This document shows positions 1 through 64,000 of a stretch of 64,000 nucleotides of DNA, in pieces; the first letter of the stretch is position 1, and the number at the start of each line of letters is the position of its first letter. Below the pieces are notes generated by a model that worked only from the letters and a program-made list of their open reading frames with translations, ran no database searches and had not been told where the DNA came from. The DNA lies in contig NZ_CAMLHO010000002.1 of the NCBI RefSeq assembly GCF_946479765.1, positions 62,001 to 126,000 on the forward strand. The letters are read 5' to 3'. The translations under genes were made by a program, and so were the position numbers. This DNA comes from an uncultured Aliivibrio sp. Lineage in GTDB: Bacteria; Pseudomonadota; Gammaproteobacteria; Enterobacterales; Vibrionaceae.

Positions 1-218
1 CCTGGACCGGAAACCGTATTAATCATCGTTTGATACTTAACTTAACGACCTGCTTTTAAATTACTTTAGAAAAACTTTTTGTTTTTTAAGTTTTTCTTTT
101 TTAAGTACTTTTAAAATACTCAGTCGTTGTGTCTTGTAATTAAGTTATCGCTCGCAAATGGAAATCCTTTAGGAAAAAAGACAAAAAAAACGAAATTAAT
201 TTAAATCAAACACAAAGC

Positions 219-232
219 GTGATTCAGATCAC
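219..232. promoter_or_regulatory. possible CRP-binding site
   Basis: The sequence reads GTGA-TTCAGA-TCAC, the core inverted repeat of the enterobacterial/Vibrio CRP consensus (TGTGA-N6-TCACA) with imperfect outer bases. It lies in the AT-rich region beyond flaC. Binding and target gene are inference. Confidence 0.35.
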
Positions 233-327
233 TATAAATAGAGGTAAATGGTAACTTTTCGTTTAATTAACGTACAGGAAGATAATTAACAAGCCAGTAT
301 ACCGACACTCATCTTTATTTAATGCAT

Positions 328-356
328 AAAAAAAGCCGAGGCTAAGCCCGGCTTTC
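328..356 (-). terminator. rho-independent terminator of flaC
   Basis: Read on the minus strand, a stem of GAAAGCCG-like bases pairs across a short loop and is followed by a run of T (the A-run at 328-334 on the plus strand). It lies about 60 bases past the stop codon of the flagellin at 413-1546. Confidence 0.75.
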
Positions 357-412
357 GCATAGTGCAAGGGCACTATTACCTTAGAAATAAATAACTATTC
401 TTAAAACACTAA

Positions 413-1546
413 TTATCGTAACAGACCAAGAGCAGCATTAGGTGCTTGCTTAGCTTGAGCCAAAATAGACGAACTTGCTTGTTGAAGGATCTGAGCTTTT
501 GTCATCTCCGTGGTTTCTTTAGCGAAATCGACATCTTTAATGCGGCTGTTTGATGCTGATACATTTTCATTAATATTATCTAAGTTAGAGATAGCATGAT
601 TAAAACGATTTTGGAACGCCCCAAGATCAGCACGGTTAGAATCAACAAACTGCATTGCTGCATCAAGAATTGCAACCGCTTTCTGTGAGCCCCCTACCGT
701 CGTTACATCAATACTTTTTACCGTCTCTTCTTGAGCTTGGCCCATCTTCAGTTCGCCAGCCAAAGAACCACCAAAGCTAACTTCACCTTGAACTTTATCA
801 TTAGAGGTCACAATTTGAAGTTCGCCCTTCTCTGATACCGATGCATTAATTGAATCAGTCTGACCATTAATGTACGTAGCTACTTGTTCAATGTCATCGC
901 CCGCTTTCGCATTAATTGTTAGCTCTTTCTCTTCACCCGTTTTATTTAAAAACGATACCGTTAATTCTGAATTTTCTGCATTAACAGCCCAACCTGCATC
1001 AAGTTGTGTTTCTGCTTTATAACTTGTCCCCCCCATTGATGCCGCATCTGAACGCATGTTGTTTAAGTTAAGCATAACTGCCTCACCTGAATCAGCACCA
1101 ATCTGGAACGACTTTGTACCAAATTGACCATTCAAAAGACGTGAACCACCAAAAGAGGTTGTTTCTGCTATTCGGTTTAATTCATCATTTAATGCGCCAA
1201 CTTCTTGCTGAATCGCTTCACGATCTGCTGTTGTGTTAGAGCCATTTGATGATTGAAGTGATAAATCGCGCATACGTTGAAGGATGTTAGTTGATTCATT
1301 CATTGCCCCTTCTGCGGTTTGTACAATAGAAATACCATCGTTAGCATTACGAACAGCAACATCTAAGCCGCGAGACTGCGAGGTTAAGCGGTTTGAAATT
1401 TGCAAACCAGCCGCATCGTCTTTCGCGCTGTTAATTTTAAAGCCAGAAGATAAGCGTTCCATTGATTGATTTACGCCATCCGTTGCACTGTTCAGGTAAC
1501 GCTGAGCTGTCATTGCCGATACGTTAGTATTTACTGTAATTGACAT
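413..1546 (-). CDS. flaC: flagellin (FlaC-like by position)
   Basis: Polar-flagellum filament subunit, exported by the flagellar type III system. The 377 residues show conserved D0/D1 ends (about 1-140 with [12 protein letters not shown] and [19 protein letters not shown]; about 290-377 ending in [17 protein letters not shown]) and a variable centre about 170-280, as in Vibrio flagellins. It is the third of three tandem flagellin genes reading away from flgL, the position of flaC in Aliivibrio; the letter rests on position only. The 5' leader has a strong hairpin (1575-1594). I found no convincing sigma28 or sigma54 promoter upstream. A terminator follows the gene. Confidence 0.93.
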
Positions 1547-1574
1547 AGTGGTATCTCCGTTTAGTTTTCCGATT

Positions 1575-1594
1575 GTTTTCCGTTTTCGGAAAAC
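1575..1594 (-). promoter_or_regulatory. hairpin in the flaC 5' leader
   Basis: A perfect 8-bp stem, GTTTTCCG / CGGAAAAC, closes a 4-base loop about 30 bases upstream of the flaC start codon. A related GTTTTC..GAAAAC element lies in the flaA leader (about 4534-4547). A role in flagellin mRNA stability or translation is inference. Confidence 0.5.
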
Positions 1595-1831
1595 TGAGCT
1601 TCATAATTCAACACTAAATTTATTACTATTAGTGCCTGATAATTAATGTAACGACGGTTAAAAATAAACCTTTATCCATTTACTTATAAAATCATCGATT
1701 ACTTTATGAACTATGAAGATGGTTCAAAGTTTAAAAAATTTGACAGAGAAATCGCTAAAGTTTTAAACAAACTGACCAAGCCGCAATCAAACCACTGATA
1801 AATAATGTCACCATTCCACTTTCTTTCAGAC

Positions 1832-1868
1832 AAAAAAAACCAGCAACGGTAGGCCGCTGCTGGTTTTT
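1832..1868 (-). terminator. terminator of flaB
   Basis: A long stem (AAACCAGCA...TGCTGGTTT with inner CGG/CCG pairs) is followed on the minus strand by a T-run. It lies 70 bases past the flaB stop codon. The T-runs on both sides make it potentially bidirectional. Confidence 0.85.
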
Positions 1869-1938
1869 CTCTATAAAAAAGAGTTCATGCTATAAAAAGG
1901 GAATCTCTGATATTTATAAAAAATCTTATAATAAATAA

Positions 1939-3072
1939 TTAGCCCAATAATTTCAAAGCTACATCTGGCGCCTGTTTGGCTTGCGCTAATATAGTAGAGC
2001 TCACTTGCTGTAAAATCTGTGCTTTCATCATTTCAACAGTTTCTTTGGCGAAATCGGTATCTTCAATTCGGCTATTCGATGCTGAGATGTTCTCATTAAT
2101 ATTATTTAAATTATTGATCGCATGATCAAAACGGTTCTGGAAAGCCCCTAAGGTCGCCCGCTCTTTATCGACAAAGCCTAATGCTGCATCTAAGGTCGAT
2201 ATCGCTTTTTGTGAACCACCAACACTGGTTAAATCCAAATCATTCACGGTATCAAACACCGCACCACCAATCGCCAATTCAGCAGAAAGTGAACCACCAA
2301 ATGTCACTGCACTTGAGACCAAATCACCCGCCGTAAATAATTGCAATTGGCCTTTTTCATCAACGGATGCTTGAACGGTATCATTCTGCCCATTGATGTA
2401 AGTGGCCAATTCTTCAATATCATCACCAGCTTTTGCTTCTATGATAATGCCTTGCTCTTTACCTTTTTCATCAGTAAATGACATGGTAAGCGTTTGCCCG
2501 CCTTCTGGCACAGTCCAGCCTTTATTCAGCTGATTTTTCGAAGTGTAGTGAAAACCACCCATCGCTAACGTATCAGAACGCATACTGCCCAGAGTTAATT
2601 GCACGGCTTCACCGGCATTGGCACCGATTTGAAACGTAGAAGTACCAAATTGACCATTCAATAAACGGCGACCACCGAAAGAGGTTGTTTCTGCAATGCG
2701 ATTTAATTCATCATTTAGAGCATTGGCTTCTTCTTGAATCGCTTGTCTGTCTTGTGAAGAGTTTGAACCATTAGATGACTGCAAGGCTAAATCACGCATA
2801 CGCTGAAGGATGTTGGTGCTTTCATTCATCGCTCCTTCCGCCGTTTGTGCAATCGAGATCCCACCATTAGCGTTACGAACGGCGACATCTAAGCCACTCA
2901 TTTGAGCTTGTAATCGATTAGATATCTGCAAACCTGCAGCATCATCTTTCGCGCTATTAATACGCTTACCTGAAGAAAGACGCTCCATCGACTGGTTTAA
3001 TTGATCTGTCGCTTGATTCAAATAACGCTGTGCCGTCATGGCAGACACATTGGTGTTTACTGTCACTGTCAT
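1939..3072 (-). CDS. flaB: flagellin (FlaB-like by position)
   Basis: Second of three tandem flagellins, 377 residues with the conserved D0/D1 ends ([17 protein letters not shown] near the start; [17 protein letters not shown] at the end) and a divergent centre. Compared with its neighbours it has MMKAQ instead of MTKAQ near residue 347, and substitutions such as [12 protein letters not shown]. It is preceded by a near-perfect sigma28 promoter (3131-3157) giving a leader of about 50 bases, as expected for a class IV flagellin gene, and followed by a strong terminator. The gene letter is by order only. Confidence 0.93.
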
Positions 3073-3130
3073 AATGACCTCTTATCAAAATTAGATGTTC
3101 GCAGTCCACGAAACAGACGCTCATAATATT

Positions 3131-3157
3131 TTATCGGCGCAGAGAAAGTAAACTTAA
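3131..3157 (-). promoter_or_regulatory. sigma28 (FliA) promoter of flaB
   Basis: On the minus strand: TTAAGTTT, an 11-base spacer, then GCCGATAA. This matches the flagellar sigma28 consensus (TTAAGTTT-N11/12-GCCGATAA) essentially exactly. It lies about 60 bases upstream of the flaB start codon. Confidence 0.9.
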
Positions 3158-3306
3158 GAGGTGAAAGTAAAAAAGATAAGTAAAGAAAGAGATACATTGA
3201 AAGGGTAGCCCCACTTAAGGGGCATAAAGCTAGGCTGGTTTTTTATGAGGAGATCTGTGAGAAGAACACAAAAAACCAGTTACCTGAAGCTTGCACAACA
3301 ATCAAA

Positions 3307-3347
3307 TGAACAAGAGGATTATGAGAGATGAGAGCACCTCTTGTTCA
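3307..3347 (-). terminator. probable flaA terminator hairpin
   Basis: A perfect 11-bp stem, TGAACAAGAGG and CCTCTTGTTCA, with a 19-base loop, starts 28 bases past the flaA stop. The following minus-strand sequence is only modestly T-rich (TTTGATTG), so it may be a 3' stability element rather than a strong terminator. Confidence 0.5.
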
Positions 3348-3374
3348 CTCAGATGACTGTTGTTAGTTACTCAA

Positions 3375-4514
3375 TTACTGCAGTAAAGTTAGTGCAGCGT
3401 TTGGTAACTGTTTCGCTTGAGCAAGAATAGACGTACTAGACTGCTGAAGAATTTGTGCTTTTGTCATGTTTGTTGTTTCTTTAGCAAAATCAGTATCTTT
3501 GATTCGGCTGTTAGAAGCAGACACATTCTCTTGAATGTTAGACAAGTTGTTGATGCTGTGACCTAGACGGTTTTGTTTCGCACCTAAATCAGCACGTTCA
3601 CGGTCGATGTAAGCAAGCGCTGAATCGATAACACCGATAGACACTTGTGCATCACCAACAGACGTTACGTCCAGTTTATCAACAGTTGCTTTAGTACCAA
3701 CGCCGCCAGCTAAACCTAACTCAGAAGCAAGGTTACCAGACACAGTTAATTCACCTTGAATTGATGGTTCAGCAACAAACAGTTGAAGCTTACCTTCGTC
3801 ACCAACAGAAGCAGAAATTTTATCTGATTGACCGTTGATGTACGTTGCTAACTCTTCAATATCGTCACCAGTTTTTGCATTGATATTGATAGAAACCATT
3901 TCACCTTTTTGAGTAGTGAACTCTAGTTTCATGTCACTTTTACCAGCAGAAACACCCCAATCAGCGCTTTTACCAATTTCAGAAACAAAACGTTGACCAC
4001 CCATACGGCTATCATCAGCACGTACAGACGTTAATTCGATAAGAATCGCTTCACCAGCGTTTGCGCCGATTTGGAATGCAGATTCACCGAACGTGCCGTT
4101 AAGTAAACGACGGCCACCGAAAGAGGTTGTTTCTGCAATACGATTTAGTTCATCAGAAAGCGCATGTACTTCTTCTTGGATTGAAGAGCGATCTTGATCT
4201 GTGTTTGAACCGTTTGCCGCTTGTAGTGATAAATCACGCATACGTTGAAGAATGTTTGTCGATTCACCCATCGCACCTTCAGCCGTTTGAGCGATAGAAA
4301 TACCATCGTTCGCATTACGCATAGCAACATCAAGACCACGAGTCTGAGCTGTTAAGCGGTTAGAAATTTGTAGACCAGCAGCGTCATCTTTTGCGCTGTT
4401 GATTTTAGTACCTGAAGACAAACGCTCCATTGAGTTGTTTAGATCGTTTGTTGCGTTATTTAGGTAACGCTGCGCGGTCATCGCTGATACGTTAGTATTT
4501 ACATTTACAGCCAT
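3375..4514 (-). CDS. flaA: flagellin A, major or essential filament subunit
   Basis: 379-residue flagellin with conserved ends ([37 protein letters not shown]). It is the flagellin nearest flgL. In Vibrionaceae this copy, FlaA, is the one under sigma54 control and needed for full motility. The sequence supports that: a sigma54-type element (4715-4730) lies about 200 bases upstream, and no sigma28 box is seen. The leader is therefore long (about 190 bases) and carries a small inverted repeat just before the ribosome site. Confidence 0.93.
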
Positions 4515-4714
4515 CGTTGCTCTCCTTTAGCTTCGTTTTCACGAAAACTATTTTCTGCTCTATTCAGAAATATTTAAAATTCATAGTTAAATATCAGCCA
4601 CAATTGGCCAATGTTTTTCAATGTCATGTAATTTACATATCAATTCTCATGCCAAGATGAGAAAAGCAAGTGAATTAATGACTGACATACAAAAGCAAAA
4701 TAGATCATCCACCT

Positions 4715-4730
4715 TGCTACTGCTATGCCA
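4715..4730 (-). promoter_or_regulatory. sigma54 promoter of flaA
   Basis: On the minus strand TGGCATAGCAGTAGCA aligns to TGGCAC-N5-TTGCW with the invariant GG and GC at the correct 10-base spacing and two mismatches elsewhere. The predicted start is near 4703, giving a leader of about 190 bases. Confidence 0.7.
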
Positions 4731-5148
4731 CTATTTACCATTGGCAAACTGTGAGCGTCTCAGTCATAGTTATATAGTTAGCATAAGGTGTGCCAGTTTT
4801 ATTAAATTTATAGCGAAATTAATAAATATTCAATATAAACTTTAAATATCAACATCTTATCTGTTATTTTATTTTGTAAAACCAAAGATAAATAACGTAT
4901 TGCTCTTACTTCCTTGCCGCTTTTTATAAACATTGCCGCGTTGCCTCTATTAAAATGCCCCTACGAGCCAAGTAACCTTTGCTACCTCTATAAATTCGAG
5001 AACAACAACGATAAATGTAATCATGAAAAAATAGTAGAAAAATGGTTATTTTCAATCTAAAGCGGCAAAAAATGATTACCAAAAAAACCAAACGGCAAAG
5101 CTATTCCTATATAAAAAACTTATAATTCATAACGTTAAATAAAAGACA

Positions 5149-5176
5149 TAAAAAAACCCAGTATTTCTACTGGGCT
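5149..5176 (-). terminator. terminator of flgKL
   Basis: The stem CCCAGTA / TACTGGG with a TTTC loop is followed on the minus strand by seven T. It lies about 30 bases past the flgL stop codon. Confidence 0.9.
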
Positions 5177-5205
5177 ATTGATAACTCATTATATTACAAG
5201 GTTAG

Positions 5206-6399
5206 TTACACGTAATTAAATAAAGTAATGTCTTTTACTTTACCAAAGGCTTGCTGGGAGGCCTGAAGAGCTCGTGTATTCTCGCTAAATTCAATAACCG
5301 CTTGGGCGTAATCCAAGTCTTCGATTGAGCTCAACGATTTAGATATGGTTAAATCAAAATCTTGGTGCTGCATTTCTTGTTGATCAAGCGTATTTTGTCT
5401 TGTTCCCACTTCAGCCTGTGCTTGGCTTAAGTGAATAAATGCAGCATGGAATTCATCAGTCACTTGATGTAATTCAGCAGTACTTGACGCATCAGATACA
5501 TCATTTAATGCCAGTTCTTGTGCTTTTTTGAACGCATCAAAAACACTGATTGTTTTCTTTGGTTCTAACGTTATGGTATCACCCGCTTTCAATTGACCGC
5601 GAATTTGAATATTAACACCTTCATGTTTAATCCCTTCAGCAGGATCAAATTGTGCATTTTTTATTGCACTACCGTCTTTTGATAATTGGTAATTGTATTT
5701 ACCATCAGCTCCTGCAGTAAAGCTGATTTCATAGGTCGCGGGATCGGTGTAATTTGAGTTTGTCGCTTTAGAAAGCAACAACTCAGAGCCATCTTGCAAT
5801 GCGTATTGTGGATCATAATCGCCAAATGGGTTTTTTATCTCAGTAAATAATGCGCTACCGGAGTCATTTACTGCCACTTCAATGGAACCAGACACTTTTA
5901 ATTTTCTTTGATATTCATCACCCGCATAAGCAACCGTTCCGTCATTTGAGCGGAAAAATGGCTGTGTTTTTGGTTTGGTACCAGAGAATAAGTAGTTACC
6001 TGATTCATCTAACATATTGGTTAGATTTAAAAAGTTATCAGCAATGCCTTTTATATCTTGAGCATGAGCATAACGGTCTTCTGGTGCAAGAGAACCGTTA
6101 ATCATTTCCATCACACTGCGTTTAGCATCATCAGCAAATTGCTCAGCATTCGCAATTGCCACTTCATGACGCTCTAAGCGGTTACGCGCTAATACAATAG
6201 TATCGCTGTATTGGCGTAGCTCTTCTTTCTTTTGCGTTAAGTTTTGGGCATATAGCGCAGCAACGGGGTCGTCTCCTGCGGTTAATAGCTTTTTACCTGA
6301 CGCTAATTGAGCACTGGTATGATGCACTTTCGCTTCTTGGCGAGAGATATCATTCTGTACTGATTGATAATTATGAAAGCTTGAAATACGAGTTAACAT
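5206..6399 (-). CDS. flgL: hook-filament junction protein FlgL (HAP3)
   Basis: Second hook-filament adaptor, joining FlgK to the filament. The 397 residues keep a flagellin-like N terminus (ISSFHNYQSVQNDISRQEAKVHHTSAQLASGKKLLTAGDDPVAA) and C terminus (SLSSIEDLDYAQAVIEFSENTRALQASQQAFGKV). The length fits Vibrio FlgL. It starts 17 bases after flgK and is followed by a strong terminator, so flgK-flgL form one unit under the flgK sigma54 promoter. Confidence 0.95.
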   Translation of the reverse strand: MLTRISSFHNYQSVQNDISRQEAKVHHTSAQLASGKKLLTAGDDPVAALYAQNLTQKKEELRQYSDTIVLARNRLERHEVAIANAEQFADDAKRSVMEMINGSLAPEDRYAHAQDIKGIADNFLNLTNMLDESGNYLFSGTKPKTQPFFRSNDGTVAYAGDEYQRKLKVSGSIEVAVNDSGSALFTEIKNPFGDYDPQYALQDGSELLLSKATNSNYTDPATYEISFTAGADGKYNYQLSKDGSAIKNAQFDPAEGIKHEGVNIQIRGQLKAGDTITLEPKKTISVFDAFKKAQELALNDVSDASSTAELHQVTDEFHAAFIHLSQAQAEVGTRQNTLDQQEMQHQDFDLTISKSLSSIEDLDYAQAVIEFSENTRALQASQQAFGKVKDITLFNYV

Positions 6400-6415
6400 A
6401 TTGAATGCCCCTTAA

Positions 6416-8296
6416 TTACGACAGTTGCAGAATTGAGTTAAACGTTTCATCAGCCGCTTTCATGATTCGAGAAGAAGCCATGTACGCTTGTTGAAACTTC
6501 ATCATGTTTGCCGCTTCTTCATCTAAGTTCACGCCAGAAACCGAAGCGACACGACTTTGAGCTGCTTCATTTTCTACACGAGAGACTTCAGATAAGCGAG
6601 ATGCTGTGGCTTTTTTCAAGCCAATCTCAGTATTTACATTCTCGTACAAATCAATCACCGTAGAACGGCCTTCATCCATAACTTTACGAGTTTGCAAGCC
6701 TTGCATCAGTAGCAAGTTACCATTATCACCTTCTGATGGAACTAGGTTTGCAGCAAACTTATCATTTGCAGCAGCACCACCAGTCAGTTCAAACGTAGTT
6801 CCACCAACACTTACAGGGCCTTTTGGTGGGTACGTTTGTGGCTCAAGTAACATCTTGCCTTTCATGTCTAATACTGCAAACTGATTTGCCGCAGGTGAAA
6901 TAACAACTTGAAACTCTTTTAATGGGCCAGCTTGTAACACTTTAAACTTAGCATTACCTGTCGCAAAGGTTGCTGAACTTGCGTAACTTTGAGCAGCAAT
7001 TTTTTCTGCTTCATTCATTTCAAGCTTGATTTCGCCAGCCGCAATACGCGTTGGGCGAAGTAAGACACGCTCACCGGCACCTAGTGGTTCACGAATTTCA
7101 ACTCGCATACCGTCTAGGAAAAAGGTCGATGGATCGCCAGTTGGGTCTAAGCGTTGTACTTCACCTGTAGGTCGGGTCACGGTATATTGGCTACCATCGT
7201 ATTTCAGTGCGTAATCACCCGCTTTTAGTTGGCTAATATCATCAATAAATACGCCTACTTGTGCAGATGAACCACCTTCTACGATAGCACGACTACGTAC
7301 TGCTTGCTCTGAGTTCACACCAGAGAAAATATTTGCACCAATTTGTCCACGTAGATCAATCGCTTGACTCTGTAAGCGGTTTACTTCACTGCTGAAGCCA
7401 ACAGCTACGCGGCCTAATTCATCCATAATGGTTGGGATTGTGCTATCACGCAATTCAAACAATGACGATAATTTACCGCCAATGCTGTCATGCTGAATCG
7501 CTTTCATTCCCTTACCTTCAACCATAGCAAGTCGACGCTGTAATGGGTCTGGAGTTCCTTGAATCATCTTCAATTCGCTTGAATGAGTACCAGACACAAG
7601 CATGTGTCCACCACCAATTAAGACATTAAATGAATTCTCGTTATCACGCTTAGTAATAGTTACTTTTGTATATTGAGACAGCTCTTTAATTAACTTTTCA
7701 TGACGATCCATTAGGTCATTGTGCGGACCTGGGGTTTTGACCATCATTTGGTTAATTTCTTTTAACTCTAAAGCAATACCATTCATACGCTCTATAGTAA
7801 GATCCATCTTTCTATTTACGTCTGAATTTTGCTGACGCACGTTTTCATAAAAGTCATTTAAGCTTTGTGATACAAGACGAGATTTTTCAAGAACTACTTT
7901 ACGCGCACCGATTTCGTTAGGGCTATCAGATAGCGTTTTTACTGCATCAAACCAATCATTGATGTTTTCAGGAATACGTTTAGCGCCAATAGACGACATC
8001 ATATTCGTTAATACATCTAAATTAGCTTCTGTATCCATAGAGTAGTTTAGGTTGGTTGTCGACAGGTTCAGTTCATTAATTGCGAACTGATCAAACGAAC
8101 GTCGCACAGCGGCAACATGCACGCCTGCGCCGAATTTTGAGCCAGACACCCAATGAGGCATATTTGTTTCTTGAACAACCGATTGACGACTAAAGCCTTC
8201 AGTATTAACGTTGTTAATATTGTGACTGGTCGTATTCAGTTGACGCTGCGCCGTAAGCACACCTTGTGTACCTAGATTTAGCAGATCAAGTCCCAT
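6416..8296 (-). CDS. flgK: hook-associated protein FlgK (HAP1)
   Basis: First hook-filament junction protein. I choose the ATG at 8296 (MGLDLLNLG), preceded by a GGAGGC ribosome site. It gives 626 residues and the usual FlgK N terminus (LNLGTQGVLTAQRQLNTTSHNINNVNTEGFSRQ); a longer frame back to 8416 would run through the promoter. The C terminus (VSGVNLDEEAANMMKFQQAYMASSRIMKAADETFNSILQ) is the classic rod/hook/HAP helix. A perfect sigma54 promoter lies at 8357-8372. Confidence 0.96.
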   Translation of the reverse strand: MGLDLLNLGTQGVLTAQRQLNTTSHNINNVNTEGFSRQSVVQETNMPHWVSGSKFGAGVHVAAVRRSFDQFAINELNLSTTNLNYSMDTEANLDVLTNMMSSIGAKRIPENINDWFDAVKTLSDSPNEIGARKVVLEKSRLVSQSLNDFYENVRQQNSDVNRKMDLTIERMNGIALELKEINQMMVKTPGPHNDLMDRHEKLIKELSQYTKVTITKRDNENSFNVLIGGGHMLVSGTHSSELKMIQGTPDPLQRRLAMVEGKGMKAIQHDSIGGKLSSLFELRDSTIPTIMDELGRVAVGFSSEVNRLQSQAIDLRGQIGANIFSGVNSEQAVRSRAIVEGGSSAQVGVFIDDISQLKAGDYALKYDGSQYTVTRPTGEVQRLDPTGDPSTFFLDGMRVEIREPLGAGERVLLRPTRIAAGEIKLEMNEAEKIAAQSYASSATFATGNAKFKVLQAGPLKEFQVVISPAANQFAVLDMKGKMLLEPQTYPPKGPVSVGGTTFELTGGAAANDKFAANLVPSEGDNGNLLLMQGLQTRKVMDEGRSTVIDLYENVNTEIGLKKATASRLSEVSRVENEAAQSRVASVSGVNLDEEAANMMKFQQAYMASSRIMKAADETFNSILQLS

Positions 8297-8356
8297 GTTG
8301 CCTCCAAAAAAAACTCTATAAAAGATGCGATTAATATTTCCTAACGAATCTAATAA

Positions 8357-8372
8357 AGCAATCAGTGTGCCA
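8357..8372 (-). promoter_or_regulatory. sigma54 promoter of flgKL
   Basis: TGGCACACTGATTGCT on the minus strand matches TGGCAC-N5-TTGCW in full. It is preceded by AAAAGT, a flank shared with the flgF and first flgB promoters. The predicted leader is about 50 bases. Confidence 0.92.
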
Positions 8373-8497
8373 ACTTTTATTCCTTTAAATATCAAGTAGA
8401 CACGATACAATATCACTATAACTACCTGTTATTGCCTCTCCAACTCTATTTTATTGCCTCCTTTTGCCTCTTTCTTTCTATTTAAGCGGCAAAAACA

Positions 8498-8532
8498 AAA
8501 AATCCTGCCGCTTTATTATAGCGACAGGATTT
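8498..8532 (-). terminator. terminator of flgJ
   Basis: The minus-strand stem AAATCCTGTCGC / GCGGCAGGATTT, with one mismatch, is followed by a T-rich run. It lies between flgJ and the flgK promoter. Confidence 0.85.
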
Positions 8533-8558
8533 AAAATATATCGGTAACTCATTATTTG

Positions 8559-9566
8559 CTATTGCTTAGTTAAGCTTTCTACCGTTTTCATTACACTCAT
8601 GACTTTATCGGCATACTTTGGATCCGTTGCATAACCCGCACTGTGAATGCCTTTAATAAAGCTTTCTGAACTTTCTGTCTGCTGTAATGCGCGTTCATAA
8701 CGTGGATTTTGATTCAGGAAACGTACGAAATCACTGAAGCTCTCTTCATAATTATCGTATGAACGGAAAGCTGCATTTTCTGTCACTGCAACATTATCAT
8801 GATATTCCAATGTATTCTTTGCGATCTTATCGCCTTGCCAACTTCTATCCGCTTTAATGTTGAATAAGTTATGGCTTGAATCCACCGAATTATTAATCAC
8901 TTTCTTGCCCCAGCCAGTCTCTAACGCTGCTTGAGCAATAAGAACATTAGAATCGATACCTAATGCTTTCGCTGCTTTTTCAGCATATGGCTTCATTGTG
9001 TCAACAAACTGCTGAGGTGAATCAAATTTCTGTAGCTGTTGCACTGGTTTTGCTGCTAAGGCTTTTTCTAATTGCGCGATGTTTGGTGATTCTGCTTGTG
9101 ATGCTTGTTTTGCTTCAGACTGACTTAGGGCTTGATAATCGACTGGCAAACGTAAGGTTTCATCCGTTGCCGCTTTACGCATCGCCACTCGCGCATTTTG
9201 TTCTAAATTATTGCCGCTGTGTACTGGTGGTTCTTGATTCATTGAAGCACCAAGCTGAGCAACTATCATATCAGCCAAACCAAGCGATCCTTTTTTCGAC
9301 AATTCAGTCGACATTTGATCATCACGCATTTGTTCAAAGAACTGCTGATTATCACTACTCATCATGTCAGACTTGAATGAATCATTAGCATTACGCATTG
9401 ATTTAAAAAGCATTTGTGTGAAGATTGATTCAAATTGTTCCGCAGCAGCACGCAATGCCTTGTCTTGGCTATCTTGATCACCACTGACTGCACCTTTACG
9501 TAATTTGTCTAGGCCACCCACATCATGGATAAAGCCAACGTCTGTCATATTTACTGAATTATTCAT
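8559..9566 (-). CDS. flgJ: flagellar rod-capping protein and peptidoglycan hydrolase FlgJ
   Basis: Two-domain periplasmic protein. The N-terminal rod-cap domain (about 20-105; FESIFTQMLFKSMRNANDSF) guides rod assembly. The C-terminal glucosaminidase-type domain (about 170-330) opens the cell wall; the catalytic Glu is in AALETGWGKK. I prefer the ATG at 9566 (MNNSVN) over 9584: a sigma54 element at 9604-9619 predicts transcription starting near 9594, leaving almost no leader for the upstream start. 335 residues. It has its own promoter and terminator, separate from flgI. Confidence 0.93.
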   Translation of the reverse strand: MNNSVNMTDVGFIHDVGGLDKLRKGAVSGDQDSQDKALRAAAEQFESIFTQMLFKSMRNANDSFKSDMMSSDNQQFFEQMRDDQMSTELSKKGSLGLADMIVAQLGASMNQEPPVHSGNNLEQNARVAMRKAATDETLRLPVDYQALSQSEAKQASQAESPNIAQLEKALAAKPVQQLQKFDSPQQFVDTMKPYAEKAAKALGIDSNVLIAQAALETGWGKKVINNSVDSSHNLFNIKADRSWQGDKIAKNTLEYHDNVAVTENAAFRSYDNYEESFSDFVRFLNQNPRYERALQQTESSESFIKGIHSAGYATDPKYADKVMSVMKTVESLTKQ

Positions 9567-9603
9567 CTTCACACTTTGCATCAATTAACATTATAATAAT
9601 TAC

Positions 9604-9619
9604 AGCAAGTTTAATGCCA
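9604..9619 (-). promoter_or_regulatory. sigma54 promoter of flgJ
   Basis: Minus-strand TGGCATTAAACTTGCT matches TGGCAC-N5-TTGCW with a single C-to-T change and exact spacing. It lies between the flgI terminator and flgJ. Confidence 0.75.
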
Positions 9620-9652
9620 AGTCACTTATATTATACCGATAAAACACAGGCA

Positions 9653-9682
9653 TAAAAAAACGCACCTCTTAAGAGATGCGTT
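9653..9682 (-). terminator. terminator of flgFGHI
   Basis: A stem (AACGCATCTCTT / AAGAGGTGCGTT, one mismatch) is followed by seven T on the minus strand. It lies just past the flgI stop and upstream of the flgJ promoter. Confidence 0.88.
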
Positions 9683-9709
9683 ATATATTTTGTTATCGAA
9701 AGAGTATCA

Positions 9710-10831
9710 TTAAATAATGATCAATTGACCTTCAATCGCACCCGCTTGTTTCAATGCCTGAAGAATTGCCATTAAATCTGATGGGGCAGCGCCAACTTCA
9801 TTCACCGCTCGAACCAAATCATCTAACGTTAAACCCGGTTCAAACTTAAACATTTTACCTTGCTCTTCAGTTACTTCAATATCAGAGTCTGGTGTTACAA
9901 CCGTTTGACCATCACTAAATGGACCCGGCTGACTCACTTGTAAATTTTCTTTAATCGCAACCGTCATGCCACCGTGAGTCACTGCTGCTGCTTTCAATTT
10001 CACGTGTTTACCAACAACAATAGTGCCGGTACGAGAGTTAACAATGATTTTTGCAGAACCATCTGCTGGGTCAAAATCGACATTCTCTACTGCTGATAAG
10101 AAAGCGACACGCTGGCTAATATCGCGCGGCGCACGAACTCGAACTGACGTAGCATCGATTGCAGAGGCCATGTTTGGACCTAAGAAATTGTTTACCGCAT
10201 CAGCCATACGCTGAGAAGTAGTAAAATCAGACTCGAATAAGTTAAAAGTAATAAAATCACCACGACCAAATGGCGACGGTATTTCACGTTCAACCATTGC
10301 GCCACCTGAGATACGCCCAACAACAGGATTATTACCGACTAATTTTGAACCATCAGCCCCTTCTGCACTAAAACCACTTACTATTAAATTACCTTGTGCA
10401 ATGGCGTAAGTTTTGCCATCCAAACCTTTTAGAAATGTTTGTAATAACGTACCACCACGTAAGCTTTTTGCAGAGCCTACCGATGAAATAGTCACATCAA
10501 CCATTTGGCCTTGCTTTGAGAAGGCAGGTAATGTCGCGGTTACCATTACCGCAGCTACATTTTTAGTTTTTGGTTTTGTACCTGGTGGTAACTGAATACC
10601 AAAATTTTGCAACATGGCATTAAAGCTTTGATCGGTAAATGGCGTCGATTCCCCTGTTCCCGGTAAACCAGAAACTAGGCCATAACCGATTAATTGGTTA
10701 CTACGAACTCCTGCAACTTCTGCTACGTCTTTAATACGTGCAGCTTGTGCTGTGGAGATACTTAGGCATAACCAAGTAAATATTAAGGTAACTAGGTTTT
10801 TATTCACGTCAAAACTCCAACGATTCATCAT
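9710..10831 (-). CDS. flgI: flagellar P-ring protein FlgI
   Basis: Periplasmic P-ring subunit that surrounds the rod in the peptidoglycan layer. The 373 residues have an N-terminal signal peptide (hydrophobic 13-25, probable cleavage after STAQA) and the mature start [30 protein letters not shown], a FlgI hallmark. The end ([35 protein letters not shown]) is also typical. It starts 2 bases after flgH, so the two are translationally close, and it ends the flgFGHI unit at a terminator. Confidence 0.97.
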
Positions 10832-10833
10832 TA

Positions 10834-11625
10834 TTATAGTGCGACATTAAAGAATCGTGCCAAGAATCCTGGTTCTTGCATATCTTGTTGATCACCCGTG
10901 CCTGAATATTGAATTCGCGCATTTGAAATACGAGTCGAGGCAATGGTGTTATCAAACGCAATGTCTTCCGGGCGGATAGTACCACTTAAACGGATGTATT
11001 CATCACCCGTGTTTAGTGTTAGCCACTTCTCACCACGGATCAATAAATTTCCATTTGATAGCACTTCAATCACTTCAACCGTAATTGAACCACTCAAGCT
11101 GTTACTTTGGTTGGCTGATGTATTTCCTGTAAAGTTATTATCATTCGCTAACTCATAAGAAAAATTGTATTGACCACCCATTTCCAATTCTTGGCCACCT
11201 ACTTGTAGGGGATCCATGCTTGACGCGTTTGATTTTGATAATTCCGCATCGGCACTTTTTGCCGCTTTGGTATTTTCAGCTAGCGTTACCGTCACAATAT
11301 CACCTAAGCCACGAGGTTTGGTGTCATCGTACATATCTTGCGCATGGTCAATATTAAATAATGAACCTGTTGCCGCGGCATAATGCTCTGGCTTTTCTTT
11401 CGGATGAATAGGCGCCCAAGCTGGATCGCCTGAAATTGGATCATCACGACCACGAAGGGTATCGATAATCCCACCACTTTCTTCTTTTGCTTTGTCACCT
11501 TCCACGGCATCAACATTCGTTGTAGCAGAAGTCACTTCACTATCTTGTAAGTTCGGGTTTTGAACTAATAATGATTCACACCCAGTTAAGGCTGTTAGCA
11601 TTAATAAACAAAGAAGACGTTTCAT
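10834..11625 (-). CDS. flgH: flagellar L-ring lipoprotein FlgH
   Basis: Outer-membrane L-ring subunit. With the ATG at 11625 ([20 protein letters not shown]) it has a signal peptide ending in a lipobox (LTGC) that would be lipidated at Cys 16; 263 residues. Other FlgH features are [16 protein letters not shown], the glycine-rich middle, and the end [15 protein letters not shown]. It begins 12 bases past flgG. A longer frame using a TTG start at 11637 is unlikely because it would hide the signal peptide. Confidence 0.96.
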
Positions 11626-11637
11626 CCTAATCACCAA

Positions 11638-12426
11638 TTACAGTTGTTGGTTAATAAAGCTTGCCATCTTATCAACAGCAGAGATTACTTTAGAGTTCAT
11701 TTCATAAACACGTTGTGCTTCAATCATATTTACCAACTCTTCAGTTACGTTTACGTTTGATGCTTCAAGCATTGATTGACGAATTGAACCTAATCCTTCT
11801 AAACCTGGAGTACCTTCTTGTGGATCACCACTTGCACCCGTTGGTAAATAAAGGTTTTGACCAACTGGCTCTAAACCACCTGGGTTAATGAAATCAACTG
11901 TCGTAATTTGACCAATCACTTGGTTATCTTGTTGTCCACGTAGACGAACTGATACTTCACCATCAGTACCAACAGTAACGTTGATTGCATCTTCAGGCAC
12001 AATAATTTCAGGCTCTAGACGGTAACCAGCACCCGTCGTTACAATTGCACCTTCATCATTTAACGTAAATTGACCGTTACGAGAGTAACCAATATTACCA
12101 TCTGGCATCGTTACTTGGAAAAAACCTTTACCTTCGATCATCATATCCATGCCGTTCGATGTGGTTTGTGCGTTACCGTTAGTAAATACTTTTTGTGTTG
12201 CTACAACTTTAGAACCAGAACCTAGCATTAAACCAGTTGGTAACTCGGTATTTTGAGTAGATTGAGCACCGGCTTGGTTTACGTTTTGGTAAAACAGATC
12301 TTCAAATACGGCGCGGCTCTTTTTAAAACCAACCGTTGAGGCATTCGCCAAGTTGTTTGAAATAGTTGCAATATTCGTTTGCTGTGCATCTAAGCCTGTT
12401 TTACTTACCCATAATGCTGGATTCAT
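11638..12426 (-). CDS. flgG: flagellar distal rod protein FlgG
   Basis: Distal rod subunit, 262 residues, the expected length. N terminus MNPALWVSKTGLDAQQTNIATISNNLANASTVGFKKS and C terminus LVNMIEAQRVYEMNSKVISAVDKMASFINQQL are the conserved coiled-coil ends of rod/hook proteins. It is separated from flgF by 54 bases with no promoter seen. Confidence 0.97.
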   Translation of the reverse strand: MNPALWVSKTGLDAQQTNIATISNNLANASTVGFKKSRAVFEDLFYQNVNQAGAQSTQNTELPTGLMLGSGSKVVATQKVFTNGNAQTTSNGMDMMIEGKGFFQVTMPDGNIGYSRNGQFTLNDEGAIVTTGAGYRLEPEIIVPEDAINVTVGTDGEVSVRLRGQQDNQVIGQITTVDFINPGGLEPVGQNLYLPTGASGDPQEGTPGLEGLGSIRQSMLEASNVNVTEELVNMIEAQRVYEMNSKVISAVDKMASFINQQL

Positions 12427-12480
12427 TTTGTATTCCTCTAAATTCTTTAATGTATTAAGTTAATCAAGTTAATTGTTTAA

Positions 12481-13230
12481 TTAACCCATACGTAATAATG
12501 AGTCTGAAGCTTTATCCATCTCTTCAGCGGTACTCATCATCTTGACTTGCATTTCAAACTGACGCTGCAAGTCAATTAAATTGGTCATTTCACCTACGGC
12601 ATTTACATTACTGCCTTCTAATGCACCTTTAAGTACGGTAACTCCCGCATCGGCTTGAAATGCATTATTAGGATTTTTTGAACGGAACAAGCCATTCGTA
12701 TCTTTAAATAAATCGCGATTATCGGTACGAACTAATTTAATGCGGCCAACTTCAGCCATCGCCTCTGCTGGTGCACCTTGCTCAAGAACAGAGATAGTGC
12801 CATCCTTTGCGATTTGAATTTTTGAAATTGGAAGTGGTAAGGTAATTGGCGCATCATTATCACCTAACACTAAGTGACCACTGCCATTCATTAATAAACC
12901 TGTTTCATCAATTTTTAGATTACCGGCACGAGTTAAGCCTTCAGTACCTGTGTTATCCATAACAGAGATCCAACCATCACCTTCGATAGTTAAATCTAAA
13001 TCACGACCCGTGGTAATCACTGAGCCTTGAGAAAAGCTGCTGCCTGGACGCTCAGTCATACTAAATACACGAGTAGGCAAACCCTCACCATACGCTTGCA
13101 TTGAACGCGCTTGCTCTAAATCGGCACGAAAACCAGTTGTGCTTACGTTAGCAAGGTTGTTTGAACTAATCTGCATAGCTTGCATGTTTTGCTTTGCGCC
13201 ACTCATGGCTAAAAATAATGCGCGGTCCAT
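12481..13230 (-). CDS. flgF: flagellar proximal rod protein FlgF
   Basis: Rod subunit, 249 residues from the ATG at 13230 (MDRALFLAMSGAKQNMQAMQISSNNLANVSTTGF). GGAG lies upstream at normal spacing; a TTG four codons earlier is less likely. The C terminus GEMTNLIDLQRQFEMQVKMMSTAEEMDKASDSLLRMG is typical. It is the first gene of a unit driven by a perfect sigma54 promoter (13264-13279), after the flgE terminator. Confidence 0.96.
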   Translation of the reverse strand: MDRALFLAMSGAKQNMQAMQISSNNLANVSTTGFRADLEQARSMQAYGEGLPTRVFSMTERPGSSFSQGSVITTGRDLDLTIEGDGWISVMDNTGTEGLTRAGNLKIDETGLLMNGSGHLVLGDNDAPITLPLPISKIQIAKDGTISVLEQGAPAEAMAEVGRIKLVRTDNRDLFKDTNGLFRSKNPNNAFQADAGVTVLKGALEGSNVNAVGEMTNLIDLQRQFEMQVKMMSTAEEMDKASDSLLRMG

Positions 13231-13263
13231 AATGAACTCCAATAATCTATCTGAAGTTACAAT

Positions 13264-13279
13264 AGCAACGAGCGTGCCA
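13264..13279 (-). promoter_or_regulatory. sigma54 promoter of flgFGHI
   Basis: TGGCACGCTCGTTGCT on the minus strand is a full match to the -24/-12 consensus. The predicted start is about 20 bases upstream of flgF. Confidence 0.92.
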
Positions 13280-13381
13280 ACTTTTATTTTGCTTATTTAT
13301 CAATTAATTACAATATCAGGTATGGGTTTTTCATTGTGAAGAGGAAATATATTTCAAAGAGAGGCAAGCGAACTGGGTAAG

Positions 13382-13409
13382 AAATTGCCGTTACTATTAA
13401 CGGCAATTT
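13382..13409 (-). terminator. hairpin terminator after flgE
   Basis: A 12-bp perfect stem, AAATTGCCGTTA / TAACGGCAATTT, with a 4-base loop lies 23 bases past the flgE stop. The following T-run is short, so termination may be partial. Confidence 0.75.
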
Positions 13410-13431
13410 AATAAAGAGGTTATCGTTTAGA

Positions 13432-14730
13432 TTAACGAATTTGTAGAATATTTTGTTGCAGTTGGTTATGCACGTCCAGTGAACGCGAGTTCGCTTGGAA
13501 GTTACGCTGTGCAGAAATCAAATCAACCAGCTCTTGAGTCATATCTACGTTAGATTGCTCAAGCGTACCACTTTTAATATCACCAAATGAACCTTGGTTT
13601 GCTTCGCCCCAAACAACGCCACCTGATGATTGCGTTGTTGACCATTGCGTTCCGCCGTTTTGAGCTAGACCTTGCTGATTCGTTACTCGACCCATAGCAA
13701 CACGGCCAAGTGTTACGTCTTTACCATTTGAATATGAACCAATGATATTACCTTTGGCATCAATATCTACTTTTGCTAGGTAACCAGTTGTTGCGCCATC
13801 TTCACTGAAACGACGCATTTCAAATGGTGCTGAAAATTGTGTCGGTTCATCAAAATTGATCACTAATGATTGTGTTGGATCTGAACCATTTAGGTCCATT
13901 CCATTTTCACCAAACGTTGTCGTTTGAATAGGCACGCCACCATTAATACTTTGTGGTGTACCATCATTATTAAATACTACTGAATGGCCAGCATGTCCTG
14001 TCGCATTAACAGTATCGCCACCATTGATATTAATTGCTTTTTCACCCGTAGCATCAGTTGCAGAATAAAATACATTCCAACGGTTTGGCTGAGCTGCATC
14101 TTTAACATAATACGAGGTTAACTTATATGATTGACCTAGCGAATCATAAATCGTTGATGACGTTGATTTATTATACGTATCTGGATCATTCATATCAAAT
14201 AAGGCCACATCTTTTGATGGTGCACCTGATGGTAAGTTCATACCAATTTCAATATTATCACTGCGTTTAGGTGTACCAAACTGATCTGGAATGCTCAGTG
14301 GCTTTGCTTCATAAGATGAAACTGCTCCACTTTCTTCATCGACATTATAACCAAGTAGAAACTCATCATTTGAGTTCGTAATAAAGTTATCTTTATCTAA
14401 ATGAAACGCACCATTACGAGTTAATTCATTTGTACCTGGTTGCATGCGATCTTTTGCTACTGCAAAAAAACCTTGACCAGAAATACGTAAATCCATTGGG
14501 TTATTAGTATAAACACTAGAACCTTCGTGGAATTGCTGAGCGATTTTAGTTGTCTGCGCACCACCACCTGTTGTAGTTTTTGCATTTGAAAACAACGATG
14601 TTGAATATACATCACCAAATTCTGCACGAGACTCTTTAAAACCAAACGTATTGGCATTGGCAAGGTTATTTGATGTTGCGTTTAGATCTTTTTGAGCAGC
14701 GGCTAGACCACTTAATGCTACGTATGACAT
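13432..14730 (-). CDS. flgE: flagellar hook protein FlgE
   Basis: Hook subunit, 432 residues. N terminus MSYVALSGLAAAQKDLNATSNNLANANTFGFKESRAEFGDVYS and C terminus MTQELVDLISAQRNFQANSRSLDVHNQLQQNILQIR are diagnostic; the central part forms the hook surface domains. It follows flgD after a 165-base gap that contains a 10-bp stem hairpin (14857-14884), and ends at the 13382-13409 hairpin. Last gene of flgBCDE. Confidence 0.97.
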   Translation of the reverse strand: MSYVALSGLAAAQKDLNATSNNLANANTFGFKESRAEFGDVYSTSLFSNAKTTTGGGAQTTKIAQQFHEGSSVYTNNPMDLRISGQGFFAVAKDRMQPGTNELTRNGAFHLDKDNFITNSNDEFLLGYNVDEESGAVSSYEAKPLSIPDQFGTPKRSDNIEIGMNLPSGAPSKDVALFDMNDPDTYNKSTSSTIYDSLGQSYKLTSYYVKDAAQPNRWNVFYSATDATGEKAININGGDTVNATGHAGHSVVFNNDGTPQSINGGVPIQTTTFGENGMDLNGSDPTQSLVINFDEPTQFSAPFEMRRFSEDGATTGYLAKVDIDAKGNIIGSYSNGKDVTLGRVAMGRVTNQQGLAQNGGTQWSTTQSSGGVVWGEANQGSFGDIKSGTLEQSNVDMTQELVDLISAQRNFQANSRSLDVHNQLQQNILQIR

Positions 14731-14856
14731 TTTATATCTCCTATCTAGCTACGCTGATTTTTCCAATTCCATTAACGATCACGGTCAATTGGGAATGCTA
14801 AAGGAATTGGCATAGCTCTAATTATATGAATAATATGATTATGTAAATTAGAGGTA

Positions 14857-14884
14857 TTCAGGCAGCAACAATGGCTGCACTGAA
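14857..14884 (-). promoter_or_regulatory. hairpin between flgD and flgE
   Basis: The stem TTCAG-GCAGC / GCTGC-CTGAA, with one bulged A and a 7-base loop, lies in the flgD-flgE spacer. No T-run follows on the minus strand, so I read it as an mRNA processing or stability element rather than a terminator. Confidence 0.45.
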
Positions 14885-14895
14885 TATTCATCTTT

Positions 14896-15606
14896 TTACG
14901 CCTTACCGACTTCTAGCACTTCTGCCAATTTCATCGGTGAGGTAAATCCAGCAAGATTTAGTAAAACATTGCCATCGCCTTTGCCTAGAAGAACACTGTT
15001 GACGTTAGCGTACGTTGATACACCAAATTCTTGATTTTCTCCATCAAGCACACCCGCCGCTTTTATACTGTAGCGACCAGCAGGCATTGCATTGCCTTTA
15101 TCATCTTTGCCGTCCCACTCAACGCGAGAGTCCCCAGCAGGTTTAGCGCCCACATCTAAAGTACGAATTAATTGGCCTTGTTCATTTTCAACACGAACCA
15201 TTAGGTTATTAATTGCTTGTGGCAACTTAACCATTGCCGCCATACTCTTATCAGCTTCTTTTAAACCTTTAGCACCAGGTACTAACACATCACGACCAAC
15301 AAGCGAAGACGCTTGTAAAGCTTGGTTAGATGTCATTGATGAATTCAAGCTATCAAACTGTGTATTCATCTTACCAATACCATCAACGGTTGCAAATGAT
15401 GCCATTTGCGCAATCATTTGATCGTTCTCAACCGGCTTAAACGGGTCTTGTTGAGACAACTGTTTGGTTAATAATGAAAGGAAGTCTTCTTGCTTCAGTT
15501 CATTTTTACCACCAGTGGTCTTTTCAGGCTTGTTTGCCTCTTGAAGACTCTTAAGCTGGTCGATGTAGGACAAGCCGTTTTGACCAACATTATTGATTCC
15601 AGTCAT
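14896..15606 (-). CDS. flgD: flagellar hook-capping scaffold FlgD
   Basis: Hook assembly cap. The 236 residues carry the conserved FlgD N-terminal motif (LKQEDFLSLLTKQLSQQDPFKPVENDQMIAQMASFATVDGI) and a C-terminal FlgD Ig/tudor-like domain with VEWDGKDDKGNAMPAGRYSIKAAG. It lies 15 bases after flgC. Confidence 0.97.
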   Translation of the reverse strand: MTGINNVGQNGLSYIDQLKSLQEANKPEKTTGGKNELKQEDFLSLLTKQLSQQDPFKPVENDQMIAQMASFATVDGIGKMNTQFDSLNSSMTSNQALQASSLVGRDVLVPGAKGLKEADKSMAAMVKLPQAINNLMVRVENEQGQLIRTLDVGAKPAGDSRVEWDGKDDKGNAMPAGRYSIKAAGVLDGENQEFGVSTYANVNSVLLGKGDGNVLLNLAGFTSPMKLAEVLEVGKA

Positions 15607-15621
15607 AGCTACCTCCTATCC

Positions 15622-16038
15622 TTATTGACCCATTCGCAGAGTACTCTGCAACATTTGTTTACTTGCATCTGCCACTTGAACATTCGTTTGGTATGAACGA
15701 GAAGCAGAAATCATATTTGCCATTTCTTCCATCACATTAACATTTGGCTTAAAAATATAGCCATCGTCGTTTGCCATAGGGTGGTCTGGGTTATATTCCG
15801 CACGCAGAGGCTTTTGGCTTTCAACAATACCAAGAACTTTTACAGGAACTGTATGATCTTGTTTGTATTTCGCTTTACTCAATTCCGCACCAAAAACAGC
15901 TTGGCGAGCTTTATACGTTTCAGCAGCAGAGCTACTCACGCTATCAGCATTTGCCATATTACTTGAAGTGGTGTTAAGACGAACTGACTCTGCACTCATC
16001 GCAGAACCTGTAACGTTAAAAACATTAAATAAGCTCAT
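15622..16038 (-). CDS. flgC: flagellar rod protein FlgC
   Basis: Proximal rod subunit of 138 residues. N terminus MSLFNVFNVTGSAMSAESVRLNTTSSNMANADSV and C terminus PNVNVMEEMANMISASRSYQTNVQVADASKQMLQSTLRMGQ are family hallmarks. It is 2 bases from flgB. Confidence 0.97.
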   Translation of the reverse strand: MSLFNVFNVTGSAMSAESVRLNTTSSNMANADSVSSSAAETYKARQAVFGAELSKAKYKQDHTVPVKVLGIVESQKPLRAEYNPDHPMANDDGYIFKPNVNVMEEMANMISASRSYQTNVQVADASKQMLQSTLRMGQ

Positions 16039-16040
16039 CT

Positions 16041-16436
16041 CTATTCCCCTTTAATTGCTTTGGTTAGGTTCTTGAATTTGCTACCTAAAAACTCTAATGA
16101 TGCTTGATGACGAAGTTGGTTTTGCATAAATAAATTACGTTCCAAATCCACATCTACCGTGTTGCCATCCCCTGTATCAGGTTGAGTTGGAACGCGGTAT
16201 TGAATTTCCCCTGCCACTCGTGTTGAGGCATTGATGTGCCGACCATCTGTACGATTAAGACCCATACTTGCCTTAGATGCTGCCGACTGCAATGCTTTTT
16301 GAAAATCCATTCCTTTTGCTTTATAGCCTGGTGTATTTGCCTGCGCGATGTTTGTCGCTAACATTTCAGCACGCTCTGAACGAACGCCAACTGTATGCTG
16401 GTGAATACCTAATGCGTTATCAAAAGAAATTGCCAT
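16041..16436 (-). CDS. flgB: flagellar rod protein FlgB
   Basis: Proximal rod subunit, 131 residues (MAISFDNALGIHQHTVGVRSERAEMLATNIAQANTPGYKAKGMDF; C-terminal LERNLFMQNQLRHQASLEFLGSKFKNLTKAIKGE). First gene of the rod/hook operon, preceded by two tandem sigma54 elements at 16484-16499 and 16547-16562. Confidence 0.97.
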   Translation of the reverse strand: MAISFDNALGIHQHTVGVRSERAEMLATNIAQANTPGYKAKGMDFQKALQSAASKASMGLNRTDGRHINASTRVAGEIQYRVPTQPDTGDGNTVDVDLERNLFMQNQLRHQASLEFLGSKFKNLTKAIKGE

Positions 16437-16483
16437 TTCAAACCCTCCACAAGAACTGACTAGCAGTATATATATTTATATAA

Positions 16484-16499
16484 AGCAACCTCTATGCCA
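16484..16499 (-). promoter_or_regulatory. proximal sigma54 promoter of flgB
   Basis: Minus-strand TGGCATAGAGGTTGCT matches the consensus with one change and exact spacing. It has the same AAAAGT flank as the flgF and flgK promoters. The predicted start is about 37 bases upstream of flgB. Confidence 0.8.
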
Positions 16500-16546
16500 A
16501 CTTTTCAATTTACAGACGAGATTGACAATACTACTGCATAATTTTT

Positions 16547-16562
16547 AGCAATTTCTATGCCG
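16547..16562 (-). promoter_or_regulatory. distal sigma54-like element upstream of flgB
   Basis: Minus-strand CGGCATAGAAATTGCT keeps the invariant GG and GC and the spacing. It lies 63 bases upstream of the proximal element and shares the CATAGA core with it. It may be a second promoter or a duplicated non-productive site. Confidence 0.5.
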
Positions 16563-16580
16563 ACTCTAAATAACAGGCAC

Positions 16581-16608
16581 AAAAAAAGCGACCTAAGCCG
16601 CTTTTTGT
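16581..16608 (-). terminator. terminator of cheR
   Basis: The minus-strand stem AAAAAGCG / CGCTTTTT with a short loop is followed by a T-run. It lies 22 bases past the cheR stop, between cheR and the flgB promoters. Confidence 0.85.
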
Positions 16609-16629
16609 TCGTTAAATAATCAAATGTAA

Positions 16630-17457
16630 TTATTTTAACTTATAAATGATCCCTGGATTACAACGAACCATCTCAAATTTATCAGTTAAACCTGTTAATG
16701 ACTCAGAAGCACCAAGCAATAAGTATCCGCCAGGGTTAAGACTTGCCGCCATCTGGTTTAATACTTTTGCTTTCATCTCTGGTGCGAAATAAATAAGTAC
16801 ATTACGGCAAAAAATAATATCAAACTTGCCTAACAAGCTATAGCTGTCCATTAGGTTTTGTGGCCTAAAGTTAACCATACCTTTAATTTTATCGTTAATT
16901 TTCATCTTAGTATCACCCGCGTCTTCAAAAAATGCACGACGACGTTCAGGCGATAATCCACGGCTTAATGCTAGGTTGTCATAAATACCCGCTTTACAGG
17001 TTTCTAACATTGATGGTGAAATATCAGTTGCAGTAATACTGATGTTTGGAAGAAAACCCGGTTTACGAGCTTGGATCTCAGAAATAATCATCCCCATTGA
17101 ATACGCTTCTTGGCCTGACGAACTTGCCGCTGACCAAATTTTCAATGGGCGACGGTTTGCCGCTAATTCTGGCAGTAATTTCTCAGACAATACTGTAAAT
17201 GGGTAGCCGTCTCTAAACCATAAGGTTTCATTGGTTGTCATTGCATCAACAGCAGCAACACGTAATTCACGATTACGACCAGAAATCACTTGTTTTAATA
17301 GATCTGACAATGAAGCTAATGAAAACTTAGCAACTAAAGGACTTAATCGACTTCTTACTAAATATTGCTTACTGTCACCAAGGACAATGCCACATTGAGA
17401 TTCAAGAAAACGGCTAAAGTCACGATACTCTTGTTCGTTGATAGTTATAGTTGTCAT
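16630..17457 (-). CDS. cheR: chemotaxis protein methyltransferase CheR
   Basis: Methylates glutamates on chemoreceptors using S-adenosylmethionine, in the cytoplasm at receptor arrays. From the ATG at 17457 (MTTITINEQEYRDFSRFLESQCGIVLGDSKQYLVRSRL) it is 275 residues, the family length. The N-terminal helical domain is about 1-75. The methyltransferase domain follows, with the SAM loop LKIWSAASSSGQEAYSMGM and the FDIIFCRNVLIYF motif. It lies downstream of cheV, as in other Vibrio flagellar clusters. Confidence 0.96.
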   Translation of the reverse strand: MTTITINEQEYRDFSRFLESQCGIVLGDSKQYLVRSRLSPLVAKFSLASLSDLLKQVISGRNRELRVAAVDAMTTNETLWFRDGYPFTVLSEKLLPELAANRRPLKIWSAASSSGQEAYSMGMIISEIQARKPGFLPNISITATDISPSMLETCKAGIYDNLALSRGLSPERRRAFFEDAGDTKMKINDKIKGMVNFRPQNLMDSYSLLGKFDIIFCRNVLIYFAPEMKAKVLNQMAASLNPGGYLLLGASESLTGLTDKFEMVRCNPGIIYKLK

Positions 17458-17545
17458 TAACGCTTTTACTTCCAAATAAAGATGAATTGCCATGCTTAAT
17501 TCTTAACATGACAATAGGATTTACTAATAAGTACAGAAACAGAGA

Positions 17546-18466
17546 TTATTTTTCAACGGCTCTTTTTACTGCTGCACCCAGTTCGTCTGGATTAAATTTT
17601 GCGATAAATTGGTTTGCACCTACACGCTCAACCATGGCTTGGTTAAATACGCCACTTAATGATGTATGTAAAATAACGTGAAGATCTTTTAGTGCTGGTT
17701 CACGACGAATTTCTGCCGTTAGTGTGTAACCATCCATTTCTGGCATTTCAACATCTGAAATAACTAAACCAATTTGCTCATATACACTACCTGCATTCGC
17801 CATTTCAACTAGTTTATTCAACGCTTCTTTACCATCTTTAACCATAATGGTTTCAAAACCAATAGATTGAACGGCACGCTGCACTTGTTTTCGAGCAACA
17901 CTTGAATCATCAGCGATTAATACTTTTCGAACCACTTCAGGGCTGATCTGCGCCATTTCTTCAACCAACTCTTCGTTCATGGTTTCATCAATAGGTGCGA
18001 TTTCAGATAAGATCTTTTCTACATCTAAGATTTCAACTAATTCATCATCAATGTTTGTTACAGCAGTTAAGTAGTTTGCTCGTCCTGTGCCTTGCGGTGG
18101 TGGTAGAATAGCTTCCCAATGCATGTTTACAATGCGCTCAACCGATTTAACTAAAAAGCCCTGTATGGTACGGTTAAACTCAGAAATAATAATAAAACAT
18201 TTATCAATTTCAGTAGTTGGACGACCACCTGTAGCAAGGCTTAAATCAATCACTGAAATAGTTTGCCCACGAATATGAGCAATCCCTTTCACTAGCGGAT
18301 TTAAATTAGGCATTGAAGTCAACTTCGGACACTGTAATACTTCTTTTACTTTAAAAACGTTAATACCATAACGTTGACGCCCCATAAGGCGAAAAGTAAG
18401 TAGTTCTAAACGGTTTTGTCCAACAAGTTGTGTGCGCTGATTCACCGAATCCAGTATACCTGTCAT
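17546..18466 (-). CDS. cheV: chemotaxis coupling protein CheV
   Basis: CheW-like coupling domain (about 20-155: LELLTFRLMGRQRYGINVFKVKEVLQCP) fused to a response-regulator receiver domain (about 170-306) with acidic pocket IADDSS, the phosphoacceptor Asp in VISDVEMPEMDG, and the Lys in FIAKFNPDEL. It links receptors to CheA and can be phosphorylated for adaptation. I choose ATG 18466 (MTGILDSVNQR, GGAGT upstream) over 18478. It is divergent from flgA with only about 50 bases between them. Confidence 0.95.
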   Translation of the reverse strand: MTGILDSVNQRTQLVGQNRLELLTFRLMGRQRYGINVFKVKEVLQCPKLTSMPNLNPLVKGIAHIRGQTISVIDLSLATGGRPTTEIDKCFIIISEFNRTIQGFLVKSVERIVNMHWEAILPPPQGTGRANYLTAVTNIDDELVEILDVEKILSEIAPIDETMNEELVEEMAQISPEVVRKVLIADDSSVARKQVQRAVQSIGFETIMVKDGKEALNKLVEMANAGSVYEQIGLVISDVEMPEMDGYTLTAEIRREPALKDLHVILHTSLSGVFNQAMVERVGANQFIAKFNPDELGAAVKRAVEK

Positions 18467-18518
18467 ATATGACTCCATCTTGTGCCATTATTAATTACCG
18501 TGAGCCTAACATAAACCC

Positions 18519-19286
18519 ATGAAGAACACGACATACCATATGGCATTTTATAAAAAAAACATGATGATAATAAAAATACGTGACAACAATATCACTTTTT
18601 ATCGACTTATAGGCCTTATCGGCATATTTATAAGTTTCTTTAGCTTGAGTGCTCATGCTGCCACAGATGTACAACTAAAGGAAATTAAACAGGCAGCAGA
18701 AACCTTTATTGAAGCAAAAATAGATACACCTAAAAACGGCACATTACAAATAGAAGCAGCACGTATAGACAACCGTATCCATGCTACCGATTGTCCAACA
18801 CCACTCAGTGCCTCCCTACCAGGAAAACTCAATGCCAGTGGCAATACCTCAGTCCTTGTTGAATGTGTACCAGACAACTGGAAAGTCTATGTTCCTGTTA
18901 AATCAGAATTAATGATGCCTTTAGTCACTGCGGTAACCTCTTTATCAAGAGGACGTATGATATTAACTCAAGATTTAGCCTTAACACTGGTTAACAGCCG
19001 GGTCTATCGCCGCGGTGGCTATGTTAATATAAACGATCTAATTGGTTCTCGCATTAAACGTAGTGTAAGAGCTGGTGAAATTATCGAAAAAAATGACATC
19101 TGTATGGTGTGTCGTAATGACAGTGTTATAATTAAAGCTGTCAAAGGAGAATTAAGCATCCTCACTAAAGGTACGGCATTAGGAGATGGAGCCCTTGGCG
19201 ATAAAGTAAATGTGAAAAATGATAAATCAAAACGCATTGTGAGTGGCACCGTTACCGCGGTGGGTGAAATTAGTGTTCGCTTCTAA
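18519..19286 (+). CDS. flgA: flagellar P-ring assembly chaperone FlgA
   Basis: Periplasmic chaperone for P-ring assembly. A signal peptide is present (hydrophobic IGLIGIFISFFSLSAHA, cleavage before ATDVQL) and the C-terminal SAF domain carries typical motifs (GRMILTQDLALTLVNSRVYRRGGYVN; AGEIIEKNDI; LGDKVNVKNDKSKRIVSGTVTAVGEISV). The start is uncertain: three ATGs (18519, 18540, 18561) precede the signal peptide and none has a clear ribosome site. 255 residues from the first. Confidence 0.93.
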   Translation: MKNTTYHMAFYKKNMMIIKIRDNNITFYRLIGLIGIFISFFSLSAHAATDVQLKEIKQAAETFIEAKIDTPKNGTLQIEAARIDNRIHATDCPTPLSASLPGKLNASGNTSVLVECVPDNWKVYVPVKSELMMPLVTAVTSLSRGRMILTQDLALTLVNSRVYRRGGYVNINDLIGSRIKRSVRAGEIIEKNDICMVCRNDSVIIKAVKGELSILTKGTALGDGALGDKVNVKNDKSKRIVSGTVTAVGEISVRF

Positions 19287-19325
19287 TACAAGTGTTAACA
19301 ATAATGAAGTAATCAGATATTTTTC

Positions 19326-19352
19326 TAAACTTTCCTCACTCAGTGCCGATAT
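19326..19352 (+). promoter_or_regulatory. sigma28 promoter (distal) of flgM
   Basis: TAAA, a 15-base spacer, then GCCGATAT. This matches the TAAA-N15-GCCGATAA flagellar consensus with one change. It lies 150 bases upstream of flgM. Confidence 0.7.
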
Positions 19353-19360
19353 GTTTATTG

Positions 19361-19376
19361 TGGCACTATTTATGCT
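19361..19376 (+). promoter_or_regulatory. sigma54-like promoter of flgM
   Basis: TGGCACTATTTATGCT has the full -24 box, exact spacing, and a -12 GC with one mismatch. It sits between the two sigma28 sites. Confidence 0.55.
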
Positions 19377-19433
19377 TACTTTTACTACAGTTAAAAAATA
19401 ATGAAAAAAGCGTCAAAAAACTTCATTATTTGC

Positions 19434-19460
19434 TTAAGTTATTTTTTTGACAGCCGATAA
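19434..19460 (+). promoter_or_regulatory. sigma28 promoter (proximal) of flgM
   Basis: TTAAGTT, a 12-base spacer, then a perfect GCCGATAA. It lies 44 bases upstream of the flgM start. Confidence 0.88.
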
Positions 19461-19504
19461 ATAGATTATGAGAATGTATTAACTCGGCTAAAAGGCTTGA
19501 ATAT

Positions 19505-19816
19505 ATGACAAGTATTGACCAACTACGCGCTAGCCAAACGATGGCAACATTACGCAATCAAACTCGTGTTGATTCTGGTGAAAAATCACCGGTGAATTCA
19601 ACACCAGCGATGTCTGTAAAAATGGATGCTGTTTCTTTGAGTAATCAAGGGAAAGAAATTGGCCAAATGCACCAACAATTAGCAACAGAGCCTTCTTTTA
19701 ATGAAGATAAAGTTGCTGCTATTAAAGCGGCTATTGCAAATGGCTCTTACTCTGTTGATCCTGAGCGTCTAGCAGACAACATGATTAAATTTGAAGATGA
19801 ATTAGCCGGCCTGTAA
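19505..19816 (+). CDS. flgM: anti-sigma28 factor FlgM
   Basis: Binds and inhibits FliA (sigma28) until it is exported through the finished hook-basal body. The 103 residues have a flexible N terminus (MTSIDQLRASQTMATLRNQT) and the sigma28-binding C-terminal helices (DKVAAIKAAIANGSYSVDPERLADNMIKFEDEL), which are conserved. It is followed 48 bases later by flgN, and preceded by two sigma28 and one sigma54-like promoter, consistent with autoregulation. Confidence 0.96.
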   Translation: MTSIDQLRASQTMATLRNQTRVDSGEKSPVNSTPAMSVKMDAVSLSNQGKEIGQMHQQLATEPSFNEDKVAAIKAAIANGSYSVDPERLADNMIKFEDELAGL

Positions 19817-19864
19817 CCTAGGCTGGTTATTTTCTTTTCAGAACGTACTTAATATAGAGACAAT

Positions 19865-20293
19865 ATGGCGCAAACCTTAACTGAATTACTGGATCTACAA
19901 CGTAGCGTTGCCCTTTCTCTTTCGACCGTCCTTAGTCGAGAGAAGGTTGCTATCGCTAGTAGAAAACCGACAGAAATGGAAAGTATTGCTCATGACAAAC
20001 TGAGCTTACTAAACCAACTGCGCCAATATGACCAGCTGCTAGGTAGCCATGCCGAAAGACAACTTCTTTCTGAAGACAATGTACTAACAGAAAAAGTGAC
20101 CGCAATTAAATCTATCATTCATGACTGTAAAGAAGAGAATGTAGTTAACGGTGAAGCGCTTCAGCGAGCTCAACTCAGCTTCAACAAACTAAATAACTTA
20201 ATGCAACAAAGTCGTGGCAAAAATGGCATGACGTATACTGCTGCAGGTCAAACTCGTAATATCACGACATTAGGCACCAACGTAAAAGCCTGA
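19865..20293 (+). CDS. flgN: flagellar export chaperone FlgN
   Basis: Cytoplasmic chaperone for FlgK and FlgL. 142 residues, almost entirely helical (MAQTLTELLDLQRSVALSLSTVLSREKVAIASRKPTEMESIAHDKLSLL), ending in a disordered tail (GQTRNITTLGTNVKA) of the kind that binds export components. Position after flgM is standard. Confidence 0.92.
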   Translation: MAQTLTELLDLQRSVALSLSTVLSREKVAIASRKPTEMESIAHDKLSLLNQLRQYDQLLGSHAERQLLSEDNVLTEKVTAIKSIIHDCKEENVVNGEALQRAQLSFNKLNNLMQQSRGKNGMTYTAAGQTRNITTLGTNVKA

Positions 20294-20440
20294 TTACATC
20301 CCCTTTCCAAACCTCAGATATCGATAATATAATCCTCGATATACAGCATAATGCCATCTGCATTTTTACCTTCTCAGACATAGTCCCTGCTCTTTCTATC
20401 TTTTACTAATCCCTAAAATCTAGTCCTTGTATCTCCCTAA

Positions 20441-20476
20441 TAAAAAAGCCCTTGGGACTAAAAAGCACCAAGGGCA
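20441..20476 (-). terminator. terminator of flgOP
   Basis: The minus-strand stem GCCCTTGG / CCAAGGGC is followed by TTTTTTA. It lies about 25 bases past the flgP stop. Confidence 0.88.
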
Positions 20477-20499
20477 AATATGTAGAATGAGAGTATTAA

Positions 20500-20934
20500 T
20501 TAAAATAATATTGTTTTTCTTTGCGTTGAAGGTACATCATAAACCTGGCCTTGGTTTTTCATGCGTTCCATCTTTTTCAAATCTAACTTTAATTCAGTAA
20601 CATAACTGTCACCAACAGGATAAGTACGTACTACTTCTGCGCCACGGATAATACCATCAACACCCGCGCTGGTTGTTTCTTCACCCAGCTGCTGATCGTT
20701 CATTTCTACCTTACCGCTTATACGCATACCATACACTTGCTCAGCAAGCTCACGATACGCATCAACTTTTGATGCACGCATCGCACGAATACGTTTCTCA
20801 TCAATATTCTTACCCGCTTGCTCGCTAATACTTGCATATCCAACAGCATTTAAATGATCACTTTCACGCATGGCACCAAGGGGCTGGCAACCAACGAGGA
20901 CTAATAATGCTAATAAAAACCAATGCTTCATCAT
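20500..20934 (-). CDS. flgP: flagellar outer-membrane lipoprotein FlgP
   Basis: Lipoprotein needed for motility in Vibrio, associated with the outer-membrane rings of the sheathed polar flagellum. The 144 residues have a signal peptide with lipobox LVGC (Cys 16) and an LPP20-like body (VDAYRELAEQVYGMRISGKVEMNDQQ). It is downstream of flgO with a 8-base gap, and the pair ends in a strong terminator. Confidence 0.92.
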   Translation of the reverse strand: MMKHWFLLALLVLVGCQPLGAMRESDHLNAVGYASISEQAGKNIDEKRIRAMRASKVDAYRELAEQVYGMRISGKVEMNDQQLGEETTSAGVDGIIRGAEVVRTYPVGDSYVTELKLDLKKMERMKNQGQVYDVPSTQRKTILF

Positions 20935-20942
20935 TAGATCCC

Positions 20943-21578
20943 CTATGGGCGTAAGATAATTGTATTTCGTTCTGCTTTTTTCACATCAGAACGAATAAGA
21001 ACACCATCTTCCATACGCATGGTATTTAAAGTATCTAAATCACGACCAATTCGGTCTGCAGGAAGGAAACCTTGTGCCGAGGCAACAACGATACGTGTTT
21101 GCATGCCAATCACACGAGCATTAATTAATACACCGCCATCTTGACGAAGCATAGTACCAGTCAGTACATAATCAACTTGTTGTTCTTGTACCAACTCTTT
21201 CCAATCACGACTGAAAGCAAAATCACCTTGTTGAGTTACTCGGATATTACCTGTTGTTTTATAATCAATAACTTTAAAGCCACGACGCTGTAATTGGAAC
21301 ATGAAGCCTTCAGTGACTGAATTACCTAGCCAGTTGGTTTGATCCATCTGCTGTAAATCAACAAAAGAAGTAATTGCAATTGGAGAGCGAGCCGACAACG
21401 TCGTATTCGATGTAACCAATTGTTCAGTTAAACTTTCAACAAAATAATCCATTGTATGTCGTGGCGTGTCTGCCAACATAAATGGACTGCCATTATACGG
21501 TTCTTTACCATTATAAATAGGTGAATATGCACAAGCACTTATCACCATGGACAGAAAAATTACAACTAATACTCTCAT
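20943..21578 (-). CDS. flgO: flagellar outer-membrane protein FlgO
   Basis: Outer-membrane motility lipoprotein with the FlgO domain. The 211 residues have a lipobox SAC at Cys 16 and characteristic segments (ITSFVDLQQMDQTNWLGNSVTEGFMFQLQRRGFKVIDY; VDYVLTGTMLRQDGGVLINARVIG). Co-transcribed with flgP and divergent from flgT. No sigma54 or sigma28 box is recognisable in the 166-base divergent spacer. Confidence 0.92.
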   Translation of the reverse strand: MRVLVVIFLSMVISACAYSPIYNGKEPYNGSPFMLADTPRHTMDYFVESLTEQLVTSNTTLSARSPIAITSFVDLQQMDQTNWLGNSVTEGFMFQLQRRGFKVIDYKTTGNIRVTQQGDFAFSRDWKELVQEQQVDYVLTGTMLRQDGGVLINARVIGMQTRIVVASAQGFLPADRIGRDLDTLNTMRMEDGVLIRSDVKKAERNTIILRP

Positions 21579-21744
21579 TCTATTATCTCCAGATAATGTT
21601 TTTATATACTTACTCTAATAATAAGCGTCAAATTTAAACTAGGAACAAAAATTGCAGTAGTTTAGGAAACGTAATTTGTAAGTACTTTTATCAATCAACA
21701 AATATTAGTTAGCAAATTTCATACCCATTTGGCAGACATCAGTA

Positions 21745-22881
21745 ATGAAAAGAATATTATTTTTAGTTATTTCAGTATTAACAATGAGTTACACATTACC
21801 AGCGCATGCTGAATGGTTTGAAGTAACCGGTTCAGCAAGTGTATTAACCAATAAAAATGCGGCAAGAACACATGCACTAGAAGATGCCGCTTATCAAGCA
21901 ATGCTATTTTCAGGGGCGGACATTAGCCGCCTGAAGGATCTCAAAGTCTTTTTAGAGTCTAATGAAAAGCGCTATCAATTTAGTGGCAGTGAAATTCGCA
22001 GCATTGAAATAGTAAAAGAGAAAAAGAAAAACGGAAAATTGTATATTACTACCCGTATCGATATCTACCCTTCGGCAAATAGTTGCCATATTGGTCAGTA
22101 TAAGAAGACAATAATGACCAGTGAAGTCACCATTGATTCACCTCAACAAGCGGTAATGGGTAAGGTTTATCAGCTGGGCGAAGATCTTAGTACTATTTTC
22201 TCTCGTCAACTAGACAAAGAATCTCAGAGCTTTATTTCTGTTGGCAGTGAACATATCCGCATTGATAAACGTCAACCTGAAGTAGCAAAAATGATCGCAG
22301 AGGATCACGGCGCACAATATATTTTCTCAGGAAAGATCACCGATTTAAGTGCGACAATCGATCAAAACCTATTGAAAAAAGACACCATCAATCGACAATT
22401 TGCTCTTGAAGTTGCAGTCTTGGATGGTAAAACAGGACAAACAATTTATAACAATAATTATCGCGACGTTGCTTTATGGGATTTTCCAAAAACCAGTGAA
22501 GTCGATACTCAAAGTGCTCGTTTTTGGACATCAGCTTACGGTGAGATGGTACTGAGAATAAATCGAGATATTATGCTTGATTTAGAAAACCAGTTTGCTT
22601 GTAAGATGACACTTCCACAGATAGTAAGCATTAACAATAATCGTATAACGATGGATCTTGGTCGTATTCACGGCGTTAAAAAAGGTGATAAATTAGATCT
22701 TTGGCACACTGGTTCATTTATTGACCAAAGTGGTTTACCACGTAATAAAGTCTCTAAAACCGAAATTACATTAACGGTCTCTCGAGTTTATGAGCAAAAT
22801 GCTGAATTAACGATTAACCAACCACAACTGCTTAATAGCATTCAAATTGGCGATGTCATGCACAAATCAGACGTTCAATAA
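21745..22881 (+). CDS. flgT: H-ring protein FlgT
   Basis: Periplasmic component of the Vibrio basal-body H-ring that stabilises the MotX/MotY T-ring. The 378 residues have a signal peptide (cleavage after LPAHA, mature start EWFEVTGSASV) and the three-part FlgT layout, with the C-terminal SH3-like part about 300-375 (DLGRIHGVKKGDKLDLWHTGSF). Read divergently from flgOP; terminator at 22914-22938. Confidence 0.93.
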   Translation: MKRILFLVISVLTMSYTLPAHAEWFEVTGSASVLTNKNAARTHALEDAAYQAMLFSGADISRLKDLKVFLESNEKRYQFSGSEIRSIEIVKEKKKNGKLYITTRIDIYPSANSCHIGQYKKTIMTSEVTIDSPQQAVMGKVYQLGEDLSTIFSRQLDKESQSFISVGSEHIRIDKRQPEVAKMIAEDHGAQYIFSGKITDLSATIDQNLLKKDTINRQFALEVAVLDGKTGQTIYNNNYRDVALWDFPKTSEVDTQSARFWTSAYGEMVLRINRDIMLDLENQFACKMTLPQIVSINNNRITMDLGRIHGVKKGDKLDLWHTGSFIDQSGLPRNKVSKTEITLTVSRVYEQNAELTINQPQLLNSIQIGDVMHKSDVQ

Positions 22882-22913
22882 AGCGAACACCTCTCTGAAT
22901 TTTAAAGAAACCA

Positions 22914-22938
22914 CACTATTTGTGGTTTCTTTCATTTT
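22914..22938 (+). terminator. terminator of flgT
   Basis: The stem AAAGAAACCACA / TGTGGTTTCTTT is followed by a T-rich run, 33 bases past the flgT stop. Confidence 0.88.
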
Positions 22939-23016
22939 TGCGTCCCATACCTCTCGTTTTTTCTCTCTGCTTACGATACCCTCCATACAATCAGAACAAA
23001 ATACTAATTAAATATT

Positions 23017-24492
23017 ATGCTAGGACAATTTGGCTCTCTTATTGGTGCATTCTTCTTACTAATAAGCTTTTCTTTATCCGCTAACACACAGATGGAGGAT
23101 AACGAGTGGCAGAAACGTTATCACCACAACAGAATTGAATCCCCAGACACTGCGTTAGCGATGCTTGAAGAGGTTTATTCCACGATAGAACCGAGCACAG
23201 AACGTATCTACGTTGCCACCCGTATACATGGCTTTGTGACTCGCCGAGGGCACACTTACCAGCATAAAACTGTCGAAAAAAGCCAACATCCTTATGAAAA
23301 AGCAGAGTTTTTACTATTAACTTCTATGGATCTGAGTGATGAGGGAAAAGAAAAAAAAGCATTAGAGCAGATAAAATCAGCTCAAATCATTACACATTCT
23401 CTTAACGATCCTGATTTAGATTCTTTATTAGCATTAAAACTATGCCGCTCAAACCTTAGCCTTGGTAACTATTTTATTGCTGAGTTTTATTGCCAATCGG
23501 CCATTAAACACCTAGAGAAAACATCAAGCCATTTCATTGATATAAAATGGGCCTATCGTCTACTTGCTTTAAGCTACCAAGGTACGAGTAATCTAGACGC
23601 TGCTCTACTTGCAAATGAAAAAGCGCTGAGTTTTAGTAAGTCTCACGATATTAATGATACTGCCTATACGAATATTGCAACTTTATTATTAAAGATGAAA
23701 CACTTAAACAGAGCTCAAGAATATGCTGAAAAAGCCTTAGAGATCCGTATAGATCGAAATATCCCACAAAAAATAGCTCAATCAAAAATTCAATTAGCCA
23801 AAATTAATTTAGCTTTAAATAAATACGATAAAGCTGAAGCGCTTTCATACTCAGCACTAAATGACTTAAAAGAAACTAGCACTATACGAACTCAGGTACT
23901 CGCCTACTATACTCTTGGCAAAATTCTTTATAAGAAAGGTCTTAATGACGAAGGAATTGAATACTTGCTATTGGCATTAAATACACAAGAACAAAACACC
24001 AATTCAACCTTGACTGTTAATATCAATCAATCATTAAGTCAAATATATTTAAACTATGAAAACCCTAATAAATCCTTAAAATACATTAACATAGCAATTG
24101 AAAAATCAATGGCGGCACAAAATAAATTAGAGTTATCTGAATCCTATTTACTAAAATCACAGATACTTGAGTTTGCTCATAACTATAAAGCCGCTTTAGA
24201 AGCACAAAAAAAACATCGCGAAACATTAAATACAATACACATAAATAATTCACAGAAAGCTTATGAAGCACTTGAGTTACGAAATACCGTAATTGAAACC
24301 GAAAGAGTATTGATTAACACTTTGCAAAAACAGAAACAACAACAAGAGCTGAGTGTATCTCAAAGCAAACGCTTGTTCTTTCAAGTCTTAATTATTATTC
24401 TTGTCATTGTATTGATTCTTATACTTCGTTCACGCCATAAGCTAAATGGTAAAAACTGCATCGTCAATGCATTAGAAGATAAAATAACGTAA
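23017..24492 (+). CDS. TPR-repeat membrane-anchored protein
   Basis: 491 residues: N-terminal signal or anchor (LIGAFFLLISFSLSANT), then about eight tetratricopeptide repeats (roughly 90-400; for example AYTNIATLLLKMKHLNRAQEYAEKALEI). A coiled coil (about 410-450), one transmembrane helix (FFQVLIIILVIVLILILRSRH, about 450-472) and a short cytoplasmic tail follow. This is the sensor half of Vibrio TPR-GGDEF or TPR-regulator proteins without an output domain. The stop at 24492 is followed by a terminator, so the short tail looks real. Function unknown; protein-protein interaction is the likely role. Confidence 0.8.
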   Translation: MLGQFGSLIGAFFLLISFSLSANTQMEDNEWQKRYHHNRIESPDTALAMLEEVYSTIEPSTERIYVATRIHGFVTRRGHTYQHKTVEKSQHPYEKAEFLLLTSMDLSDEGKEKKALEQIKSAQIITHSLNDPDLDSLLALKLCRSNLSLGNYFIAEFYCQSAIKHLEKTSSHFIDIKWAYRLLALSYQGTSNLDAALLANEKALSFSKSHDINDTAYTNIATLLLKMKHLNRAQEYAEKALEIRIDRNIPQKIAQSKIQLAKINLALNKYDKAEALSYSALNDLKETSTIRTQVLAYYTLGKILYKKGLNDEGIEYLLLALNTQEQNTNSTLTVNINQSLSQIYLNYENPNKSLKYINIAIEKSMAAQNKLELSESYLLKSQILEFAHNYKAALEAQKKHRETLNTIHINNSQKAYEALELRNTVIETERVLINTLQKQKQQQELSVSQSKRLFFQVLIIILVIVLILILRSRHKLNGKNCIVNALEDKIT

Positions 24493-24510
24493 TAGAAGAA
24501 AAGCGAAAAT

Positions 24511-24550
24511 AAAAAAGCCGCTGAACAATTAATTTTATTCAGCGGCTTTG
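24511..24550. terminator. bidirectional terminator between the TPR gene and gltX
   Basis: The stem AAAGCCGCTGAA / TTCAGCGGCTTT with a 12-base loop has A-rich sequence before and T-rich sequence after, between two convergent genes. Confidence 0.9.
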
Positions 24551-24569
24551 TTGTATCTATTACTTCGTA

Positions 24570-25997
24570 TTACTGTGCGTTAGCTTCACGCTCTGCAATG
24601 AACGCTAATGCCATGTTGATACGAGCAACTACACGCTCTTTACCAATCAATTGCATTACCGCATCTACTGATGGAGATTGACCGCCACCAGTTACCGCTA
24701 CACGTAATGGCATACCAATTTTGCCCATGCCAATTTCTAGCTCTGCACACACTTCAGCGATTAGGTTATGAAGGCTTTCAGTCGTCCACTCTTCTAATGC
24801 TTTAACTTTAGTTAATGCTAACTCTAAAGGCTCTTTAGCAACACCGCGTAGATGTTTCTTCGCAGCACCCGCTTCGAACTCTTCAAAATCTTGGTAGAAG
24901 TAGCGAGATTGATCTGCTAATTCGATAAGCGTATTACAACGCTCACCAACTAGAGTAATAACTTCAGTAACTGCTGGACCGTTTTCTAGAGAGATCTCTT
25001 TTTGATCTAAGTGCCATTGTAGGTATTTAGCAACATACTCTGGCTCAGACGTTTTAATGTAATGGTTGTTTAACCATAACAGTTTATCTGTATTGAAAGC
25101 TGATGCTGATTTACTCACCGCATTTAGGCTAAATAGGCTAATCATTTCTTCTTGAGAGAAGATCTCTTGATCACCATGAGACCAACCTAAACGTACTAAA
25201 TAGTTGTTTAGTGCATTTGGTAGGTAACCTTCGTCACGGTATTGCATTACTGATACTGCGCCATGACGCTTAGACAGTTTTGCACCATCATCACCAAGGA
25301 TCATTGCACAGTGTGCAAATTTAGGCACAGGAACACCTAATGCTTCATAGATATTGATTTGACGAGGAGTGTTATTGATATGGTCTTCACCACGGATAAC
25401 TTGAGTAATGCCCATATCCCAGTCATCAACAACCACTACGAAGTTGTAAGTCGGTGCGCCATCGGTACGACGAATGATTAAGTCATCTAATTGGCTGTTT
25501 GAAATCTCGATACGACCACGAATTTGGTCTTCAAATACTACCGAGCCTTCTTTAGGGTTACGGAAACGAATAACAGAAGCATCGCCTTCTTTTGCTGCAG
25601 CATTAGCAGCAACAATTTTAGGGTGGTTTGCATCATAGCGAGCCATTTCTTTGTTTTCTTCTTGCTCTGCACGAATCTCATCTAGCAATTCTTTTGATGC
25701 ATAACATTTGTAAGCTTTGTCTTCTGCAAGTAGTTGGTCAACTACTTCATTATAACGGTCAAAACGCTTAGATTGGTAATAAGGACCTTCATCCCATTCC
25801 ATTCCCATCCAGTGCATACCTTCAATGATCGCGTCTACCGCTTCTTGAGAGTTACGCTCAAGGTCAGTATCTTCAATACGAAGAACAAATTCGCCACCTT
25901 GGTTTTTAGCAAAAAGCCATGAGTAAAGTGCAGTACGTGCACCACCAACGTGAAGGTAGCCTGTTGGGCTTGGAGCAAAACGCGTTTTAACCGTCAT
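24570..25997 (-). CDS. gltX: glutamate-tRNA ligase
   Basis: Charges tRNA-Glu in the cytoplasm. The ATG at 25997 ([27 protein letters not shown]) gives 475 residues, the normal length; a frame extending to 26159 has no family similarity. Class I motifs: HVGG (HIGH-type) near residue 17 and KLSKRH (KMSKS-type) near 240. The anticodon-binding helical domain fills the C-terminal third. Confidence 0.98.
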
Positions 25998-26112
25998 TGT
26001 AATTACCTTTTTGAAGAGGTTGAGCTGAATTTGTTCAGCATCACATAATTTGTGCGCTATTTTAGCACCATAAGGTAAATCTACAATGGTAGTATCTGAT
26101 GTTCTGATCATT

Positions 26113-26685
26113 TTATTGGCTAATAGCCCATTGTAAAAAACTTTTCCTATCCGATTCATTTAATAAAATATATTTAGATTTAATCTCATTAAGTATCCTA
26201 TCCTGACCAATATTATCTCTATTCATTCTTTTTTCATTAAACTCTAGTAATGGTTTTTCATAACCAATTAATGTAGATACTTTACCCGGAAGAATTAAAA
26301 CACTAGATTCAATTGTAATACCATCGACGCTTAGCAGTTCAAAACTTGGTGATTGATTAAATACGTCAGCTTTTTGTTTACTATCTATTTTAATTTTTGG
26401 AGAAATAGTGATTTCCGCATTATTAGCCATAAACTCAACTATCACAGGTTTCGAATTAAACTTTTCCCACTCTCCTGCTTGAGGTATTAATTTAGCTATT
26501 CGGACCAATAATTGATTATGTCCATTTTTTAATTCAGCTTCCTTAACACTTGCAAACCATGAGTCTCCAATATCTTCAGAACCATTAATTGCTAGTAATT
26601 CAATGTCATGGCTGAATTTTACATTTACATTAGCAAATGAAGGTAATGCAACCAACATAACTAAAAGCATTAGTATTTTTTTCAT
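26113..26685 (-). CDS. exported DUF2057-like protein
   Basis: 190 residues from ATG 26685 ([18 protein letters not shown], signal peptide, mature start [19 protein letters not shown]). The body resembles DUF2057 (YccT-type) secreted proteins of Vibrio and enterics. It ends in [18 protein letters not shown], a Tyr/Trp helix motif also repeated twice at the end of the lipoprotein at 28249-29046. Function unknown. Upstream gene of gltX on the same strand, 115 bases away. Confidence 0.7.
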
Positions 26686-26709
26686 TTTATACCCTCTAAA
26701 TTTAAATAA

Positions 26710-26742
26710 AAAAGGTGAATAAATACTATTCACCTTTTCTTC
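26710..26742 (-). terminator. terminator of the porin at 26765-27850
   Basis: The stem AAAAGGTGAAT / ATTCACCTTTT is followed by T-rich sequence on both strands. It lies between the porin and the DUF2057 gene. Confidence 0.82.
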
Positions 26743-26764
26743 TTTATTTAATGTCTGGTTAGGA

Positions 26765-27850
26765 TTAGAAGTAGTATTCGATACCTAACATAAAGCGCGT
26801 CATGTCGTCACCTTCTAAATTACCATTCATGTCATAATGACGGATATCTGAATAGATAATTGCACTTGGTAGTAAGTACCCAACACGAGCAGTTAAAGCC
26901 ATATCACCACTTTCTTTTTTATCTTTACCATCAATTTCAGCATCTGTTGTCATTGCGAAACCTGCTTTATACAACCAAGTCCCATTATTTACATATTGTG
27001 CCGTAGCAGAAAAAGCACCTTGCGTTGAATCACCAGTTTGGGTATCAGCCATCATATGCTTATAAGCAGCCGTTAATGTGACATCACCTAAAGCAACATT
27101 ACCACCAATAATTGCATAAGAACTAGCATAATATGGTGTTGTAGTGTCTTTCCCATAATCAGGATTTGGTATTAGACTAGTTGGATCCGTTGGATCTGCG
27201 ATTAAAGGTTTATCTACAGTACCTTTTACAGTGTACTCTCCACGAGAATAATAACCACCGTGTACACTATACCCATCACCATTATAGTTTGCTGCAATAC
27301 TTGCAACTAGTGAATCAGTCGTATTTTCCATACCACCGATAGTTGCTTGAATTCCTAATCCTCCCATCGATACCGAATCAAAACGGATCGTATTTGATGC
27401 ACGATCTTGATAAGCAACTCCTAAGTCATTATTCCAATCAAAAACATTACCTAAACCTGGGTTTGAGTGAGGCCAATCAACATAATTATAAGCAGCAACT
27501 AATTGACGACCCCATTTGATTGAACCAACGCTTTCAAAATCTAAACCTACAAAAGTATCACGAACACCAAAAGCACCCGCAGCACCATTTGCATTCCCAC
27601 CTTCAATTTGCCATACAAGATTTGGGGAAAGCGAATCAAATTCAACTACACCTCTAAAACCAATGCGCGATTCAACATCAACATTCATTGCTGAATCTTT
27701 AGTTTTGTGTGAATCCACCATAATGGCACCGGTTGCTTGCCCATATACTTGTACTGCATCACCAGCCAGTGGAATCGCAGCATTTGCAGAAGTAGCCATC
27801 ATTGCAGCAAGTACTGCTGAACCTAAAAGAGTTTTATTAAACATAGTCAT
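26765..27850 (-). CDS. general outer-membrane porin
   Basis: Gram-negative trimeric beta-barrel porin. The 361 residues have a signal peptide (FNKTLLGSAVLAAMMATSANA, cleaved before AIPLAGDAVQVYGQ), alternating amphipathic strands, conserved motifs (ESRIGFRGVVEFDSL; GVRDTFVGLDFESVGSIKWGRQL; VDWPHSNPGLGNVFDWN), and the C-terminal Phe of outer-membrane barrels (RFMLGIEYYF). Related to the porin at 29141-30295 (same DWP-SNPGLG-VFDW segment), so the pair looks like a duplication. Confidence 0.92.
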   Translation of the reverse strand: MTMFNKTLLGSAVLAAMMATSANAAIPLAGDAVQVYGQATGAIMVDSHKTKDSAMNVDVESRIGFRGVVEFDSLSPNLVWQIEGGNANGAAGAFGVRDTFVGLDFESVGSIKWGRQLVAAYNYVDWPHSNPGLGNVFDWNNDLGVAYQDRASNTIRFDSVSMGGLGIQATIGGMENTTDSLVASIAANYNGDGYSVHGGYYSRGEYTVKGTVDKPLIADPTDPTSLIPNPDYGKDTTTPYYASSYAIIGGNVALGDVTLTAAYKHMMADTQTGDSTQGAFSATAQYVNNGTWLYKAGFAMTTDAEIDGKDKKESGDMALTARVGYLLPSAIIYSDIRHYDMNGNLEGDDMTRFMLGIEYYF

Positions 27851-28248
27851 AATTCCTTCATTTAACTTATGTAGTAATGCATGGATATTTAAGTCGGTCG
27901 CCGAAATGAACCACGCACTAGATTTATTGTCTGAAGCGGATTATGCCAATGTTTTTTCACAAAGAAAATATAGTTCTGTTTTTTGAGTGACAAAGTTCAA
28001 ACTCAATAATTTATAAAAAAATATAATCAATAAAAATCAACAAGATAACAAAAACATAAAAGAAACCGTAATGATTAAAAATAAAACAAAAGAGACTGGA
28101 ATCTCAAAAAACATACACATATCGATTGAAAACACAGATCTAAATCACTCTAATTTCACTTTAAATTAGAAGTATTTATTTAAAATAAAAAAAAAGTGCG
28201 GACTAGGTCGCACTTGATATTCTTTAAAAATTAATTAATTTCCAAGCA
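27851..28248. other. upstream region of the porin gene
   Basis: About 400 AT-rich bases with no supported gene. Contains the presumed promoter and leader of the 26765 porin and, at 28187-28216, the terminator of the lipoprotein gene. A plus-strand reading frame at 27516-27986 is antisense to the porin and not credible. Confidence 0.5.
28187..28216 (-). terminator. terminator of the lipoprotein gene
   Basis: The minus-strand stem AAGTGCG / CGCACTT is followed by nine T. It lies about 35 bases past the stop at 28249. Confidence 0.88.
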
Positions 28249-29046
28249 TTACGATTGATTCAATAACCACGTCAAAATACTAGCTTTCTCTTCAACCGAC
28301 GTTTTCTCATACCAATAGCTTAACATCTCTACCGATTTAGATTCTGATTTTAATGGAGAACTGATTGACTTTCTATTTGCAAAAGCCCATTCGCTGAATT
28401 GCTCTTGCTCTGAAGCTGTTGCGTCACCAAACCAATATTTAGTCATCTCTACCGGTTTTGTTTCTACTATTTTCACTTCAACAGCCTGCTGCTTCATAGC
28501 AACAACTGGAATATTTTGTAACTGAAGCGCCTTCTCCTCTAAAATCGCTTGAAAATAACCAGCAGGAATAGTGAACGATAATTTAGACTGTTCATTTTTT
28601 GTTTTAACTACGTAAGTTAAACCATCTTTTGCTGATAATTCAATTTCTTTATTATCTATTGGGAAGGTGAAATACTGTGTCGCAGTACAGTGCTCAGAGC
28701 AAGATTCTGTTGATGGAGAATAAGCCGTTATTTTCTCCTCAATTCCTCGAAACGAAACGAAACCATATTCATAATTTGACTTAAAATAACTTAATTCAAC
28801 GGTCATATATGATTCAGGAACGGCTTTAGATGCTGTTGAATAATTTGCGGTTAATTGAGATGTGTTTCTTAATGCATTAGCTCCAACGCCTTTATTTTCT
28901 ATTGGATTTATATTCTTCGCTTCTATAGAAATATAACTAGCTTTCCTCTCCACTTCATTAATGGCATTAGAAAAATCATCATCACTAGATAATGTAGAGC
29001 ACCCACTAAGTAATATCGCGCTTAGTCCTAAAATTATTTTATACAT
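28249..29046 (-). CDS. outer-membrane or periplasmic lipoprotein of unknown function
   Basis: 265 residues; lipobox LLSGC at Cys 16, mature protein CSTLSSDDDF. The body has a beta-rich central domain. The C terminus carries two copies of one helix motif: MTKYWFGDATASEQEQFSEWAF (about 204) and MLSYWYEKTSVEEKASILTWLL (about 241). The same type of ending occurs in the DUF2057-like protein at 26113-26685, so the genes may be distantly related. Flanked by two porins, each with its own terminator, suggesting an envelope role. Confidence 0.72.
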   Translation of the reverse strand: MYKIILGLSAILLSGCSTLSSDDDFSNAINEVERKASYISIEAKNINPIENKGVGANALRNTSQLTANYSTASKAVPESYMTVELSYFKSNYEYGFVSFRGIEEKITAYSPSTESCSEHCTATQYFTFPIDNKEIELSAKDGLTYVVKTKNEQSKLSFTIPAGYFQAILEEKALQLQNIPVVAMKQQAVEVKIVETKPVEMTKYWFGDATASEQEQFSEWAFANRKSISSPLKSESKSVEMLSYWYEKTSVEEKASILTWLLNQS

Positions 29047-29083
29047 ATTAATTTACACCTTAAATTTTAAATGCCCTAAAGTA

Positions 29084-29116
29084 AAAAACGCCGACAAAAA
29101 TTGCCAGCGTTTTTTG
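29084..29116. terminator. bidirectional terminator between porin and lipoprotein genes
   Basis: The stem AAAAAACGC / GCGTTTTTT gives T-runs on both strands. It terminates the porin at 29141-30295. Confidence 0.85.
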
Positions 29117-29140
29117 AAGATTAACTAAGTAATAATTGCC

Positions 29141-30295
29141 TTAGAAACCGTACTCTAAACCAACGCGAGTTACGATATCAGTATCTGCGGCACCCACAGT
29201 ACGACCAGCTACACGAAGGTAAGGAACAAAACCGTTATGTACTGCCATTAACTGACCAGAAATAGTATTACTGTCACTATCTTTATCTGTTTTACCATTA
29301 GTTTCTGAGTCTAAGTTAGCAGCATAGCCTAGCTTGAAACCTACAGGACCATTCCAGTATTGACCAATAATAGAGTAAGAATCTTGAGTTACTTTCTCAC
29401 CACCACCATCGACCTCTTCGCCTTTATAAGCAGCAGCAATCCCAAAGCCAGCAGGAAGACTAGCTTCAAAACCTACAATATATGCGAACGTATCACTGTC
29501 GTATCCTGCAGCACCTTTAGATTTAAGATAATTGTCACCTTCAGTAACTAATACTTTATCCGCATCTTTTACTTTATTAGTTACGTCAGCAGCTGTACCA
29601 ATTGCCCATTCATCACCGGTTTCAGCAACTACACGAGTACCCGATTCAACACCACCCATAAATGTAATTTTTTCGAAGCTATATTTTGCATTAGCACCAA
29701 TAAAATTAGCATCACGAGTTGCAGCACCACCACCATTGTCATTATCATCACGACCAACTGAAGCGGCAAATGAGAAGCCACCAAACTTAGGAGAATCATA
29801 ACGCACTTGGTTTGATTGACGATCGTAGTGGCCATTAATTCCGCCCCAATCGAATACAGAACCTAAACCTGGGTTAGAGAAAGGCCAGTCAACAATTTCA
29901 TATAATGGCGTAAGAATACGACCAACACGTACATTACCCCAATCACCAGAAGCCCCAACAAAAGTATCACGAAAACCTAACACACCACCAGAAACACCAC
30001 CGTGAGACCAATCCGTACTATCAACATAACCAGATTCGATTTGCATCGTAATTAAGACATTTTCAAACATTTCTTTATGCGCACGAAAACCAATTCGGGA
30101 TTCATTCTCTACAGCGTAACCTGAACTTTTATCGTTATTATCAGTAGTGTTATAGTTAACTAGTGAGATAGCAGCAACACCGTACACTTCTACGTTAAAG
30201 TCAGAGTTAATACCGACTTCTTTTGCAGTTACACCTGATGATGCTAAAGCAACGGCTGCACCTAATAATGTCGTTTTAAAAAATTTGTTTTCCAT
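29141..30295 (-). CDS. general outer-membrane porin (OmpU-like)
   Basis: 384 residues. Signal peptide (KTTLLGAAVALASSGVTA, mature start KEVGINSDFNVEVYGVAA), ESRIGFRAHKEMFENV, LGFRDTFVGASGDWGNVRVGRIL, VDWPFSNPGLGSVFDWGG, and the C-terminal VTRVGLEYGF with terminal Phe. Belongs to the Vibrio general porin family (Porin_4). Closest relative in the window is the porin at 26765-27850. The 526 bases upstream probably hold regulatory sites; a CRP-like half-match (GTGATTAAGATCAA) lies near 30562. Confidence 0.93.
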   Translation of the reverse strand: MENKFFKTTLLGAAVALASSGVTAKEVGINSDFNVEVYGVAAISLVNYNTTDNNDKSSGYAVENESRIGFRAHKEMFENVLITMQIESGYVDSTDWSHGGVSGGVLGFRDTFVGASGDWGNVRVGRILTPLYEIVDWPFSNPGLGSVFDWGGINGHYDRQSNQVRYDSPKFGGFSFAASVGRDDNDNGGGAATRDANFIGANAKYSFEKITFMGGVESGTRVVAETGDEWAIGTAADVTNKVKDADKVLVTEGDNYLKSKGAAGYDSDTFAYIVGFEASLPAGFGIAAAYKGEEVDGGGEKVTQDSYSIIGQYWNGPVGFKLGYAANLDSETNGKTDKDSDSNTISGQLMAVHNGFVPYLRVAGRTVGAADTDIVTRVGLEYGF

Positions 30296-30769
30296 GGAAT
30301 AAAACTCCTAAAAATGGATATAGCTGTGTTCGTTATTTACAAGCTTTAAGTTGGCCGCCGAAAACTGTAAATAACTCTCCTAATTCACACAATTTTTAAA
30401 TAAGAAAAGGAAATTTAAAAATTGTAATTACCTTATATTTTTTCCTGCATACACTCCGTGCATCCATGAGATAAATACTAAACCCTTCAAAAAAAACATA
30501 AAACAAAAACTTAATTTTCAATAAAAAAAATATGAGCGAGCGCAAACTTCTTTCGCATTAGTGATTAAGATCAAATTAAACAGATCAATAATTATCAAAA
30601 AACATCTTTCAAAGCTAAAACAGCAGGTTACAAATATAAAAAAAGACTCAATGCGACGCATATCACTCTATTTTATAAAAACAAGGCAACACACAAACCT
30701 ATCGTGAATAAACGTCAACTATGTCCTTTTTGGCCGTTATTAATAATAAACACGATTGATTTCAGATAT
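30296..30769. other. intergenic region upstream of the porin
   Basis: No supported gene. AT-rich, with the presumed porin promoter near its left end and a weak CRP-like site near 30562-30575. The ligA terminator follows. Confidence 0.5.
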
Positions 30770-30796
30770 AAAAAAAGGAGCACTAGGCTCCTTTTC
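30770..30796 (-). terminator. terminator of ligA
   Basis: The minus-strand stem AAAAGGAGC / GCTCCTTTT with a short loop is followed by a T-run, 25 bases past the ligA stop. Confidence 0.9.
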
Positions 30797-30821
30797 GTTT
30801 TAAGTAATCGGTTTTTTATTG

Positions 30822-32831
<2,010 letters not shown>

Positions 32832-32861
32832 TCATCAACTTCTTTATTCTTTTTGTTAAAA

Positions 32862-32893
32862 TAAAAAAAAGGCTCACAAGGAGCCTCTTTCTT
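32862..32893 (-). terminator. hairpin terminator between the prophage integrase and ligA
   Basis: The stem AGGCTC / GAGCCT with a 5-base loop is followed on the minus strand by eight T. It would stop leftward transcripts from the integrase (or originally from the gene upstream of ligA) only about 35 bases before the ligA start. It also has a T-rich tail on the plus strand. Confidence 0.75.
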
Positions 32894-32954
32894 GCGGTAA
32901 TAATCAATAACTTACATTATCAATCAATCAGTTACAAGTTATAACTGTGGCAGA

Positions 32955-32972
32955 CTATTGCATGTTACTGCA
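32955..32972 (+). promoter_or_regulatory. 18-base phage motif, copy 1 (near attL)
   Basis: CTATTGCATGTTACTGCA, just beyond the integrase stop codon. It matches copies at 34345-34362 and 39559-39576 with the form CTATTGCA-N4-ACTGCA. Position fits an integrase/Cox arm site or a repressor operator. Confidence 0.5.
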
Positions 32973-32981
32973 TCTGTTGGG

Positions 32982-33956
32982 TCATAATGTGGACAAGGGA
33001 TTTAACTCCATCGCCTCACTTAAGTAGTCAGGAGCAAGGTGTGCATAAGTCATAGTTTGCAGCACAGATGAATGTCCTAGAATTTTTTGTAACGTCAAAA
33101 TATTCCCTCCATTCATAATAAAATGACTTGCAAATGTATGCCTCAATACATGGATGGCCTGTCCTTTTGGGAGCTCAAAGCCAAGACTTTTAAAGGTTTG
33201 ATAAAAGTCTTTATATTGCAACTTAAATAACAACCCACTCCTCCCTGTATATACCTCATCAAATAATGACTGAGTTATAGGCACTGTCCTGTTTTTTCCA
33301 TTTTTGGTATCTACAAAAATAACCTTTCCTGCAACTAGATTCGTGCTTTTCAGGTTAATAACTTCACCCCAGCGACACCCAGTTGCTAGACTAAGCTTTG
33401 CTATTTTTAACGCGTCCCCTTCTAGGTGCGCTAACAATTGCCGAATTTCATCAATACTCAAAAATCCCATTTCAGTCGACGCTACTTTTAAGCGAGTAAT
33501 TCCTTTTAATGGGTGCTCGCCATTAATCTCTCCCAATCCAATGAGAACAGTAAATACTCCACTTAATCTAGTGTGATTTCTGTTTATTGTAGAAGCCGAG
33601 TTTCCTTTCGTTAACATATTTGCACGATAATCTGAAAATAAATTTTTTGTTACTTGATAAACCTTCGGTTCACCTAGCTCCTGATTTAATTTCAATAAGT
33701 GCATCACGTCCTTGTCTCCGCTTTTTAGCTGCTGCCCATGATGCTTGTGCCATAGGTGAATCAATTCAGATAAAGGCCTTTTATCTTTTTCGGTTTCTAT
33801 CCAGCCCTTCTGATTTTTCGTTGCAATAAGCCATCGTTCATACTGAACTGCTTCTGCTTTAGTTCTAAATCTTTTTCTATATCGTGTACCGCTTCGACCT
33901 TGCGGACGACAATCGACCTCATAACCGTTAGGAATGGATTTAATAGACATTGACAT
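32982..33956 (-). CDS. int: P2-type tyrosine integrase
   Basis: Site-specific recombinase for integration and excision. 324 residues: N-terminal arm-binding domain (MSIKSIPNGYEVDCRPQGRSGTRYRKRFRTKAEAVQYERWL), core-binding region about 60-150, and catalytic domain about 165-320. Catalytic residues: Arg in TGCRWGEVINL, His-x-x-Arg in HVLRHTFASHF, His in LGHSSVLQTM, and the nucleophile Tyr in TYAHLAPDY. Next to the left prophage border and divergent from the rest of the phage, adjacent to the repressor as in P2. Confidence 0.95.
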   Translation of the reverse strand: MSMSIKSIPNGYEVDCRPQGRSGTRYRKRFRTKAEAVQYERWLIATKNQKGWIETEKDKRPLSELIHLWHKHHGQQLKSGDKDVMHLLKLNQELGEPKVYQVTKNLFSDYRANMLTKGNSASTINRNHTRLSGVFTVLIGLGEINGEHPLKGITRLKVASTEMGFLSIDEIRQLLAHLEGDALKIAKLSLATGCRWGEVINLKSTNLVAGKVIFVDTKNGKNRTVPITQSLFDEVYTGRSGLLFKLQYKDFYQTFKSLGFELPKGQAIHVLRHTFASHFIMNGGNILTLQKILGHSSVLQTMTYAHLAPDYLSEAMELNPLSTL

Positions 33957-33992
33957 GCCCTCCCCAACGATAAAAAGTAATGGCTAATACCG

Positions 33993-34289
33993 TTAAGCCA
34001 TTTTCTGAGAATCGACTTCTCCAGTAATTAATCCGCACTTCTCTTGAGTTGAGAAGGCCGGGCAAACTTGTCCGGCATCTGGTTTAACATCACCAGTCAT
34101 TAGCCACAGTGTGTACTTTTTAAATTGCTCATGATTTACGATTCTTAGCATAACTCCTCCTGCTGGATCTTGCTTTCCAGAAATATACTTTTCCACTGTT
34201 GACGTTGATATCCCTATCTCACTAGCAAAACCTGCTTGCGAATAACCTTCTTCCTTAATTATAGCTTTTAATTTTTTTTCAAAAGACAT
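33993..34289 (-). CDS. P2 C-type phage repressor
   Basis: 98 residues with an N-terminal helix-turn-helix (YSQAGFASEIGISTSTVEKYISGKQDP, about 16-42) and a C-terminal part ending in sequences common to repressors of Vibrio P2-like phages (FKKYTLWLMTGDVKP). Length equals P2 repressor C (99). It is 36 bases upstream of int on the same strand and divergent from cox, so it probably keeps lysogeny by binding the intervening operator (34308-34325 and the motif at 34345). No LexA-type autoproteolysis domain, so induction would not be by RecA cleavage. Confidence 0.88.
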   Translation of the reverse strand: MSFEKKLKAIIKEEGYSQAGFASEIGISTSTVEKYISGKQDPAGGVMLRIVNHEQFKKYTLWLMTGDVKPDAGQVCPAFSTQEKCGLITGEVDSQKMA

Positions 34290-34307
34290 GTTGACCTCCT
34301 GACGTTT

Positions 34308-34325
34308 GTCTGGAATAATCCAGAC
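34308..34325. promoter_or_regulatory. operator-like palindrome in the repressor-cox switch
   Basis: GTCTGGA-ATAA-TCCAGAC, 7-bp perfect arms, lies between the divergent repressor and cox genes. A related site sharing GTCTGGAATA occurs at 40086-40103 upstream of another small regulator. Confidence 0.65.
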
Positions 34326-34344
34326 ATATGGGTGGTATTGCAGG

Positions 34345-34362
34345 CTATTGCACCAGACTGCA
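34345..34362 (+). promoter_or_regulatory. 18-base phage motif, copy 2 (switch region)
   Basis: CTATTGCACCAGACTGCA, immediately preceded by a second GTATTGCA half, 29 bases before cox. See copies 1 and 3. Confidence 0.5.
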
Positions 34363-34390
34363 CCAGTAAAACTTTTAGAGGATACAGCAA

Positions 34391-34642
34391 ATGAATGAAA
34401 ATAGTCAGCGTCCAGTAATAATCATCCAGCCAGATATGGCCCCTATTCCTTTAAGGGAGTACGCCCAAAAGCACGGATTAACACTTGAAGCAGTGCGATC
34501 TATGGCTCATAGACATCAAATTCCAACCCTTCAGATAGGTAAATGCTCAACCATTTATGTAAATCAAGCGCAAATGGTTATGGCTTCATTAGAGGCGGCG
34601 GGTTGGGATGTGAAAATCCCTAAAGATAGTTACGTGGCATAA
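34391..34642 (+). CDS. Cox-like excisionase and early regulator
   Basis: 83 residues, DNA-binding fold like P2 Cox (PIPLREYAQKHGLTLEAVRSMAHRHQIPTLQIGK, about 18-53, aligns with the P2 Cox helix-turn-helix and wing). In P2, Cox represses the lysogenic promoter and directs excision. AGAGGA ribosome site 9 bases upstream. First gene of the rightward early operon, facing the repressor. Confidence 0.82.
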   Translation: MNENSQRPVIIIQPDMAPIPLREYAQKHGLTLEAVRSMAHRHQIPTLQIGKCSTIYVNQAQMVMASLEAAGWDVKIPKDSYVA

Positions 34643-34644
34643 GC

Positions 34645-34872
34645 ATGGTTTCAGTACAAATATTCTCAGTAACAAAGCACCAATTAATCAGCGTTATTCC
34701 TGATTGTGAATATTCGTCGAACTTCTACCGCGCCATTGTTGAAATGGAAATAAAACACAATAAATTCGCTGAGGAAATGCTCATATTTCCCCATGAAAAA
34801 ATAGCCATTATTACGTTAAACAACGACCGACAGGTTGTTATTCGAGAGAATACGGATCATGACAAGCACTAG
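34645..34872 (+). CDS. small early phage protein, unknown
   Basis: 75 residues, two bases after cox (MVSVQIFSVTKHQLISVIPDCEYSSNFYRAIVEMEIKHNKFAEEMLIFPHEKIAIITLNNDRQVVIRENTDHDKH). No recognised domain. It overlaps the next gene by 14 bases, implying coupled translation. Confidence 0.65.
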   Translation: MVSVQIFSVTKHQLISVIPDCEYSSNFYRAIVEMEIKHNKFAEEMLIFPHEKIAIITLNNDRQVVIRENTDHDKH

Positions 34873-35119
34873 CGCACTTACTGTTGTATACAACGGATTA
34901 CTTCAAGGTTATCAATTCCAAATGGAAGCTATGAAAGAAAACAGCACACCTGATACCTCTTTTCATTTCCGCTCTGAAAAAATGCGTGAAAGCCTAACTA
35001 ATCAAATCGGCTCTCTGTCGCAGATGGCCTACGATCTTGGTGATCATGATCTAGCTTCAACGCTTTTATCGGTAGCAACAGAGTTTGGCTCTGACGCCAC
35101 TCCACCAATGCCTCTTTAA
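34859..35119 (+). CDS. small early phage protein, unknown
   Basis: 86 residues starting at ATG 34859 (MTSTSALTVVYNGLLQGYQFQMEAMKENSTPDTSFHFRSEKMRESLTNQIGSLSQMAYDLGDHDLASTLLSVATEF). Mostly helical; no known domain. The start overlaps the upstream gene. Fourth in the early operon. Confidence 0.65.
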   Translation: MTSTSALTVVYNGLLQGYQFQMEAMKENSTPDTSFHFRSEKMRESLTNQIGSLSQMAYDLGDHDLASTLLSVATEFGSDATPPMPL

Positions 35120-35133
35120 TTCAGGGCTGTATT

Positions 35134-36057
35134 ATGAATATTTCCTTAGCTTCACTAGCTAAAGCATTTTGCATGCTTGTATTGCTTTCGTGTGCGATTA
35201 CATCTGCATATCTAACGTATTCATTCATGTACGAATTAGGCTCTGCCATTGGTGTGGCGGCTATATTTGCGATTATTGGGATCACTCTTGATTTGGTGAA
35301 AACCATTTCACCTACTTTTATACCCACTGTCGCTAAACAGAATTCATTTATTGCCCTACTTCTTGTTGCTCTAACAGGCTCACTTATGGTGATAAGTACC
35401 ATCGCTTCTATCTCAGCTATCGAGAAAGGTGCAAATCAAATGACGGTAGTCACTAAGCAGAACGTGGCCATAACCGAACAAATCAACAATAAGAAACTGG
35501 AGTTGGAAAATTTACAGTTACTTTCTAGATCGCAGCTAGGTGCTAACCAACCATCAAAAGCAGATGGAACAGCAATCAAAATTTCTCGTGTCACTGACGA
35601 GTTGAATGCGCTTTATCACGCGCAATCAAACACAAAAGACTCTTCAATTTTGAGCCAGTACGACTCAAAAATCACCTTGTTTATAGCGGTATCTATCGAG
35701 GTGGTTTCTGTCGTCATGGCTCTCACTTTACATTCATTAAACACACTTGAAGCAAGTGTAAGAAGTGTATCAAGCCCAGAAAATACAACGGTTACACCGC
35801 CAAGTGTAAGTCAGCAAATTCAAAGTGTATTGCCAAGTGTAAGTACAGACAAAACACTTGAGATGCACTTTGCTGCAAGTGTTCTTAATGAAGCGAAGGA
35901 AGCTATTTTAAGCGGTGCTGTAAAGCCTAGTTATCGAGGGTTAAAAGCAGCCTTTGGGATGCCACAAGAACAAAGCAAGCAGATATTAAATCTACTGCTC
36001 CAACAATCAATTTTAGAGCCGTGGAATAACGGTGGCTACCGACTGAGGGTTACGTGA
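35134..36057 (+). CDS. multi-pass membrane protein with C-terminal winged helix
   Basis: 307 residues. Transmembrane helices about 8-30, 36-52 and 70-92; a coiled coil about 100-160 (KQNVAITEQINNKKLELENLQLL); a fourth transmembrane helix about 180-200 (ITLFIAVSIEVVSVVMALTL); a Ser/Val-rich linker; and a C-terminal domain (about 255-305, NEAKEAILSGAVKPSYRGLKAAFGMPQEQSKQILNLLLQQSILEP) resembling FtsK-gamma or replication-type winged helices. This suggests a membrane-tethered DNA-binding protein; target unknown. The linker DNA has five AAGTGTA repeats. Confidence 0.72.
   Translation: MNISLASLAKAFCMLVLLSCAITSAYLTYSFMYELGSAIGVAAIFAIIGITLDLVKTISPTFIPTVAKQNSFIALLLVALTGSLMVISTIASISAIEKGANQMTVVTKQNVAITEQINNKKLELENLQLLSRSQLGANQPSKADGTAIKISRVTDELNALYHAQSNTKDSSILSQYDSKITLFIAVSIEVVSVVMALTLHSLNTLEASVRSVSSPENTTVTPPSVSQQIQSVLPSVSTDKTLEMHFAASVLNEAKEAILSGAVKPSYRGLKAAFGMPQEQSKQILNLLLQQSILEPWNNGGYRLRVT
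35743..35882 (+). repeat. cluster of AAGTGTA repeats inside a coding region
   Basis: Five direct copies of AAGTGTA (35754, 35763, 35802, 35823, 35835), one AAGTGT (35877), and two inverted ACACTT (35743, 35854) in 140 bases. They encode Ser-Val pairs in the linker of the membrane protein, always with AGT GTA codons. Confidence 0.6.
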
Positions 36058-36188
36058 TGCTGAGTTTGGAAGCTTTCTTAGTAAAGATGGTTATTGCTTA
36101 CATGCAGAATCATGATCGCGCTCCTGTTGATTCGCAGCTGGCGGGTTGGACTGAGTTATATAAAAACTACCTAGGTGCAGCATTATGA
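36057..36188 (+). CDS. phage microprotein, copy 1 of a tandem pair
   Basis: 43 residues (MLSLEAFLVKMVIAYMQNHDRAPVDSQLAGWTELYKNYLGAAL in segments). Its ATG overlaps the upstream stop (TGATG). It shares KM-IAYMQ--...-AP---L--W--LY/W with the next microprotein, so the pair arose by duplication. Function unknown. Too short for usual gene callers, but coupling and paralogy argue it is translated. Confidence 0.6.
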   Translation: MLSLEAFLVKMVIAYMQNHDRAPVDSQLAGWTELYKNYLGAAL

Positions 36189-36316
36189 TGCAGCAACAAG
36201 AATTTATCGCAAAAATGTCGATTGCATATATGCAGCAAAATGGCCATGCGCCATCGGTTGCTCACTTAGAAGATTGGGCAAGTTTGTGGCATGTCATATC
36301 TAGAGTTTCTTGTTAA
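36185..36316 (+). CDS. phage microprotein, copy 2 of a tandem pair
   Basis: 43 residues (MMQQQEFIAKMSIAYMQQNG, then HAPSVAHLEDWASLWHVISRVSC). Overlaps copy 1 by 4 bases and the next gene by 1 base. Paralogue of copy 1: AKMSIAYMQQNGHAP against VKMVIAYMQNHDRAP. Function unknown. Confidence 0.6.
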   Translation: MMQQQEFIAKMSIAYMQQNGHAPSVAHLEDWASLWHVISRVSC

Positions 36317-36501
36317 TGAGGGCTATCTCAACGCGCGGTAAGAGATGTCTATTGTGGCACAGATGGAAAATAGAAGGCTCATATAGCTCTATCACCTATC
36401 GATCATGTAAAGACTGCTCCGCAAGAGCTGTTGAACATACACGCAGTGATATTAAGTTAATTGATTGGGACTGGGTTTTTCATGGCAAGAGCCAACTCTA
36501 A
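36316..36501 (+). CDS. small Cys-containing phage protein
   Basis: 61 residues from ATG 36316, which overlaps the previous stop (TAATG). Contains C-LLWH-RW...SYSSITYRSCKDCSARAVE, a Cys/His pattern (Cys 10, His 14, CKDC about 32-35) that could bind one zinc, like small prophage zinc-ribbon proteins. No firm family assignment. Confidence 0.55.
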   Translation: MRAISTRGKRCLLWHRWKIEGSYSSITYRSCKDCSARAVEHTRSDIKLIDWDWVFHGKSQL

Positions 36502-36515
36502 AAAGGATCGTAATA

Positions 36516-36782
36516 ATGTGTAATTGCTTGAGTGAAACACTAGCTGAAATAACCGAAAAGATAGCAAGTGACCTACCTAATGACGCAGATAAATCGACAT
36601 TTAACGTCGAGTATCAAAATCGATTTATTAGGGTTGACGGTAAAGAAAACAACGTGATGATTAGGGTTTCTTTTGATTATTACAAAATTAAAAAAGACGA
36701 AACTCGCGCCAAAAACAAAACAAACGGCGGTACTAATTTAGCTATGAGTTACTGCCCTTTCTGCGGCAATGAGTATCCATAA
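36516..36782 (+). CDS. small early phage protein, unknown
   Basis: 88 residues from ATG 36516 (MCNCLSETLAEITEKIASDL), with AAAGGA upstream. It ends in MSYCPFCGNEYP, a terminal CPFCG zinc-knuckle half; together with the N-terminal MCNC this could form a Cys4 site. Function unknown. Confidence 0.65.
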   Translation: MCNCLSETLAEITEKIASDLPNDADKSTFNVEYQNRFIRVDGKENNVMIRVSFDYYKIKKDETRAKNKTNGGTNLAMSYCPFCGNEYP

Positions 36783-36806
36783 AGTAAACCATCAAGGTGA
36801 TTAAAT

Positions 36807-37010
36807 ATGACAGTTTGGACAATACCAGAAGCTACAAAGGAATTTCCTGTCGGTGCAAAAGTTAAGTACTACCCGTTAATAGCAAATAAAAAGAATTTCC
36901 TTGAAGGGACTGTTACTAGTGAGCCTTGGATTGTTTGTGGGGAAGTTGTACTTAAAGTCTCAGGCACTGTTGGTGGTTTGAGTATTGACCATCTGGAGTT
37001 ATCAGAATGA
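36807..37010 (+). CDS. small early phage protein, unknown
   Basis: 67 residues (MTVWTIPEATKEFPVGAKVKYYPLIANKKNFLEGTVTSEPWIVCGEVVLKVSGTVGGLSIDHLELSE). The predicted all-beta, SH3-like layout (VGAKVKYYP...EGTVTSEPW...VLKVSG...LELSE) resembles small nucleic-acid-associated phage proteins, but there is no clear family. Ends in an ATGA overlap with the next gene. Confidence 0.6.
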   Translation: MTVWTIPEATKEFPVGAKVKYYPLIANKKNFLEGTVTSEPWIVCGEVVLKVSGTVGGLSIDHLELSE

Positions 37011-37390
37011 AACCAATTACAAGTAAACAAGAGTTTTTGCTTTTCATGGCCAAAAGATACATGGCTCAACATGCGTATAACGAGCCCTGTGATGAGCGCT
37101 TTGATGTGTGGGGAGCTATGTATGACAAGCATCTTTCGCAATCTAATGCGCTTAATGTGACTAAAGGTTGGAAGTATTGCATCTCAGCTTTTGCGCGCTT
37201 CTTGTTTGCGGGGCTTCTAATATCCATTCCTGCAATGTTAATTATTTCTACCGCTTTTACGTTGTCTGGATATGAGCCATTAATGGTTGCTTATGCTGCT
37301 CTTGTTGTATTGCAACTAACTTATGTGTCGTCAGCTATCAACTTAATCACTAGGTATATAGCTCACGGATTAGCAAGGAAGAAACCATGA
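37007..37390 (+). CDS. two-helix membrane protein, unknown
   Basis: 127 residues. A soluble N-terminal part (about 1-57) is followed by two transmembrane helices (about 62-88, FLFAGLLISIPAMLIISTAFTL; about 93-115, LMVAYAALVVLQLTYVSSAI) and a basic tail (ARKKP). ATGA-coupled to both neighbours. An early-operon membrane protein could serve in exclusion, but that is inference. Confidence 0.62.
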   Translation: MKPITSKQEFLLFMAKRYMAQHAYNEPCDERFDVWGAMYDKHLSQSNALNVTKGWKYCISAFARFLFAGLLISIPAMLIISTAFTLSGYEPLMVAYAALVVLQLTYVSSAINLITRYIAHGLARKKP

Positions 37391-37653
37391 AAAACAACTC
37401 ATTAATAAAAGCAAGTTACAAAGAGCTCTATGCGGCAGTTCGCACAGAAGGAGCTCTTGGTCTTATTGCAGTTCTTGATAAAACTCGCACAAAACACGGC
37501 GTTATGATTGCGTGTGATTTATCAGAAAAGGCACACATTGTTTTTCATAGAGAAACTGAAATAAGACGCCATAAATCATTATCTGAGCGATTAATTCAGT
37601 ACAAGCAATATAAGCTCAGAAGACAGCGATTAGATGAAGCTTTAGGTTGTTAG
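37387..37653 (+). CDS. small early phage protein, possible paralogue of the next gene
   Basis: 88 residues; its ATG overlaps the previous stop. LYAAVRTEGALGLIAVLDKTRTK...LSERLIQYKQYKLRR has the same layout as LYKDIYSANRGGGLLELLLAVDEAEKK...LEERLRHYKFEK in the following gene, so the two look like diverged copies. Function unknown. Confidence 0.6.
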   Translation: MKNNSLIKASYKELYAAVRTEGALGLIAVLDKTRTKHGVMIACDLSEKAHIVFHRETEIRRHKSLSERLIQYKQYKLRRQRLDEALGC

Positions 37654-37661
37654 GTGTTGAT

Positions 37662-37931
37662 ATGAAAACAGCAAATAAGTCAGTAACAACTAAACAGCTC
37701 TACAAGGATATTTACTCGGCTAATCGAGGTGGCGGATTGCTTGAGTTATTGCTTGCTGTCGATGAAGCTGAAAAGAAAAGCGACCGTTTTACCTCACGTA
37801 AAATCGTAGGCTGCATAGATCGTATGCGTAATGAAAACATCGTCACAATTAAGTTTAATTTAGAAGAAAGGCTACGTCACTACAAATTTGAAAAGCACAC
37901 TGGCCAATGGCTACGGAGTCCCTGTAGTTAA
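37662..37931 (+). CDS. small early phage protein, possible paralogue of the previous gene
   Basis: 89 residues from ATG 37662 (MKTANKSVTTKQLYKDIYSANRGGGLLELLLAVDEAEKK), with AGG at -9; a TTG 15 bases earlier is less likely. Shares the LY...(8-10)...GLL/IA-LD-/V-E...L-ERL--YK pattern with the upstream gene. Function unknown. Confidence 0.6.
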   Translation: MKTANKSVTTKQLYKDIYSANRGGGLLELLLAVDEAEKKSDRFTSRKIVGCIDRMRNENIVTIKFNLEERLRHYKFEKHTGQWLRSPCS

Positions 37932-37986
37932 ATAATCAACATGAACAACAGCATTACCTTTATTTAATAATTTAAGAGATACATTA

Positions 37987-38970
37987 GTGAATACAACCAA
38001 GCACATTAACGACGAAAACAAGCACAGTGAGCAACCGCTCGCTGCGCTTAGTCGTATGCGCTCGGAAAGTAACGACACGGCACCTCTTGAGTTAAGAACA
38101 AATCACTCTCGCAAGTGGGCAATAGCTCCTGTTTGGCATCCGCAAGAATCTCTTAATGCTGAACTCGAAGTTATTCCTTATGCGAAGCGTAAGAAGAAAC
38201 ACATACCGACACTGAATCGTAAAGCGTTCAACACTATCGAAAAGCACGGCGCATGGGTTAGTGCGTTATGGCCATGTTTGGTGCATAAGCTAATTGAAGT
38301 AGGTATGCGTAAACGTAATCTATCATTTAGATCTGATCATAAACAAAACATCGAGAATACTCTGCGTTGGATTTCTTACAACTCAGACGCAGTAACAGGT
38401 TGCATCAACGTAACTCGCTTATGCATTGAGATAGGTAAAGAGATTAATGTATCAAGCTCTACTATCTCATGGATCATGAAAGAGCTAGTTATTATGGGGA
38501 TCTTGTACGAGCCAGAACATAGTGGGCAATCTATCCAGGACATAATGCACGATGGACGCCTGCCAAGAACGCTATGTACAACGCCACTCTATTACGAGCT
38601 ACTCGGTGTTAAGAATGAAGAGCTTGAACGCCTACGTTCAATCGAGATCCAACGCCGCAAAATAGAAGCCGAAAAACGCTACGAGCAATACGACGCGGAC
38701 ATCGCCTTAAAGACATACTGCCAGAGCAATATCCTGCGCGTATGGGAGTACAGGCACGCACAAGCAACTTCTAGCTACACCATCAAACTGGCAGACATGA
38801 AGCCAGTGGATCGTCTTACCTATATCTCACGCAAGCTAGTTGAACGCATCAAAGCCAAAGGCTGGGCGGTCAGCACAGACATACCTAACATCACTAAGAT
38901 GGCCAACAATCTACTAAGCCGCATGGGGCTCTCTGTTAAGCAGAGCGAGCTCTCACCCTCAACACCCTAA
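37987..38970 (+). CDS. IncFII RepA-like replication initiator
   Basis: 327 residues, GTG start. The central region (about 75-180) follows the IncFII/RepFIB-type RepA layout: KHGAWVSALWPCLVHKLIEVGMRKRNL, then a winged-helix segment (NIENTLRWISYNSDAVTGCINVTRLCIEIGKEINVSSSTISWIMKELVIMGILYEP). It has the charged C-terminal helices of those initiators. A DnaA box lies 143 bases downstream, the place of oriR in IncFII plasmids. An 8-codon reading frame (37941-37967) just upstream could be a leader peptide. P2-type gene A is absent, so this is the likely replication gene. Confidence 0.72.
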   Translation: MNTTKHINDENKHSEQPLAALSRMRSESNDTAPLELRTNHSRKWAIAPVWHPQESLNAELEVIPYAKRKKKHIPTLNRKAFNTIEKHGAWVSALWPCLVHKLIEVGMRKRNLSFRSDHKQNIENTLRWISYNSDAVTGCINVTRLCIEIGKEINVSSSTISWIMKELVIMGILYEPEHSGQSIQDIMHDGRLPRTLCTTPLYYELLGVKNEELERLRSIEIQRRKIEAEKRYEQYDADIALKTYCQSNILRVWEYRHAQATSSYTIKLADMKPVDRLTYISRKLVERIKAKGWAVSTDIPNITKMANNLLSRMGLSVKQSELSPSTP

Positions 38971-39113
38971 TCTGTAGTTACCTTGTCACGCTCTTAGCTG
39001 AGTGGGCATTGTTATGCCTGTTGTTTATTGCTGTATAAAAAGTAAGCGATAGGCAGCAGTAACGCGATCCATTTTGGCTATATCGAGATCCTTTTTAGAT
39101 CGTGTTCTATTAC

Positions 39114-39122
39114 TTATACACA
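39114..39122 (+). promoter_or_regulatory. DnaA box (candidate oriR)
   Basis: TTATACACA is an exact match to TTATNCACA, 143 bases past the RepA-like gene and next to a GATC cluster (39066-39101). In IncFII plasmids oriR with one DnaA box lies just downstream of repA. Confidence 0.6.
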
Positions 39123-39351
39123 GATGTCGGAATAGCCCCCTTTCTAGATAGGTTTTGCCCCTTTGCTAGTCCTGCTAATATTCTTTTGTTATGTGTATCA
39201 AAAATATCTTACTCCAACAGTCCCTGTTGTTAAAAATACCTCCCATTAATTTTTATTACGTTCATACGAAAATAGAAACCACAGTGGTAAAAATTAACGG
39301 GCCCCACAGCCAACGTTTACCACCGCACAAGAACACAGGCTTATCTGTGTT

Positions 39352-39457
39352 CGTTGGCTGCGCTGAAAGTGCTTTTTGTCATTCGACAGGAAGGTTGTCC
39401 ACACTCTGAATATTAAGTGGTAGTTCTTATCGCTACGCGATGGTTCTAGCATGAAAG
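39352..39457 (+). repeat. direct repeat copy 1 flanking the coiled-coil gene
   Basis: About 100 bases matching 40110-40216. The best-conserved part has two identical blocks of 18 bases (starting CCACACTCTGAATATTAA at 39399) and 32 bases (from TAGTTCTTATCGCTACGCGA at 39421). The second contains ATCGC-tac-GCGAT. Confidence 0.75.
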
Positions 39458-39558
39458 TAAATGCGAATTTACATACCCGACAATTAACACATACCGGATA
39501 AGATATATTGATATCTTTTGAAAAGGCTGTGGTAGAATTGAAAACACATGCAGTCTAG

Positions 39559-39576
39559 TGCAGTACTATGCAATAG
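39559..39576 (-). promoter_or_regulatory. 18-base phage motif, copy 3
   Basis: On the minus strand CTATTGCATAGTACTGCA; 16 of 18 bases match copy 1. A further TAGACTGCA half-site follows (39549-39557). It lies 48 bases upstream of the coiled-coil gene, so that gene may be under phage repressor or Cox control. Confidence 0.55.
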
Positions 39577-39623
39577 ATTTAAAGAAAAACAACACTGCAA
39601 TCACCAATACTCAAGGGGGAATT

Positions 39624-40034
39624 ATGTCTGACAATGAATCAAAATCAGTAGCACCTATCACTCTAACAGCAGAGCAAGTCATCTCTCTTGTTGGTCACGG
39701 TGTAACACAAGAGCAACTTGATAGTGCGCGTCGTGAACTTGGTGAAAAAATGGATAACCAAGATACAAAATTCGATATCAAATTTGATAAGCTCGATGCT
39801 AAATTTGACGCTAAGTTTGATCAGATAGATAAAAAATTTGATGCTAAGTTTGACCAACTAGATAAAAAAATTGACACTAAGTTTGACCAACTAGATAAAA
39901 AATTTGACGCTAAGTTTGACCGATTGGATGATAAGATCGATAAGAAGTTTAACCTTATTCTTGGATTCCTCCTTGCTAGTACCGCTAGTATTGTTGCGCT
40001 TGGCTTCTGGTTAGGTCAGAACGTAGTAAAATAA
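39624..40034 (+). CDS. coiled-coil protein with C-terminal membrane anchor
   Basis: 136 residues from ATG 39624 (AGGGGG ribosome site). The middle (about 45-115) is five tandem 11-residue repeats of the type KFDAKFDQLDK, encoded by 33-base DNA repeats (about 39765-39950). The C terminus is one transmembrane helix (LGFLLASTASIVALGFWLG). Similar coiled-coil/tail-anchor proteins occur in prophages without known role; exclusion of other phages is a guess. It sits between two direct repeats and has its own terminator, like a moron gene expressed from the prophage. Confidence 0.72.
   Translation: MSDNESKSVAPITLTAEQVISLVGHGVTQEQLDSARRELGEKMDNQDTKFDIKFDKLDAKFDAKFDQIDKKFDAKFDQLDKKIDTKFDQLDKKFDAKFDRLDDKIDKKFNLILGFLLASTASIVALGFWLGQNVVK
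39765..39950 (+). repeat. 33-base tandem repeats in the coiled-coil gene
   Basis: About five imperfect copies of a 33-base unit (core GCTAAGTTTGACCAACTAGA) encode the 11-residue repeat. Copy number is likely to vary between relatives. Confidence 0.75.
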
Positions 40035-40059
40035 ATCGGAACACTTTAATTTTTTGAGA

Positions 40060-40086
40060 AAAGATCGCTTATGCGGTCTTTTTTTA
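40060..40086 (+). terminator. terminator of the coiled-coil gene
   Basis: The stem AAAGATCGC / GCGGTCTTT (one G-U pair) with a TTAT loop is followed by seven T. Confidence 0.88.
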
Positions 40087-40103
40087 TGTCTGGAATATGA
40101 CAT
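40086..40103. promoter_or_regulatory. second operator-like site
   Basis: ATGTC-TGGAATAT-GACAT, sharing GTCTGGAATA with the palindrome in the repressor-cox region (34308-34325). It overlaps the end of the terminator before the direct repeat copy 2. Confidence 0.4.
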
Positions 40104-40109
40104 GTCTCT

Positions 40110-40216
40110 TGGTTGCTGCGCGGGGAGGTCTCGTTGCTATTCGGCAAGAGGGTTAGCCACACTCTGAATATTAATTGATAGTTCTTATCGCTACGCGATG
40201 GTTCTAGCATTAAAAG
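40110..40216 (+). repeat. direct repeat copy 2 flanking the coiled-coil gene
   Basis: Second copy of the element at 39352-39457, same orientation, with identical 18- and 32-base blocks starting at 40159 and 40179. Confidence 0.75.
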
Positions 40217-40386
40217 AAAGACAAGATCTAGATTGATGGGTTATTTGAAGCCCTGCGGCTTACAGTGGGGTTTTACTGTAACAAAGCGTAATAGGTTTAG
40301 AGGTTAGAGCAATAAGAGCGTCACGTGCGCACTGTGGGCTTTGGTGGTAAAAACAAATGTTATCTCTTGATTGTAAATTACGCTAT

Positions 40387-40409
40387 ATTTCTGGGGAATC
40401 CCCAGAAAT
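40387..40409. promoter_or_regulatory. perfect 23-base palindromic operator
   Basis: Arms ATTTCTGGGGA and TCCCCAGAAAT are exact complements around a single central A. It ends 15 bases before the start codon of a small DNA-binding protein (40425), over the expected promoter/leader, so it is probably its autoregulatory operator. Confidence 0.75.
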
Positions 40410-40424
40410 TTTAAGGAAATATAA

Positions 40425-40646
40425 ATGAAAGACATATTCATTGAATTACAGAAGTCCACCTCGCTCTCCAACTTCGCCTGCGCTGAGTATCTTGGTATCA
40501 GTGAGGCATCAGTCCAGGACAGACGGAACGGAAGATACGCACCTAAGAAAAGTGAGCTTATTGCACTTGCTGTTTATGGCACTACGGCTGGCGATAGCGC
40601 ATTGGCTTTCTTGCGAAAATTAATAGGGAAAAACAATAGAAAATAA
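40425..40646 (+). CDS. small helix-turn-helix regulator
   Basis: 73 residues. Helix-turn-helix LSNFACAEYLGISEASVQDRRNGRYAP (about 14-40), followed by a helix pair (KKSELIALAVYGTTAGDSALAFLRKLI). AAGGAA ribosome site. It lies directly behind a perfect palindrome (40387-40409). Probably a Cro-like or accessory phage repressor acting on that site; the partner genes are unknown. Confidence 0.75.
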   Translation: MKDIFIELQKSTSLSNFACAEYLGISEASVQDRRNGRYAPKKSELIALAVYGTTAGDSALAFLRKLIGKNNRK

Positions 40647-40866
40647 TGCTATTTCCTGCTGAAAATAGCAGCATTAATAGATCGCAAATGTTATAATAAG
40701 ACCTTGATTTGCATTAGAAATAAGCTGTATTTTTAATGTGAGTTCATCTCTATTAATTAAGGTAAATAAGGTGGCACTAAACTTGGCTCTATGTCGAGAT
40801 TGATGATCTTCGGGAAACCAGACTGTGCTCATGTGCATTAACAATAAGTGATTAGGTAACGTAAAT

Positions 40867-41118
40867 ATGGCTCGCCTTCTTTTGGTTGAATGCCCGCACT
40901 GTCAAACAAAAGGTAACGTGATCACATCAAAGCGAGTAAGTAGTGAGTTGCGCGAGTTGTATTGCCAATGCGCGAACTTGAATTGTGCCAAAGTGTTTGT
41001 TTTGCACTTGGCGTTCTCTCACTACCCAAAGTGTCACGGCGGAAAACCAGATCCTGAATTACAACCAGAGCTGTGCAATAACGATAAACAAGTGGATATG
41101 TTTGATGAAGAAGAATGA
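40867..41118 (+). CDS. ogr: Ogr/Delta-like zinc-finger late transcription activator
   Basis: 83 residues with the Ogr/Delta zinc-binding pattern: CPHC (9-12), then C-Q-C-A-N-L-N-C (about 33-40) followed by KVFVLHLAFSHY, matching P2 Ogr (CPLC ... CQNVNCSATFITYESVQRY). In P2 it activates the late promoters by contacting RNA polymerase. Here it lies before the structural genes; likely target sites are the inverted-repeat motifs at 41578, 48496 and 52792. It overlaps the next gene by 14 bases. Confidence 0.9.
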   Translation: MARLLLVECPHCQTKGNVITSKRVSSELRELYCQCANLNCAKVFVLHLAFSHYPKCHGGKPDPELQPELCNNDKQVDMFDEEE

Positions 41119-41464
41119 CATGATCTTCCATTTTGGGAAGAAGGCGCTAAATGATGCAATACGAACAGGTAAAAACCAGATATTTCTGTCCGTCTCAGTA
41201 GCAGAAAGTGAAGCGATTAACGCATGCGTCGCTCGTCTGGCCAAAAGAGAGGGTTTTGTGTTTAAAGAAGAAAACCCTATCGCATTACCTAACGGCGCTA
41301 CGTTATCTTTCTTGCTTGCAAGTAACCGCGTAACAGCCGGGCATTGCGGTAATGTTTATGTGATTAACTGCTTTAATGAGGCGAATTTCACTGACATTAG
41401 TGGTATAGCGCACTCATGGGCGTTACATAAAAAATATCGCGTTGTTTTTTACTCGGAAGAGTAA
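41105..41464 (+). CDS. terminase-ATPase-like small protein without nucleotide motifs
   Basis: 119 residues from ATG 41105. Over nearly its whole length it aligns with the middle of this phage's large terminase (50961-52727): GKNQIFLSVSVAESE against GDNQVFLSASRKQSE, LPNGATLSFLLASNRVTAGHCGNVYV against LSNGACLNFLSTNSRTSQGFNGHLYF, and HKKYRVVFYS against HAKYRTTYLS. It begins after the Walker A region, and the Walker B acidic pair (FDEV) is replaced (VINCF), so it should not hydrolyse ATP. Translationally coupled to ogr. It could modulate packaging or be a stabilised fragment. Confidence 0.75.
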   Translation: MKKNDMIFHFGKKALNDAIRTGKNQIFLSVSVAESEAINACVARLAKREGFVFKEENPIALPNGATLSFLLASNRVTAGHCGNVYVINCFNEANFTDISGIAHSWALHKKYRVVFYSEE

Positions 41465-41577
41465 AAATACCAGTGAAATTAAATAACCTGATATTTCACA
41501 ATTAAATAGAATTAAATAAACCCAAAAACGAACGATTGCGATCTTGAAGGTCTGCGCAATAACTGCGATAATGGCAA

Positions 41578-41608
41578 AGTTTTTCTTTTCTTATCAATAT
41601 GTTATGCG
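41578..41608 (+). promoter_or_regulatory. late-promoter motif, copy 1 (partial)
   Basis: GTTTTTCT, 10 bases, then ATAT at the same spacing as the two full inverted-repeat sites at 48496 and 52792; the right arm is not conserved. It is 178 bases upstream of the Mu-N-like gene that starts the baseplate operon. Confidence 0.45.
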
Positions 41609-41675
41609 AATTTCTTTTGCATATTCATGCAGCTCCTATTTTTCGTTTTTTAACCGCGCTGAATTTTGGTGTGGA

Positions 41676-41714
41676 GGGGGGGGAGTGCCGACGCAACGCC
41701 TGTGCGCGCTCCCC
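41676..41714 (+). other. GC-rich hairpin with G8 tract upstream of the baseplate operon
   Basis: A run of eight G (41676-41683) leads into GGGGAGTGC, which pairs with GCGCTCCCC (41706-41714) across a 20-base loop (one G-U pair). It is strikingly GC-rich in an AT-rich gap. Candidate packaging/cos site or leader structure. Confidence 0.4.
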
Positions 41715-41763
41715 TCGTCATAACTATGCGCAACCATGCATACGATCGGAGAATTAGCGCGCA

Positions 41764-42999
41764 ATGTGGGAAAGAAAGTACGAACAAGGGCGATGGAATG
41801 GTCTTATGCTCAACATACTGGCCACCGCCATCGATGGCGGTAAGCGGCTGCATGTCAGCGAGATCCCTTACGCTGATCTACCAACCATTAAAGTCATGGG
41901 CAGCGCAGCCAGTAACCTTTCGATTGATGTGGTTTTGGTTGGTCGCAACTCCTTGGCCGATGCTAATGCCCTGCTTGCTAACCTAGATAAAACACCCAAG
42001 GGTGAGCTTGAGCATCCCTGGCTTGGTGAGCTTCCTCTCGTCTTTAAAACCTATTCCCAAAAGATTGATACTAAGCTTGGTTTAGTCACGCTATCTCTCT
42101 CTTTTGTGCGTGACGGTAAATTACCGCCACTGAGTTTGATTGTTGCTTCTGATGCTGCATTCGATGCTACTGTACAATCTGATGAAGTGATGGCTGTCTC
42201 ATCTGCTACGTTCGTTACTGATATTGATATGGCAAGCATTTCTGATATTGATACGTTACGCACTCGATTTACTGGTCTTGTGACGGATCTACAAGGCATT
42301 GCCAGTCGACTATCTATCCCAAGTCAAATGCTCTCGCAGTTAAACCAAGAACTAAACAGTGCGCTTGTTGCTATCTCAAGTATTGCCAATGCACCTGGAC
42401 AGTTCGCGGAGCAACTCAGTAAGACAGTGAAAAGCGTGGCTAAGGCGGTGCGCTCAGAGGGTAAGGTTGCGAGCGTATTAGTAAGCTCAAGCAGTCCGCT
42501 TGCTAGTGATGCGGTAGACAATTCACGCATGGCACAAATATCCATGCTTGAGTTAATCGATCTCAGCGCTCCTAGTGCACACCTTAATGTACAGATAGTG
42601 GTTGCGGCTGTACTAATGAGTAAGGATATCGCGGAGCTGACGCAGCGTGATAGTTTTGATGTCGTGCAGTCAAGTACGCAACCCCTATTCATACTCAATG
42701 ATTTAAAGCGCATCACTACCGAAATGGAAGTGCGCATAGAAGATGCAACACGGGTATCTACTCTCGAGAGCCTTGAGTTATTCAATGCACTAGTGGTACT
42801 AAAAGATGGTATTAACACGCAAATTGGTAAAGTAACCAAAGGAAGTGTACCAACTCGACACAAAACATTACCACGACCAGTGCCAGCACTCGCGCTTTCG
42901 TACCAGCATCGCTCTAATGCAGAGTTAGTCGCGGCATTAAATCCAACTCAACATCCGCTGTTCTTACGTGATGTCGTTGCGATAGAGGTGGCGTCATGA
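41764..42999 (+). CDS. Mu gpN-like DNA circularisation / baseplate protein
   Basis: 411 residues with the N-terminal DNA_circ_N signature: GRWNGLMLNILATAIDGGKRLHVSEIPYADLPTIKVMG and GELEHPWLGELPLVF. A long helical middle and C terminus follow (LALSYQHRSNAELVAALNP...HPLFLRDVVAIE). In Mu gpN is part of the baseplate. In Mu this gene directly follows the tape measure gene; here it starts a separate operon with the early region in between. The ATG overlaps nothing upstream; ribosome site GGAG is somewhat distant. Confidence 0.88.
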   Translation: MWERKYEQGRWNGLMLNILATAIDGGKRLHVSEIPYADLPTIKVMGSAASNLSIDVVLVGRNSLADANALLANLDKTPKGELEHPWLGELPLVFKTYSQKIDTKLGLVTLSLSFVRDGKLPPLSLIVASDAAFDATVQSDEVMAVSSATFVTDIDMASISDIDTLRTRFTGLVTDLQGIASRLSIPSQMLSQLNQELNSALVAISSIANAPGQFAEQLSKTVKSVAKAVRSEGKVASVLVSSSSPLASDAVDNSRMAQISMLELIDLSAPSAHLNVQIVVAAVLMSKDIAELTQRDSFDVVQSSTQPLFILNDLKRITTEMEVRIEDATRVSTLESLELFNALVVLKDGINTQIGKVTKGSVPTRHKTLPRPVPALALSYQHRSNAELVAALNPTQHPLFLRDVVAIEVAS

Positions 43000-43940
43000 G
43001 CCGCTTGACCTTGTTTATTAATGGGCAACGTATTCCTTTTCTGAGTGCGGATGTTAGCTTTTCTATTGAACAGCTCGCGCATACCTTTACCTGCAGTATT
43101 GCGCCTATGGTGATCATAAAACCCTTACCGGTTGAGTTTAAGCTCAATGATAAACGCATCTTCATTGGCTCTATTGATACTGCAAGCTCAAACACCGCAA
43201 GCAGCGAGTTTGCTATGAGCCTTTCAGGTCGCTCTTTGAGTGCCAATATGATTGATTCTAAGATCACAATGGATGCGGTTTATGATCAAACGTTGGACGC
43301 ATTGGTTAGTAGTGTTGCTAGTGATTTTGGTTTAACCGTGACTTCACTTGTCGATACCTCTGTGCTTGGCGTGATTGAAGAGTTTCAAATTAATGCAGAA
43401 TCACCTGTCGATAACTTTTCGCAACTGGCTAAAGAGCAAGGGGTAATACTGATTGAGCGCAACGGTGCCCTAACCATAGAAAACCCTGCGCACGCCGCCC
43501 TTCAGGGTGTGCGACTTGAGGTTGGAAAAAACATTAAATCAATCACCATCGATCGCAACTTCACCAAGCAGTTCTATCACATCGAAGTGCAAGGGCAATG
43601 GAATGATGCGCATGCAGTAGTCACTTATGCACCGGCGAATACGCAACGTAAAATGGTGATTATATCCGACCAATTGCAAAGTGCAGCTTCTTGCAAAGCG
43701 CGTGCAGAGTACGAGCGTGACTTAGCCATCGCTCAAGGTCTAACGGTATCCACCTCGATACCGGATTTGTTTAATGAGCTTACTGGCGATGCGATTAATC
43801 GCATTATTCCCGTGATTGATGCACATCAAAAATTTAATGAGCAGATGCTCATCAAGTCATTAACACTGTCAGTCAATGACTCAAGCTCTGAAACTAAGAT
43901 TGAACTGTTTAGACCATTCGAGGAGAAAGCCGATGTTTAA
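42996..43940 (+). CDS. Mu gpP (gp44)-like baseplate hub protein
   Basis: 314 residues, ATGA-coupled to the gpN-like gene. The fold resembles Mu gp44/T4 gp27 hub proteins: N-terminal LTLFINGQRIPFLSADVSFSIEQLAHTFTC and later DNFSQLAKEQGVILIERNGALTIENP. Forms the trimeric hub that carries the spike encoded by the next gene. Confidence 0.9.
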   Translation: MSRLTLFINGQRIPFLSADVSFSIEQLAHTFTCSIAPMVIIKPLPVEFKLNDKRIFIGSIDTASSNTASSEFAMSLSGRSLSANMIDSKITMDAVYDQTLDALVSSVASDFGLTVTSLVDTSVLGVIEEFQINAESPVDNFSQLAKEQGVILIERNGALTIENPAHAALQGVRLEVGKNIKSITIDRNFTKQFYHIEVQGQWNDAHAVVTYAPANTQRKMVIISDQLQSAASCKARAEYERDLAIAQGLTVSTSIPDLFNELTGDAINRIIPVIDAHQKFNEQMLIKSLTLSVNDSSSETKIELFRPFEEKADV

Positions 43941-44445
43941 TCGTGTGATGAATCGCATTAAGAACCTTTTTGCTATTGGTGAAGTGACCGGCGTTGAAAC
44001 TAAAGTGTTGCAGATAAAGACCTCAACAGGTCGAACGAATGATCGCATTAAGCGATTGCATAACTACGGTTTCATGAGTCGCCCTAACGTGGGCGCGCGT
44101 TCATATTTATTATTTCTGGGTGGTGTTCGCAGTCGCGGCGTATCGTTCTGTGTTGAAGACGAACGCCATGAAATGGAATTAGAAAAAGGCGAAGTAGCCA
44201 TGCTTGATGATAAAGGCAATCTGGTGCATTTCACCAAGAATGGGATCGTCATTACCACCAGTGAGAAAGTCGAAGTGAATGCAAAGAAAGACGTTGGCGT
44301 TACCGCAGGCGGTGACATTATTGCTAAAGGTAAGAACATTAAACTGAATGATGGTACCGGTGTTATTACCTGTGAAAGCACTTGTCATTTCACGGGCGGT
44401 CCTCATGCAGATGGCTCAAGTGTCGTCTTTGCGGGGAAAGTCTAA
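43933..44445 (+). CDS. Mu gp45-like baseplate spike protein
   Basis: 170 residues from ATG 43933 (MFNRVMNRIKNLFAIGEVTGVETKVLQIKT), overlapping the gp44 gene by 8 bases. Contains the OB-fold N-terminal part and a C-terminal beta-helix repeat (ITTSEKVEVNAKKDVGVTAGGDIIAKGKNIKLNDGTGVITCEST). The C terminus HFTGGPHADGSSVVFAGKV is typical of membrane-piercing spikes. Confidence 0.93.
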   Translation: MFNRVMNRIKNLFAIGEVTGVETKVLQIKTSTGRTNDRIKRLHNYGFMSRPNVGARSYLLFLGGVRSRGVSFCVEDERHEMELEKGEVAMLDDKGNLVHFTKNGIVITTSEKVEVNAKKDVGVTAGGDIIAKGKNIKLNDGTGVITCESTCHFTGGPHADGSSVVFAGKV

Positions 44446-44642
44446 TGCCATTAGATAAGAGTTCGCTTAAGGCCAGAATCACCAAAGAGATGAACAGCAA
44501 AGGCATTGTAACCGAAGGGGAATTTGCCAAGGCCGCTGATTTAGCTGAAGCCATTGCCAATGCCGTTGTGGATGAGATCATGATAAATGCAATGGTCGTT
44601 ATAGATAAGGGCAGCTCTGCGGGGAGTTATAAAGTCTCATGA
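44445..44642 (+). CDS. small baseplate-region protein, unknown
   Basis: 65 residues from ATG 44445 (TAATG overlap): MPLDKSSLKARITKEMNSKG, helical centre EFAKAADLAEAIANAVVDEIMINAMVVI, and Gly/Ser tail. Lies between gp45 and gp46, coupled on both sides (ends in ATGA). Similar small genes occur between spike and wedge genes of contractile phages; exact role unknown. Confidence 0.7.
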   Translation: MPLDKSSLKARITKEMNSKGIVTEGEFAKAADLAEAIANAVVDEIMINAMVVIDKGSSAGSYKVS

Positions 44643-45025
44643 GCTATTTTAATTTGAACGCATTAACTGCCCCGCTAACCAGTGTGGATGGATTAACTCA
44701 TGCGGTATTACAAAGTGTGTTGAATCATTCAGCGTCAACGCAGAATGACCGTGCACGCATGGGAAGTGATGAGCGTGGGGGGTGCTGGAATGAGGCTCAT
44801 GTACGTGCAATGGGTTCGCGTGACTGGACACTTGCTCGTGAAAAGAATACCCCTCAAACCCTTATCCGAACGCGGCAATTTTATGAAGACGCACTGGCAT
44901 GGTTGGTTGATGAGGGCTGTGTCCGATCTGTGCATGTAGATGCGGTTACGCTCACAAGTACTACCATAGGCCGAAAGGTCATTATCATCACTAATGAAAA
45001 TGAGTCACTAGAGGTTCCATTATGA
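44639..45025 (+). CDS. Mu gp46-like baseplate wedge protein
   Basis: 128 residues of the GP46 (T4 gp25-like) type: SDERGGCWNEAHVRAMGSRDWTLAREKNTPQTLIRTRQFYEDALAWLVDEGCVRSV. The W/E/D core matches phage GP46. Coupled by ATGA overlaps to both neighbours. Initiates sheath assembly at the baseplate edge. Confidence 0.92.
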   Translation: MSYFNLNALTAPLTSVDGLTHAVLQSVLNHSASTQNDRARMGSDERGGCWNEAHVRAMGSRDWTLAREKNTPQTLIRTRQFYEDALAWLVDEGCVRSVHVDAVTLTSTTIGRKVIIITNENESLEVPL

Positions 45026-46074
45026 GCGCGCAACGCAGTCTTTCTTCTTTAGTTGAGCGAGCAAAGTCTACGCTTGTTGCTAAAACAGGCCAAAACAACC
45101 CTGCGATAGACGCCATTGCCTGTGCGATTGCGGGCGTGAGTTATGGTCAATATGGGTATCAAGACCAGCTCTTTCGAGAGCTATCCCCAGAAACCGCCTC
45201 AGAGTCGTGGTTGTATCTTCATGCCAAGCGTTACAACGTTGATCGGCTATTGCCAAGTTTTGCGCGCGGTTTTGTGCGATTTGAATCACTCGATGGCGTT
45301 GTTCTTATTCCGAAAAGTACTCTGGTTGTTAGCGATCTCAAGCTCGAATTTATTACTCTCGAAGCGCGTTATAGTGATACTGACGTACCAGTAATGGCAT
45401 TAAACTCAGGTATATCAAGTAACCTTAATAAAGGGATCGTCCTTACATTACCTAAGGCAATAAGCGGCATCAACCCAAGCAAAGTACAATGCCTCGGGAT
45501 TAATGGTGGTGCTGACATTGAAAGCGTTGAACATTGGCGTCAGCGTGTCTGTACTGCATTTAACAAGGGTGTATTAGTTGGCCGTAGAGAAGATTATGAA
45601 GCCTGGGCTGTATCTGCTCATGCTGATGTGGATTATGCCTGGGCGTTGGATAACACTCCTGAGCGCGGCATGGTTCAAGTGTTTATCGGGGCAAGAGAAA
45701 ATAACCCGACTCTACCTCAGGGTGTGATCGATACTGTGCAAGTGTACATTGAAAGTGTTCGCCTTGCAGGGTGTCACCCTATCGTTGGCTTACCAACACC
45801 AAAACCCATTAATGTTGAAATTCAAAACGTACAAGATGAAAACATTCAAGCAAGTATTCTCCTTGCTCTAGAAGAGTTATTTAAAAATAAAATGGGTAAG
45901 CGTGATGAGTCGGTGATACCACCCAAACCCGTATCTATATCGCCTACTGAGATCGTGCTTGCCATCGCGCCTATTACCAACAATTACATCGTGAAACAAC
46001 CAACAGAAGAGCAGTTTATTACCAGTAGTGAAATACATACACTTGGAGAGATCATATGGACACCTCTGATCTAA
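45022..46074 (+). CDS. Mu gp47 / P2 gpJ-type baseplate wedge protein
   Basis: 350 residues of the Baseplate_J family: N-terminal ERAKSTLVAKTGQNNPAIDAIACAIAGVSYGQYGYQDQLFRELSPETASESWL, middle VGRREDYEAWAVSAHADVDYAWALDN (family core), C-terminal EIVLAIAPITNNYIVKQPTEEQFITSSEIHTLGEIIW. Overlaps the next gene by 19 bases. Confidence 0.94.
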   Translation: MSAQRSLSSLVERAKSTLVAKTGQNNPAIDAIACAIAGVSYGQYGYQDQLFRELSPETASESWLYLHAKRYNVDRLLPSFARGFVRFESLDGVVLIPKSTLVVSDLKLEFITLEARYSDTDVPVMALNSGISSNLNKGIVLTLPKAISGINPSKVQCLGINGGADIESVEHWRQRVCTAFNKGVLVGRREDYEAWAVSAHADVDYAWALDNTPERGMVQVFIGARENNPTLPQGVIDTVQVYIESVRLAGCHPIVGLPTPKPINVEIQNVQDENIQASILLALEELFKNKMGKRDESVIPPKPVSISPTEIVLAIAPITNNYIVKQPTEEQFITSSEIHTLGEIIWTPLI

Positions 46075-46523
46075 TTAGTAAATACACTGATGATGATTTT
46101 GCTCACGCTATTCGTCAACTCTTACCCAAAGGAAGGTACTGGCAAGATACTGACAATGCAGAGCTTATCAACTTAATTTCAGGTATGGGTGCTGAATTTA
46201 AAGTCACTCACGACGAGGTTCAGCTTGCTTTGCTTACGGAGTTTGATGGTGCGTTGTTTGGTTGGAAATTAAGTGACTACCAAGCTTTGCTTATCCAAAG
46301 CAATCTTGAAGGTGCTGTTTACGATGACGTTCATCAACCTAACCTGATTTTTGTTTCGCTCGCATCAAACGAGCGCAGTGAAAAAGCATGGCATGATTTT
46401 GAGCAAGTTCGCCTGCCCCACACGGCTATTCAGTGGATATATAGCACATCAACCAAGCTGCACCTGCAGCTTGGTAATGCTCGATACATTAGAAATTCCC
46501 ATACGCATAAGGCGACTTTATGA
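46056..46523 (+). CDS. Mu gp48-like tail protein (DUF2313)
   Basis: 155 residues; DUF2313/YmfQ pattern: AIRQLLPKGRYWQDTDNAELINLISGMGAEFKVTHDEVQLALLTEF at the start. It normally joins the wedge to the tail fibres. ATGA-coupled to the fibre gene. The C-terminal domain is short compared with Mu gp48. Confidence 0.9.
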   Translation: MDTSDLISKYTDDDFAHAIRQLLPKGRYWQDTDNAELINLISGMGAEFKVTHDEVQLALLTEFDGALFGWKLSDYQALLIQSNLEGAVYDDVHQPNLIFVSLASNERSEKAWHDFEQVRLPHTAIQWIYSTSTKLHLQLGNARYIRNSHTHKATL

Positions 46524-47590
46524 GTTTATTAATTACCGATGCAGGTATTGCTGCATCCATTCAAGCATCTAATCTTGGTGTGAGCTACAAAATCACTCAA
46601 ATTGCAATGGGTGCATCCGGATATACACCAACCCATAATCAAACCTCGCTGCGCGATGAAACTGCGCGTCGACCTATCACGCAAGGCTCTGTGCCTGGGC
46701 TAGGTCAACTGCACTTTGAAGTGTTATTTGATGGTGATATCGAATATGAAGCGCGTGAAATAGGCTATTTTCTAGAGGATGGGACGTTGTTTGCGGTTGA
46801 TAGTCGCGATGGTGACATTATCTCAATAAAAAGATCGGATACGGTCATTACTGAGATATTTGATTTAACTCTTTCTGGAACTGAAATCGACACAATTACC
46901 GTTGAAATCATTGGTGCTGCAAATGCCACTGAGCGCATAGCCGGAATAGCCAAAATCATCACTAATGAACAGGTGGATGCGGGAATAGATGACAGTGCAT
47001 TTTTAACCATTAAAAAGATAATACGAGCTTTTGATGCACCTTATCTAATTAATAAATTGGTGAATAATCTATGGTTGAAACTCGCGGCGAAAATCTTTCC
47101 TGTGGGCGCTGCCATTCCTTGGTTCACTGATATTGCTCCTGATGGGTTTTGTATTATGAAAAACCAAGCCTTTGATTTAGTGGCTAATCCTGAATTAGCC
47201 AAAATCTGGCCTAATGGCATTATCCCTGATATGCGAGGTTGTGGTGTTATTGGTAAAGAAGATGGAGAAGCGGTTGGGGTATTTCAAGAAGGGCAAATTA
47301 AAGAGCATGGGCACCCTGATTCAATGGTAGGTTCTATAGATTTAGGAACAAAAACAACGAATACAACAGGTAATCATACCCACCCTTACACATCATCTGG
47401 CGTATCGGGTGGAGGGAACGGAGTAAATAGACATGCGATTAATGTTGGAGCAACAACAGGAGCGTCTGGTAATCATGCGCATTCAGTGCTAATTGGCTCT
47501 CATGCCCACGCCGTCATGATTGCTCTATTTGGTGCGTTAAAAAACACCATTGACCACCGTAAAGTTAACTGGATAGTGAGAATGGCCTAA
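46520..47590 (+). CDS. tail fibre protein
   Basis: 356 residues. The N terminus is the tail-collar (DUF3751-type) module that attaches fibres to the baseplate: MSLLITDAGIAASIQASNLGVSYKITQIAMGASGYTPTHNQTSLRDE. A short shaft follows, then a collar/tip region (GAAIPWFTDIAPDGFCIMKNQAFD; MRGCGVIGKEDGEAVGVFQEGQIKEHGHP). The tip has three His-x-His motifs (HTH, HAH, HAH about 296-335), as in metal-stabilised receptor-binding tips. Determines host range. Confidence 0.9.
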   Translation: MSLLITDAGIAASIQASNLGVSYKITQIAMGASGYTPTHNQTSLRDETARRPITQGSVPGLGQLHFEVLFDGDIEYEAREIGYFLEDGTLFAVDSRDGDIISIKRSDTVITEIFDLTLSGTEIDTITVEIIGAANATERIAGIAKIITNEQVDAGIDDSAFLTIKKIIRAFDAPYLINKLVNNLWLKLAAKIFPVGAAIPWFTDIAPDGFCIMKNQAFDLVANPELAKIWPNGIIPDMRGCGVIGKEDGEAVGVFQEGQIKEHGHPDSMVGSIDLGTKTTNTTGNHTHPYTSSGVSGGGNGVNRHAINVGATTGASGNHAHSVLIGSHAHAVMIALFGALKNTIDHRKVNWIVRMA

Positions 47591-48468
47591 TGAATGAATT
47601 TTTTAAGATGTCTCAAAGCGTCAGTGTATCTCGACTTTCTCTTGAGGGTTGGTGGCTAGGAAACTGCACTGAGCATGTCGCTAAAGGAACAGCTCTTGGT
47701 TCTGACTTTACACAAAATATCTACACTCCATCAAGGGATGGAATGATTGCTCGTTATGACCGAGGATTAAGTCAGTGGCTAGGTGAAATTGAAGATATGA
47801 CATGGAAGTTGTTCTTTGATGTTTATGGCCGTGAGTTTGTTATTGGAGAGCCTGATGGGGATTATCCGGAAGGGGTGATAAAAGAAGAACCACCAGAGTA
47901 TGATAAAGAAACACAAACCGTCCTTTTTAAAGATGATGCGTGGAAAGTTTTTGCGATTGAATTGGGTAAATCGTATTGGGATAGAGAAACAAACGAATTT
48001 ATTATTTCTGATTACAATTTCACGCTACCTGAGAAACACAGCTTCATTAAACCACCAAAGGCAGAAAAAGGCTTTGTAGTTCGTTTAGTTGATGACAAGT
48101 GGAAGCAGATTGAAGATCATCGTGATAAGGTCATTTATGAGTGTAATGATTGCACTCAATCAGAAGTTGTGGAAAGTATAGGCTGTATCAAGCAGGGATT
48201 TACTTGTGATGAACCAGGTACTTTCTATGACGAGTGGATTGACGGCGTTTGGGTAACTAATCAAAGCAATAAATACATTGCGGATTTTAATCAAGTAGAT
48301 GAGACTCGTCGAGGCTTATATGCTCGCGCTTGTGATCCGCTCATTGCAGAAGCGAATATCAAGCGGTTGCAAGGACGTGAGCAAGAAGCTATTGATATGG
48401 AAACTCAAACATTAGCAGCAAGGACGCGCATTCAAACAGATCATCCTTGGCCTGAACCGTTAATTTAA
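47590..48468 (+). CDS. tail fibre assembly protein
   Basis: 292 residues, TAATG overlap with the fibre gene. The C-terminal part resembles Caudo_TAP chaperones (YARACDPLIAEANIKRLQGREQEAIDMETQTLAARTRIQTDHPWPEPL). The long N-terminal part (about 1-150, including MTWKLFFDVYGREFVIGEPDGDYPEGVI) is not typical and may bind the specific fibre tip. Followed by a terminator. Confidence 0.82.
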   Translation: MNEFFKMSQSVSVSRLSLEGWWLGNCTEHVAKGTALGSDFTQNIYTPSRDGMIARYDRGLSQWLGEIEDMTWKLFFDVYGREFVIGEPDGDYPEGVIKEEPPEYDKETQTVLFKDDAWKVFAIELGKSYWDRETNEFIISDYNFTLPEKHSFIKPPKAEKGFVVRLVDDKWKQIEDHRDKVIYECNDCTQSEVVESIGCIKQGFTCDEPGTFYDEWIDGVWVTNQSNKYIADFNQVDETRRGLYARACDPLIAEANIKRLQGREQEAIDMETQTLAARTRIQTDHPWPEPLI

Positions 48469-48475
48469 TGCCACC

Positions 48476-48506
48476 AAAACCCAATCCTTTGATTGGGTTT
48501 TTCTTT
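48476..48506 (+). terminator. terminator of the baseplate-fibre operon
   Basis: A 10-bp perfect stem, AAACCCAATC / GATTGGGTTT, with a 4-base loop and a T-rich tail. Its tail forms the left arm of the promoter-like motif at 48496-48526, so end of one operon and start of the next overlap. Confidence 0.9.
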
Positions 48507-48526
48507 ATTGACATATATAGAAAAAC
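48496..48526 (+). promoter_or_regulatory. late-promoter motif, copy 2 (lysis cassette)
   Basis: GTTTTTCT-N14-AGAAAAAC, 8-bp inverted arms identical in sequence and spacing to 52793-52822, with ATAT directly before the right arm. A TTGACA lies inside (48508-48513). It is 64 bases upstream of the first lysis gene. Confidence 0.6.
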
Positions 48527-48589
48527 CGCTCATTCATTTCACTTCGCGCGTGGGATATGCTCAAGGTAAATTTATTACTTGAGATTGTT

Positions 48590-48847
48590 ATGTCTGAAAA
48601 AGATATCGCTCGTATTGATACTACTATGAAGCACTTGGTGGAATTAACAAAAGAGCAGAATATTACTCTGCACAAGATGCTTGAAACTCTTACTGATACT
48701 CGAACTACAGTGGCAGCCGTTTGTACTCAGCTGGACTCTCATTCCGAGCGTATTGGGAAATTAGAGTCTGATAAATCATGGTTAGTACGATTAATCTTCG
48801 CTGCATTTATTGCTGCGACTATTACTGCAATTAAGGTGACGCAATGA
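48590..48847 (+). CDS. XhlA-like lysis-associated membrane protein
   Basis: 85 residues from ATG 48590: coiled coil (about 5-58; MSEKDIARIDTTMKHLVELTKEQNITLHKMLETLTDT) and one C-terminal transmembrane helix (WLVRLIFAAFIAATITAIKV). This is the layout of XhlA/hemolysin-type accessory holins. ATGA overlap with the endolysin gene. An in-frame ATG at 48557 would add 11 residues. Confidence 0.72.
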   Translation: MSEKDIARIDTTMKHLVELTKEQNITLHKMLETLTDTRTTVAAVCTQLDSHSERIGKLESDKSWLVRLIFAAFIAATITAIKVTQ

Positions 48848-49242
48848 ATAGATTTAGTAAAACAAGTGCAGCACGATTGGCAACTTGCCACTCTGATTTA
48901 ATAAAGGTATTTACTCGCGTTCTTGAGGTTTGTGACTGCTCCATTCTCTGTGGTCACAGAACAGAGAAAGAGCAAAATGCGTTACCAAGCAACAACACCC
49001 AAGTTCGCTACCCAAACAGCAAGCATAATTCATTACCAAGCAAGGCTGTTGATGCAACTCCATATCCTTATGACGAAAAGGATCGTGAGCGCTTTAGTTA
49101 TTTTGCAGGTGTAGTGATTGGAGTTGGTATTTCAATGGGTGTGGCTATTCGTTGGGGCGGGGATTGGGATAGCGATTTTGATCTTAAAGACAATAACTTT
49201 GATGATTTAATGCACTTTGAACTCATTGATGATAACGCCTAA
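48844..49242 (+). CDS. endolysin, M15-type peptidase
   Basis: 132 residues of the L-Ala-D-Glu endopeptidase (Peptidase_M15_4) type. Zinc ligands and catalytic residues: SKHNSLPSKAVDATPYP (His and Asp, about 58-70) and the final HFEL (His, about 127), with IRWGGDWDSDFDLKDNNFDDLMHFE typical of phage endolysins. No signal peptide, so it needs a holin. Overlaps the holin gene by 14 bases. Confidence 0.9.
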   Translation: MNRFSKTSAARLATCHSDLIKVFTRVLEVCDCSILCGHRTEKEQNALPSNNTQVRYPNSKHNSLPSKAVDATPYPYDEKDRERFSYFAGVVIGVGISMGVAIRWGGDWDSDFDLKDNNFDDLMHFELIDDNA

Positions 49243-49447
49243 GAAATTTGATGCATGGCGTGCATGGCCGCGGTTGATGAGTCTCTTTGTGGGTTATATG
49301 TGGGTGGAGTTTAATAACTATTTTTTCTCCATCCCTATCAATGAACACAGTGAGTTTGCGCTCGTTCAGTATGCAGCAATCACCGGTGTATTTATTGGCT
49401 TTTGTAAGTTCTACATGGATACAGGAAAACGACTCAATGCAGATTAA
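49229..49447 (+). CDS. holin
   Basis: 72 residues from ATG 49229 (MITPKKFDAWRAWPRLMSLFVGYMWVEFNNYFF). Two hydrophobic helices (about 13-32 and 45-63, VQYAAITGVFIGFCKFYMDTG), a short charged tail. Located between endolysin and Rz, overlapping both, as for class II holins. Confidence 0.78.
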   Translation: MITPKKFDAWRAWPRLMSLFVGYMWVEFNNYFFSIPINEHSEFALVQYAAITGVFIGFCKFYMDTGKRLNAD

Positions 49448-49835
49448 AATAATCCTACTTATCCTGGTCTGTTTGTTTGGGGCTTTGTTTTTTGTTTATC
49501 GTGAAGGTTACGACAACGGCTTTACGACTGCTATAGGCCAAATACAAACCCAAAATGCAAAGCATGTGGATACGGTGATTAAAAAGGCCAATGGCATGGT
49601 GATGAATGATGAGAAAGTCATTGATAAATTCATTACCACGCAAGCTGAATTTATCAAGAGTGTTGAGGTTGTGAGTGTTCAGGATAAAGTTAATAAAAAA
49701 CCACATAAAGCAGTGGCGGTTGTTGTTAAGGAAGAAAGCAACCATGAAACAAATAATGCTGTGCGGATTGTTGGTATTGATGATGACGAGTTGTACGAGC
49801 TACAGCGTCTCACAAGAGCCGCTAACGCCCATTAA
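49437..49835 (+). CDS. Rz-like inner-membrane spanin
   Basis: 132 residues; N-terminal signal anchor (MQIKIILLILVCLFGALFFVY) and a periplasmic helical domain (FTTAIGQIQTQNAKHVDTVIKKANGMVMNDEKVIDKF). With the nested Rz1 lipoprotein it would fuse inner and outer membranes at lysis. Ends with an ELYELQRL segment like other Rz proteins. Confidence 0.82.
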   Translation: MQIKIILLILVCLFGALFFVYREGYDNGFTTAIGQIQTQNAKHVDTVIKKANGMVMNDEKVIDKFITTQAEFIKSVEVVSVQDKVNKKPHKAVAVVVKEESNHETNNAVRIVGIDDDELYELQRLTRAANAH

Positions 49836-49995
49836 TAGACGAATTGACAGTGCATTATCTCTGCCCTGCGCAGAGCTTCCAATGCCTGACAGTGTGGATA
49901 AAACCGCCCACTTTCAATGGAAGAAGGCGGTCATTATTTTATACCAGGAATGCCGCGCAAAGCATCGAGCGATCCTTGAAACTATGCAGCCTTAG
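49744..49995 (+). CDS. Rz1-like outer-membrane spanin lipoprotein
   Basis: 83 residues, starting inside the Rz gene in another frame and running past it. Signal peptide with lipobox LMMTSC (Cys 17), then a Pro-containing periplasmic part with CAELP and a conserved Cys pair. Its 3' end overlaps the 3' end of the convergent portal gene by 14 bases, so the lysis and head modules are packed without spacer. Confidence 0.82.
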   Translation: MKQIMLCGLLVLMMTSCTSYSVSQEPLTPINRRIDSALSLPCAELPMPDSVDKTAHFQWKKAVIILYQECRAKHRAILETMQP

Positions 49996-50950
49996 AGGGG
50001 TTATCTAACCCTTCATATTCTTTAATCGTAATAATATCCATCCCAACAAAATCATTCAGCTCACACACTGACTCCAATAACGGTACTAGCTCGTTTTTAT
50101 GAAATACACGATCTACTTTGTTTAAATCACTGCTTGAACTAAATCCCTCTCGAACAATGCTCATCAACTCTAACGGGATACGATGACTGGCCAGAACGTC
50201 ATTGGTCGTCATGCTCTTAATATCTTTAAAGGCATCCTTTGCTTCTACTTGACCGATCGGGGTTAGTTCTGGCTTTTTGCCATCTTTGCCTTTTGCGTTA
50301 ACGTAGATGTTTTTAAATGCTCCGCCCTTTGAGAGTTTTTGTTTGATTTCGTTCTCTTGGTCGCCAGTAAGATTCGGGTCATTCATATAAAGAATATACC
50401 CTGCATGCGAGCCGTTAATGTAATACTTACGACGGAACAAGGTTGCATCTTCATTTAACCAAATAGAGCTTAATGCGCCGATGTATTGCGGTAAACCATA
50501 CAGCTCTTGAGATACATCGTATTCAGTTAAGTGAAATATCTGACCGACACGGTAGTCAATTTGCCCTTCATCACTAAACTCTTTAGGCTTATAACAATAC
50601 TCGTCTATCTTTTCTTTGCGACGCATGAATAATGCAGGCAAATGCTTAATAGCAACAATCTCACGAAACCCATTGCGAACCACCTGAAGGTAACCATTAC
50701 CAAAGGTTAAGAAGTCCGCCACAAACCGCTTAAAATCACGCTTCTTAAGTAATGGGTGTAGCGTAACTGAACTACTTGCCATATTACCTTTTACGTACAG
50801 TGCAGAGCCATGCATGGGATTGGCTCGCACCGCTTTTGCGAGCGTATCAAGTGGAATGGGTGTTTCATATAAGCCATTAACAAGCGCTACTTCCATATAG
50901 CTGAGTATGTCACTGCTCATGACGCTTTCTGGTATATCAAAGGTGATCAA
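49982..50950 (-). CDS. P2 gpQ-like portal protein
   Basis: 322 residues, P2/PBSX-type portal: LYETPIPLDTLAKAVRANPMHGSALYVKGNM, DFLTFGNGYLQVVRNGFREIVAIKHLPALFMRR, QIFHLTEYDVSQELYGLPQYIGALSSIWLNEDATLFRRKYYINGSHAGYILYMND. Twelve copies form the DNA entry ring. Downstream of the terminase gene on the minus strand, as in P2 (P then Q, leftward). Confidence 0.95.
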   Translation of the reverse strand: MITFDIPESVMSSDILSYMEVALVNGLYETPIPLDTLAKAVRANPMHGSALYVKGNMASSSVTLHPLLKKRDFKRFVADFLTFGNGYLQVVRNGFREIVAIKHLPALFMRRKEKIDEYCYKPKEFSDEGQIDYRVGQIFHLTEYDVSQELYGLPQYIGALSSIWLNEDATLFRRKYYINGSHAGYILYMNDPNLTGDQENEIKQKLSKGGAFKNIYVNAKGKDGKKPELTPIGQVEAKDAFKDIKSMTTNDVLASHRIPLELMSIVREGFSSSSDLNKVDRVFHKNELVPLLESVCELNDFVGMDIITIKEYEGLDNPSKAA

Positions 50951-50960
50951 AATACGCTCC

Positions 50961-52727
50961 TTATGAGAATGAAATTGTGGTTGTGTTGTCGTTTAAAATA
51001 TCAATCGGCTCCCAATGCAGAACATGCATTGCGGCCCACGCTAAATCGGCGTGCGATCCTTTTTTGGTTCGATTGGATACCATTGTGATCTGATTGCTTG
51101 CCTTGGTAGTGTGCTGTCGTATCATTAAAAAGGAATGAACCACATCATCCCAATCATCACCAAACTGAAGGCGGCCTGCGTTTATGATCTCTCGTGCCTT
51201 ATACGCCATCATGCGCTTCACTTCGGGGCTGTAATCTACCTCTTTCAAACTTGGGTAGAACTTACGTACCAATTCAGCCACCGCCGAGCCTACGCCGCCC
51301 ACATCCATTTCCAAATGCACAACGTTGTATTTCTCAGTGATTTTTTTAATGGCGCGGGCTTGCTCTTCATAGCTCGATCCCTTTAAGCGAATGCGCTCTA
51401 AGAATCTAAATACGCCACCTTTCTTTTTCGGTTTCAGGCTAACAACAAGACCTGCATCATCTGCCCCCTCGCCTTGACCACCGCCTCGAGGATCGTATCC
51501 AACCAATGCTTCAGCATCCCCTGCAGGGCGCTCACGCTCAAGGTGAATATCTTTCCATTGCAAGGTATTTGTTTTACAAGCAAGTAATGCCGTGATGTTA
51601 AAAAAGGACTCTGAATCATCCAAAAACACACAGCGAAGTAAGTTGTCAAAAATGCTTTTAATTGGGTATTTTCGGCGTAACTTGTCCATATTGAAGAAGT
51701 TTGCGCCCCCCTTGATGGCATCATCAACCGTGATCATTTGACGGAAAATGCCATCCGCCCCCATCGCGCCATTTCTCAGTGCTTTGTGGCTAATATCAAT
51801 ACCGAGCTCTTTAGGCCCAGACCATTTTGGATACGCTTCGTGCGCTGTCGTTGATGGTGTAGACAGGTAGGTCGTTCGATATTTCGCATGAATTGACATC
51901 CCTCCAGCAAGATCATCTAACTCTTGGAATTTTGGGATCCAGAACACTTCATCAAAATATAAGTGACCATTAAAGCCTTGGCTGGTGCGCGAGTTCGTCG
52001 ATAAGAAGTTTAAGCACGCGCCATTACTGAGCCATAACTCATCCTTGCCTTTGAGTTCAACATCTCCAATCTCTAACGCAAAACGGCGAATGTAGTTCTT
52101 AAATATCTCACTCTGCTTACGAGAGGCAGATAAGAATACTTGGTTATCACCATTTAAAACCGCATCCTCAAAAGCTTCAAACGCAAAGTAATACGTAAGC
52201 CCTATCTGGCGAGATTTTAAGTAAAAGCGAAACTCGTTAATGTCGTCATTGCATTTATGATCGCGTATGTCCTTCTGGTATTTAAAGAAGGTTTTCTCAC
52301 GAAACTCAGCAAGCATCTCGGCAGTGATACCTGAAATGTCATTTTTAACTTTGTTGTTCGGGCGACCGCGAGGCACACCATTACCACTGTCGCCCTGGCA
52401 GGTTTTCTTTTTTTTGCGCTCAGCGGCTTTATCTCGTTTGTATTTTTGCTCAAGCAGCATCTCAAGTTCAGTTAATTGCGAAGCGTGCTTTCTGTCAATC
52501 CACAGTAAATAAGCAATGCGCTGACGAAGCATTAGCTCAACCGGCGAATCATCGCGCATCTTCTTCCAACCAAACTTAGATATCCATTGCTGAACCGTTC
52601 GTGGATTAACGCCCAGCTCGTCAGCAATTTCTTTGGTTTCGTACTGGCGTAAATACAAACCAAGGGCATGAGTTTGCTCTTGGTTATAAATGGGAGTTTC
52701 ATCCAGTTTTTTGGTTTTCTCGCTCAT
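50961..52727 (-). CDS. P2 gpP-like terminase large (ATPase) subunit
   Basis: 588 residues. N-terminal helix-turn-helix (KEIADELGVNPRTVQQWISKFGW, about 33-55), then ATPase domain with a Walker A variant (KSRQIGLTYYFAFEA, about 169-183) and Walker B (LYFDEVFW, about 252-259). The C-terminal nuclease-type domain has acidic residues (GYDPRGGGQGEGADDAGLVV; HLEMDVGGVGSAVAEL). Drives DNA packaging with the small subunit encoded at 58141. Divergent from gpO across a 153-base promoter region. Confidence 0.95.
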   Translation of the reverse strand: MSEKTKKLDETPIYNQEQTHALGLYLRQYETKEIADELGVNPRTVQQWISKFGWKKMRDDSPVELMLRQRIAYLLWIDRKHASQLTELEMLLEQKYKRDKAAERKKKKTCQGDSGNGVPRGRPNNKVKNDISGITAEMLAEFREKTFFKYQKDIRDHKCNDDINEFRFYLKSRQIGLTYYFAFEAFEDAVLNGDNQVFLSASRKQSEIFKNYIRRFALEIGDVELKGKDELWLSNGACLNFLSTNSRTSQGFNGHLYFDEVFWIPKFQELDDLAGGMSIHAKYRTTYLSTPSTTAHEAYPKWSGPKELGIDISHKALRNGAMGADGIFRQMITVDDAIKGGANFFNMDKLRRKYPIKSIFDNLLRCVFLDDSESFFNITALLACKTNTLQWKDIHLERERPAGDAEALVGYDPRGGGQGEGADDAGLVVSLKPKKKGGVFRFLERIRLKGSSYEEQARAIKKITEKYNVVHLEMDVGGVGSAVAELVRKFYPSLKEVDYSPEVKRMMAYKAREIINAGRLQFGDDWDDVVHSFLMIRQHTTKASNQITMVSNRTKKGSHADLAWAAMHVLHWEPIDILNDNTTTISFS

Positions 52728-52791
52728 GGATTTTCACTGTTAATCATCACTAAAAGCAGTGTGCTACAAATAAATCAATTACTCAGTAATC

Positions 52792-52822
52792 GGTTTTTCT
52801 CTATTACTGAATATAGAAAAAC
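52792..52822. promoter_or_regulatory. late-promoter motif, copy 3 (between divergent P and O)
   Basis: GTTTTTCT-N14-AGAAAAAC, same arms and spacing as 48497-48526. Being symmetrical and placed between the divergent terminase and scaffold genes, it could activate both. An ATTACT-C-AGTAAT palindrome (about 52778-52790) is adjacent. Confidence 0.65.
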
Positions 52823-52880
52823 AGGTGCTTTTAAAAAGAGAGTCCATTCGCTAAATTAAAATGAGAAAACACAGGAGAGA

Positions 52881-53753
52881 ATGTGCATGTTTCAGTCAGA
52901 GCCAATTTGTATTTTAAAAGCAGGGCCGACCATTGATGGTCGTCATACTGACCAACAAGTCATTGACGACATTGCTGATACCTACAACCCAAAACTCTAC
53001 ACGGCACGCATCAATGAAGATCACTGGCAATGGGGTGAAAAATTAGGCTCTGTATTGTCAGTAGAAAAGCGTGGTGATGAATTATGGGCAGTAATTAAAC
53101 CCAACTCACGGTTGCTGGGTAATGTTGAACGCGATCAATTTCTACATACATCATGTGAATACATCGCTGATTTTGCAAAAACAGGCAAAGCGTATTTAAC
53201 AGGCTTGGCCATGACGGACGATCCCGCCTCACTTGGTACGACGCAAGTGCATCTTTCTAGCGATAAGAACAAGGGTCAAGAAAGTGTATCAAGCGGTGCC
53301 ACGGTTAGTCTTGAGTTGCTTTCGGGTAAAGAACATAGCAATCAAGAAACAAGAACATTACTAAGTAAGATTTTTGGTCTGCTTAGTGGAAATCAACCCA
53401 CATCACTTTCAAAGACAGAAAGTGAAGAAGAGGAAACCGAAATGAGTAAAGAGCTTGAAGCGTTACTAACTAAAAACATTGAGCAAAACGAAGCGACCGC
53501 AACGGCATTAAGCTCATTAGCGTCTGCGGTAACTAAGCTTTCTACAGGCGGTGTAGAAGTAACGCCGCCTGTTGATGCTGCGGTAGTTCTGCCAGTTGGC
53601 GAAGTGGTGACACCAGACGCCAATGTTGAATTGTCAGCGAAGGTCGAAACCCTATCTACTCAGGTGACGGAATTGACCACTAAGTTAAGTGCAATGACTG
53701 ATGAAGAGCAGCGCGGACTGGCGGGCGAAGGTGGTGAAAAAACTTGGCTGTAA
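52881..53753 (+). CDS. P2 gpO-like capsid scaffold and protease
   Basis: 290 residues. The N-terminal S73-type protease (about 1-130; ICILKAGPTIDGRHTDQQVIDDIADTYNPKLYTARINEDHW, SCEYIADF with probable catalytic Ser) is followed by a helical scaffolding C terminus (about 190-285). Cleaves the capsid protein during head assembly. GGAGAG ribosome site; first gene of the rightward head operon. Confidence 0.92.
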   Translation: MCMFQSEPICILKAGPTIDGRHTDQQVIDDIADTYNPKLYTARINEDHWQWGEKLGSVLSVEKRGDELWAVIKPNSRLLGNVERDQFLHTSCEYIADFAKTGKAYLTGLAMTDDPASLGTTQVHLSSDKNKGQESVSSGATVSLELLSGKEHSNQETRTLLSKIFGLLSGNQPTSLSKTESEEEETEMSKELEALLTKNIEQNEATATALSSLASAVTKLSTGGVEVTPPVDAAVVLPVGEVVTPDANVELSAKVETLSTQVTELTTKLSAMTDEEQRGLAGEGGEKTWL

Positions 53754-53812
53754 GTGGTAATCGATAGGTATTGCCTGTTTTAAATATTCTTATTTTTATC
53801 GAGTGTTAATTT

Positions 53813-54847
53813 ATGAACGAAGCAACAAGGATCCTACTGGGTGCATACACACAAGCAGTAGCCAAGCAATATGGAATAGGCGATGCAACTGAAAAATTCA
53901 GCGTAACGCCTGCGGCAACACAACGCATCATTGAACAAATTCGTGAGAACAATTGGTTTTTGAAAAAAATCAATATCATTCCTGTAAGCAATCAAAAAGG
54001 CGAAGCGTTAGGTTTGGGTGTCACTGGCATGATCGCAGGTCGTACAGATACATCAGGTGACGGTGAGCGTAAAACAAAATCGGTATTCAATTTAAAGGCA
54101 ATGCCATATCTATGTGAACAAGTGGATTTTGATACACACATGCTGTATCGCCAATTGGATGCATTTGCGCACCTGAAAAACTTTAACTCAATCATCTCGA
54201 ATCAAACGCGTGAGCAGATTGATGCCAACAAGATCACCATCGGCTTTTACGGTGAATCGTGCGAAGCGAACACGAATGCAATCACCAGTCCGAATGGTGA
54301 AGATGTGTGCGAAGGATGGTTCCAAGCACTTCGCAAACACAACCCAAAAGCCATGCTTAAAGAAGGTAAAACCGCCGATGAAATTCGCATCGGCGAAGGT
54401 GGTGACTTTATTAACCTTGATTTGGCGGTAATGAACGTAAGAGGCCTACTTCATGATGCATGTGAAAATGCGTCTGACGTAATCGCCATCATTGGTTCGG
54501 ATTTGCTGGCTTATGAAAAAGCCAAGTTCTATGCGAAGAACGGCAATACCCCAAGCGAAAAAGCCAAAATTGAAGAAACGCAAGTGATTGGCACTTATGG
54601 CGGCCTACCCGCCGTGTCAGTACCAGGATTCCCGCCAAGCGGCATTTTGGTAACAAGCTACAAGAACCTGTCCATCTACATTCAAGAAGGTTCAATTCGT
54701 CGCTCTGTGGGCAAAAAGAACGATGCGAAAAACCGCATTGAAAACTTTGAATCCATGAACATGGCTTACGTTGTTGAGCAGTTAGATAAAGCGGCTGCAA
54801 TTGAATTTGATAACGTGAAGTTATGGATTGATGGTGCATGGGTGTAA
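53813..54847 (+). CDS. P2 gpN-like major capsid protein
   Basis: 344 residues. HK97-fold P2-type capsid: MNEATRILLGAYTQAVAKQYGI, KFSVTPAATQRIIEQIRENNWFLKKINIIPVSNQKGEALGLGVTG, and C-terminal RRSVGKKNDAKNRIENFESMNMAYVVEQLDKAAAIEFDNVKL. The expected N-terminal cleavage by gpO would remove about 30 residues. In P2 the next gene is the small terminase M, which is missing here (see 58141). Confidence 0.95.
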   Translation: MNEATRILLGAYTQAVAKQYGIGDATEKFSVTPAATQRIIEQIRENNWFLKKINIIPVSNQKGEALGLGVTGMIAGRTDTSGDGERKTKSVFNLKAMPYLCEQVDFDTHMLYRQLDAFAHLKNFNSIISNQTREQIDANKITIGFYGESCEANTNAITSPNGEDVCEGWFQALRKHNPKAMLKEGKTADEIRIGEGGDFINLDLAVMNVRGLLHDACENASDVIAIIGSDLLAYEKAKFYAKNGNTPSEKAKIEETQVIGTYGGLPAVSVPGFPPSGILVTSYKNLSIYIQEGSIRRSVGKKNDAKNRIENFESMNMAYVVEQLDKAAAIEFDNVKLWIDGAWV

Positions 54848-54874
54848 CCCGCTCGCTTAATTAAACAACCCCCT

Positions 54875-54947
54875 CACAGGCTTGCGCTTGCGCTATCAAG
54901 AAAATGTACTGTTCGTTTCTTGTTATTCGCTACGCGCTTAGCCTGTG
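54875..54947 (+). other. large imperfect hairpin in the capsid-L gap
   Basis: CACAGGCT..GCGC (54875-54887) pairs with GCGC..AGCCTGTG (54934-54947), enclosing an inner AAGAAA/TTTCTT stem. It fills the 117-base gap where P2 carries gene M. No T-run follows. Could be an RNA processing element or a scar of the gene's removal. Confidence 0.5.
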
Positions 54948-54964
54948 TTCTAAAGGAGTGTCAT

Positions 54965-55423
54965 ATGAGTCACATGGAATTTATTGGCAATAAAGATAAT
55001 GCACACGAAAGCCAGTTACCTGTAACTGCGCAGTACCCTGCACTCACTGTTGCAGAGTTTCAAGCTGTGTTTCATTTTTTAAGTAATGAGACAGAGATTG
55101 GCATTTTGCATCACCTTACTCTTGCTCGATTAACGGTTCACACTGAACTTGTGGAAATAATCACTTTGCATGAAACACTTGATCATGTTTCCGTGCATTG
55201 GTTTGGTGAGTCGGCGTCAGGCGTATCGCTTTACAAGCAAGCGGTGTTCTCTCTGGCGGCAAATCGCATCATAGGAAATAAACTCAGTACGGACGCCACC
55301 GCAGAGGCGGCAGACCGACAAGAAGCACTGCAGCAAAAAGCGGACAACTGCTTGGTGCAATACCGCCAAGCAGTTGATTTACTATTGAATGGCAAAGCAA
55401 CCTATACCTTTGAAATGGTGTAA
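54965..55423 (+). CDS. P2 gpL-like head completion protein
   Basis: 152 residues from ATG 54965 (AAAGGAG ribosome site). GPL family features: FQAVFHFLSNETEIGILHHLTLARLTVHTEL, SLYKQAVFSLAANRIIGNKLSTDATAEAADRQEALQQKADNCLVQYRQAVDLLLNG. Closes the filled head for tail attachment. Confidence 0.88.
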   Translation: MSHMEFIGNKDNAHESQLPVTAQYPALTVAEFQAVFHFLSNETEIGILHHLTLARLTVHTELVEIITLHETLDHVSVHWFGESASGVSLYKQAVFSLAANRIIGNKLSTDATAEAADRQEALQQKADNCLVQYRQAVDLLLNGKATYTFEMV

Positions 55424-55426
55424 AGC

Positions 55427-55897
55427 ATGAAAGCATTACAAAGTTTAACCGACCTATTTACCCAATCCGTAACGGATGCAAAGAACGTCGAGCTGTGGGC
55501 TGAAAATGGTCAGATTGATTGTACTCAAGGATTGTATGTAGACGGGTTTGATATTGCTTACACGGTAAATATCAACATGAGTGATGTCGATATACAGCCT
55601 GAAATTTTAATGATGCACTTGGTGGTCTGGCTTAATAAATACGATGTAGACAGAGAAACTAAAGGGCTAGAGCCTCCCACCTTTGCAACTCAATGTTTAG
55701 ATAACGGACATTTTGATCTTAAGTTGCAAATAGATATTAAAGAGGCTTATTCGCTAGAAGAAAGCGCGACGGGAGTATGGAAGCAAGGTGATGTTCGCCA
55801 TGATTGTGTTAGTGACTTTGCTATCGCTGTTGTTGAAGATGAACTTCCGGCTCTTGAGTTTACTGGCCCTCTTGGGGATTTACCTGAATGCAGTTAA
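55427..55897 (+). CDS. P2 gpR-like tail completion protein
   Basis: 156 residues: MKALQSLTDLFTQSVTDAKNVELWAENGQIDCTQG...DGFDIAYTVNINMSDVDIQPEILMMHLVVWLNKYD follows the P2 gpR pattern (RY-L-I---D). Three bases after L, overlaps S by 10 bases. Confidence 0.86.
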   Translation: MKALQSLTDLFTQSVTDAKNVELWAENGQIDCTQGLYVDGFDIAYTVNINMSDVDIQPEILMMHLVVWLNKYDVDRETKGLEPPTFATQCLDNGHFDLKLQIDIKEAYSLEESATGVWKQGDVRHDCVSDFAIAVVEDELPALEFTGPLGDLPECS

Positions 55898-56415
55898 CTA
55901 ACCCTGAGCAATTAACCTCGATGTTCGAGAGTTTGGCGCTGAGTCCTGCACAAAAGTTCGAGCTGAATCGAAAGATGGCCAATCGCTCTCGGCAGTTCTT
56001 TCGGGCGCAAATTCGCCAACAGAGAGACATTGATAATACTCCCTATCAAGAACGAACTCGACGAACAAGAAAACAGTTAAATGATGGTGTCATTCTCTCA
56101 ACAAAAAGTAATAAGAACATGTTGATGGGATTGAGTCGCGCCTTAAAGACTCGCGTAGACAGCGGATCATTTGAAGTGGGCCTAACTGGTGTTCCTGCAA
56201 AAATTGGACGCCAACATAACGAAGGTCAAACGATGTCGTTTACCACTCGACTGAATGGATTTTATGACTCAAAAACCAATCAATGGATGGGTGGTGTTAA
56301 AACCAAGAATAACTACCGAATGCCAAAACGAACGTTCATCGGCTGGACTCCCTCTCTTGAGCGAGAATTGATGGCCATGATGCGCACTGAATTAGTAATG
56401 AATATGGAGTCGTAA
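55888..56415 (+). CDS. P2 gpS / Mu gpG-like tail completion protein
   Basis: 175 residues of the phage virion morphogenesis family: LSPAQKFELNRKMANRSRQFFRAQIRQQRDIDNTPYQERTRRT near the N terminus and RMPKRTFIGWTPSLERELMAMM at the end. Needed for head-tail joining. Ends immediately before the DUF2635 gene. Confidence 0.9.
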   Translation: MQLTNPEQLTSMFESLALSPAQKFELNRKMANRSRQFFRAQIRQQRDIDNTPYQERTRRTRKQLNDGVILSTKSNKNMLMGLSRALKTRVDSGSFEVGLTGVPAKIGRQHNEGQTMSFTTRLNGFYDSKTNQWMGGVKTKNNYRMPKRTFIGWTPSLERELMAMMRTELVMNMES

Positions 56416-56595
56416 ATGCGTGAGATAAAAATCAAACCCGCTACTAAAGGTTTGTTGGTGCGCGATCCAATTACACGCGAGCCGCTAAAGGCCGGTGGCG
56501 AAATGAAACCTCGTAATACTTATTGGTTGCGTCGAATGTTAGACGCCTCTGTTGTTGAAGTGGAAGAGAAGAAAAAAGAAGGAGCAAAATCATGA
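56416..56595 (+). CDS. Mu gp38-like DUF2635 protein
   Basis: 59 residues (MREIKIKPATKGLLVRDPIT, REPLKAGGEMKPRNTYWLRR). VRDP--REPL-A-GE--PR-TYWLRR is the DUF2635 signature. In Mu-like phages this gene always precedes the sheath gene; here it overlaps it by ATGA. Shorter than common gene-calling limits. Confidence 0.88.
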   Translation: MREIKIKPATKGLLVRDPITREPLKAGGEMKPRNTYWLRRMLDASVVEVEEKKKEGAKS

Positions 56596-57740
56596 GTATC
56601 AGTTTTAACGAAGTACCAGGTAACGCTCGAGTTCCTGGTGTTTACATTGAGATTGACAACAGCTTAGCCAACAGTGCTGAGCAACAGCAGTCTGTACTTG
56701 TGATCGGTAATGCATTGGTAGCGAAAGAGGTAACAGTCCCTACCCCTGCAAATAAAGTTATCCTTTGCATGAATGAAAAAGTAGCCATTGAGCAGTTTGG
56801 TGCGGATTCTGATATTGCAAAAATGATGGCGTATCTTGATAAGCAAAAAATCACGCTGCCAATTTATGCTATCAGCGTGACCGATGCGGACTTAATGATA
56901 GCCTTAGCGTCTCTTGGTGATACGCAATACCATCACATTATCTGCGCATTGAACGATGAAACCTCCATCCGCGATCTAGGTGAGTTTTTAGAAGCTCGTT
57001 ATGACGCGCTGCAAATGATACCGGCAATCGCGTATTTACCGAAAAAAGGCACGCACCCAGAATTGGTGACCTTCGGTAGTAAATCCAATTGCCCGCTTAT
57101 TAGCTTTATGTCCATCAATAGTCTTGGCAATTCAGCCAATGAACCACTGAGCGACGCTGAAGCACTGGCGGCGTGGGCGGGGCAAATTGCACAGTCCCTT
57201 GCAAACGACCCGTGTCGCCCATTGCAAACCCTAACGCTTAACGGCGTGTATTCGATTGCTCCTAATGAGTTTGAATGGTCTGAGCGTAATCTGTTACTGC
57301 ATGAAGGCATGAGCACTTACACGGTCACCGCTACAGGCTCCGTTCAAGTTGAGCGAGCCGTGACCGCGTACACTGAAAATGCATCGGGCGTTGCAGATGA
57401 CAGTTACCTAGATGTCATGACACCTGCCACGGCTATGTACTTTCGAGAAAAGCAACGCTCATTAATTTTAAGTAAATACGGTCGTCACAAGCTTGCAAAA
57501 GATGGAACCAACTTCGCTCAAGGGCAAGCCATTGCAACGCCAAGCATGATTAAGGGTGAGTTACTCACGCTGTACAAATCACTGGAATACAAAGGCATTG
57601 TTCAGGATTTTGATGGGTACAACAAATCACTCATTGTTGTTCTCGACCAGGATAATAAAGTTCGCCTTAACTACCAGGACAGCCCTCAGTTCGTCAACGG
57701 TTTGATTATCGTGGCGGGTAAAATTCAATTTCGAAAATAA
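56592..57740 (+). CDS. Mu gpL-like contractile tail sheath protein
   Basis: 382 residues. N terminus SISFNEVPGNARVPGVYIEIDNSLANSAEQQQSVLVIG is the Mu-type sheath start. C-terminal half: EWSERNLLLHEGMSTYTVTATGSVQVERAVTAYTENASGVADDSYLDVMTPATAMYFREKQRS. Forms the contractile sheath around the tube encoded next. Confidence 0.93.
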   Translation: MSISFNEVPGNARVPGVYIEIDNSLANSAEQQQSVLVIGNALVAKEVTVPTPANKVILCMNEKVAIEQFGADSDIAKMMAYLDKQKITLPIYAISVTDADLMIALASLGDTQYHHIICALNDETSIRDLGEFLEARYDALQMIPAIAYLPKKGTHPELVTFGSKSNCPLISFMSINSLGNSANEPLSDAEALAAWAGQIAQSLANDPCRPLQTLTLNGVYSIAPNEFEWSERNLLLHEGMSTYTVTATGSVQVERAVTAYTENASGVADDSYLDVMTPATAMYFREKQRSLILSKYGRHKLAKDGTNFAQGQAIATPSMIKGELLTLYKSLEYKGIVQDFDGYNKSLIVVLDQDNKVRLNYQDSPQFVNGLIIVAGKIQFRK

Positions 57741-57756
57741 CGTACTGGAGTAATTC

Positions 57757-58122
57757 ATGAGTACAAAAATAACGAGTCGAGGCTCTTTGGATGCCGGCTC
57801 TCTTGGTCGATTGCCAACTAAAGAAGGCGGTACCATTCACTTTGGTGGACTCAAGCGAACGCCTGTTATGGGTGATAATGGCCTGCTTGGATTTACAGAA
57901 AATCACGAATCGCCACCAAGTATTAAAGTGACCATTGCGCATGCTGCAGCAACCGATGAAAAAGCCATTCAAGATTTTGCGGGTGAAAACTTAACGTACA
58001 ATCTAAATAGCGGCAAGAAGTACACATTGATGGATGCATGGACAAGCGATCCTCTTGAGTTAGTCATTAAAGATGGCCAGTTGGATGTGCTGTTTGTGGG
58101 TACGGAATTAATTCCACTTTAA
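57757..58122 (+). CDS. Mu gpM-like tail tube protein
   Basis: 121 residues, Tail_tube family: GSLDAGSLGRLPTKEGGTIHFGGLKRTPVMGDNGLLGFTENHESPPSIKVTIAHAAATDEKAIQDF. Length matches Mu gpM (118). Follows the sheath by 16 bases. Confidence 0.92.
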   Translation: MSTKITSRGSLDAGSLGRLPTKEGGTIHFGGLKRTPVMGDNGLLGFTENHESPPSIKVTIAHAAATDEKAIQDFAGENLTYNLNSGKKYTLMDAWTSDPLELVIKDGQLDVLFVGTELIPL

Positions 58123-58140
58123 ACCAATTAAGGGGTTGTT

Positions 58141-58866
58141 ATGCTTACCTTGTTAAAAAAACGTCAAGACCGCGCTGCAATAAAAGCAGCGCTAATCAAT
58201 CCACAAGAGCAAGAAATTCAAGAAGCAAGTGGAGAGCCTACGGTTGCATTAAGCGTATCGCAATCAGATCCTTTTGCGAACAAATCATGGGATGAAGTGC
58301 AGCGTATTCTTGAAACAGATCTAGGGTTCGTGCGCACACTTGCGGGCTTTGAAGAAAAGAACACATTCAGAAAAGAGCTGATTAAAAAATACAAAGAACA
58401 AGCGGATCACCTACTTGCTACTCGAGCAAATTTAGAAGGCATAGATCTGCTTTGGTGGTATTACATGTGGCAAGTGGATTGTGGTTTATTGGATCTTATT
58501 CACGATGATTTTAGATCTGCTATTTCGCGCGGTTTATATACGCCTAAGGGATGGAACTCAAGCGGTGAAGTAGCCTACTGCGATGTCATTTTTAAATACT
58601 CAGATAATGCATACAAAGCGAAGGTTGCATTCAATCGCACTTATTTATCACAAGCAATCATTGATATTGCTGAAGGTAAATTAGCCATTAATGCACCGCT
58701 TAAAGTAAAAATGTTTCGCCTGGCAGGTAAGTTATTAGATGAAGCCGGTGCGAAAGAAGAAGCGCTTGCTTTGTTTGAAGCGGTTATGCAAATGGATCCA
58801 AATAAAGGGGGCTGTAAAACGCGCCTGAAAGAACTAAAAGAAGAGCTAGAGCATGAGCAAGAATAA
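58141..58866 (+). CDS. P2 gpM-like terminase small subunit, displaced
   Basis: 241 residues matching the P2 gpM layout: IDLLWWYYMWQVDCGLLDLIHDDFRSAISRGLYTP aligns with the P2 LMTVMLWRLDTGDIAGALEIARYALKYGLTMP segment. The C terminus (FRLAGKLLDEAGAKEEALALFEAVMQMDPNKGGCKTRLKELKEELE) aligns with the TPR-like end of P2 gpM. In P2 this gene lies between the capsid and L genes; here it is inside the tail operon between tube and chaperone, coupled to the latter by a 14-base overlap. Confidence 0.85.
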   Translation: MLTLLKKRQDRAAIKAALINPQEQEIQEASGEPTVALSVSQSDPFANKSWDEVQRILETDLGFVRTLAGFEEKNTFRKELIKKYKEQADHLLATRANLEGIDLLWWYYMWQVDCGLLDLIHDDFRSAISRGLYTPKGWNSSGEVAYCDVIFKYSDNAYKAKVAFNRTYLSQAIIDIAEGKLAINAPLKVKMFRLAGKLLDEAGAKEEALALFEAVMQMDPNKGGCKTRLKELKEELEHEQE

Positions 58867-59125
58867 ACTCGTCAAGGTAAAGCTACCAACGCCGATCATG
58901 AAAGATGGTAAAAAAATCACAACGATTGAGCTGCGAAAACCCTGCGCCGGTGATTTACGCGGATTGAAGCTTGGTGATCTGTGTCATATGGATTTTGATA
59001 CCGCTTACGAAATACTTCCTCGCATCTCAACCCTAAATGAACGCGACCTGCTTGATATTGAAGTGGAAAACCTCGCGCCATTAATGGTGGAAATTGCAAA
59101 TTTTTTCGTGAATACGAAACAATAA
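58853..59125 (+). CDS. P2 gpE-type tail assembly chaperone (zero-frame product)
   Basis: 90 residues: MSKNKLVKVKLPTPIMKDGKKITTIELRKPCAGDLRGLKLGDLCHMDFDTAYEILPRISTLNERDLLDIEVENLAPLMVEIANFF in segments, typical of Mu gp41/P2 gpE chaperones (P2 gpE is 91 residues). It helps the tape measure fold and assemble tube. Near its end lies the slippery heptamer T-TTT-TTC (59101-59107), see the next entry. Confidence 0.9.
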   Translation: MSKNKLVKVKLPTPIMKDGKKITTIELRKPCAGDLRGLKLGDLCHMDFDTAYEILPRISTLNERDLLDIEVENLAPLMVEIANFFVNTKQ

Positions 59126-59271
59126 TCGATCAATTTAATCAGGTAGAAGATTTTTATGCTGATCTTGCTGTGGTGTTTCATTGGGCTCCTAGTGAGATAG
59201 ATAAATTTAGCATCGATGATTTGATTTTGTTTCGAGAAAAGGCGCGCGTTCGCCATCAAGGGGAGAGCTGA
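58853..59271 (+). CDS. gpE+E' tail assembly chaperone made by -1 frameshift
   Basis: After slippage at T-TTT-TTC (59101-59107) the -1 frame stays open to the TGA at 59271, giving 139 residues (P2 E+E' is 142). The extension reads REYETIIDQFNQVEDFYADL, then AVVFHWAPSEIDKFSIDDLI, then LFREKARVRHQGES, a clear match to the P2 GpE/E' family (FHW-PSE-D motif). No start codon is available for the extension alone, so frameshifting is the only sensible way to make it. Confidence 0.9.
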
Positions 59272-59288
59272 TTGCTCTCCCTTTTTTT
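59260..59288 (+). terminator. intrinsic terminator between the chaperone and tape measure genes
   Basis: GGGAGAGC (59261-59268), TGATT loop, GCTCTCCC (59274-59281), then seven T. The stem overlaps the E' stop codon. It is a strong terminator structure inside the tail operon, 18 bases before the tape measure ATG. Confidence 0.85.
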
Positions 59289-59305
59289 GTAAAAAGGAAA
59301 GTAAC

Positions 59306-61324
59306 ATGAAAATGAATTTATCTGTTGTTATGAGTATTGTAGATAAAGTCAAAGGTCCATTAAAAGGCATGACGAGTGATTCAGATCATTACGCAAAGAA
59401 GATTAACGACATAAAGAAAGCACAGTCAGATGACAGTGCAGCTCTGCACCTTATTGACTCCTATAAGGCAATAGGTAAAGAAGTCGATAAGAGTGCAATT
59501 AGTTTAAATGAAGCCAAAGACAAATTGACCGCCCTGCAAGCCAAAGAAACCTCAGCAACAAATGCAAAAAAAACGTTAAACACAGAGATTGAGAAACAAG
59601 TAAAAAGCCTGGCTAAACTTAAAGCGCATTCGGAAGCCGCAGGTGGCTCGAATAAAAAGCTAAACAAAATGATCCTTGATCAATCTAAAGCACTCAAATC
59701 ATTAAGAACTGAGGCTGTGGCCGTCAATAGACCTAATGCCATTCTCACCAGTCAATTAGCTAAACAAGCAGAGAAAGTGGCAAGCCTTGCGAGAGTCAGT
59801 GGTGAGCATAGCCAACGTTTAACCCAGGTTAGCAAGGGCATGAAAAAAGCCGGTATCGATGCGAGTAAGCTCGATGATGAATTTGCTCGCCTATCGACTA
59901 ACTACGACAGCCATGCACCAAAAATTGATAAGATGAGCAAGCGATACAAAAGACTTCAAGCCGTAATGACACCTCTCAACAAAGTGCAAAAATCAATAAA
60001 AATGCCATCCATTGAAATGGCACAAAATGGTGCAATGGTCGGTGGTACTGCGCTTGGCTCTATGGCGGGGTTTGGCGTTATCATCGCTGATACGGCTGCA
60101 CAGGTGAATGAGTTATCAAGAGCAGCAAAAGACGTAGCAATGCCCGTTGATGCACTGCAAGCAATGCGGCTGCAAGCTAAAGGTGCTGGCGCAGAAGCGG
60201 AGGATATGGACGCTGCAATCAAGGAAATGAATCTGCGCTGGGCTGAAATGAAAACCCTAAAATCTGGTGCCATGAATGACTACTTTAAAGACACTGGCAA
60301 TGGTCAGGCCTATAAAGATTTAATGAACGCTAAAGACTCAATGGGAGCTTATCAGGTATTACTTCGTGAAATTGCGAAAGAGACGGACGTATCCAAGCAG
60401 AACTTCATGGCGGATGAGTTCTTTGGGGGTGACAGTGAAAAGATGTTGTCGGTATTAAAAGCCGGTACTAATGGACTCAATAAAGCAAAGCAAGACCTCA
60501 AAGATACTGGCGGGCCAATAAGCCCAGATTCACTTACAGCGGCTAGTGAGTTTGAAGGAACATTTAAAAAACTGAGCGCAATTATCAACTCGTTAAAAAT
60601 TAGCGCATTAACTCCTATCATGAAAGAGTTGTCCATTATCTTTGGTGGTTTCGCCGAAAAGATGAAGAACATGGACTGGAGAGCGGAGGCTGTTGAGGAT
60701 TTAAGAAGAGTTGTGAGTGGTGTGTTTACTGCATTTAAAGCAATGGGAGGTGCTATTTTATTTCTGAGCAATAACTTTTCTGAAATCGTGGCCACAATCG
60801 CTCTTGTGAAAATAGCCTTTTTTGCGCTGAATGCGGTCATGTTTGCCAACCCTATCGGTTTGATTGTGGCAGCAGTCATGGCAGCAGGTGTTGCAATCCT
60901 TTACCTGATTAGTAAATTTACCGACCTTGGCTCTGTCATGAGTGGTATTGGTAGCTTTTTTGGTTTTGGCGATGAGGATGATGAATCCATCAAAAAGGTG
61001 GATGAAATGACCACCAAAATTGGCAATTTAAAAGATAAGAGCATAGAGCTCGGCGTCATTACCAATGAAACGGCGAACAAAAACACGAATAAACGTGAGA
61101 GTTCAATGAGCGATAATGGTAAATATAACCCAAGTCCTGGACAAATAAATTCAAGCGTAAGACCTATGCAGCAAATGACACCATTAACGACCCAAAATAT
61201 CCGAAGTCAATCGGAAGTGGCGTTGACGATCAAGTCAGAAAAACCAGTCACTGTTGATAAGGTAAGTAGTGATAAAGGGACTAATTTGAGTATTGATGTT
61301 GGTAATATGATGATGAGTTATTAA
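59306..61324 (+). CDS. tail tape measure protein
   Basis: 672 residues, P2 gpT-like. Long coiled coils about 45-180 (SAISLNEAKDKLTALQAKETSATNAKKTLNTEIEKQVKSLAKL), a globular middle with GAMVGGTALGSMAGFGVIIADTAAQVNELSRAAKDV, and hydrophobic helices about 470-535 (ATIALVKIAFFALNAVMFANPIGLIVAAVMAAGVAILYLI). The length would set a tail of roughly 100 nm. AAAGGAAAG ribosome site. In Mu the next gene would be N; here the phage right end follows. Confidence 0.92.
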   Translation: MKMNLSVVMSIVDKVKGPLKGMTSDSDHYAKKINDIKKAQSDDSAALHLIDSYKAIGKEVDKSAISLNEAKDKLTALQAKETSATNAKKTLNTEIEKQVKSLAKLKAHSEAAGGSNKKLNKMILDQSKALKSLRTEAVAVNRPNAILTSQLAKQAEKVASLARVSGEHSQRLTQVSKGMKKAGIDASKLDDEFARLSTNYDSHAPKIDKMSKRYKRLQAVMTPLNKVQKSIKMPSIEMAQNGAMVGGTALGSMAGFGVIIADTAAQVNELSRAAKDVAMPVDALQAMRLQAKGAGAEAEDMDAAIKEMNLRWAEMKTLKSGAMNDYFKDTGNGQAYKDLMNAKDSMGAYQVLLREIAKETDVSKQNFMADEFFGGDSEKMLSVLKAGTNGLNKAKQDLKDTGGPISPDSLTAASEFEGTFKKLSAIINSLKISALTPIMKELSIIFGGFAEKMKNMDWRAEAVEDLRRVVSGVFTAFKAMGGAILFLSNNFSEIVATIALVKIAFFALNAVMFANPIGLIVAAVMAAGVAILYLISKFTDLGSVMSGIGSFFGFGDEDDESIKKVDEMTTKIGNLKDKSIELGVITNETANKNTNKRESSMSDNGKYNPSPGQINSSVRPMQQMTPLTTQNIRSQSEVALTIKSEKPVTVDKVSSDKGTNLSIDVGNMMMSY

Positions 61325-61435
61325 TGGAAATTAAAACAAGACAGCCCTAACGTTGAACCAAAGGCGAGTCTTATTTTTGGGTAAAACTAAAGAGTGCGTT
61401 CAAGACCTCTTTTTGATAAAACACGACTCGCTGTG

Positions 61436-61470
61436 ATTGGTGTGCAGAGCTACTGTCATTGCACACCAAT
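61436..61470 (+). promoter_or_regulatory. perfect hairpin downstream of the tape measure gene
   Basis: ATTGGTGTGCA and TGCACACCAAT (11-bp perfect stem) with a 13-base loop, 17 bases before the next gene's ATG. No T-run. Could be a 3' end processing element for the tail transcript or an operator for the right-end genes. Confidence 0.5.
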
Positions 61471-61486
61471 TAACAAGGCAAAAGCC

Positions 61487-61729
61487 ATGACAACCCAAAT
61501 AATAAAAGAAAAAATAAGCCACGCCACCGAGTTGGCCAATCAGTTACGCAAGGTAATTTTTGAGATAAACAGCGCCGCTTGTGAAGAAATGACCCACAAA
61601 GAAAAAGAAAGCCTATCCGCAACTGAAGAAATGTTACTCAGTGAAATGATAGCCCCAAGCATTCGCACTGCCTCAGAGTTACATGGTCGCCTTACTTGCC
61701 TAGATAACATTTACAATGGAGATGCATAA
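61487..61729 (+). CDS. small right-end phage protein, unknown
   Basis: 80 residues from ATG 61487 (MTTQIIKEKISHATELANQL), predicted all-helical, acidic centre. No family recognised. In-frame sequence further upstream (to 61394) crosses a perfect hairpin and lacks a ribosome site, so I reject the longer form. 1 base before the next gene. Confidence 0.6.
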   Translation: MTTQIIKEKISHATELANQLRKVIFEINSAACEEMTHKEKESLSATEEMLLSEMIAPSIRTASELHGRLTCLDNIYNGDA

Positions 61730-61730
61730 C

Positions 61731-61922
61731 ATGCTACCGATTAAGAAAGGCCAAGAAGCCACGGTTGAACACATTATATTAGCCGCCTCTCGTTACCCAA
61801 TAACCCCTGAAAATATCACGCTTCCCAATCAAAGCCGCAGTCATATAACCCTTATCTTTGAGCAACTCGCTTTTTTTGGTTATCTTCAACAATTAGATAA
61901 TGGCGAATATACTCGCGCATAA
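61731..61922 (+). CDS. small winged-helix-like phage protein
   Basis: 63 residues from ATG 61731 (GGAG ribosome site): MLPIKKGQEATVEHIILAAS, RYPITPENITLPNQSRSHIT, LIFEQLAFFGYLQQLDNGEY. Helix-turn-helix plus short beta ending like a minimal winged helix, so possibly a regulator of the adjacent methyltransferase. Function not established. Confidence 0.6.
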   Translation: MLPIKKGQEATVEHIILAASRYPITPENITLPNQSRSHITLIFEQLAFFGYLQQLDNGEYTRA

Positions 61923-62098
61923 ATGCACCTGTATGGATATACAGCTTCATTTTAAGTTGATATAATCATTCCAGTTTTTATGCCTTGAGTACCTGAGACC
62001 CAGATTAATATTTGGAGAGGAAGCATATCAACCCACTCAGCCACTTCATGTGGCTGCGTTTCTTTGCATTCAAGGCTCTTATTTAATTGGAGTAACAA

Positions 62099-63145
62099 AT
62101 GCACACTACCACCCTGCATAACGGACAACTGCAACTTATTCATGCTGACTGCCTGCATTACCTTAAAACCTTACCTGATAATTCTATTGATTTAATTTTG
62201 ACTGACCCGCCTTATTTCCAAGTGAAGAAAAACGCATGGGATAACCAATGGCCAAACGTCGAAACTTTTCTGGCGTGGCTTGATGAGGTATTGGTTGAGT
62301 TCTGGCGCGTATTGAAACCCTCTGGCAATTTATACCTGTTCTGTGGTTCAAAGTTAGCGGCAGATACGGAATTACTTATCCGTGCGCGGTTTGATGTATT
62401 TAATCATATCGTATGGGCGAAACCCTCTGGCGTATGGCGACGAGCACGCAAGCCACACTTACGTTCGTTCTTTCCGGCAACTGAGCGCGTCATCTTTGCA
62501 GGGCATTATGATTCAGAAGGGTTTGCGAAAGGATGCAGCCAGTACGCCACGAAATGTACGGAATTAAAGAAGACCGTGTTTAAACCGCTAATGGATTACT
62601 TCAAGAACGCGAAAGACGCACTTAATATTTCAGCAAAAGAAATCAACCAAGCCACCGGCACACAAATGTGCTCGCATTGGTTCTCGTTAAGTCAGTGGAA
62701 ACTTCCAACAGAAACACAATACAAACAACTGCAAGAACTGTTCGCATCAAAGAGTGGTCAACTATCCAAAACGCACGCTGAGCTCACTAACGAATACCAA
62801 GCATTGCACAGTGAATACGGAAACCTCGTAAAAGAATACGATGAACTAAAAGCAGAATATGAAAGCCTGAGAAGACCTTTTTATGTGACTGATGAAGTGC
62901 CTTATACCGATGTGTGGACGTTTGCACCCGTTCAATATTACCAAGGAAAACACCCCTGTGAAAAACCTGCGGATTTACTCGAGCATGTTATCTCAAGCAG
63001 CAGTCGAGAAGGTGCAGTGGTACTTGATGCATTTATGGGCTCAGGTTCAACGGGTAAGGCGTGCTTGACGCTAAATAGAAAATTCATTGGAATAGAGATG
63101 GAAGAAGAGACTTATAGTGCAACAGTAAACAAACTCAACAATTAA
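62099..63145 (+). CDS. beta-class N6-adenine / N4-cytosine DNA methyltransferase
   Basis: 348 residues. Catalytic DPPY (37-40, LILTDPPYFQVKKNAWDNQW) comes before the SAM-binding LDAFMGSGSTGKACL (about 308-322), the order of beta-class (N6_N4_Mtase) enzymes. Between them lies a target-recognition region with an unusual coiled coil (about 215-268, LQELFASKSGQLSKTHAELTNEYQALHSEYGNLVKEYDELKAEYE). No restriction endonuclease is nearby, so it is an orphan; it could protect phage DNA or mark the origin GATC or packaging sites. TTGGAG ribosome site. Confidence 0.9.
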   Translation: MHTTTLHNGQLQLIHADCLHYLKTLPDNSIDLILTDPPYFQVKKNAWDNQWPNVETFLAWLDEVLVEFWRVLKPSGNLYLFCGSKLAADTELLIRARFDVFNHIVWAKPSGVWRRARKPHLRSFFPATERVIFAGHYDSEGFAKGCSQYATKCTELKKTVFKPLMDYFKNAKDALNISAKEINQATGTQMCSHWFSLSQWKLPTETQYKQLQELFASKSGQLSKTHAELTNEYQALHSEYGNLVKEYDELKAEYESLRRPFYVTDEVPYTDVWTFAPVQYYQGKHPCEKPADLLEHVISSSSREGAVVLDAFMGSGSTGKACLTLNRKFIGIEMEEETYSATVNKLNN

Positions 63146-63154
63146 CCGTTAAAA

Positions 63155-63191
63155 CAAAAAAAACACTCGGCAGACTAAAAATGCCGAGTGT
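63155..63191 (-). terminator. strong hairpin terminator at the right end of the phage genes
   Basis: ACACTCGGCA / TGCCGAGTGT, 10-bp perfect stem, 9-base loop. A run of A on the plus-strand left side gives a T-run for leftward transcripts, so it probably blocks transcription from the minus-strand gene at 63395 into the phage. Confidence 0.85.
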
Positions 63192-63394
63192 AATTAAGTA
63201 GGTTAAATGCAATATATCAATCTTATTTAACTCGTATTTGGACAAAAACACATCAGTGACTTTGCTAAATTAGCAATTCATTAATAATTTTCTGTAAGGC
63301 ATTCTACTCATGCAATATATATCTGATTAAAGTGCAAGACCTATATCTAACATCAATAAAAAAGGGCCACAGGAGCTCTATATTACATATGATG

Positions 63395-63967
63395 TCATAA
63401 GCGTTCTAAGAGATATTTTTTGGGTGTTACTTTATCTGCAAGTGAGATTAGACAATCCACGCCAGCAATTTTGTCGTAGCCTATTTTTAATGAAGAATTG
63501 TTTTTGTAAAAAATATCAAAATGGTATCTTGGGTGAACATCTCCGTTAGCATGATTTTCATCATCATCAAAACGAAAGTAACCATGATCCTCAGAAATCA
63601 AAGCAGCAAATGTATCATAATATGCTGTTGCCTCAGAGAACGATACATTGAAGTTATCGTGTAAAGACATAATAACTTCTTCATGCGAATGCAAATTACC
63701 ATGAGTAGTAATAATTGCGTTCCGCATAATAGATATAAACTTCCCACTAACCGGTTGTTCAAGCAAGTCACAGTTAAATGACATATTTCCATTCTCAACT
63801 ATGACTTGAAAAGGAATAGACATAGAGAAGTAGCCGTCATCTTTTTTCACTAAGAAACGATGAAAGTCATTAGTAAAAACAGCAATATCGAAATTATCTT
63901 TATTAGCACCTTCGCTATGATCTGGACATGAGTTTATAATTTCAGCCAGTTGTAAAATATTAGACAA
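63395..63967 (-). CDS. hypothetical protein of unknown function at the prophage right flank
   Basis: 190 residues. No family recognised. Acidic soluble protein with a notable HPRYHFDIFY segment (about 145-154), FDDDENHANGDVHP, and FHRFLVKKDDGYFSMSIPFQVIV. No signal peptide or membrane helix. AT-rich and read toward the phage. It could be a moron at the phage end, another accessory gene, or host; without the next genes I cannot tell. Its start is complete in the window. Confidence 0.6.
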   Translation of the reverse strand: MSNILQLAEIINSCPDHSEGANKDNFDIAVFTNDFHRFLVKKDDGYFSMSIPFQVIVENGNMSFNCDLLEQPVSGKFISIMRNAIITTHGNLHSHEEVIMSLHDNFNVSFSEATAYYDTFAALISEDHGYFRFDDDENHANGDVHPRYHFDIFYKNNSSLKIGYDKIAGVDCLISLADKVTPKKYLLERL

Positions 63968-64000
63968 GTTATCTAATGAATTCCTAACGGCTTGAAAGCC

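What the first reader, a model, noticed from the sequence alone, without database searches (positions are those of the whole stretch)
37941..39122. IncFII plasmid-type replicon inside a P2-like phage
Instead of the P2 rolling-circle gene A there is a RepA-like initiator followed 143 bases later by TTATACACA and a GATC cluster, the arrangement of IncFII repA-oriR, with a possible short leader peptide upstream. The phage would replicate by theta replication from oriR and might persist as a plasmid.
Basis: partly seen in the sequence, partly recalled or inferred. Interest (0 to 1): 0.75.

Follow-up and report, generated by a model that had tools for sequence, protein, structure and literature searches.

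The report
Phage running on a plasmid origin
A virus integrated in the DNA of an Aliivibrio-type bacterium carries, where most examined relatives keep a predicted rolling-circle gene, a replication gene and predicted origin that match those of local plasmids, apparently without the RNA copy-number brake predicted for most of the plasmid copies, so it would likely copy itself by an unbraked plasmid-style mechanism after leaving the chromosome.

Summary
ORF 37987-38970 is 70-78% identical to initiators of six Aliivibrio plasmids and a diverged relative of the IncFII/L/M/I RepA family (E 4e-11, below the curated cut-off). A ~500-bp predicted origin follows (DnaA box, conserved blocks). Within the phage part of the window only 38134-39473 matches seven plasmid sequences. 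The phage is a P2-head/Mu-tail mosaic integrated beside ligA. Ten phage loci carry the module. Of 80 IMG/VR loci with a related baseplate gene, 8 have it, 57 have predicted rolling-circle genes, 15 are unresolved. Antisense-RNA-like structure upstream of rep: 5 of 7 plasmid copies, 0 of 10 phage copies; in the sources scanned only R100 matches Rfam CopA. Phage Reps form one clade, 85/87. Best reading: a captured theta replicon, apparently without copy control, put under phage early control for lytic replication. Plasmid maintenance is not supported. Replication is untested.

The parts
32875..32886 (.). attL core CACAAGGAGCCT, in the intergenic terminator beside ligA (second copy at G000:C2:129000-129011, 3 kb beyond the window, beside a gene taken as zipA)
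   Evidence: 12-nt direct repeat; in 11 of 11 other loci of the genus examined the two genes lie 88-92 bp apart
32982..33956 (-). tyrosine integrase
   Evidence: PF00589 / Int_N, phrog_1
33993..34289 (-). CI-like repressor (predicted lysogeny repressor)
   Evidence: HTH_3, phrog_147 E 3e-26
34291..34319 (+). promoter-like site between repressor and cox, predicted early promoter
   Evidence: TTGACC-17-AATAAT, 10 of 12 with TG before the second hexamer; the scan as a whole finds fewer sites (11) than shuffles (mean 16.6)
34391..34642 (+). Cox-like excisionase/repressor
   Evidence: phrog_575 E 3e-10
34645..37931 (+). small genes in the same direction, leading into rep
   Evidence: ORF list; several conserved in related phages
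37941..37967 (+).
37987..38970 (+). rep: 327-aa plasmid-type replication initiator (diverged member of the IncFII/L/M/I RepA superfamily)
   Evidence: dN/dS 0.05-0.10 in the 8 comparisons made
38134..39473 (+). the only stretch of the phage within the window whose DNA matches the seven Aliivibrio plasmid sequences compared: rep from codon 50 through the predicted origin
   Evidence: blastn of 32875-64000, E 1e-5
39001..39022 (+). terminator-like hairpin just after rep, in a stretch partly conserved between phage and plasmid copies
39066..39101 (+). three GATC; the first two lie 21 bp apart, a spacing kept in 8 of 10 phage copies (and in plasmid L010)
39114..39122 (+). DnaA box TTATACACA
   Evidence: exact consensus in 6 of 10 phage and 3 of 7 plasmid copies; ColIb-P9 and R100 have TTATCCACA at +167 and +176
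39126..39138 (+). GTCGGAATAGCCC, just downstream of the box; predicted Rep-binding site
   Evidence: GTCGGAAT kept in all 17 copies aligned
39172..39187 (+). CTGCTAATATTCTTTT, predicted unwinding region
   Evidence: TGCTAATATTC kept in all 17 copies aligned
39239..39302 (+). CCTCCC-stem-loop-CGGGC, predicted single-strand priming signal
   Evidence: same layout at +372 in ColIb-P9 and +368 in R100; DNA fold z -2.4
39378..39389 (+). GTCATTCGACAG block, conserved origin-distal element
   Evidence: present in 10 of 10 phage and 7 of 7 plasmid copies and in pVIBHAR and PE002A, absent from ColIb-P9 and R100
39428..39442 (+). TATCGCTACGCGATG block, distal end of the conserved module
   Evidence: not kept in plasmid copies L003, L009 and C95
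41764..48468 (+). Mu-like baseplate and fibre module
49982..61324 (.). P2-like head/packaging genes (portal and large terminase on the minus strand) and tail genes

Best explanation
An integrated P2/Mu-mosaic prophage carries, in the slot where most examined relatives keep a predicted rolling-circle gene, a 1.3-kb stretch matching a plasmid initiator gene and predicted origin (rep-oriR), without the antisense-RNA-like structure predicted upstream of most plasmid copies, and it is predicted to use this module, likely switched by the phage repressor/Cox early promoter, to replicate its excised circle in theta fashion during lytic growth. Shown: homology of rep, conservation of the downstream non-coding module, its place and orientation among the early genes, integration beside ligA, lack of a large second replication ORF in the RepA loci examined. 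Predicted from folding: absence of the antisense structure. Inferred: that Rep binds beside the DnaA box and opens the origin, that initiation is unbraked (runaway-like) once the repressor is lifted, that theta replication gives circles which the P2-type terminase can package, and that the repressor must keep rep silent while the origin is in the chromosome.
For: Rep 70-78% identical to annotated initiators of 6 Aliivibrio plasmids; family match over nearly the full model. Downstream module conserved in 10 phage and 7 plasmid copies, with a DnaA box and a CCTCCC...CGGGC stem in the order they have in ColIb-P9 and R100. Plasmid-matching DNA is confined to 38134-39473. Replication slot in 80 related loci: RepA 8, GPA-type family 41, second rolling-circle-type family 16, unresolved 15; none of the RepA loci has another ORF of 480 aa or more in the stretch examined. 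Antisense-strand fold z < -3 in 0 of 10 phage, 5 of 7 plasmid copies and 2 of 2 control plasmids with antisense control. Purifying selection on rep. Phage Reps form one clade. Analogies: SGI1, an integrative element, replicates after excision from a plasmid-type RepA-oriV (PMC7826253, passages); R1 loses copy control when copA is weakened and repA raised (PMC3495755, passages).
Against: No replication experiment. Formal family cut-offs are not met. The exact DnaA consensus is kept in 6 of 10 phage copies; the other four are one base off. Absence of antisense structure is a fold prediction; 2 of 7 plasmid copies (L002, L009) also miss the threshold, none of the Aliivibrio plasmids scanned matches Rfam CopA, and my first hairpin scan missed both positive controls. 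The CCTCCC...CGGGC element is missing in phage L008 and in 4 of 7 plasmid copies by the pattern used. The promoter scan finds no excess over shuffles. The phage clade is supported 85/87, short of the usual mark, and the root is by midpoint.
Confidence: 0.73

Rival explanations
1. Phage-plasmid: the replicon maintains the prophage as a low-copy plasmid in lysogens.
For: The module matches plasmid replicons; a different Vibrio phage, 10N.237.312.C11_PE002A, pairs a RepA of this superfamily with ParA.
Against: Integrase and att-like repeats, insertion beside ligA on a 230-kb contig; no ParA among the ORFs scanned; no antisense-like structure; none of the 6 IMG/VR contigs whose two ends were compared has terminal repeats.
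Confidence: 0.13
2. Passenger: the cassette was captured but the phage replicates by another, unrecognised gene.
For: Several conserved early genes have no known function; replication is untested.
Against: Module kept in 10 phage loci, with dN/dS 0.05-0.10 in the 8 comparisons made and a conserved non-coding part; no large rolling-circle-type ORF beside it; the candidate o35134 is absent from 3 of the 10.
Confidence: 0.08
3. Exclusion device: the prophage Rep/origin mainly acts against related plasmids by incompatibility or titration.
For: The same genome holds a contig with overlapping ends, about 4.8 kb when closed (C95), with a 79-80% identical Rep over its larger part and a related origin.
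Against: That plasmid coexists with the prophage; the position is that of the phage replication gene in relatives, which fits replication better.
Confidence: 0.04

Closest known systems
Aliivibrio plasmid replicons (pVSAL54, pAWOD150, pAWOD920 and relatives)
   Same: Rep 70-78% identical and shared downstream blocks
   Different: Stand-alone plasmids; 5 of 7 copies have antisense-RNA-like structure upstream of rep, 0 of 10 phage copies do
IncI1 ColIb-P9 RepZ and IncFII R100 RepA-oriR replicons
   Same: Initiator superfamily; DnaA box 144 versus 167/176 bases after the stop; CCTCCC...CGGGC stem-loop
   Different: 28% identity to RepZ, none significant to R100 RepA; no CopA-like structure, no conserved leader
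Vibrio phage 1F53_PE003 (PQ189388) and other P2-head/Mu-tail phages
   Same: Head and tail genes in the same order; capsid 69%, baseplate J 57% identical
   Different: Replication slot holds a rolling-circle-type gene
Vibrio phage 10N.237.312.C11_PE002A (PQ189289)
   Same: Phage with a RepA of the same NCBIfam family and a shared GTCATTCGACAGG block after it
   Different: Annotated with lambda-type packaging genes and ParA (and with an 'integrase' note); RepA only 23% identical
Salmonella genomic island 1
   Same: Integrative element with a plasmid-type RepA-oriV that drives replication after excision (PMC7826253, passages)
   Different: Not a phage; IncN2/N3-related RepA under helper-plasmid activators; translated leader required

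Membership tests
IncFII/IncL/M-type RepA (NCBIfam NF040977) | score at or above the curated cut-off of 70 bits | tested here: not met
   43 bits, E 4e-11, residues 67-313 on 10-264 of 266; 4 relatives scanned (two plasmid, one phage, one of unknown context) score 45-49 bits
IncFII RepA (Pfam PF02387) | Pfam match | tested here: not met
   none for the window protein, 0 of 26 alignment members at E 0.01, 0 in the genome; an older precomputed version is listed for 38 of 57 relatives
IncFII-type replicon | DnaA box in the non-coding stretch downstream of rep | tested here: met
   box at +144; +167 in ColIb-P9, +176 in R100
IncFII-type replicon | CopA-like antisense RNA upstream of rep | tested here: not met
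   best antisense fold z in the window -1.3; 0 of 10 phages below -3. Rfam CopA found in R100 and in none of the 8 other sources scanned, Aliivibrio plasmids included; the window itself was not in that scan, phages L008 and L013 were
IncFII-type replicon | conserved leader peptide coupled to rep | tested here: not met
   8-codon ORF not conserved
IncFII-type replicon | Rep-dependent theta replication | not testable with these tools
   needs an experiment
Phage-plasmid | extrachromosomal prophage | tested here: not met
   integrated beside ligA in the one genome held; an additional free form is not excluded
Phage-plasmid | partition system | tested here: inconclusive
   none among the ORFs scanned; not every small ORF was scanned
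P2-like phage | P2-type portal, terminase, scaffold, capsid | tested here: met
   phrog_68, phrog_5909, phrog_73, phrog_70; capsid matches P2-family capsids
P2-like phage | rolling-circle gene A | tested here: not met
   none among the ORFs scanned; slot holds rep
P2-like phage | P2-type tail/baseplate | tested here: not met
   baseplate hub genes are Mu-like

The most novel reading that the evidence does not exclude
A lineage of integrating phages has traded rolling-circle replication for a plasmid theta replicon deprived of its antisense copy brake: in effect a natural runaway plasmid origin, held silent in the chromosome by the phage repressor and released as the engine of lytic growth.
Probability: 0.6. 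Interest if true: 0.72.

Novelty: new variant of a known kind. Interest (0 to 1): 0.6.

Why it matters
Phages with plasmid-type initiators described in the papers consulted use them to keep the prophage as a plasmid. Here the replicon sits in an integrating phage and is predicted to serve lytic replication, with the copy-control part apparently gone. If true, that is a concrete case of converting a plasmid's self-limiting replicon into a viral amplifier; it predicts repressor-dependent silencing of a second origin in the chromosome and sets up a direct test of whether P2-type packaging accepts theta-made circles. The small plasmid with a related replicon in the same genome makes cross-talk between prophage and plasmid testable in one strain.

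Tried and rejected
Structure route: the AlphaFold model of Rep from 26 sequences had mean pLDDT 63; Foldseek gave only weak matches, mostly winged-helix regulators in the rows shown, none at E <= 0.001 in the PDB or viral libraries, so it was not used. PDB sequence search: no match. Hairpin-plus-T-run scan upstream of rep missed both positive controls and was replaced by fold z-scores. A simple HUH motif scan of the large ORFs found nothing in any of them, including proteins that then matched Phage_GPA, so the motif scan was dropped. A first regular expression for the CCTCCC...GGGC element was wrong and was corrected. tRNA at the right end: a tRNA-like stretch was suspected, ARAGORN finds none. 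Terminal repeats as a sign of circular contigs: none in 6 pairs. pVIBHAR's ORF upstream of the shared origin element is not a Rep relative by BLASTP (E 0.49) and matches no NCBIfam model. 'IncFII' in the strict sense was rejected in favour of a diverged member of the wider superfamily. Plasmid maintenance was rejected as the main role.

Literature: ten searches of CC-licensed PMC papers; in the listings seen and in passages of six papers I met no report of this arrangement in Aliivibrio or P2/Mu-type phages. Subscription papers and preprints were not covered.

Full report
WHAT IS THERE. The ORF 37987-38970 (+, 327 aa, GTG start) and TTATACACA at 39114-39122 are as described. TTATACACA occurs once on both strands of the 64-kb window; three GATC lie at 39066, 39087 and 39098. 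In 3000 shuffles of the 503 bases after the gene a GATC triple arose 3 times, a box 90 times and both 0 times. The 8-codon leader ORF at 37941 is real but not conserved.

THE PROTEIN. In 72,556 plasmid records tblastn finds six, all Aliivibrio, 70-78% identical and annotated as replication initiators; in 50,697 phage records it finds none at E 1e-5. Of 57 homologous proteins 38 carry a precomputed IncFII_repA label, but the current Pfam copy gives no such match to the window protein or to any of 26 relatives. NCBIfam's RepA_IncFII_LM matches residues 67-313 at E 4e-11, 43 bits against a cut-off of 70; R100 RepA and ColIb-P9 RepZ match the same model strongly. Direct comparison gives 28% identity over 205 aa to ColIb-P9 RepZ, E 8e-11, a profile-profile probability of 95% to 18 RepZ-type proteins, and nothing significant to R100 RepA (in the last the R100 side was a single sequence). 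So it is a diverged member of the wider superfamily, nearer to the IncI branch than to IncFII proper.

THE ORIGIN. Aligning the DNA after rep in 10 phage and 7 plasmid copies shows a module of about 500 bp with blocks shared by both kinds: a block after the stop, the DnaA box position, GTCGGAAT just beyond it and TGCTAATATTC (both in 17 of 17), and GTCATNCGACAG (17 of 17; absent from ColIb-P9 and R100). The exact TTWTNCACA consensus is kept in 6 of 10 phage and 3 of 7 plasmid copies; the other four phages are one base off. R100 and ColIb-P9, fetched as yardsticks, have TTATCCACA at +176 and +167 and a CCTCCC-stem-CGGGC element at +368 and +372. The window has that element at +269 and nowhere else on its + strand; by a pattern that also allows CTTCCC, 9 of 10 phage copies (five with CCTCCC, four with CTTCCC; L008 has none) and 3 of 7 plasmid copies have it. 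I read it as the single-strand priming site of such origins; that name is recalled, not from a call. For R1, DnaA is reported to bind its box only when RepA is bound immediately downstream, while R1 can also replicate without DnaA and mutating the box raised copy number (PMC5883639, passages); hence GTCGGAATAGCCC is my predicted Rep site, and an imperfect box need not be fatal. blastn of 32875-64000 against the seven plasmid sequences finds matches only within 38134-39473, from codon 50 of rep to the end of the module.

THE ELEMENT. An integrase, a CI-like repressor, a Cox-like protein, small early genes, rep, a Mu-like baseplate module and P2-like head genes follow each other. The 12-nt repeat CACAAGGAGCCT lies at 32875-32886 and at C2:129000-129011, with an NAD-dependent DNA ligase gene (ligA) on one side and a 361-codon ORF that I take for zipA on the other (the name zipA is recalled, no family search was made). 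In 11 of 11 other loci of the genus examined these two genes lie 88-92 bp apart (14 genomes matched, the window's own included; 12 loci were given, one of them the window's own). The element is therefore an integrated prophage of about 34.1 kb.

RELATIVES. Eight IMG/VR contigs and one contig titled Aliivibrio sp. MAG carry rep at 76-95% identity (the other four loci are plasmids or plasmid-like contigs). With the window that is ten loci; the baseplate genes follow rep in 10 of 10, and an integrase alignable to the window's (40-75% identity, or the window's own) is present in 8 of 10. Among 329 genomes of the family, 7 have a rep match, the window's own and the MAG's included. Searching IMG/VR with the baseplate hub protein found 95 loci, of which 80 were returned. 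Their replication slot holds RepA in 8 (the same eight contigs), one large ORF family in 41, a second in 16 (one of them, L068, by a partial tblastn match), and is unresolved in 15; 12 of those 15 have under 3.4 kb of sequence upstream, L110 has 5.6 kb and L085 and L094 have 10 kb. Of eight representatives sent to Pfam, six of the first family match Phage_GPA and two of the second match REP_ORF2-G2P; the other members are assigned by similarity, and both families are taken as rolling-circle types. The nearest isolated phage, Vibrio phage 1F53_PE003, has the second type. Loci L045, L049 and L050, with a hub 68-70% identical to the window's, hold the first type and L048 (71%) the second, while RepA loci L044, L046 and L047 are at 67-68%: the slot does not follow the tail.

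LOSS OF THE COPY BRAKE. I folded the antisense strand of the 300 bases upstream of rep in 90-nt windows against shuffles (for C95 the start was set at the first aligned codon). Phage copies: 0 of 10 below z -3, the lowest -2.63. Aliivibrio plasmid copies: 5 of 7 below -3 (-3.3 to -8.7); L002 (-2.5) and L009 (-2.6) miss it. Controls: ColIb-P9 -5.8 and R100 -3.7; Rfam's CopA is found in R100 and in none of the other 8 sources scanned, so an antisense RNA in the Aliivibrio plasmids is itself a prediction. R1 plasmids run away when copA transcription falls and repA transcription rises (PMC3495755, passages). The phage gene instead lies in a run of same-strand genes after a promoter-like site at 34291-34319 next to cox; that the repressor controls it is inferred.

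EVOLUTION. In a tree of 32 Rep proteins (the 10 phage loci, 8 plasmid copies and 14 of the 57 database proteins) the phage Reps fall into one clade, 85/87, with one change of label in 98% of 200 bootstrap trees; five database proteins of unknown context lie inside it. One capture from a plasmid lineage is the simplest account; the midpoint root leaves direction less sure. dN/dS between the window's rep and eight others is 0.05-0.10, with dS above 1.5 for five of them; L019 was left out of that script.

HOW IT LIKELY WORKS. Repressed, the prophage is copied with the chromosome. After induction the early genes would give Cox and Rep; the excised circle would be opened at oriR by Rep with DnaA, and replicate as theta molecules without antisense feedback, giving circles for the P2-type terminase. 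That P2 packages circles is recalled. In SGI1, RepA expressed in cells with the cognate origin in the chromosome gave no transformants, and the authors hypothesised that it is harmful or lethal (PMC7826253, passages), which predicts tight repression here.

AGAINST PLASMID MAINTENANCE. Integration, integrase, no ParA seen in the ORFs scanned, no antisense-like structure, and no terminal repeats in the six IMG/VR contigs compared. By contrast Vibrio phage 10N.237.312.C11_PE002A, found with ColIb-P9 RepZ as query (two records), has a RepA of this family (285 bits) annotated together with ParA; its annotation also carries one 'integrase' note. Phage-plasmids are described as typically lacking integrases (PMC12977533, passages); P1-like elements that became integrative while keeping plasmid replication and partition genes are reported (PMC10879196, passages); mycobacteriophages with RepA-like initiators carry parABS in place of the integration cassette (PMC7157519, passages).

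NOVELTY. Both parts are known kinds; the combination, a plasmid replicon apparently without copy control as predicted lytic replicon of an integrating phage lineage, was not met in ten literature searches (listed under Tried and rejected). I rate it a new variant of a known kind.

Noticed in passing
window 40985-41464 (+): A 159-aa protein resembling residues 156-289 of the phage's own large terminase (31% identity), with relatives at about 48-53% in L014, L018 and L020 (partial in L013): a stand-alone terminase fragment kept as a gene.
   Followed up: partly
window 39357-39461 and 40115-40219: A 105-nt direct repeat (82%) of the distal end of the predicted origin flanks ORF 39558-40034, a repetitive charged protein with a hydrophobic end; tblastn did not find the ORF in the other RepA phage loci, so it looks like an insertion beside the origin.
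   Followed up: partly
G000 contig C95 (L022), 4889 bases: A contig with a 54-base end overlap (likely a circular plasmid) in the same genome, with a Rep 79-80% identical to the prophage's over its larger part and a related origin, and with antisense-like structure that the phage lacks: possible cross-talk or incompatibility.
   Followed up: partly
L021 1396-4052 (C2:125395-128051), just past the window end: Between the phage tail genes and attR lie a DNA methyltransferase (window 62099-63145), an unknown 216-aa ORF and a 669-aa ORF with helicase (UvrD/GajB-like) matches: a possible defence cargo.
   Followed up: partly
window 39294-39392: This origin-distal stretch also matches intergenic DNA of Vibrio plasmids (26 plasmid records match the module, 19 of them Vibrio), including pVIBHAR, whose upstream ORF is not a recognisable relative of this Rep: an exchangeable origin part.
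   Followed up: partly
window 35134-36057 (+): A 307-aa early protein with hydrophobic N-terminal stretches and no Pfam or PHROG family, present in 7 of the 10 RepA phage loci.
   Followed up: no
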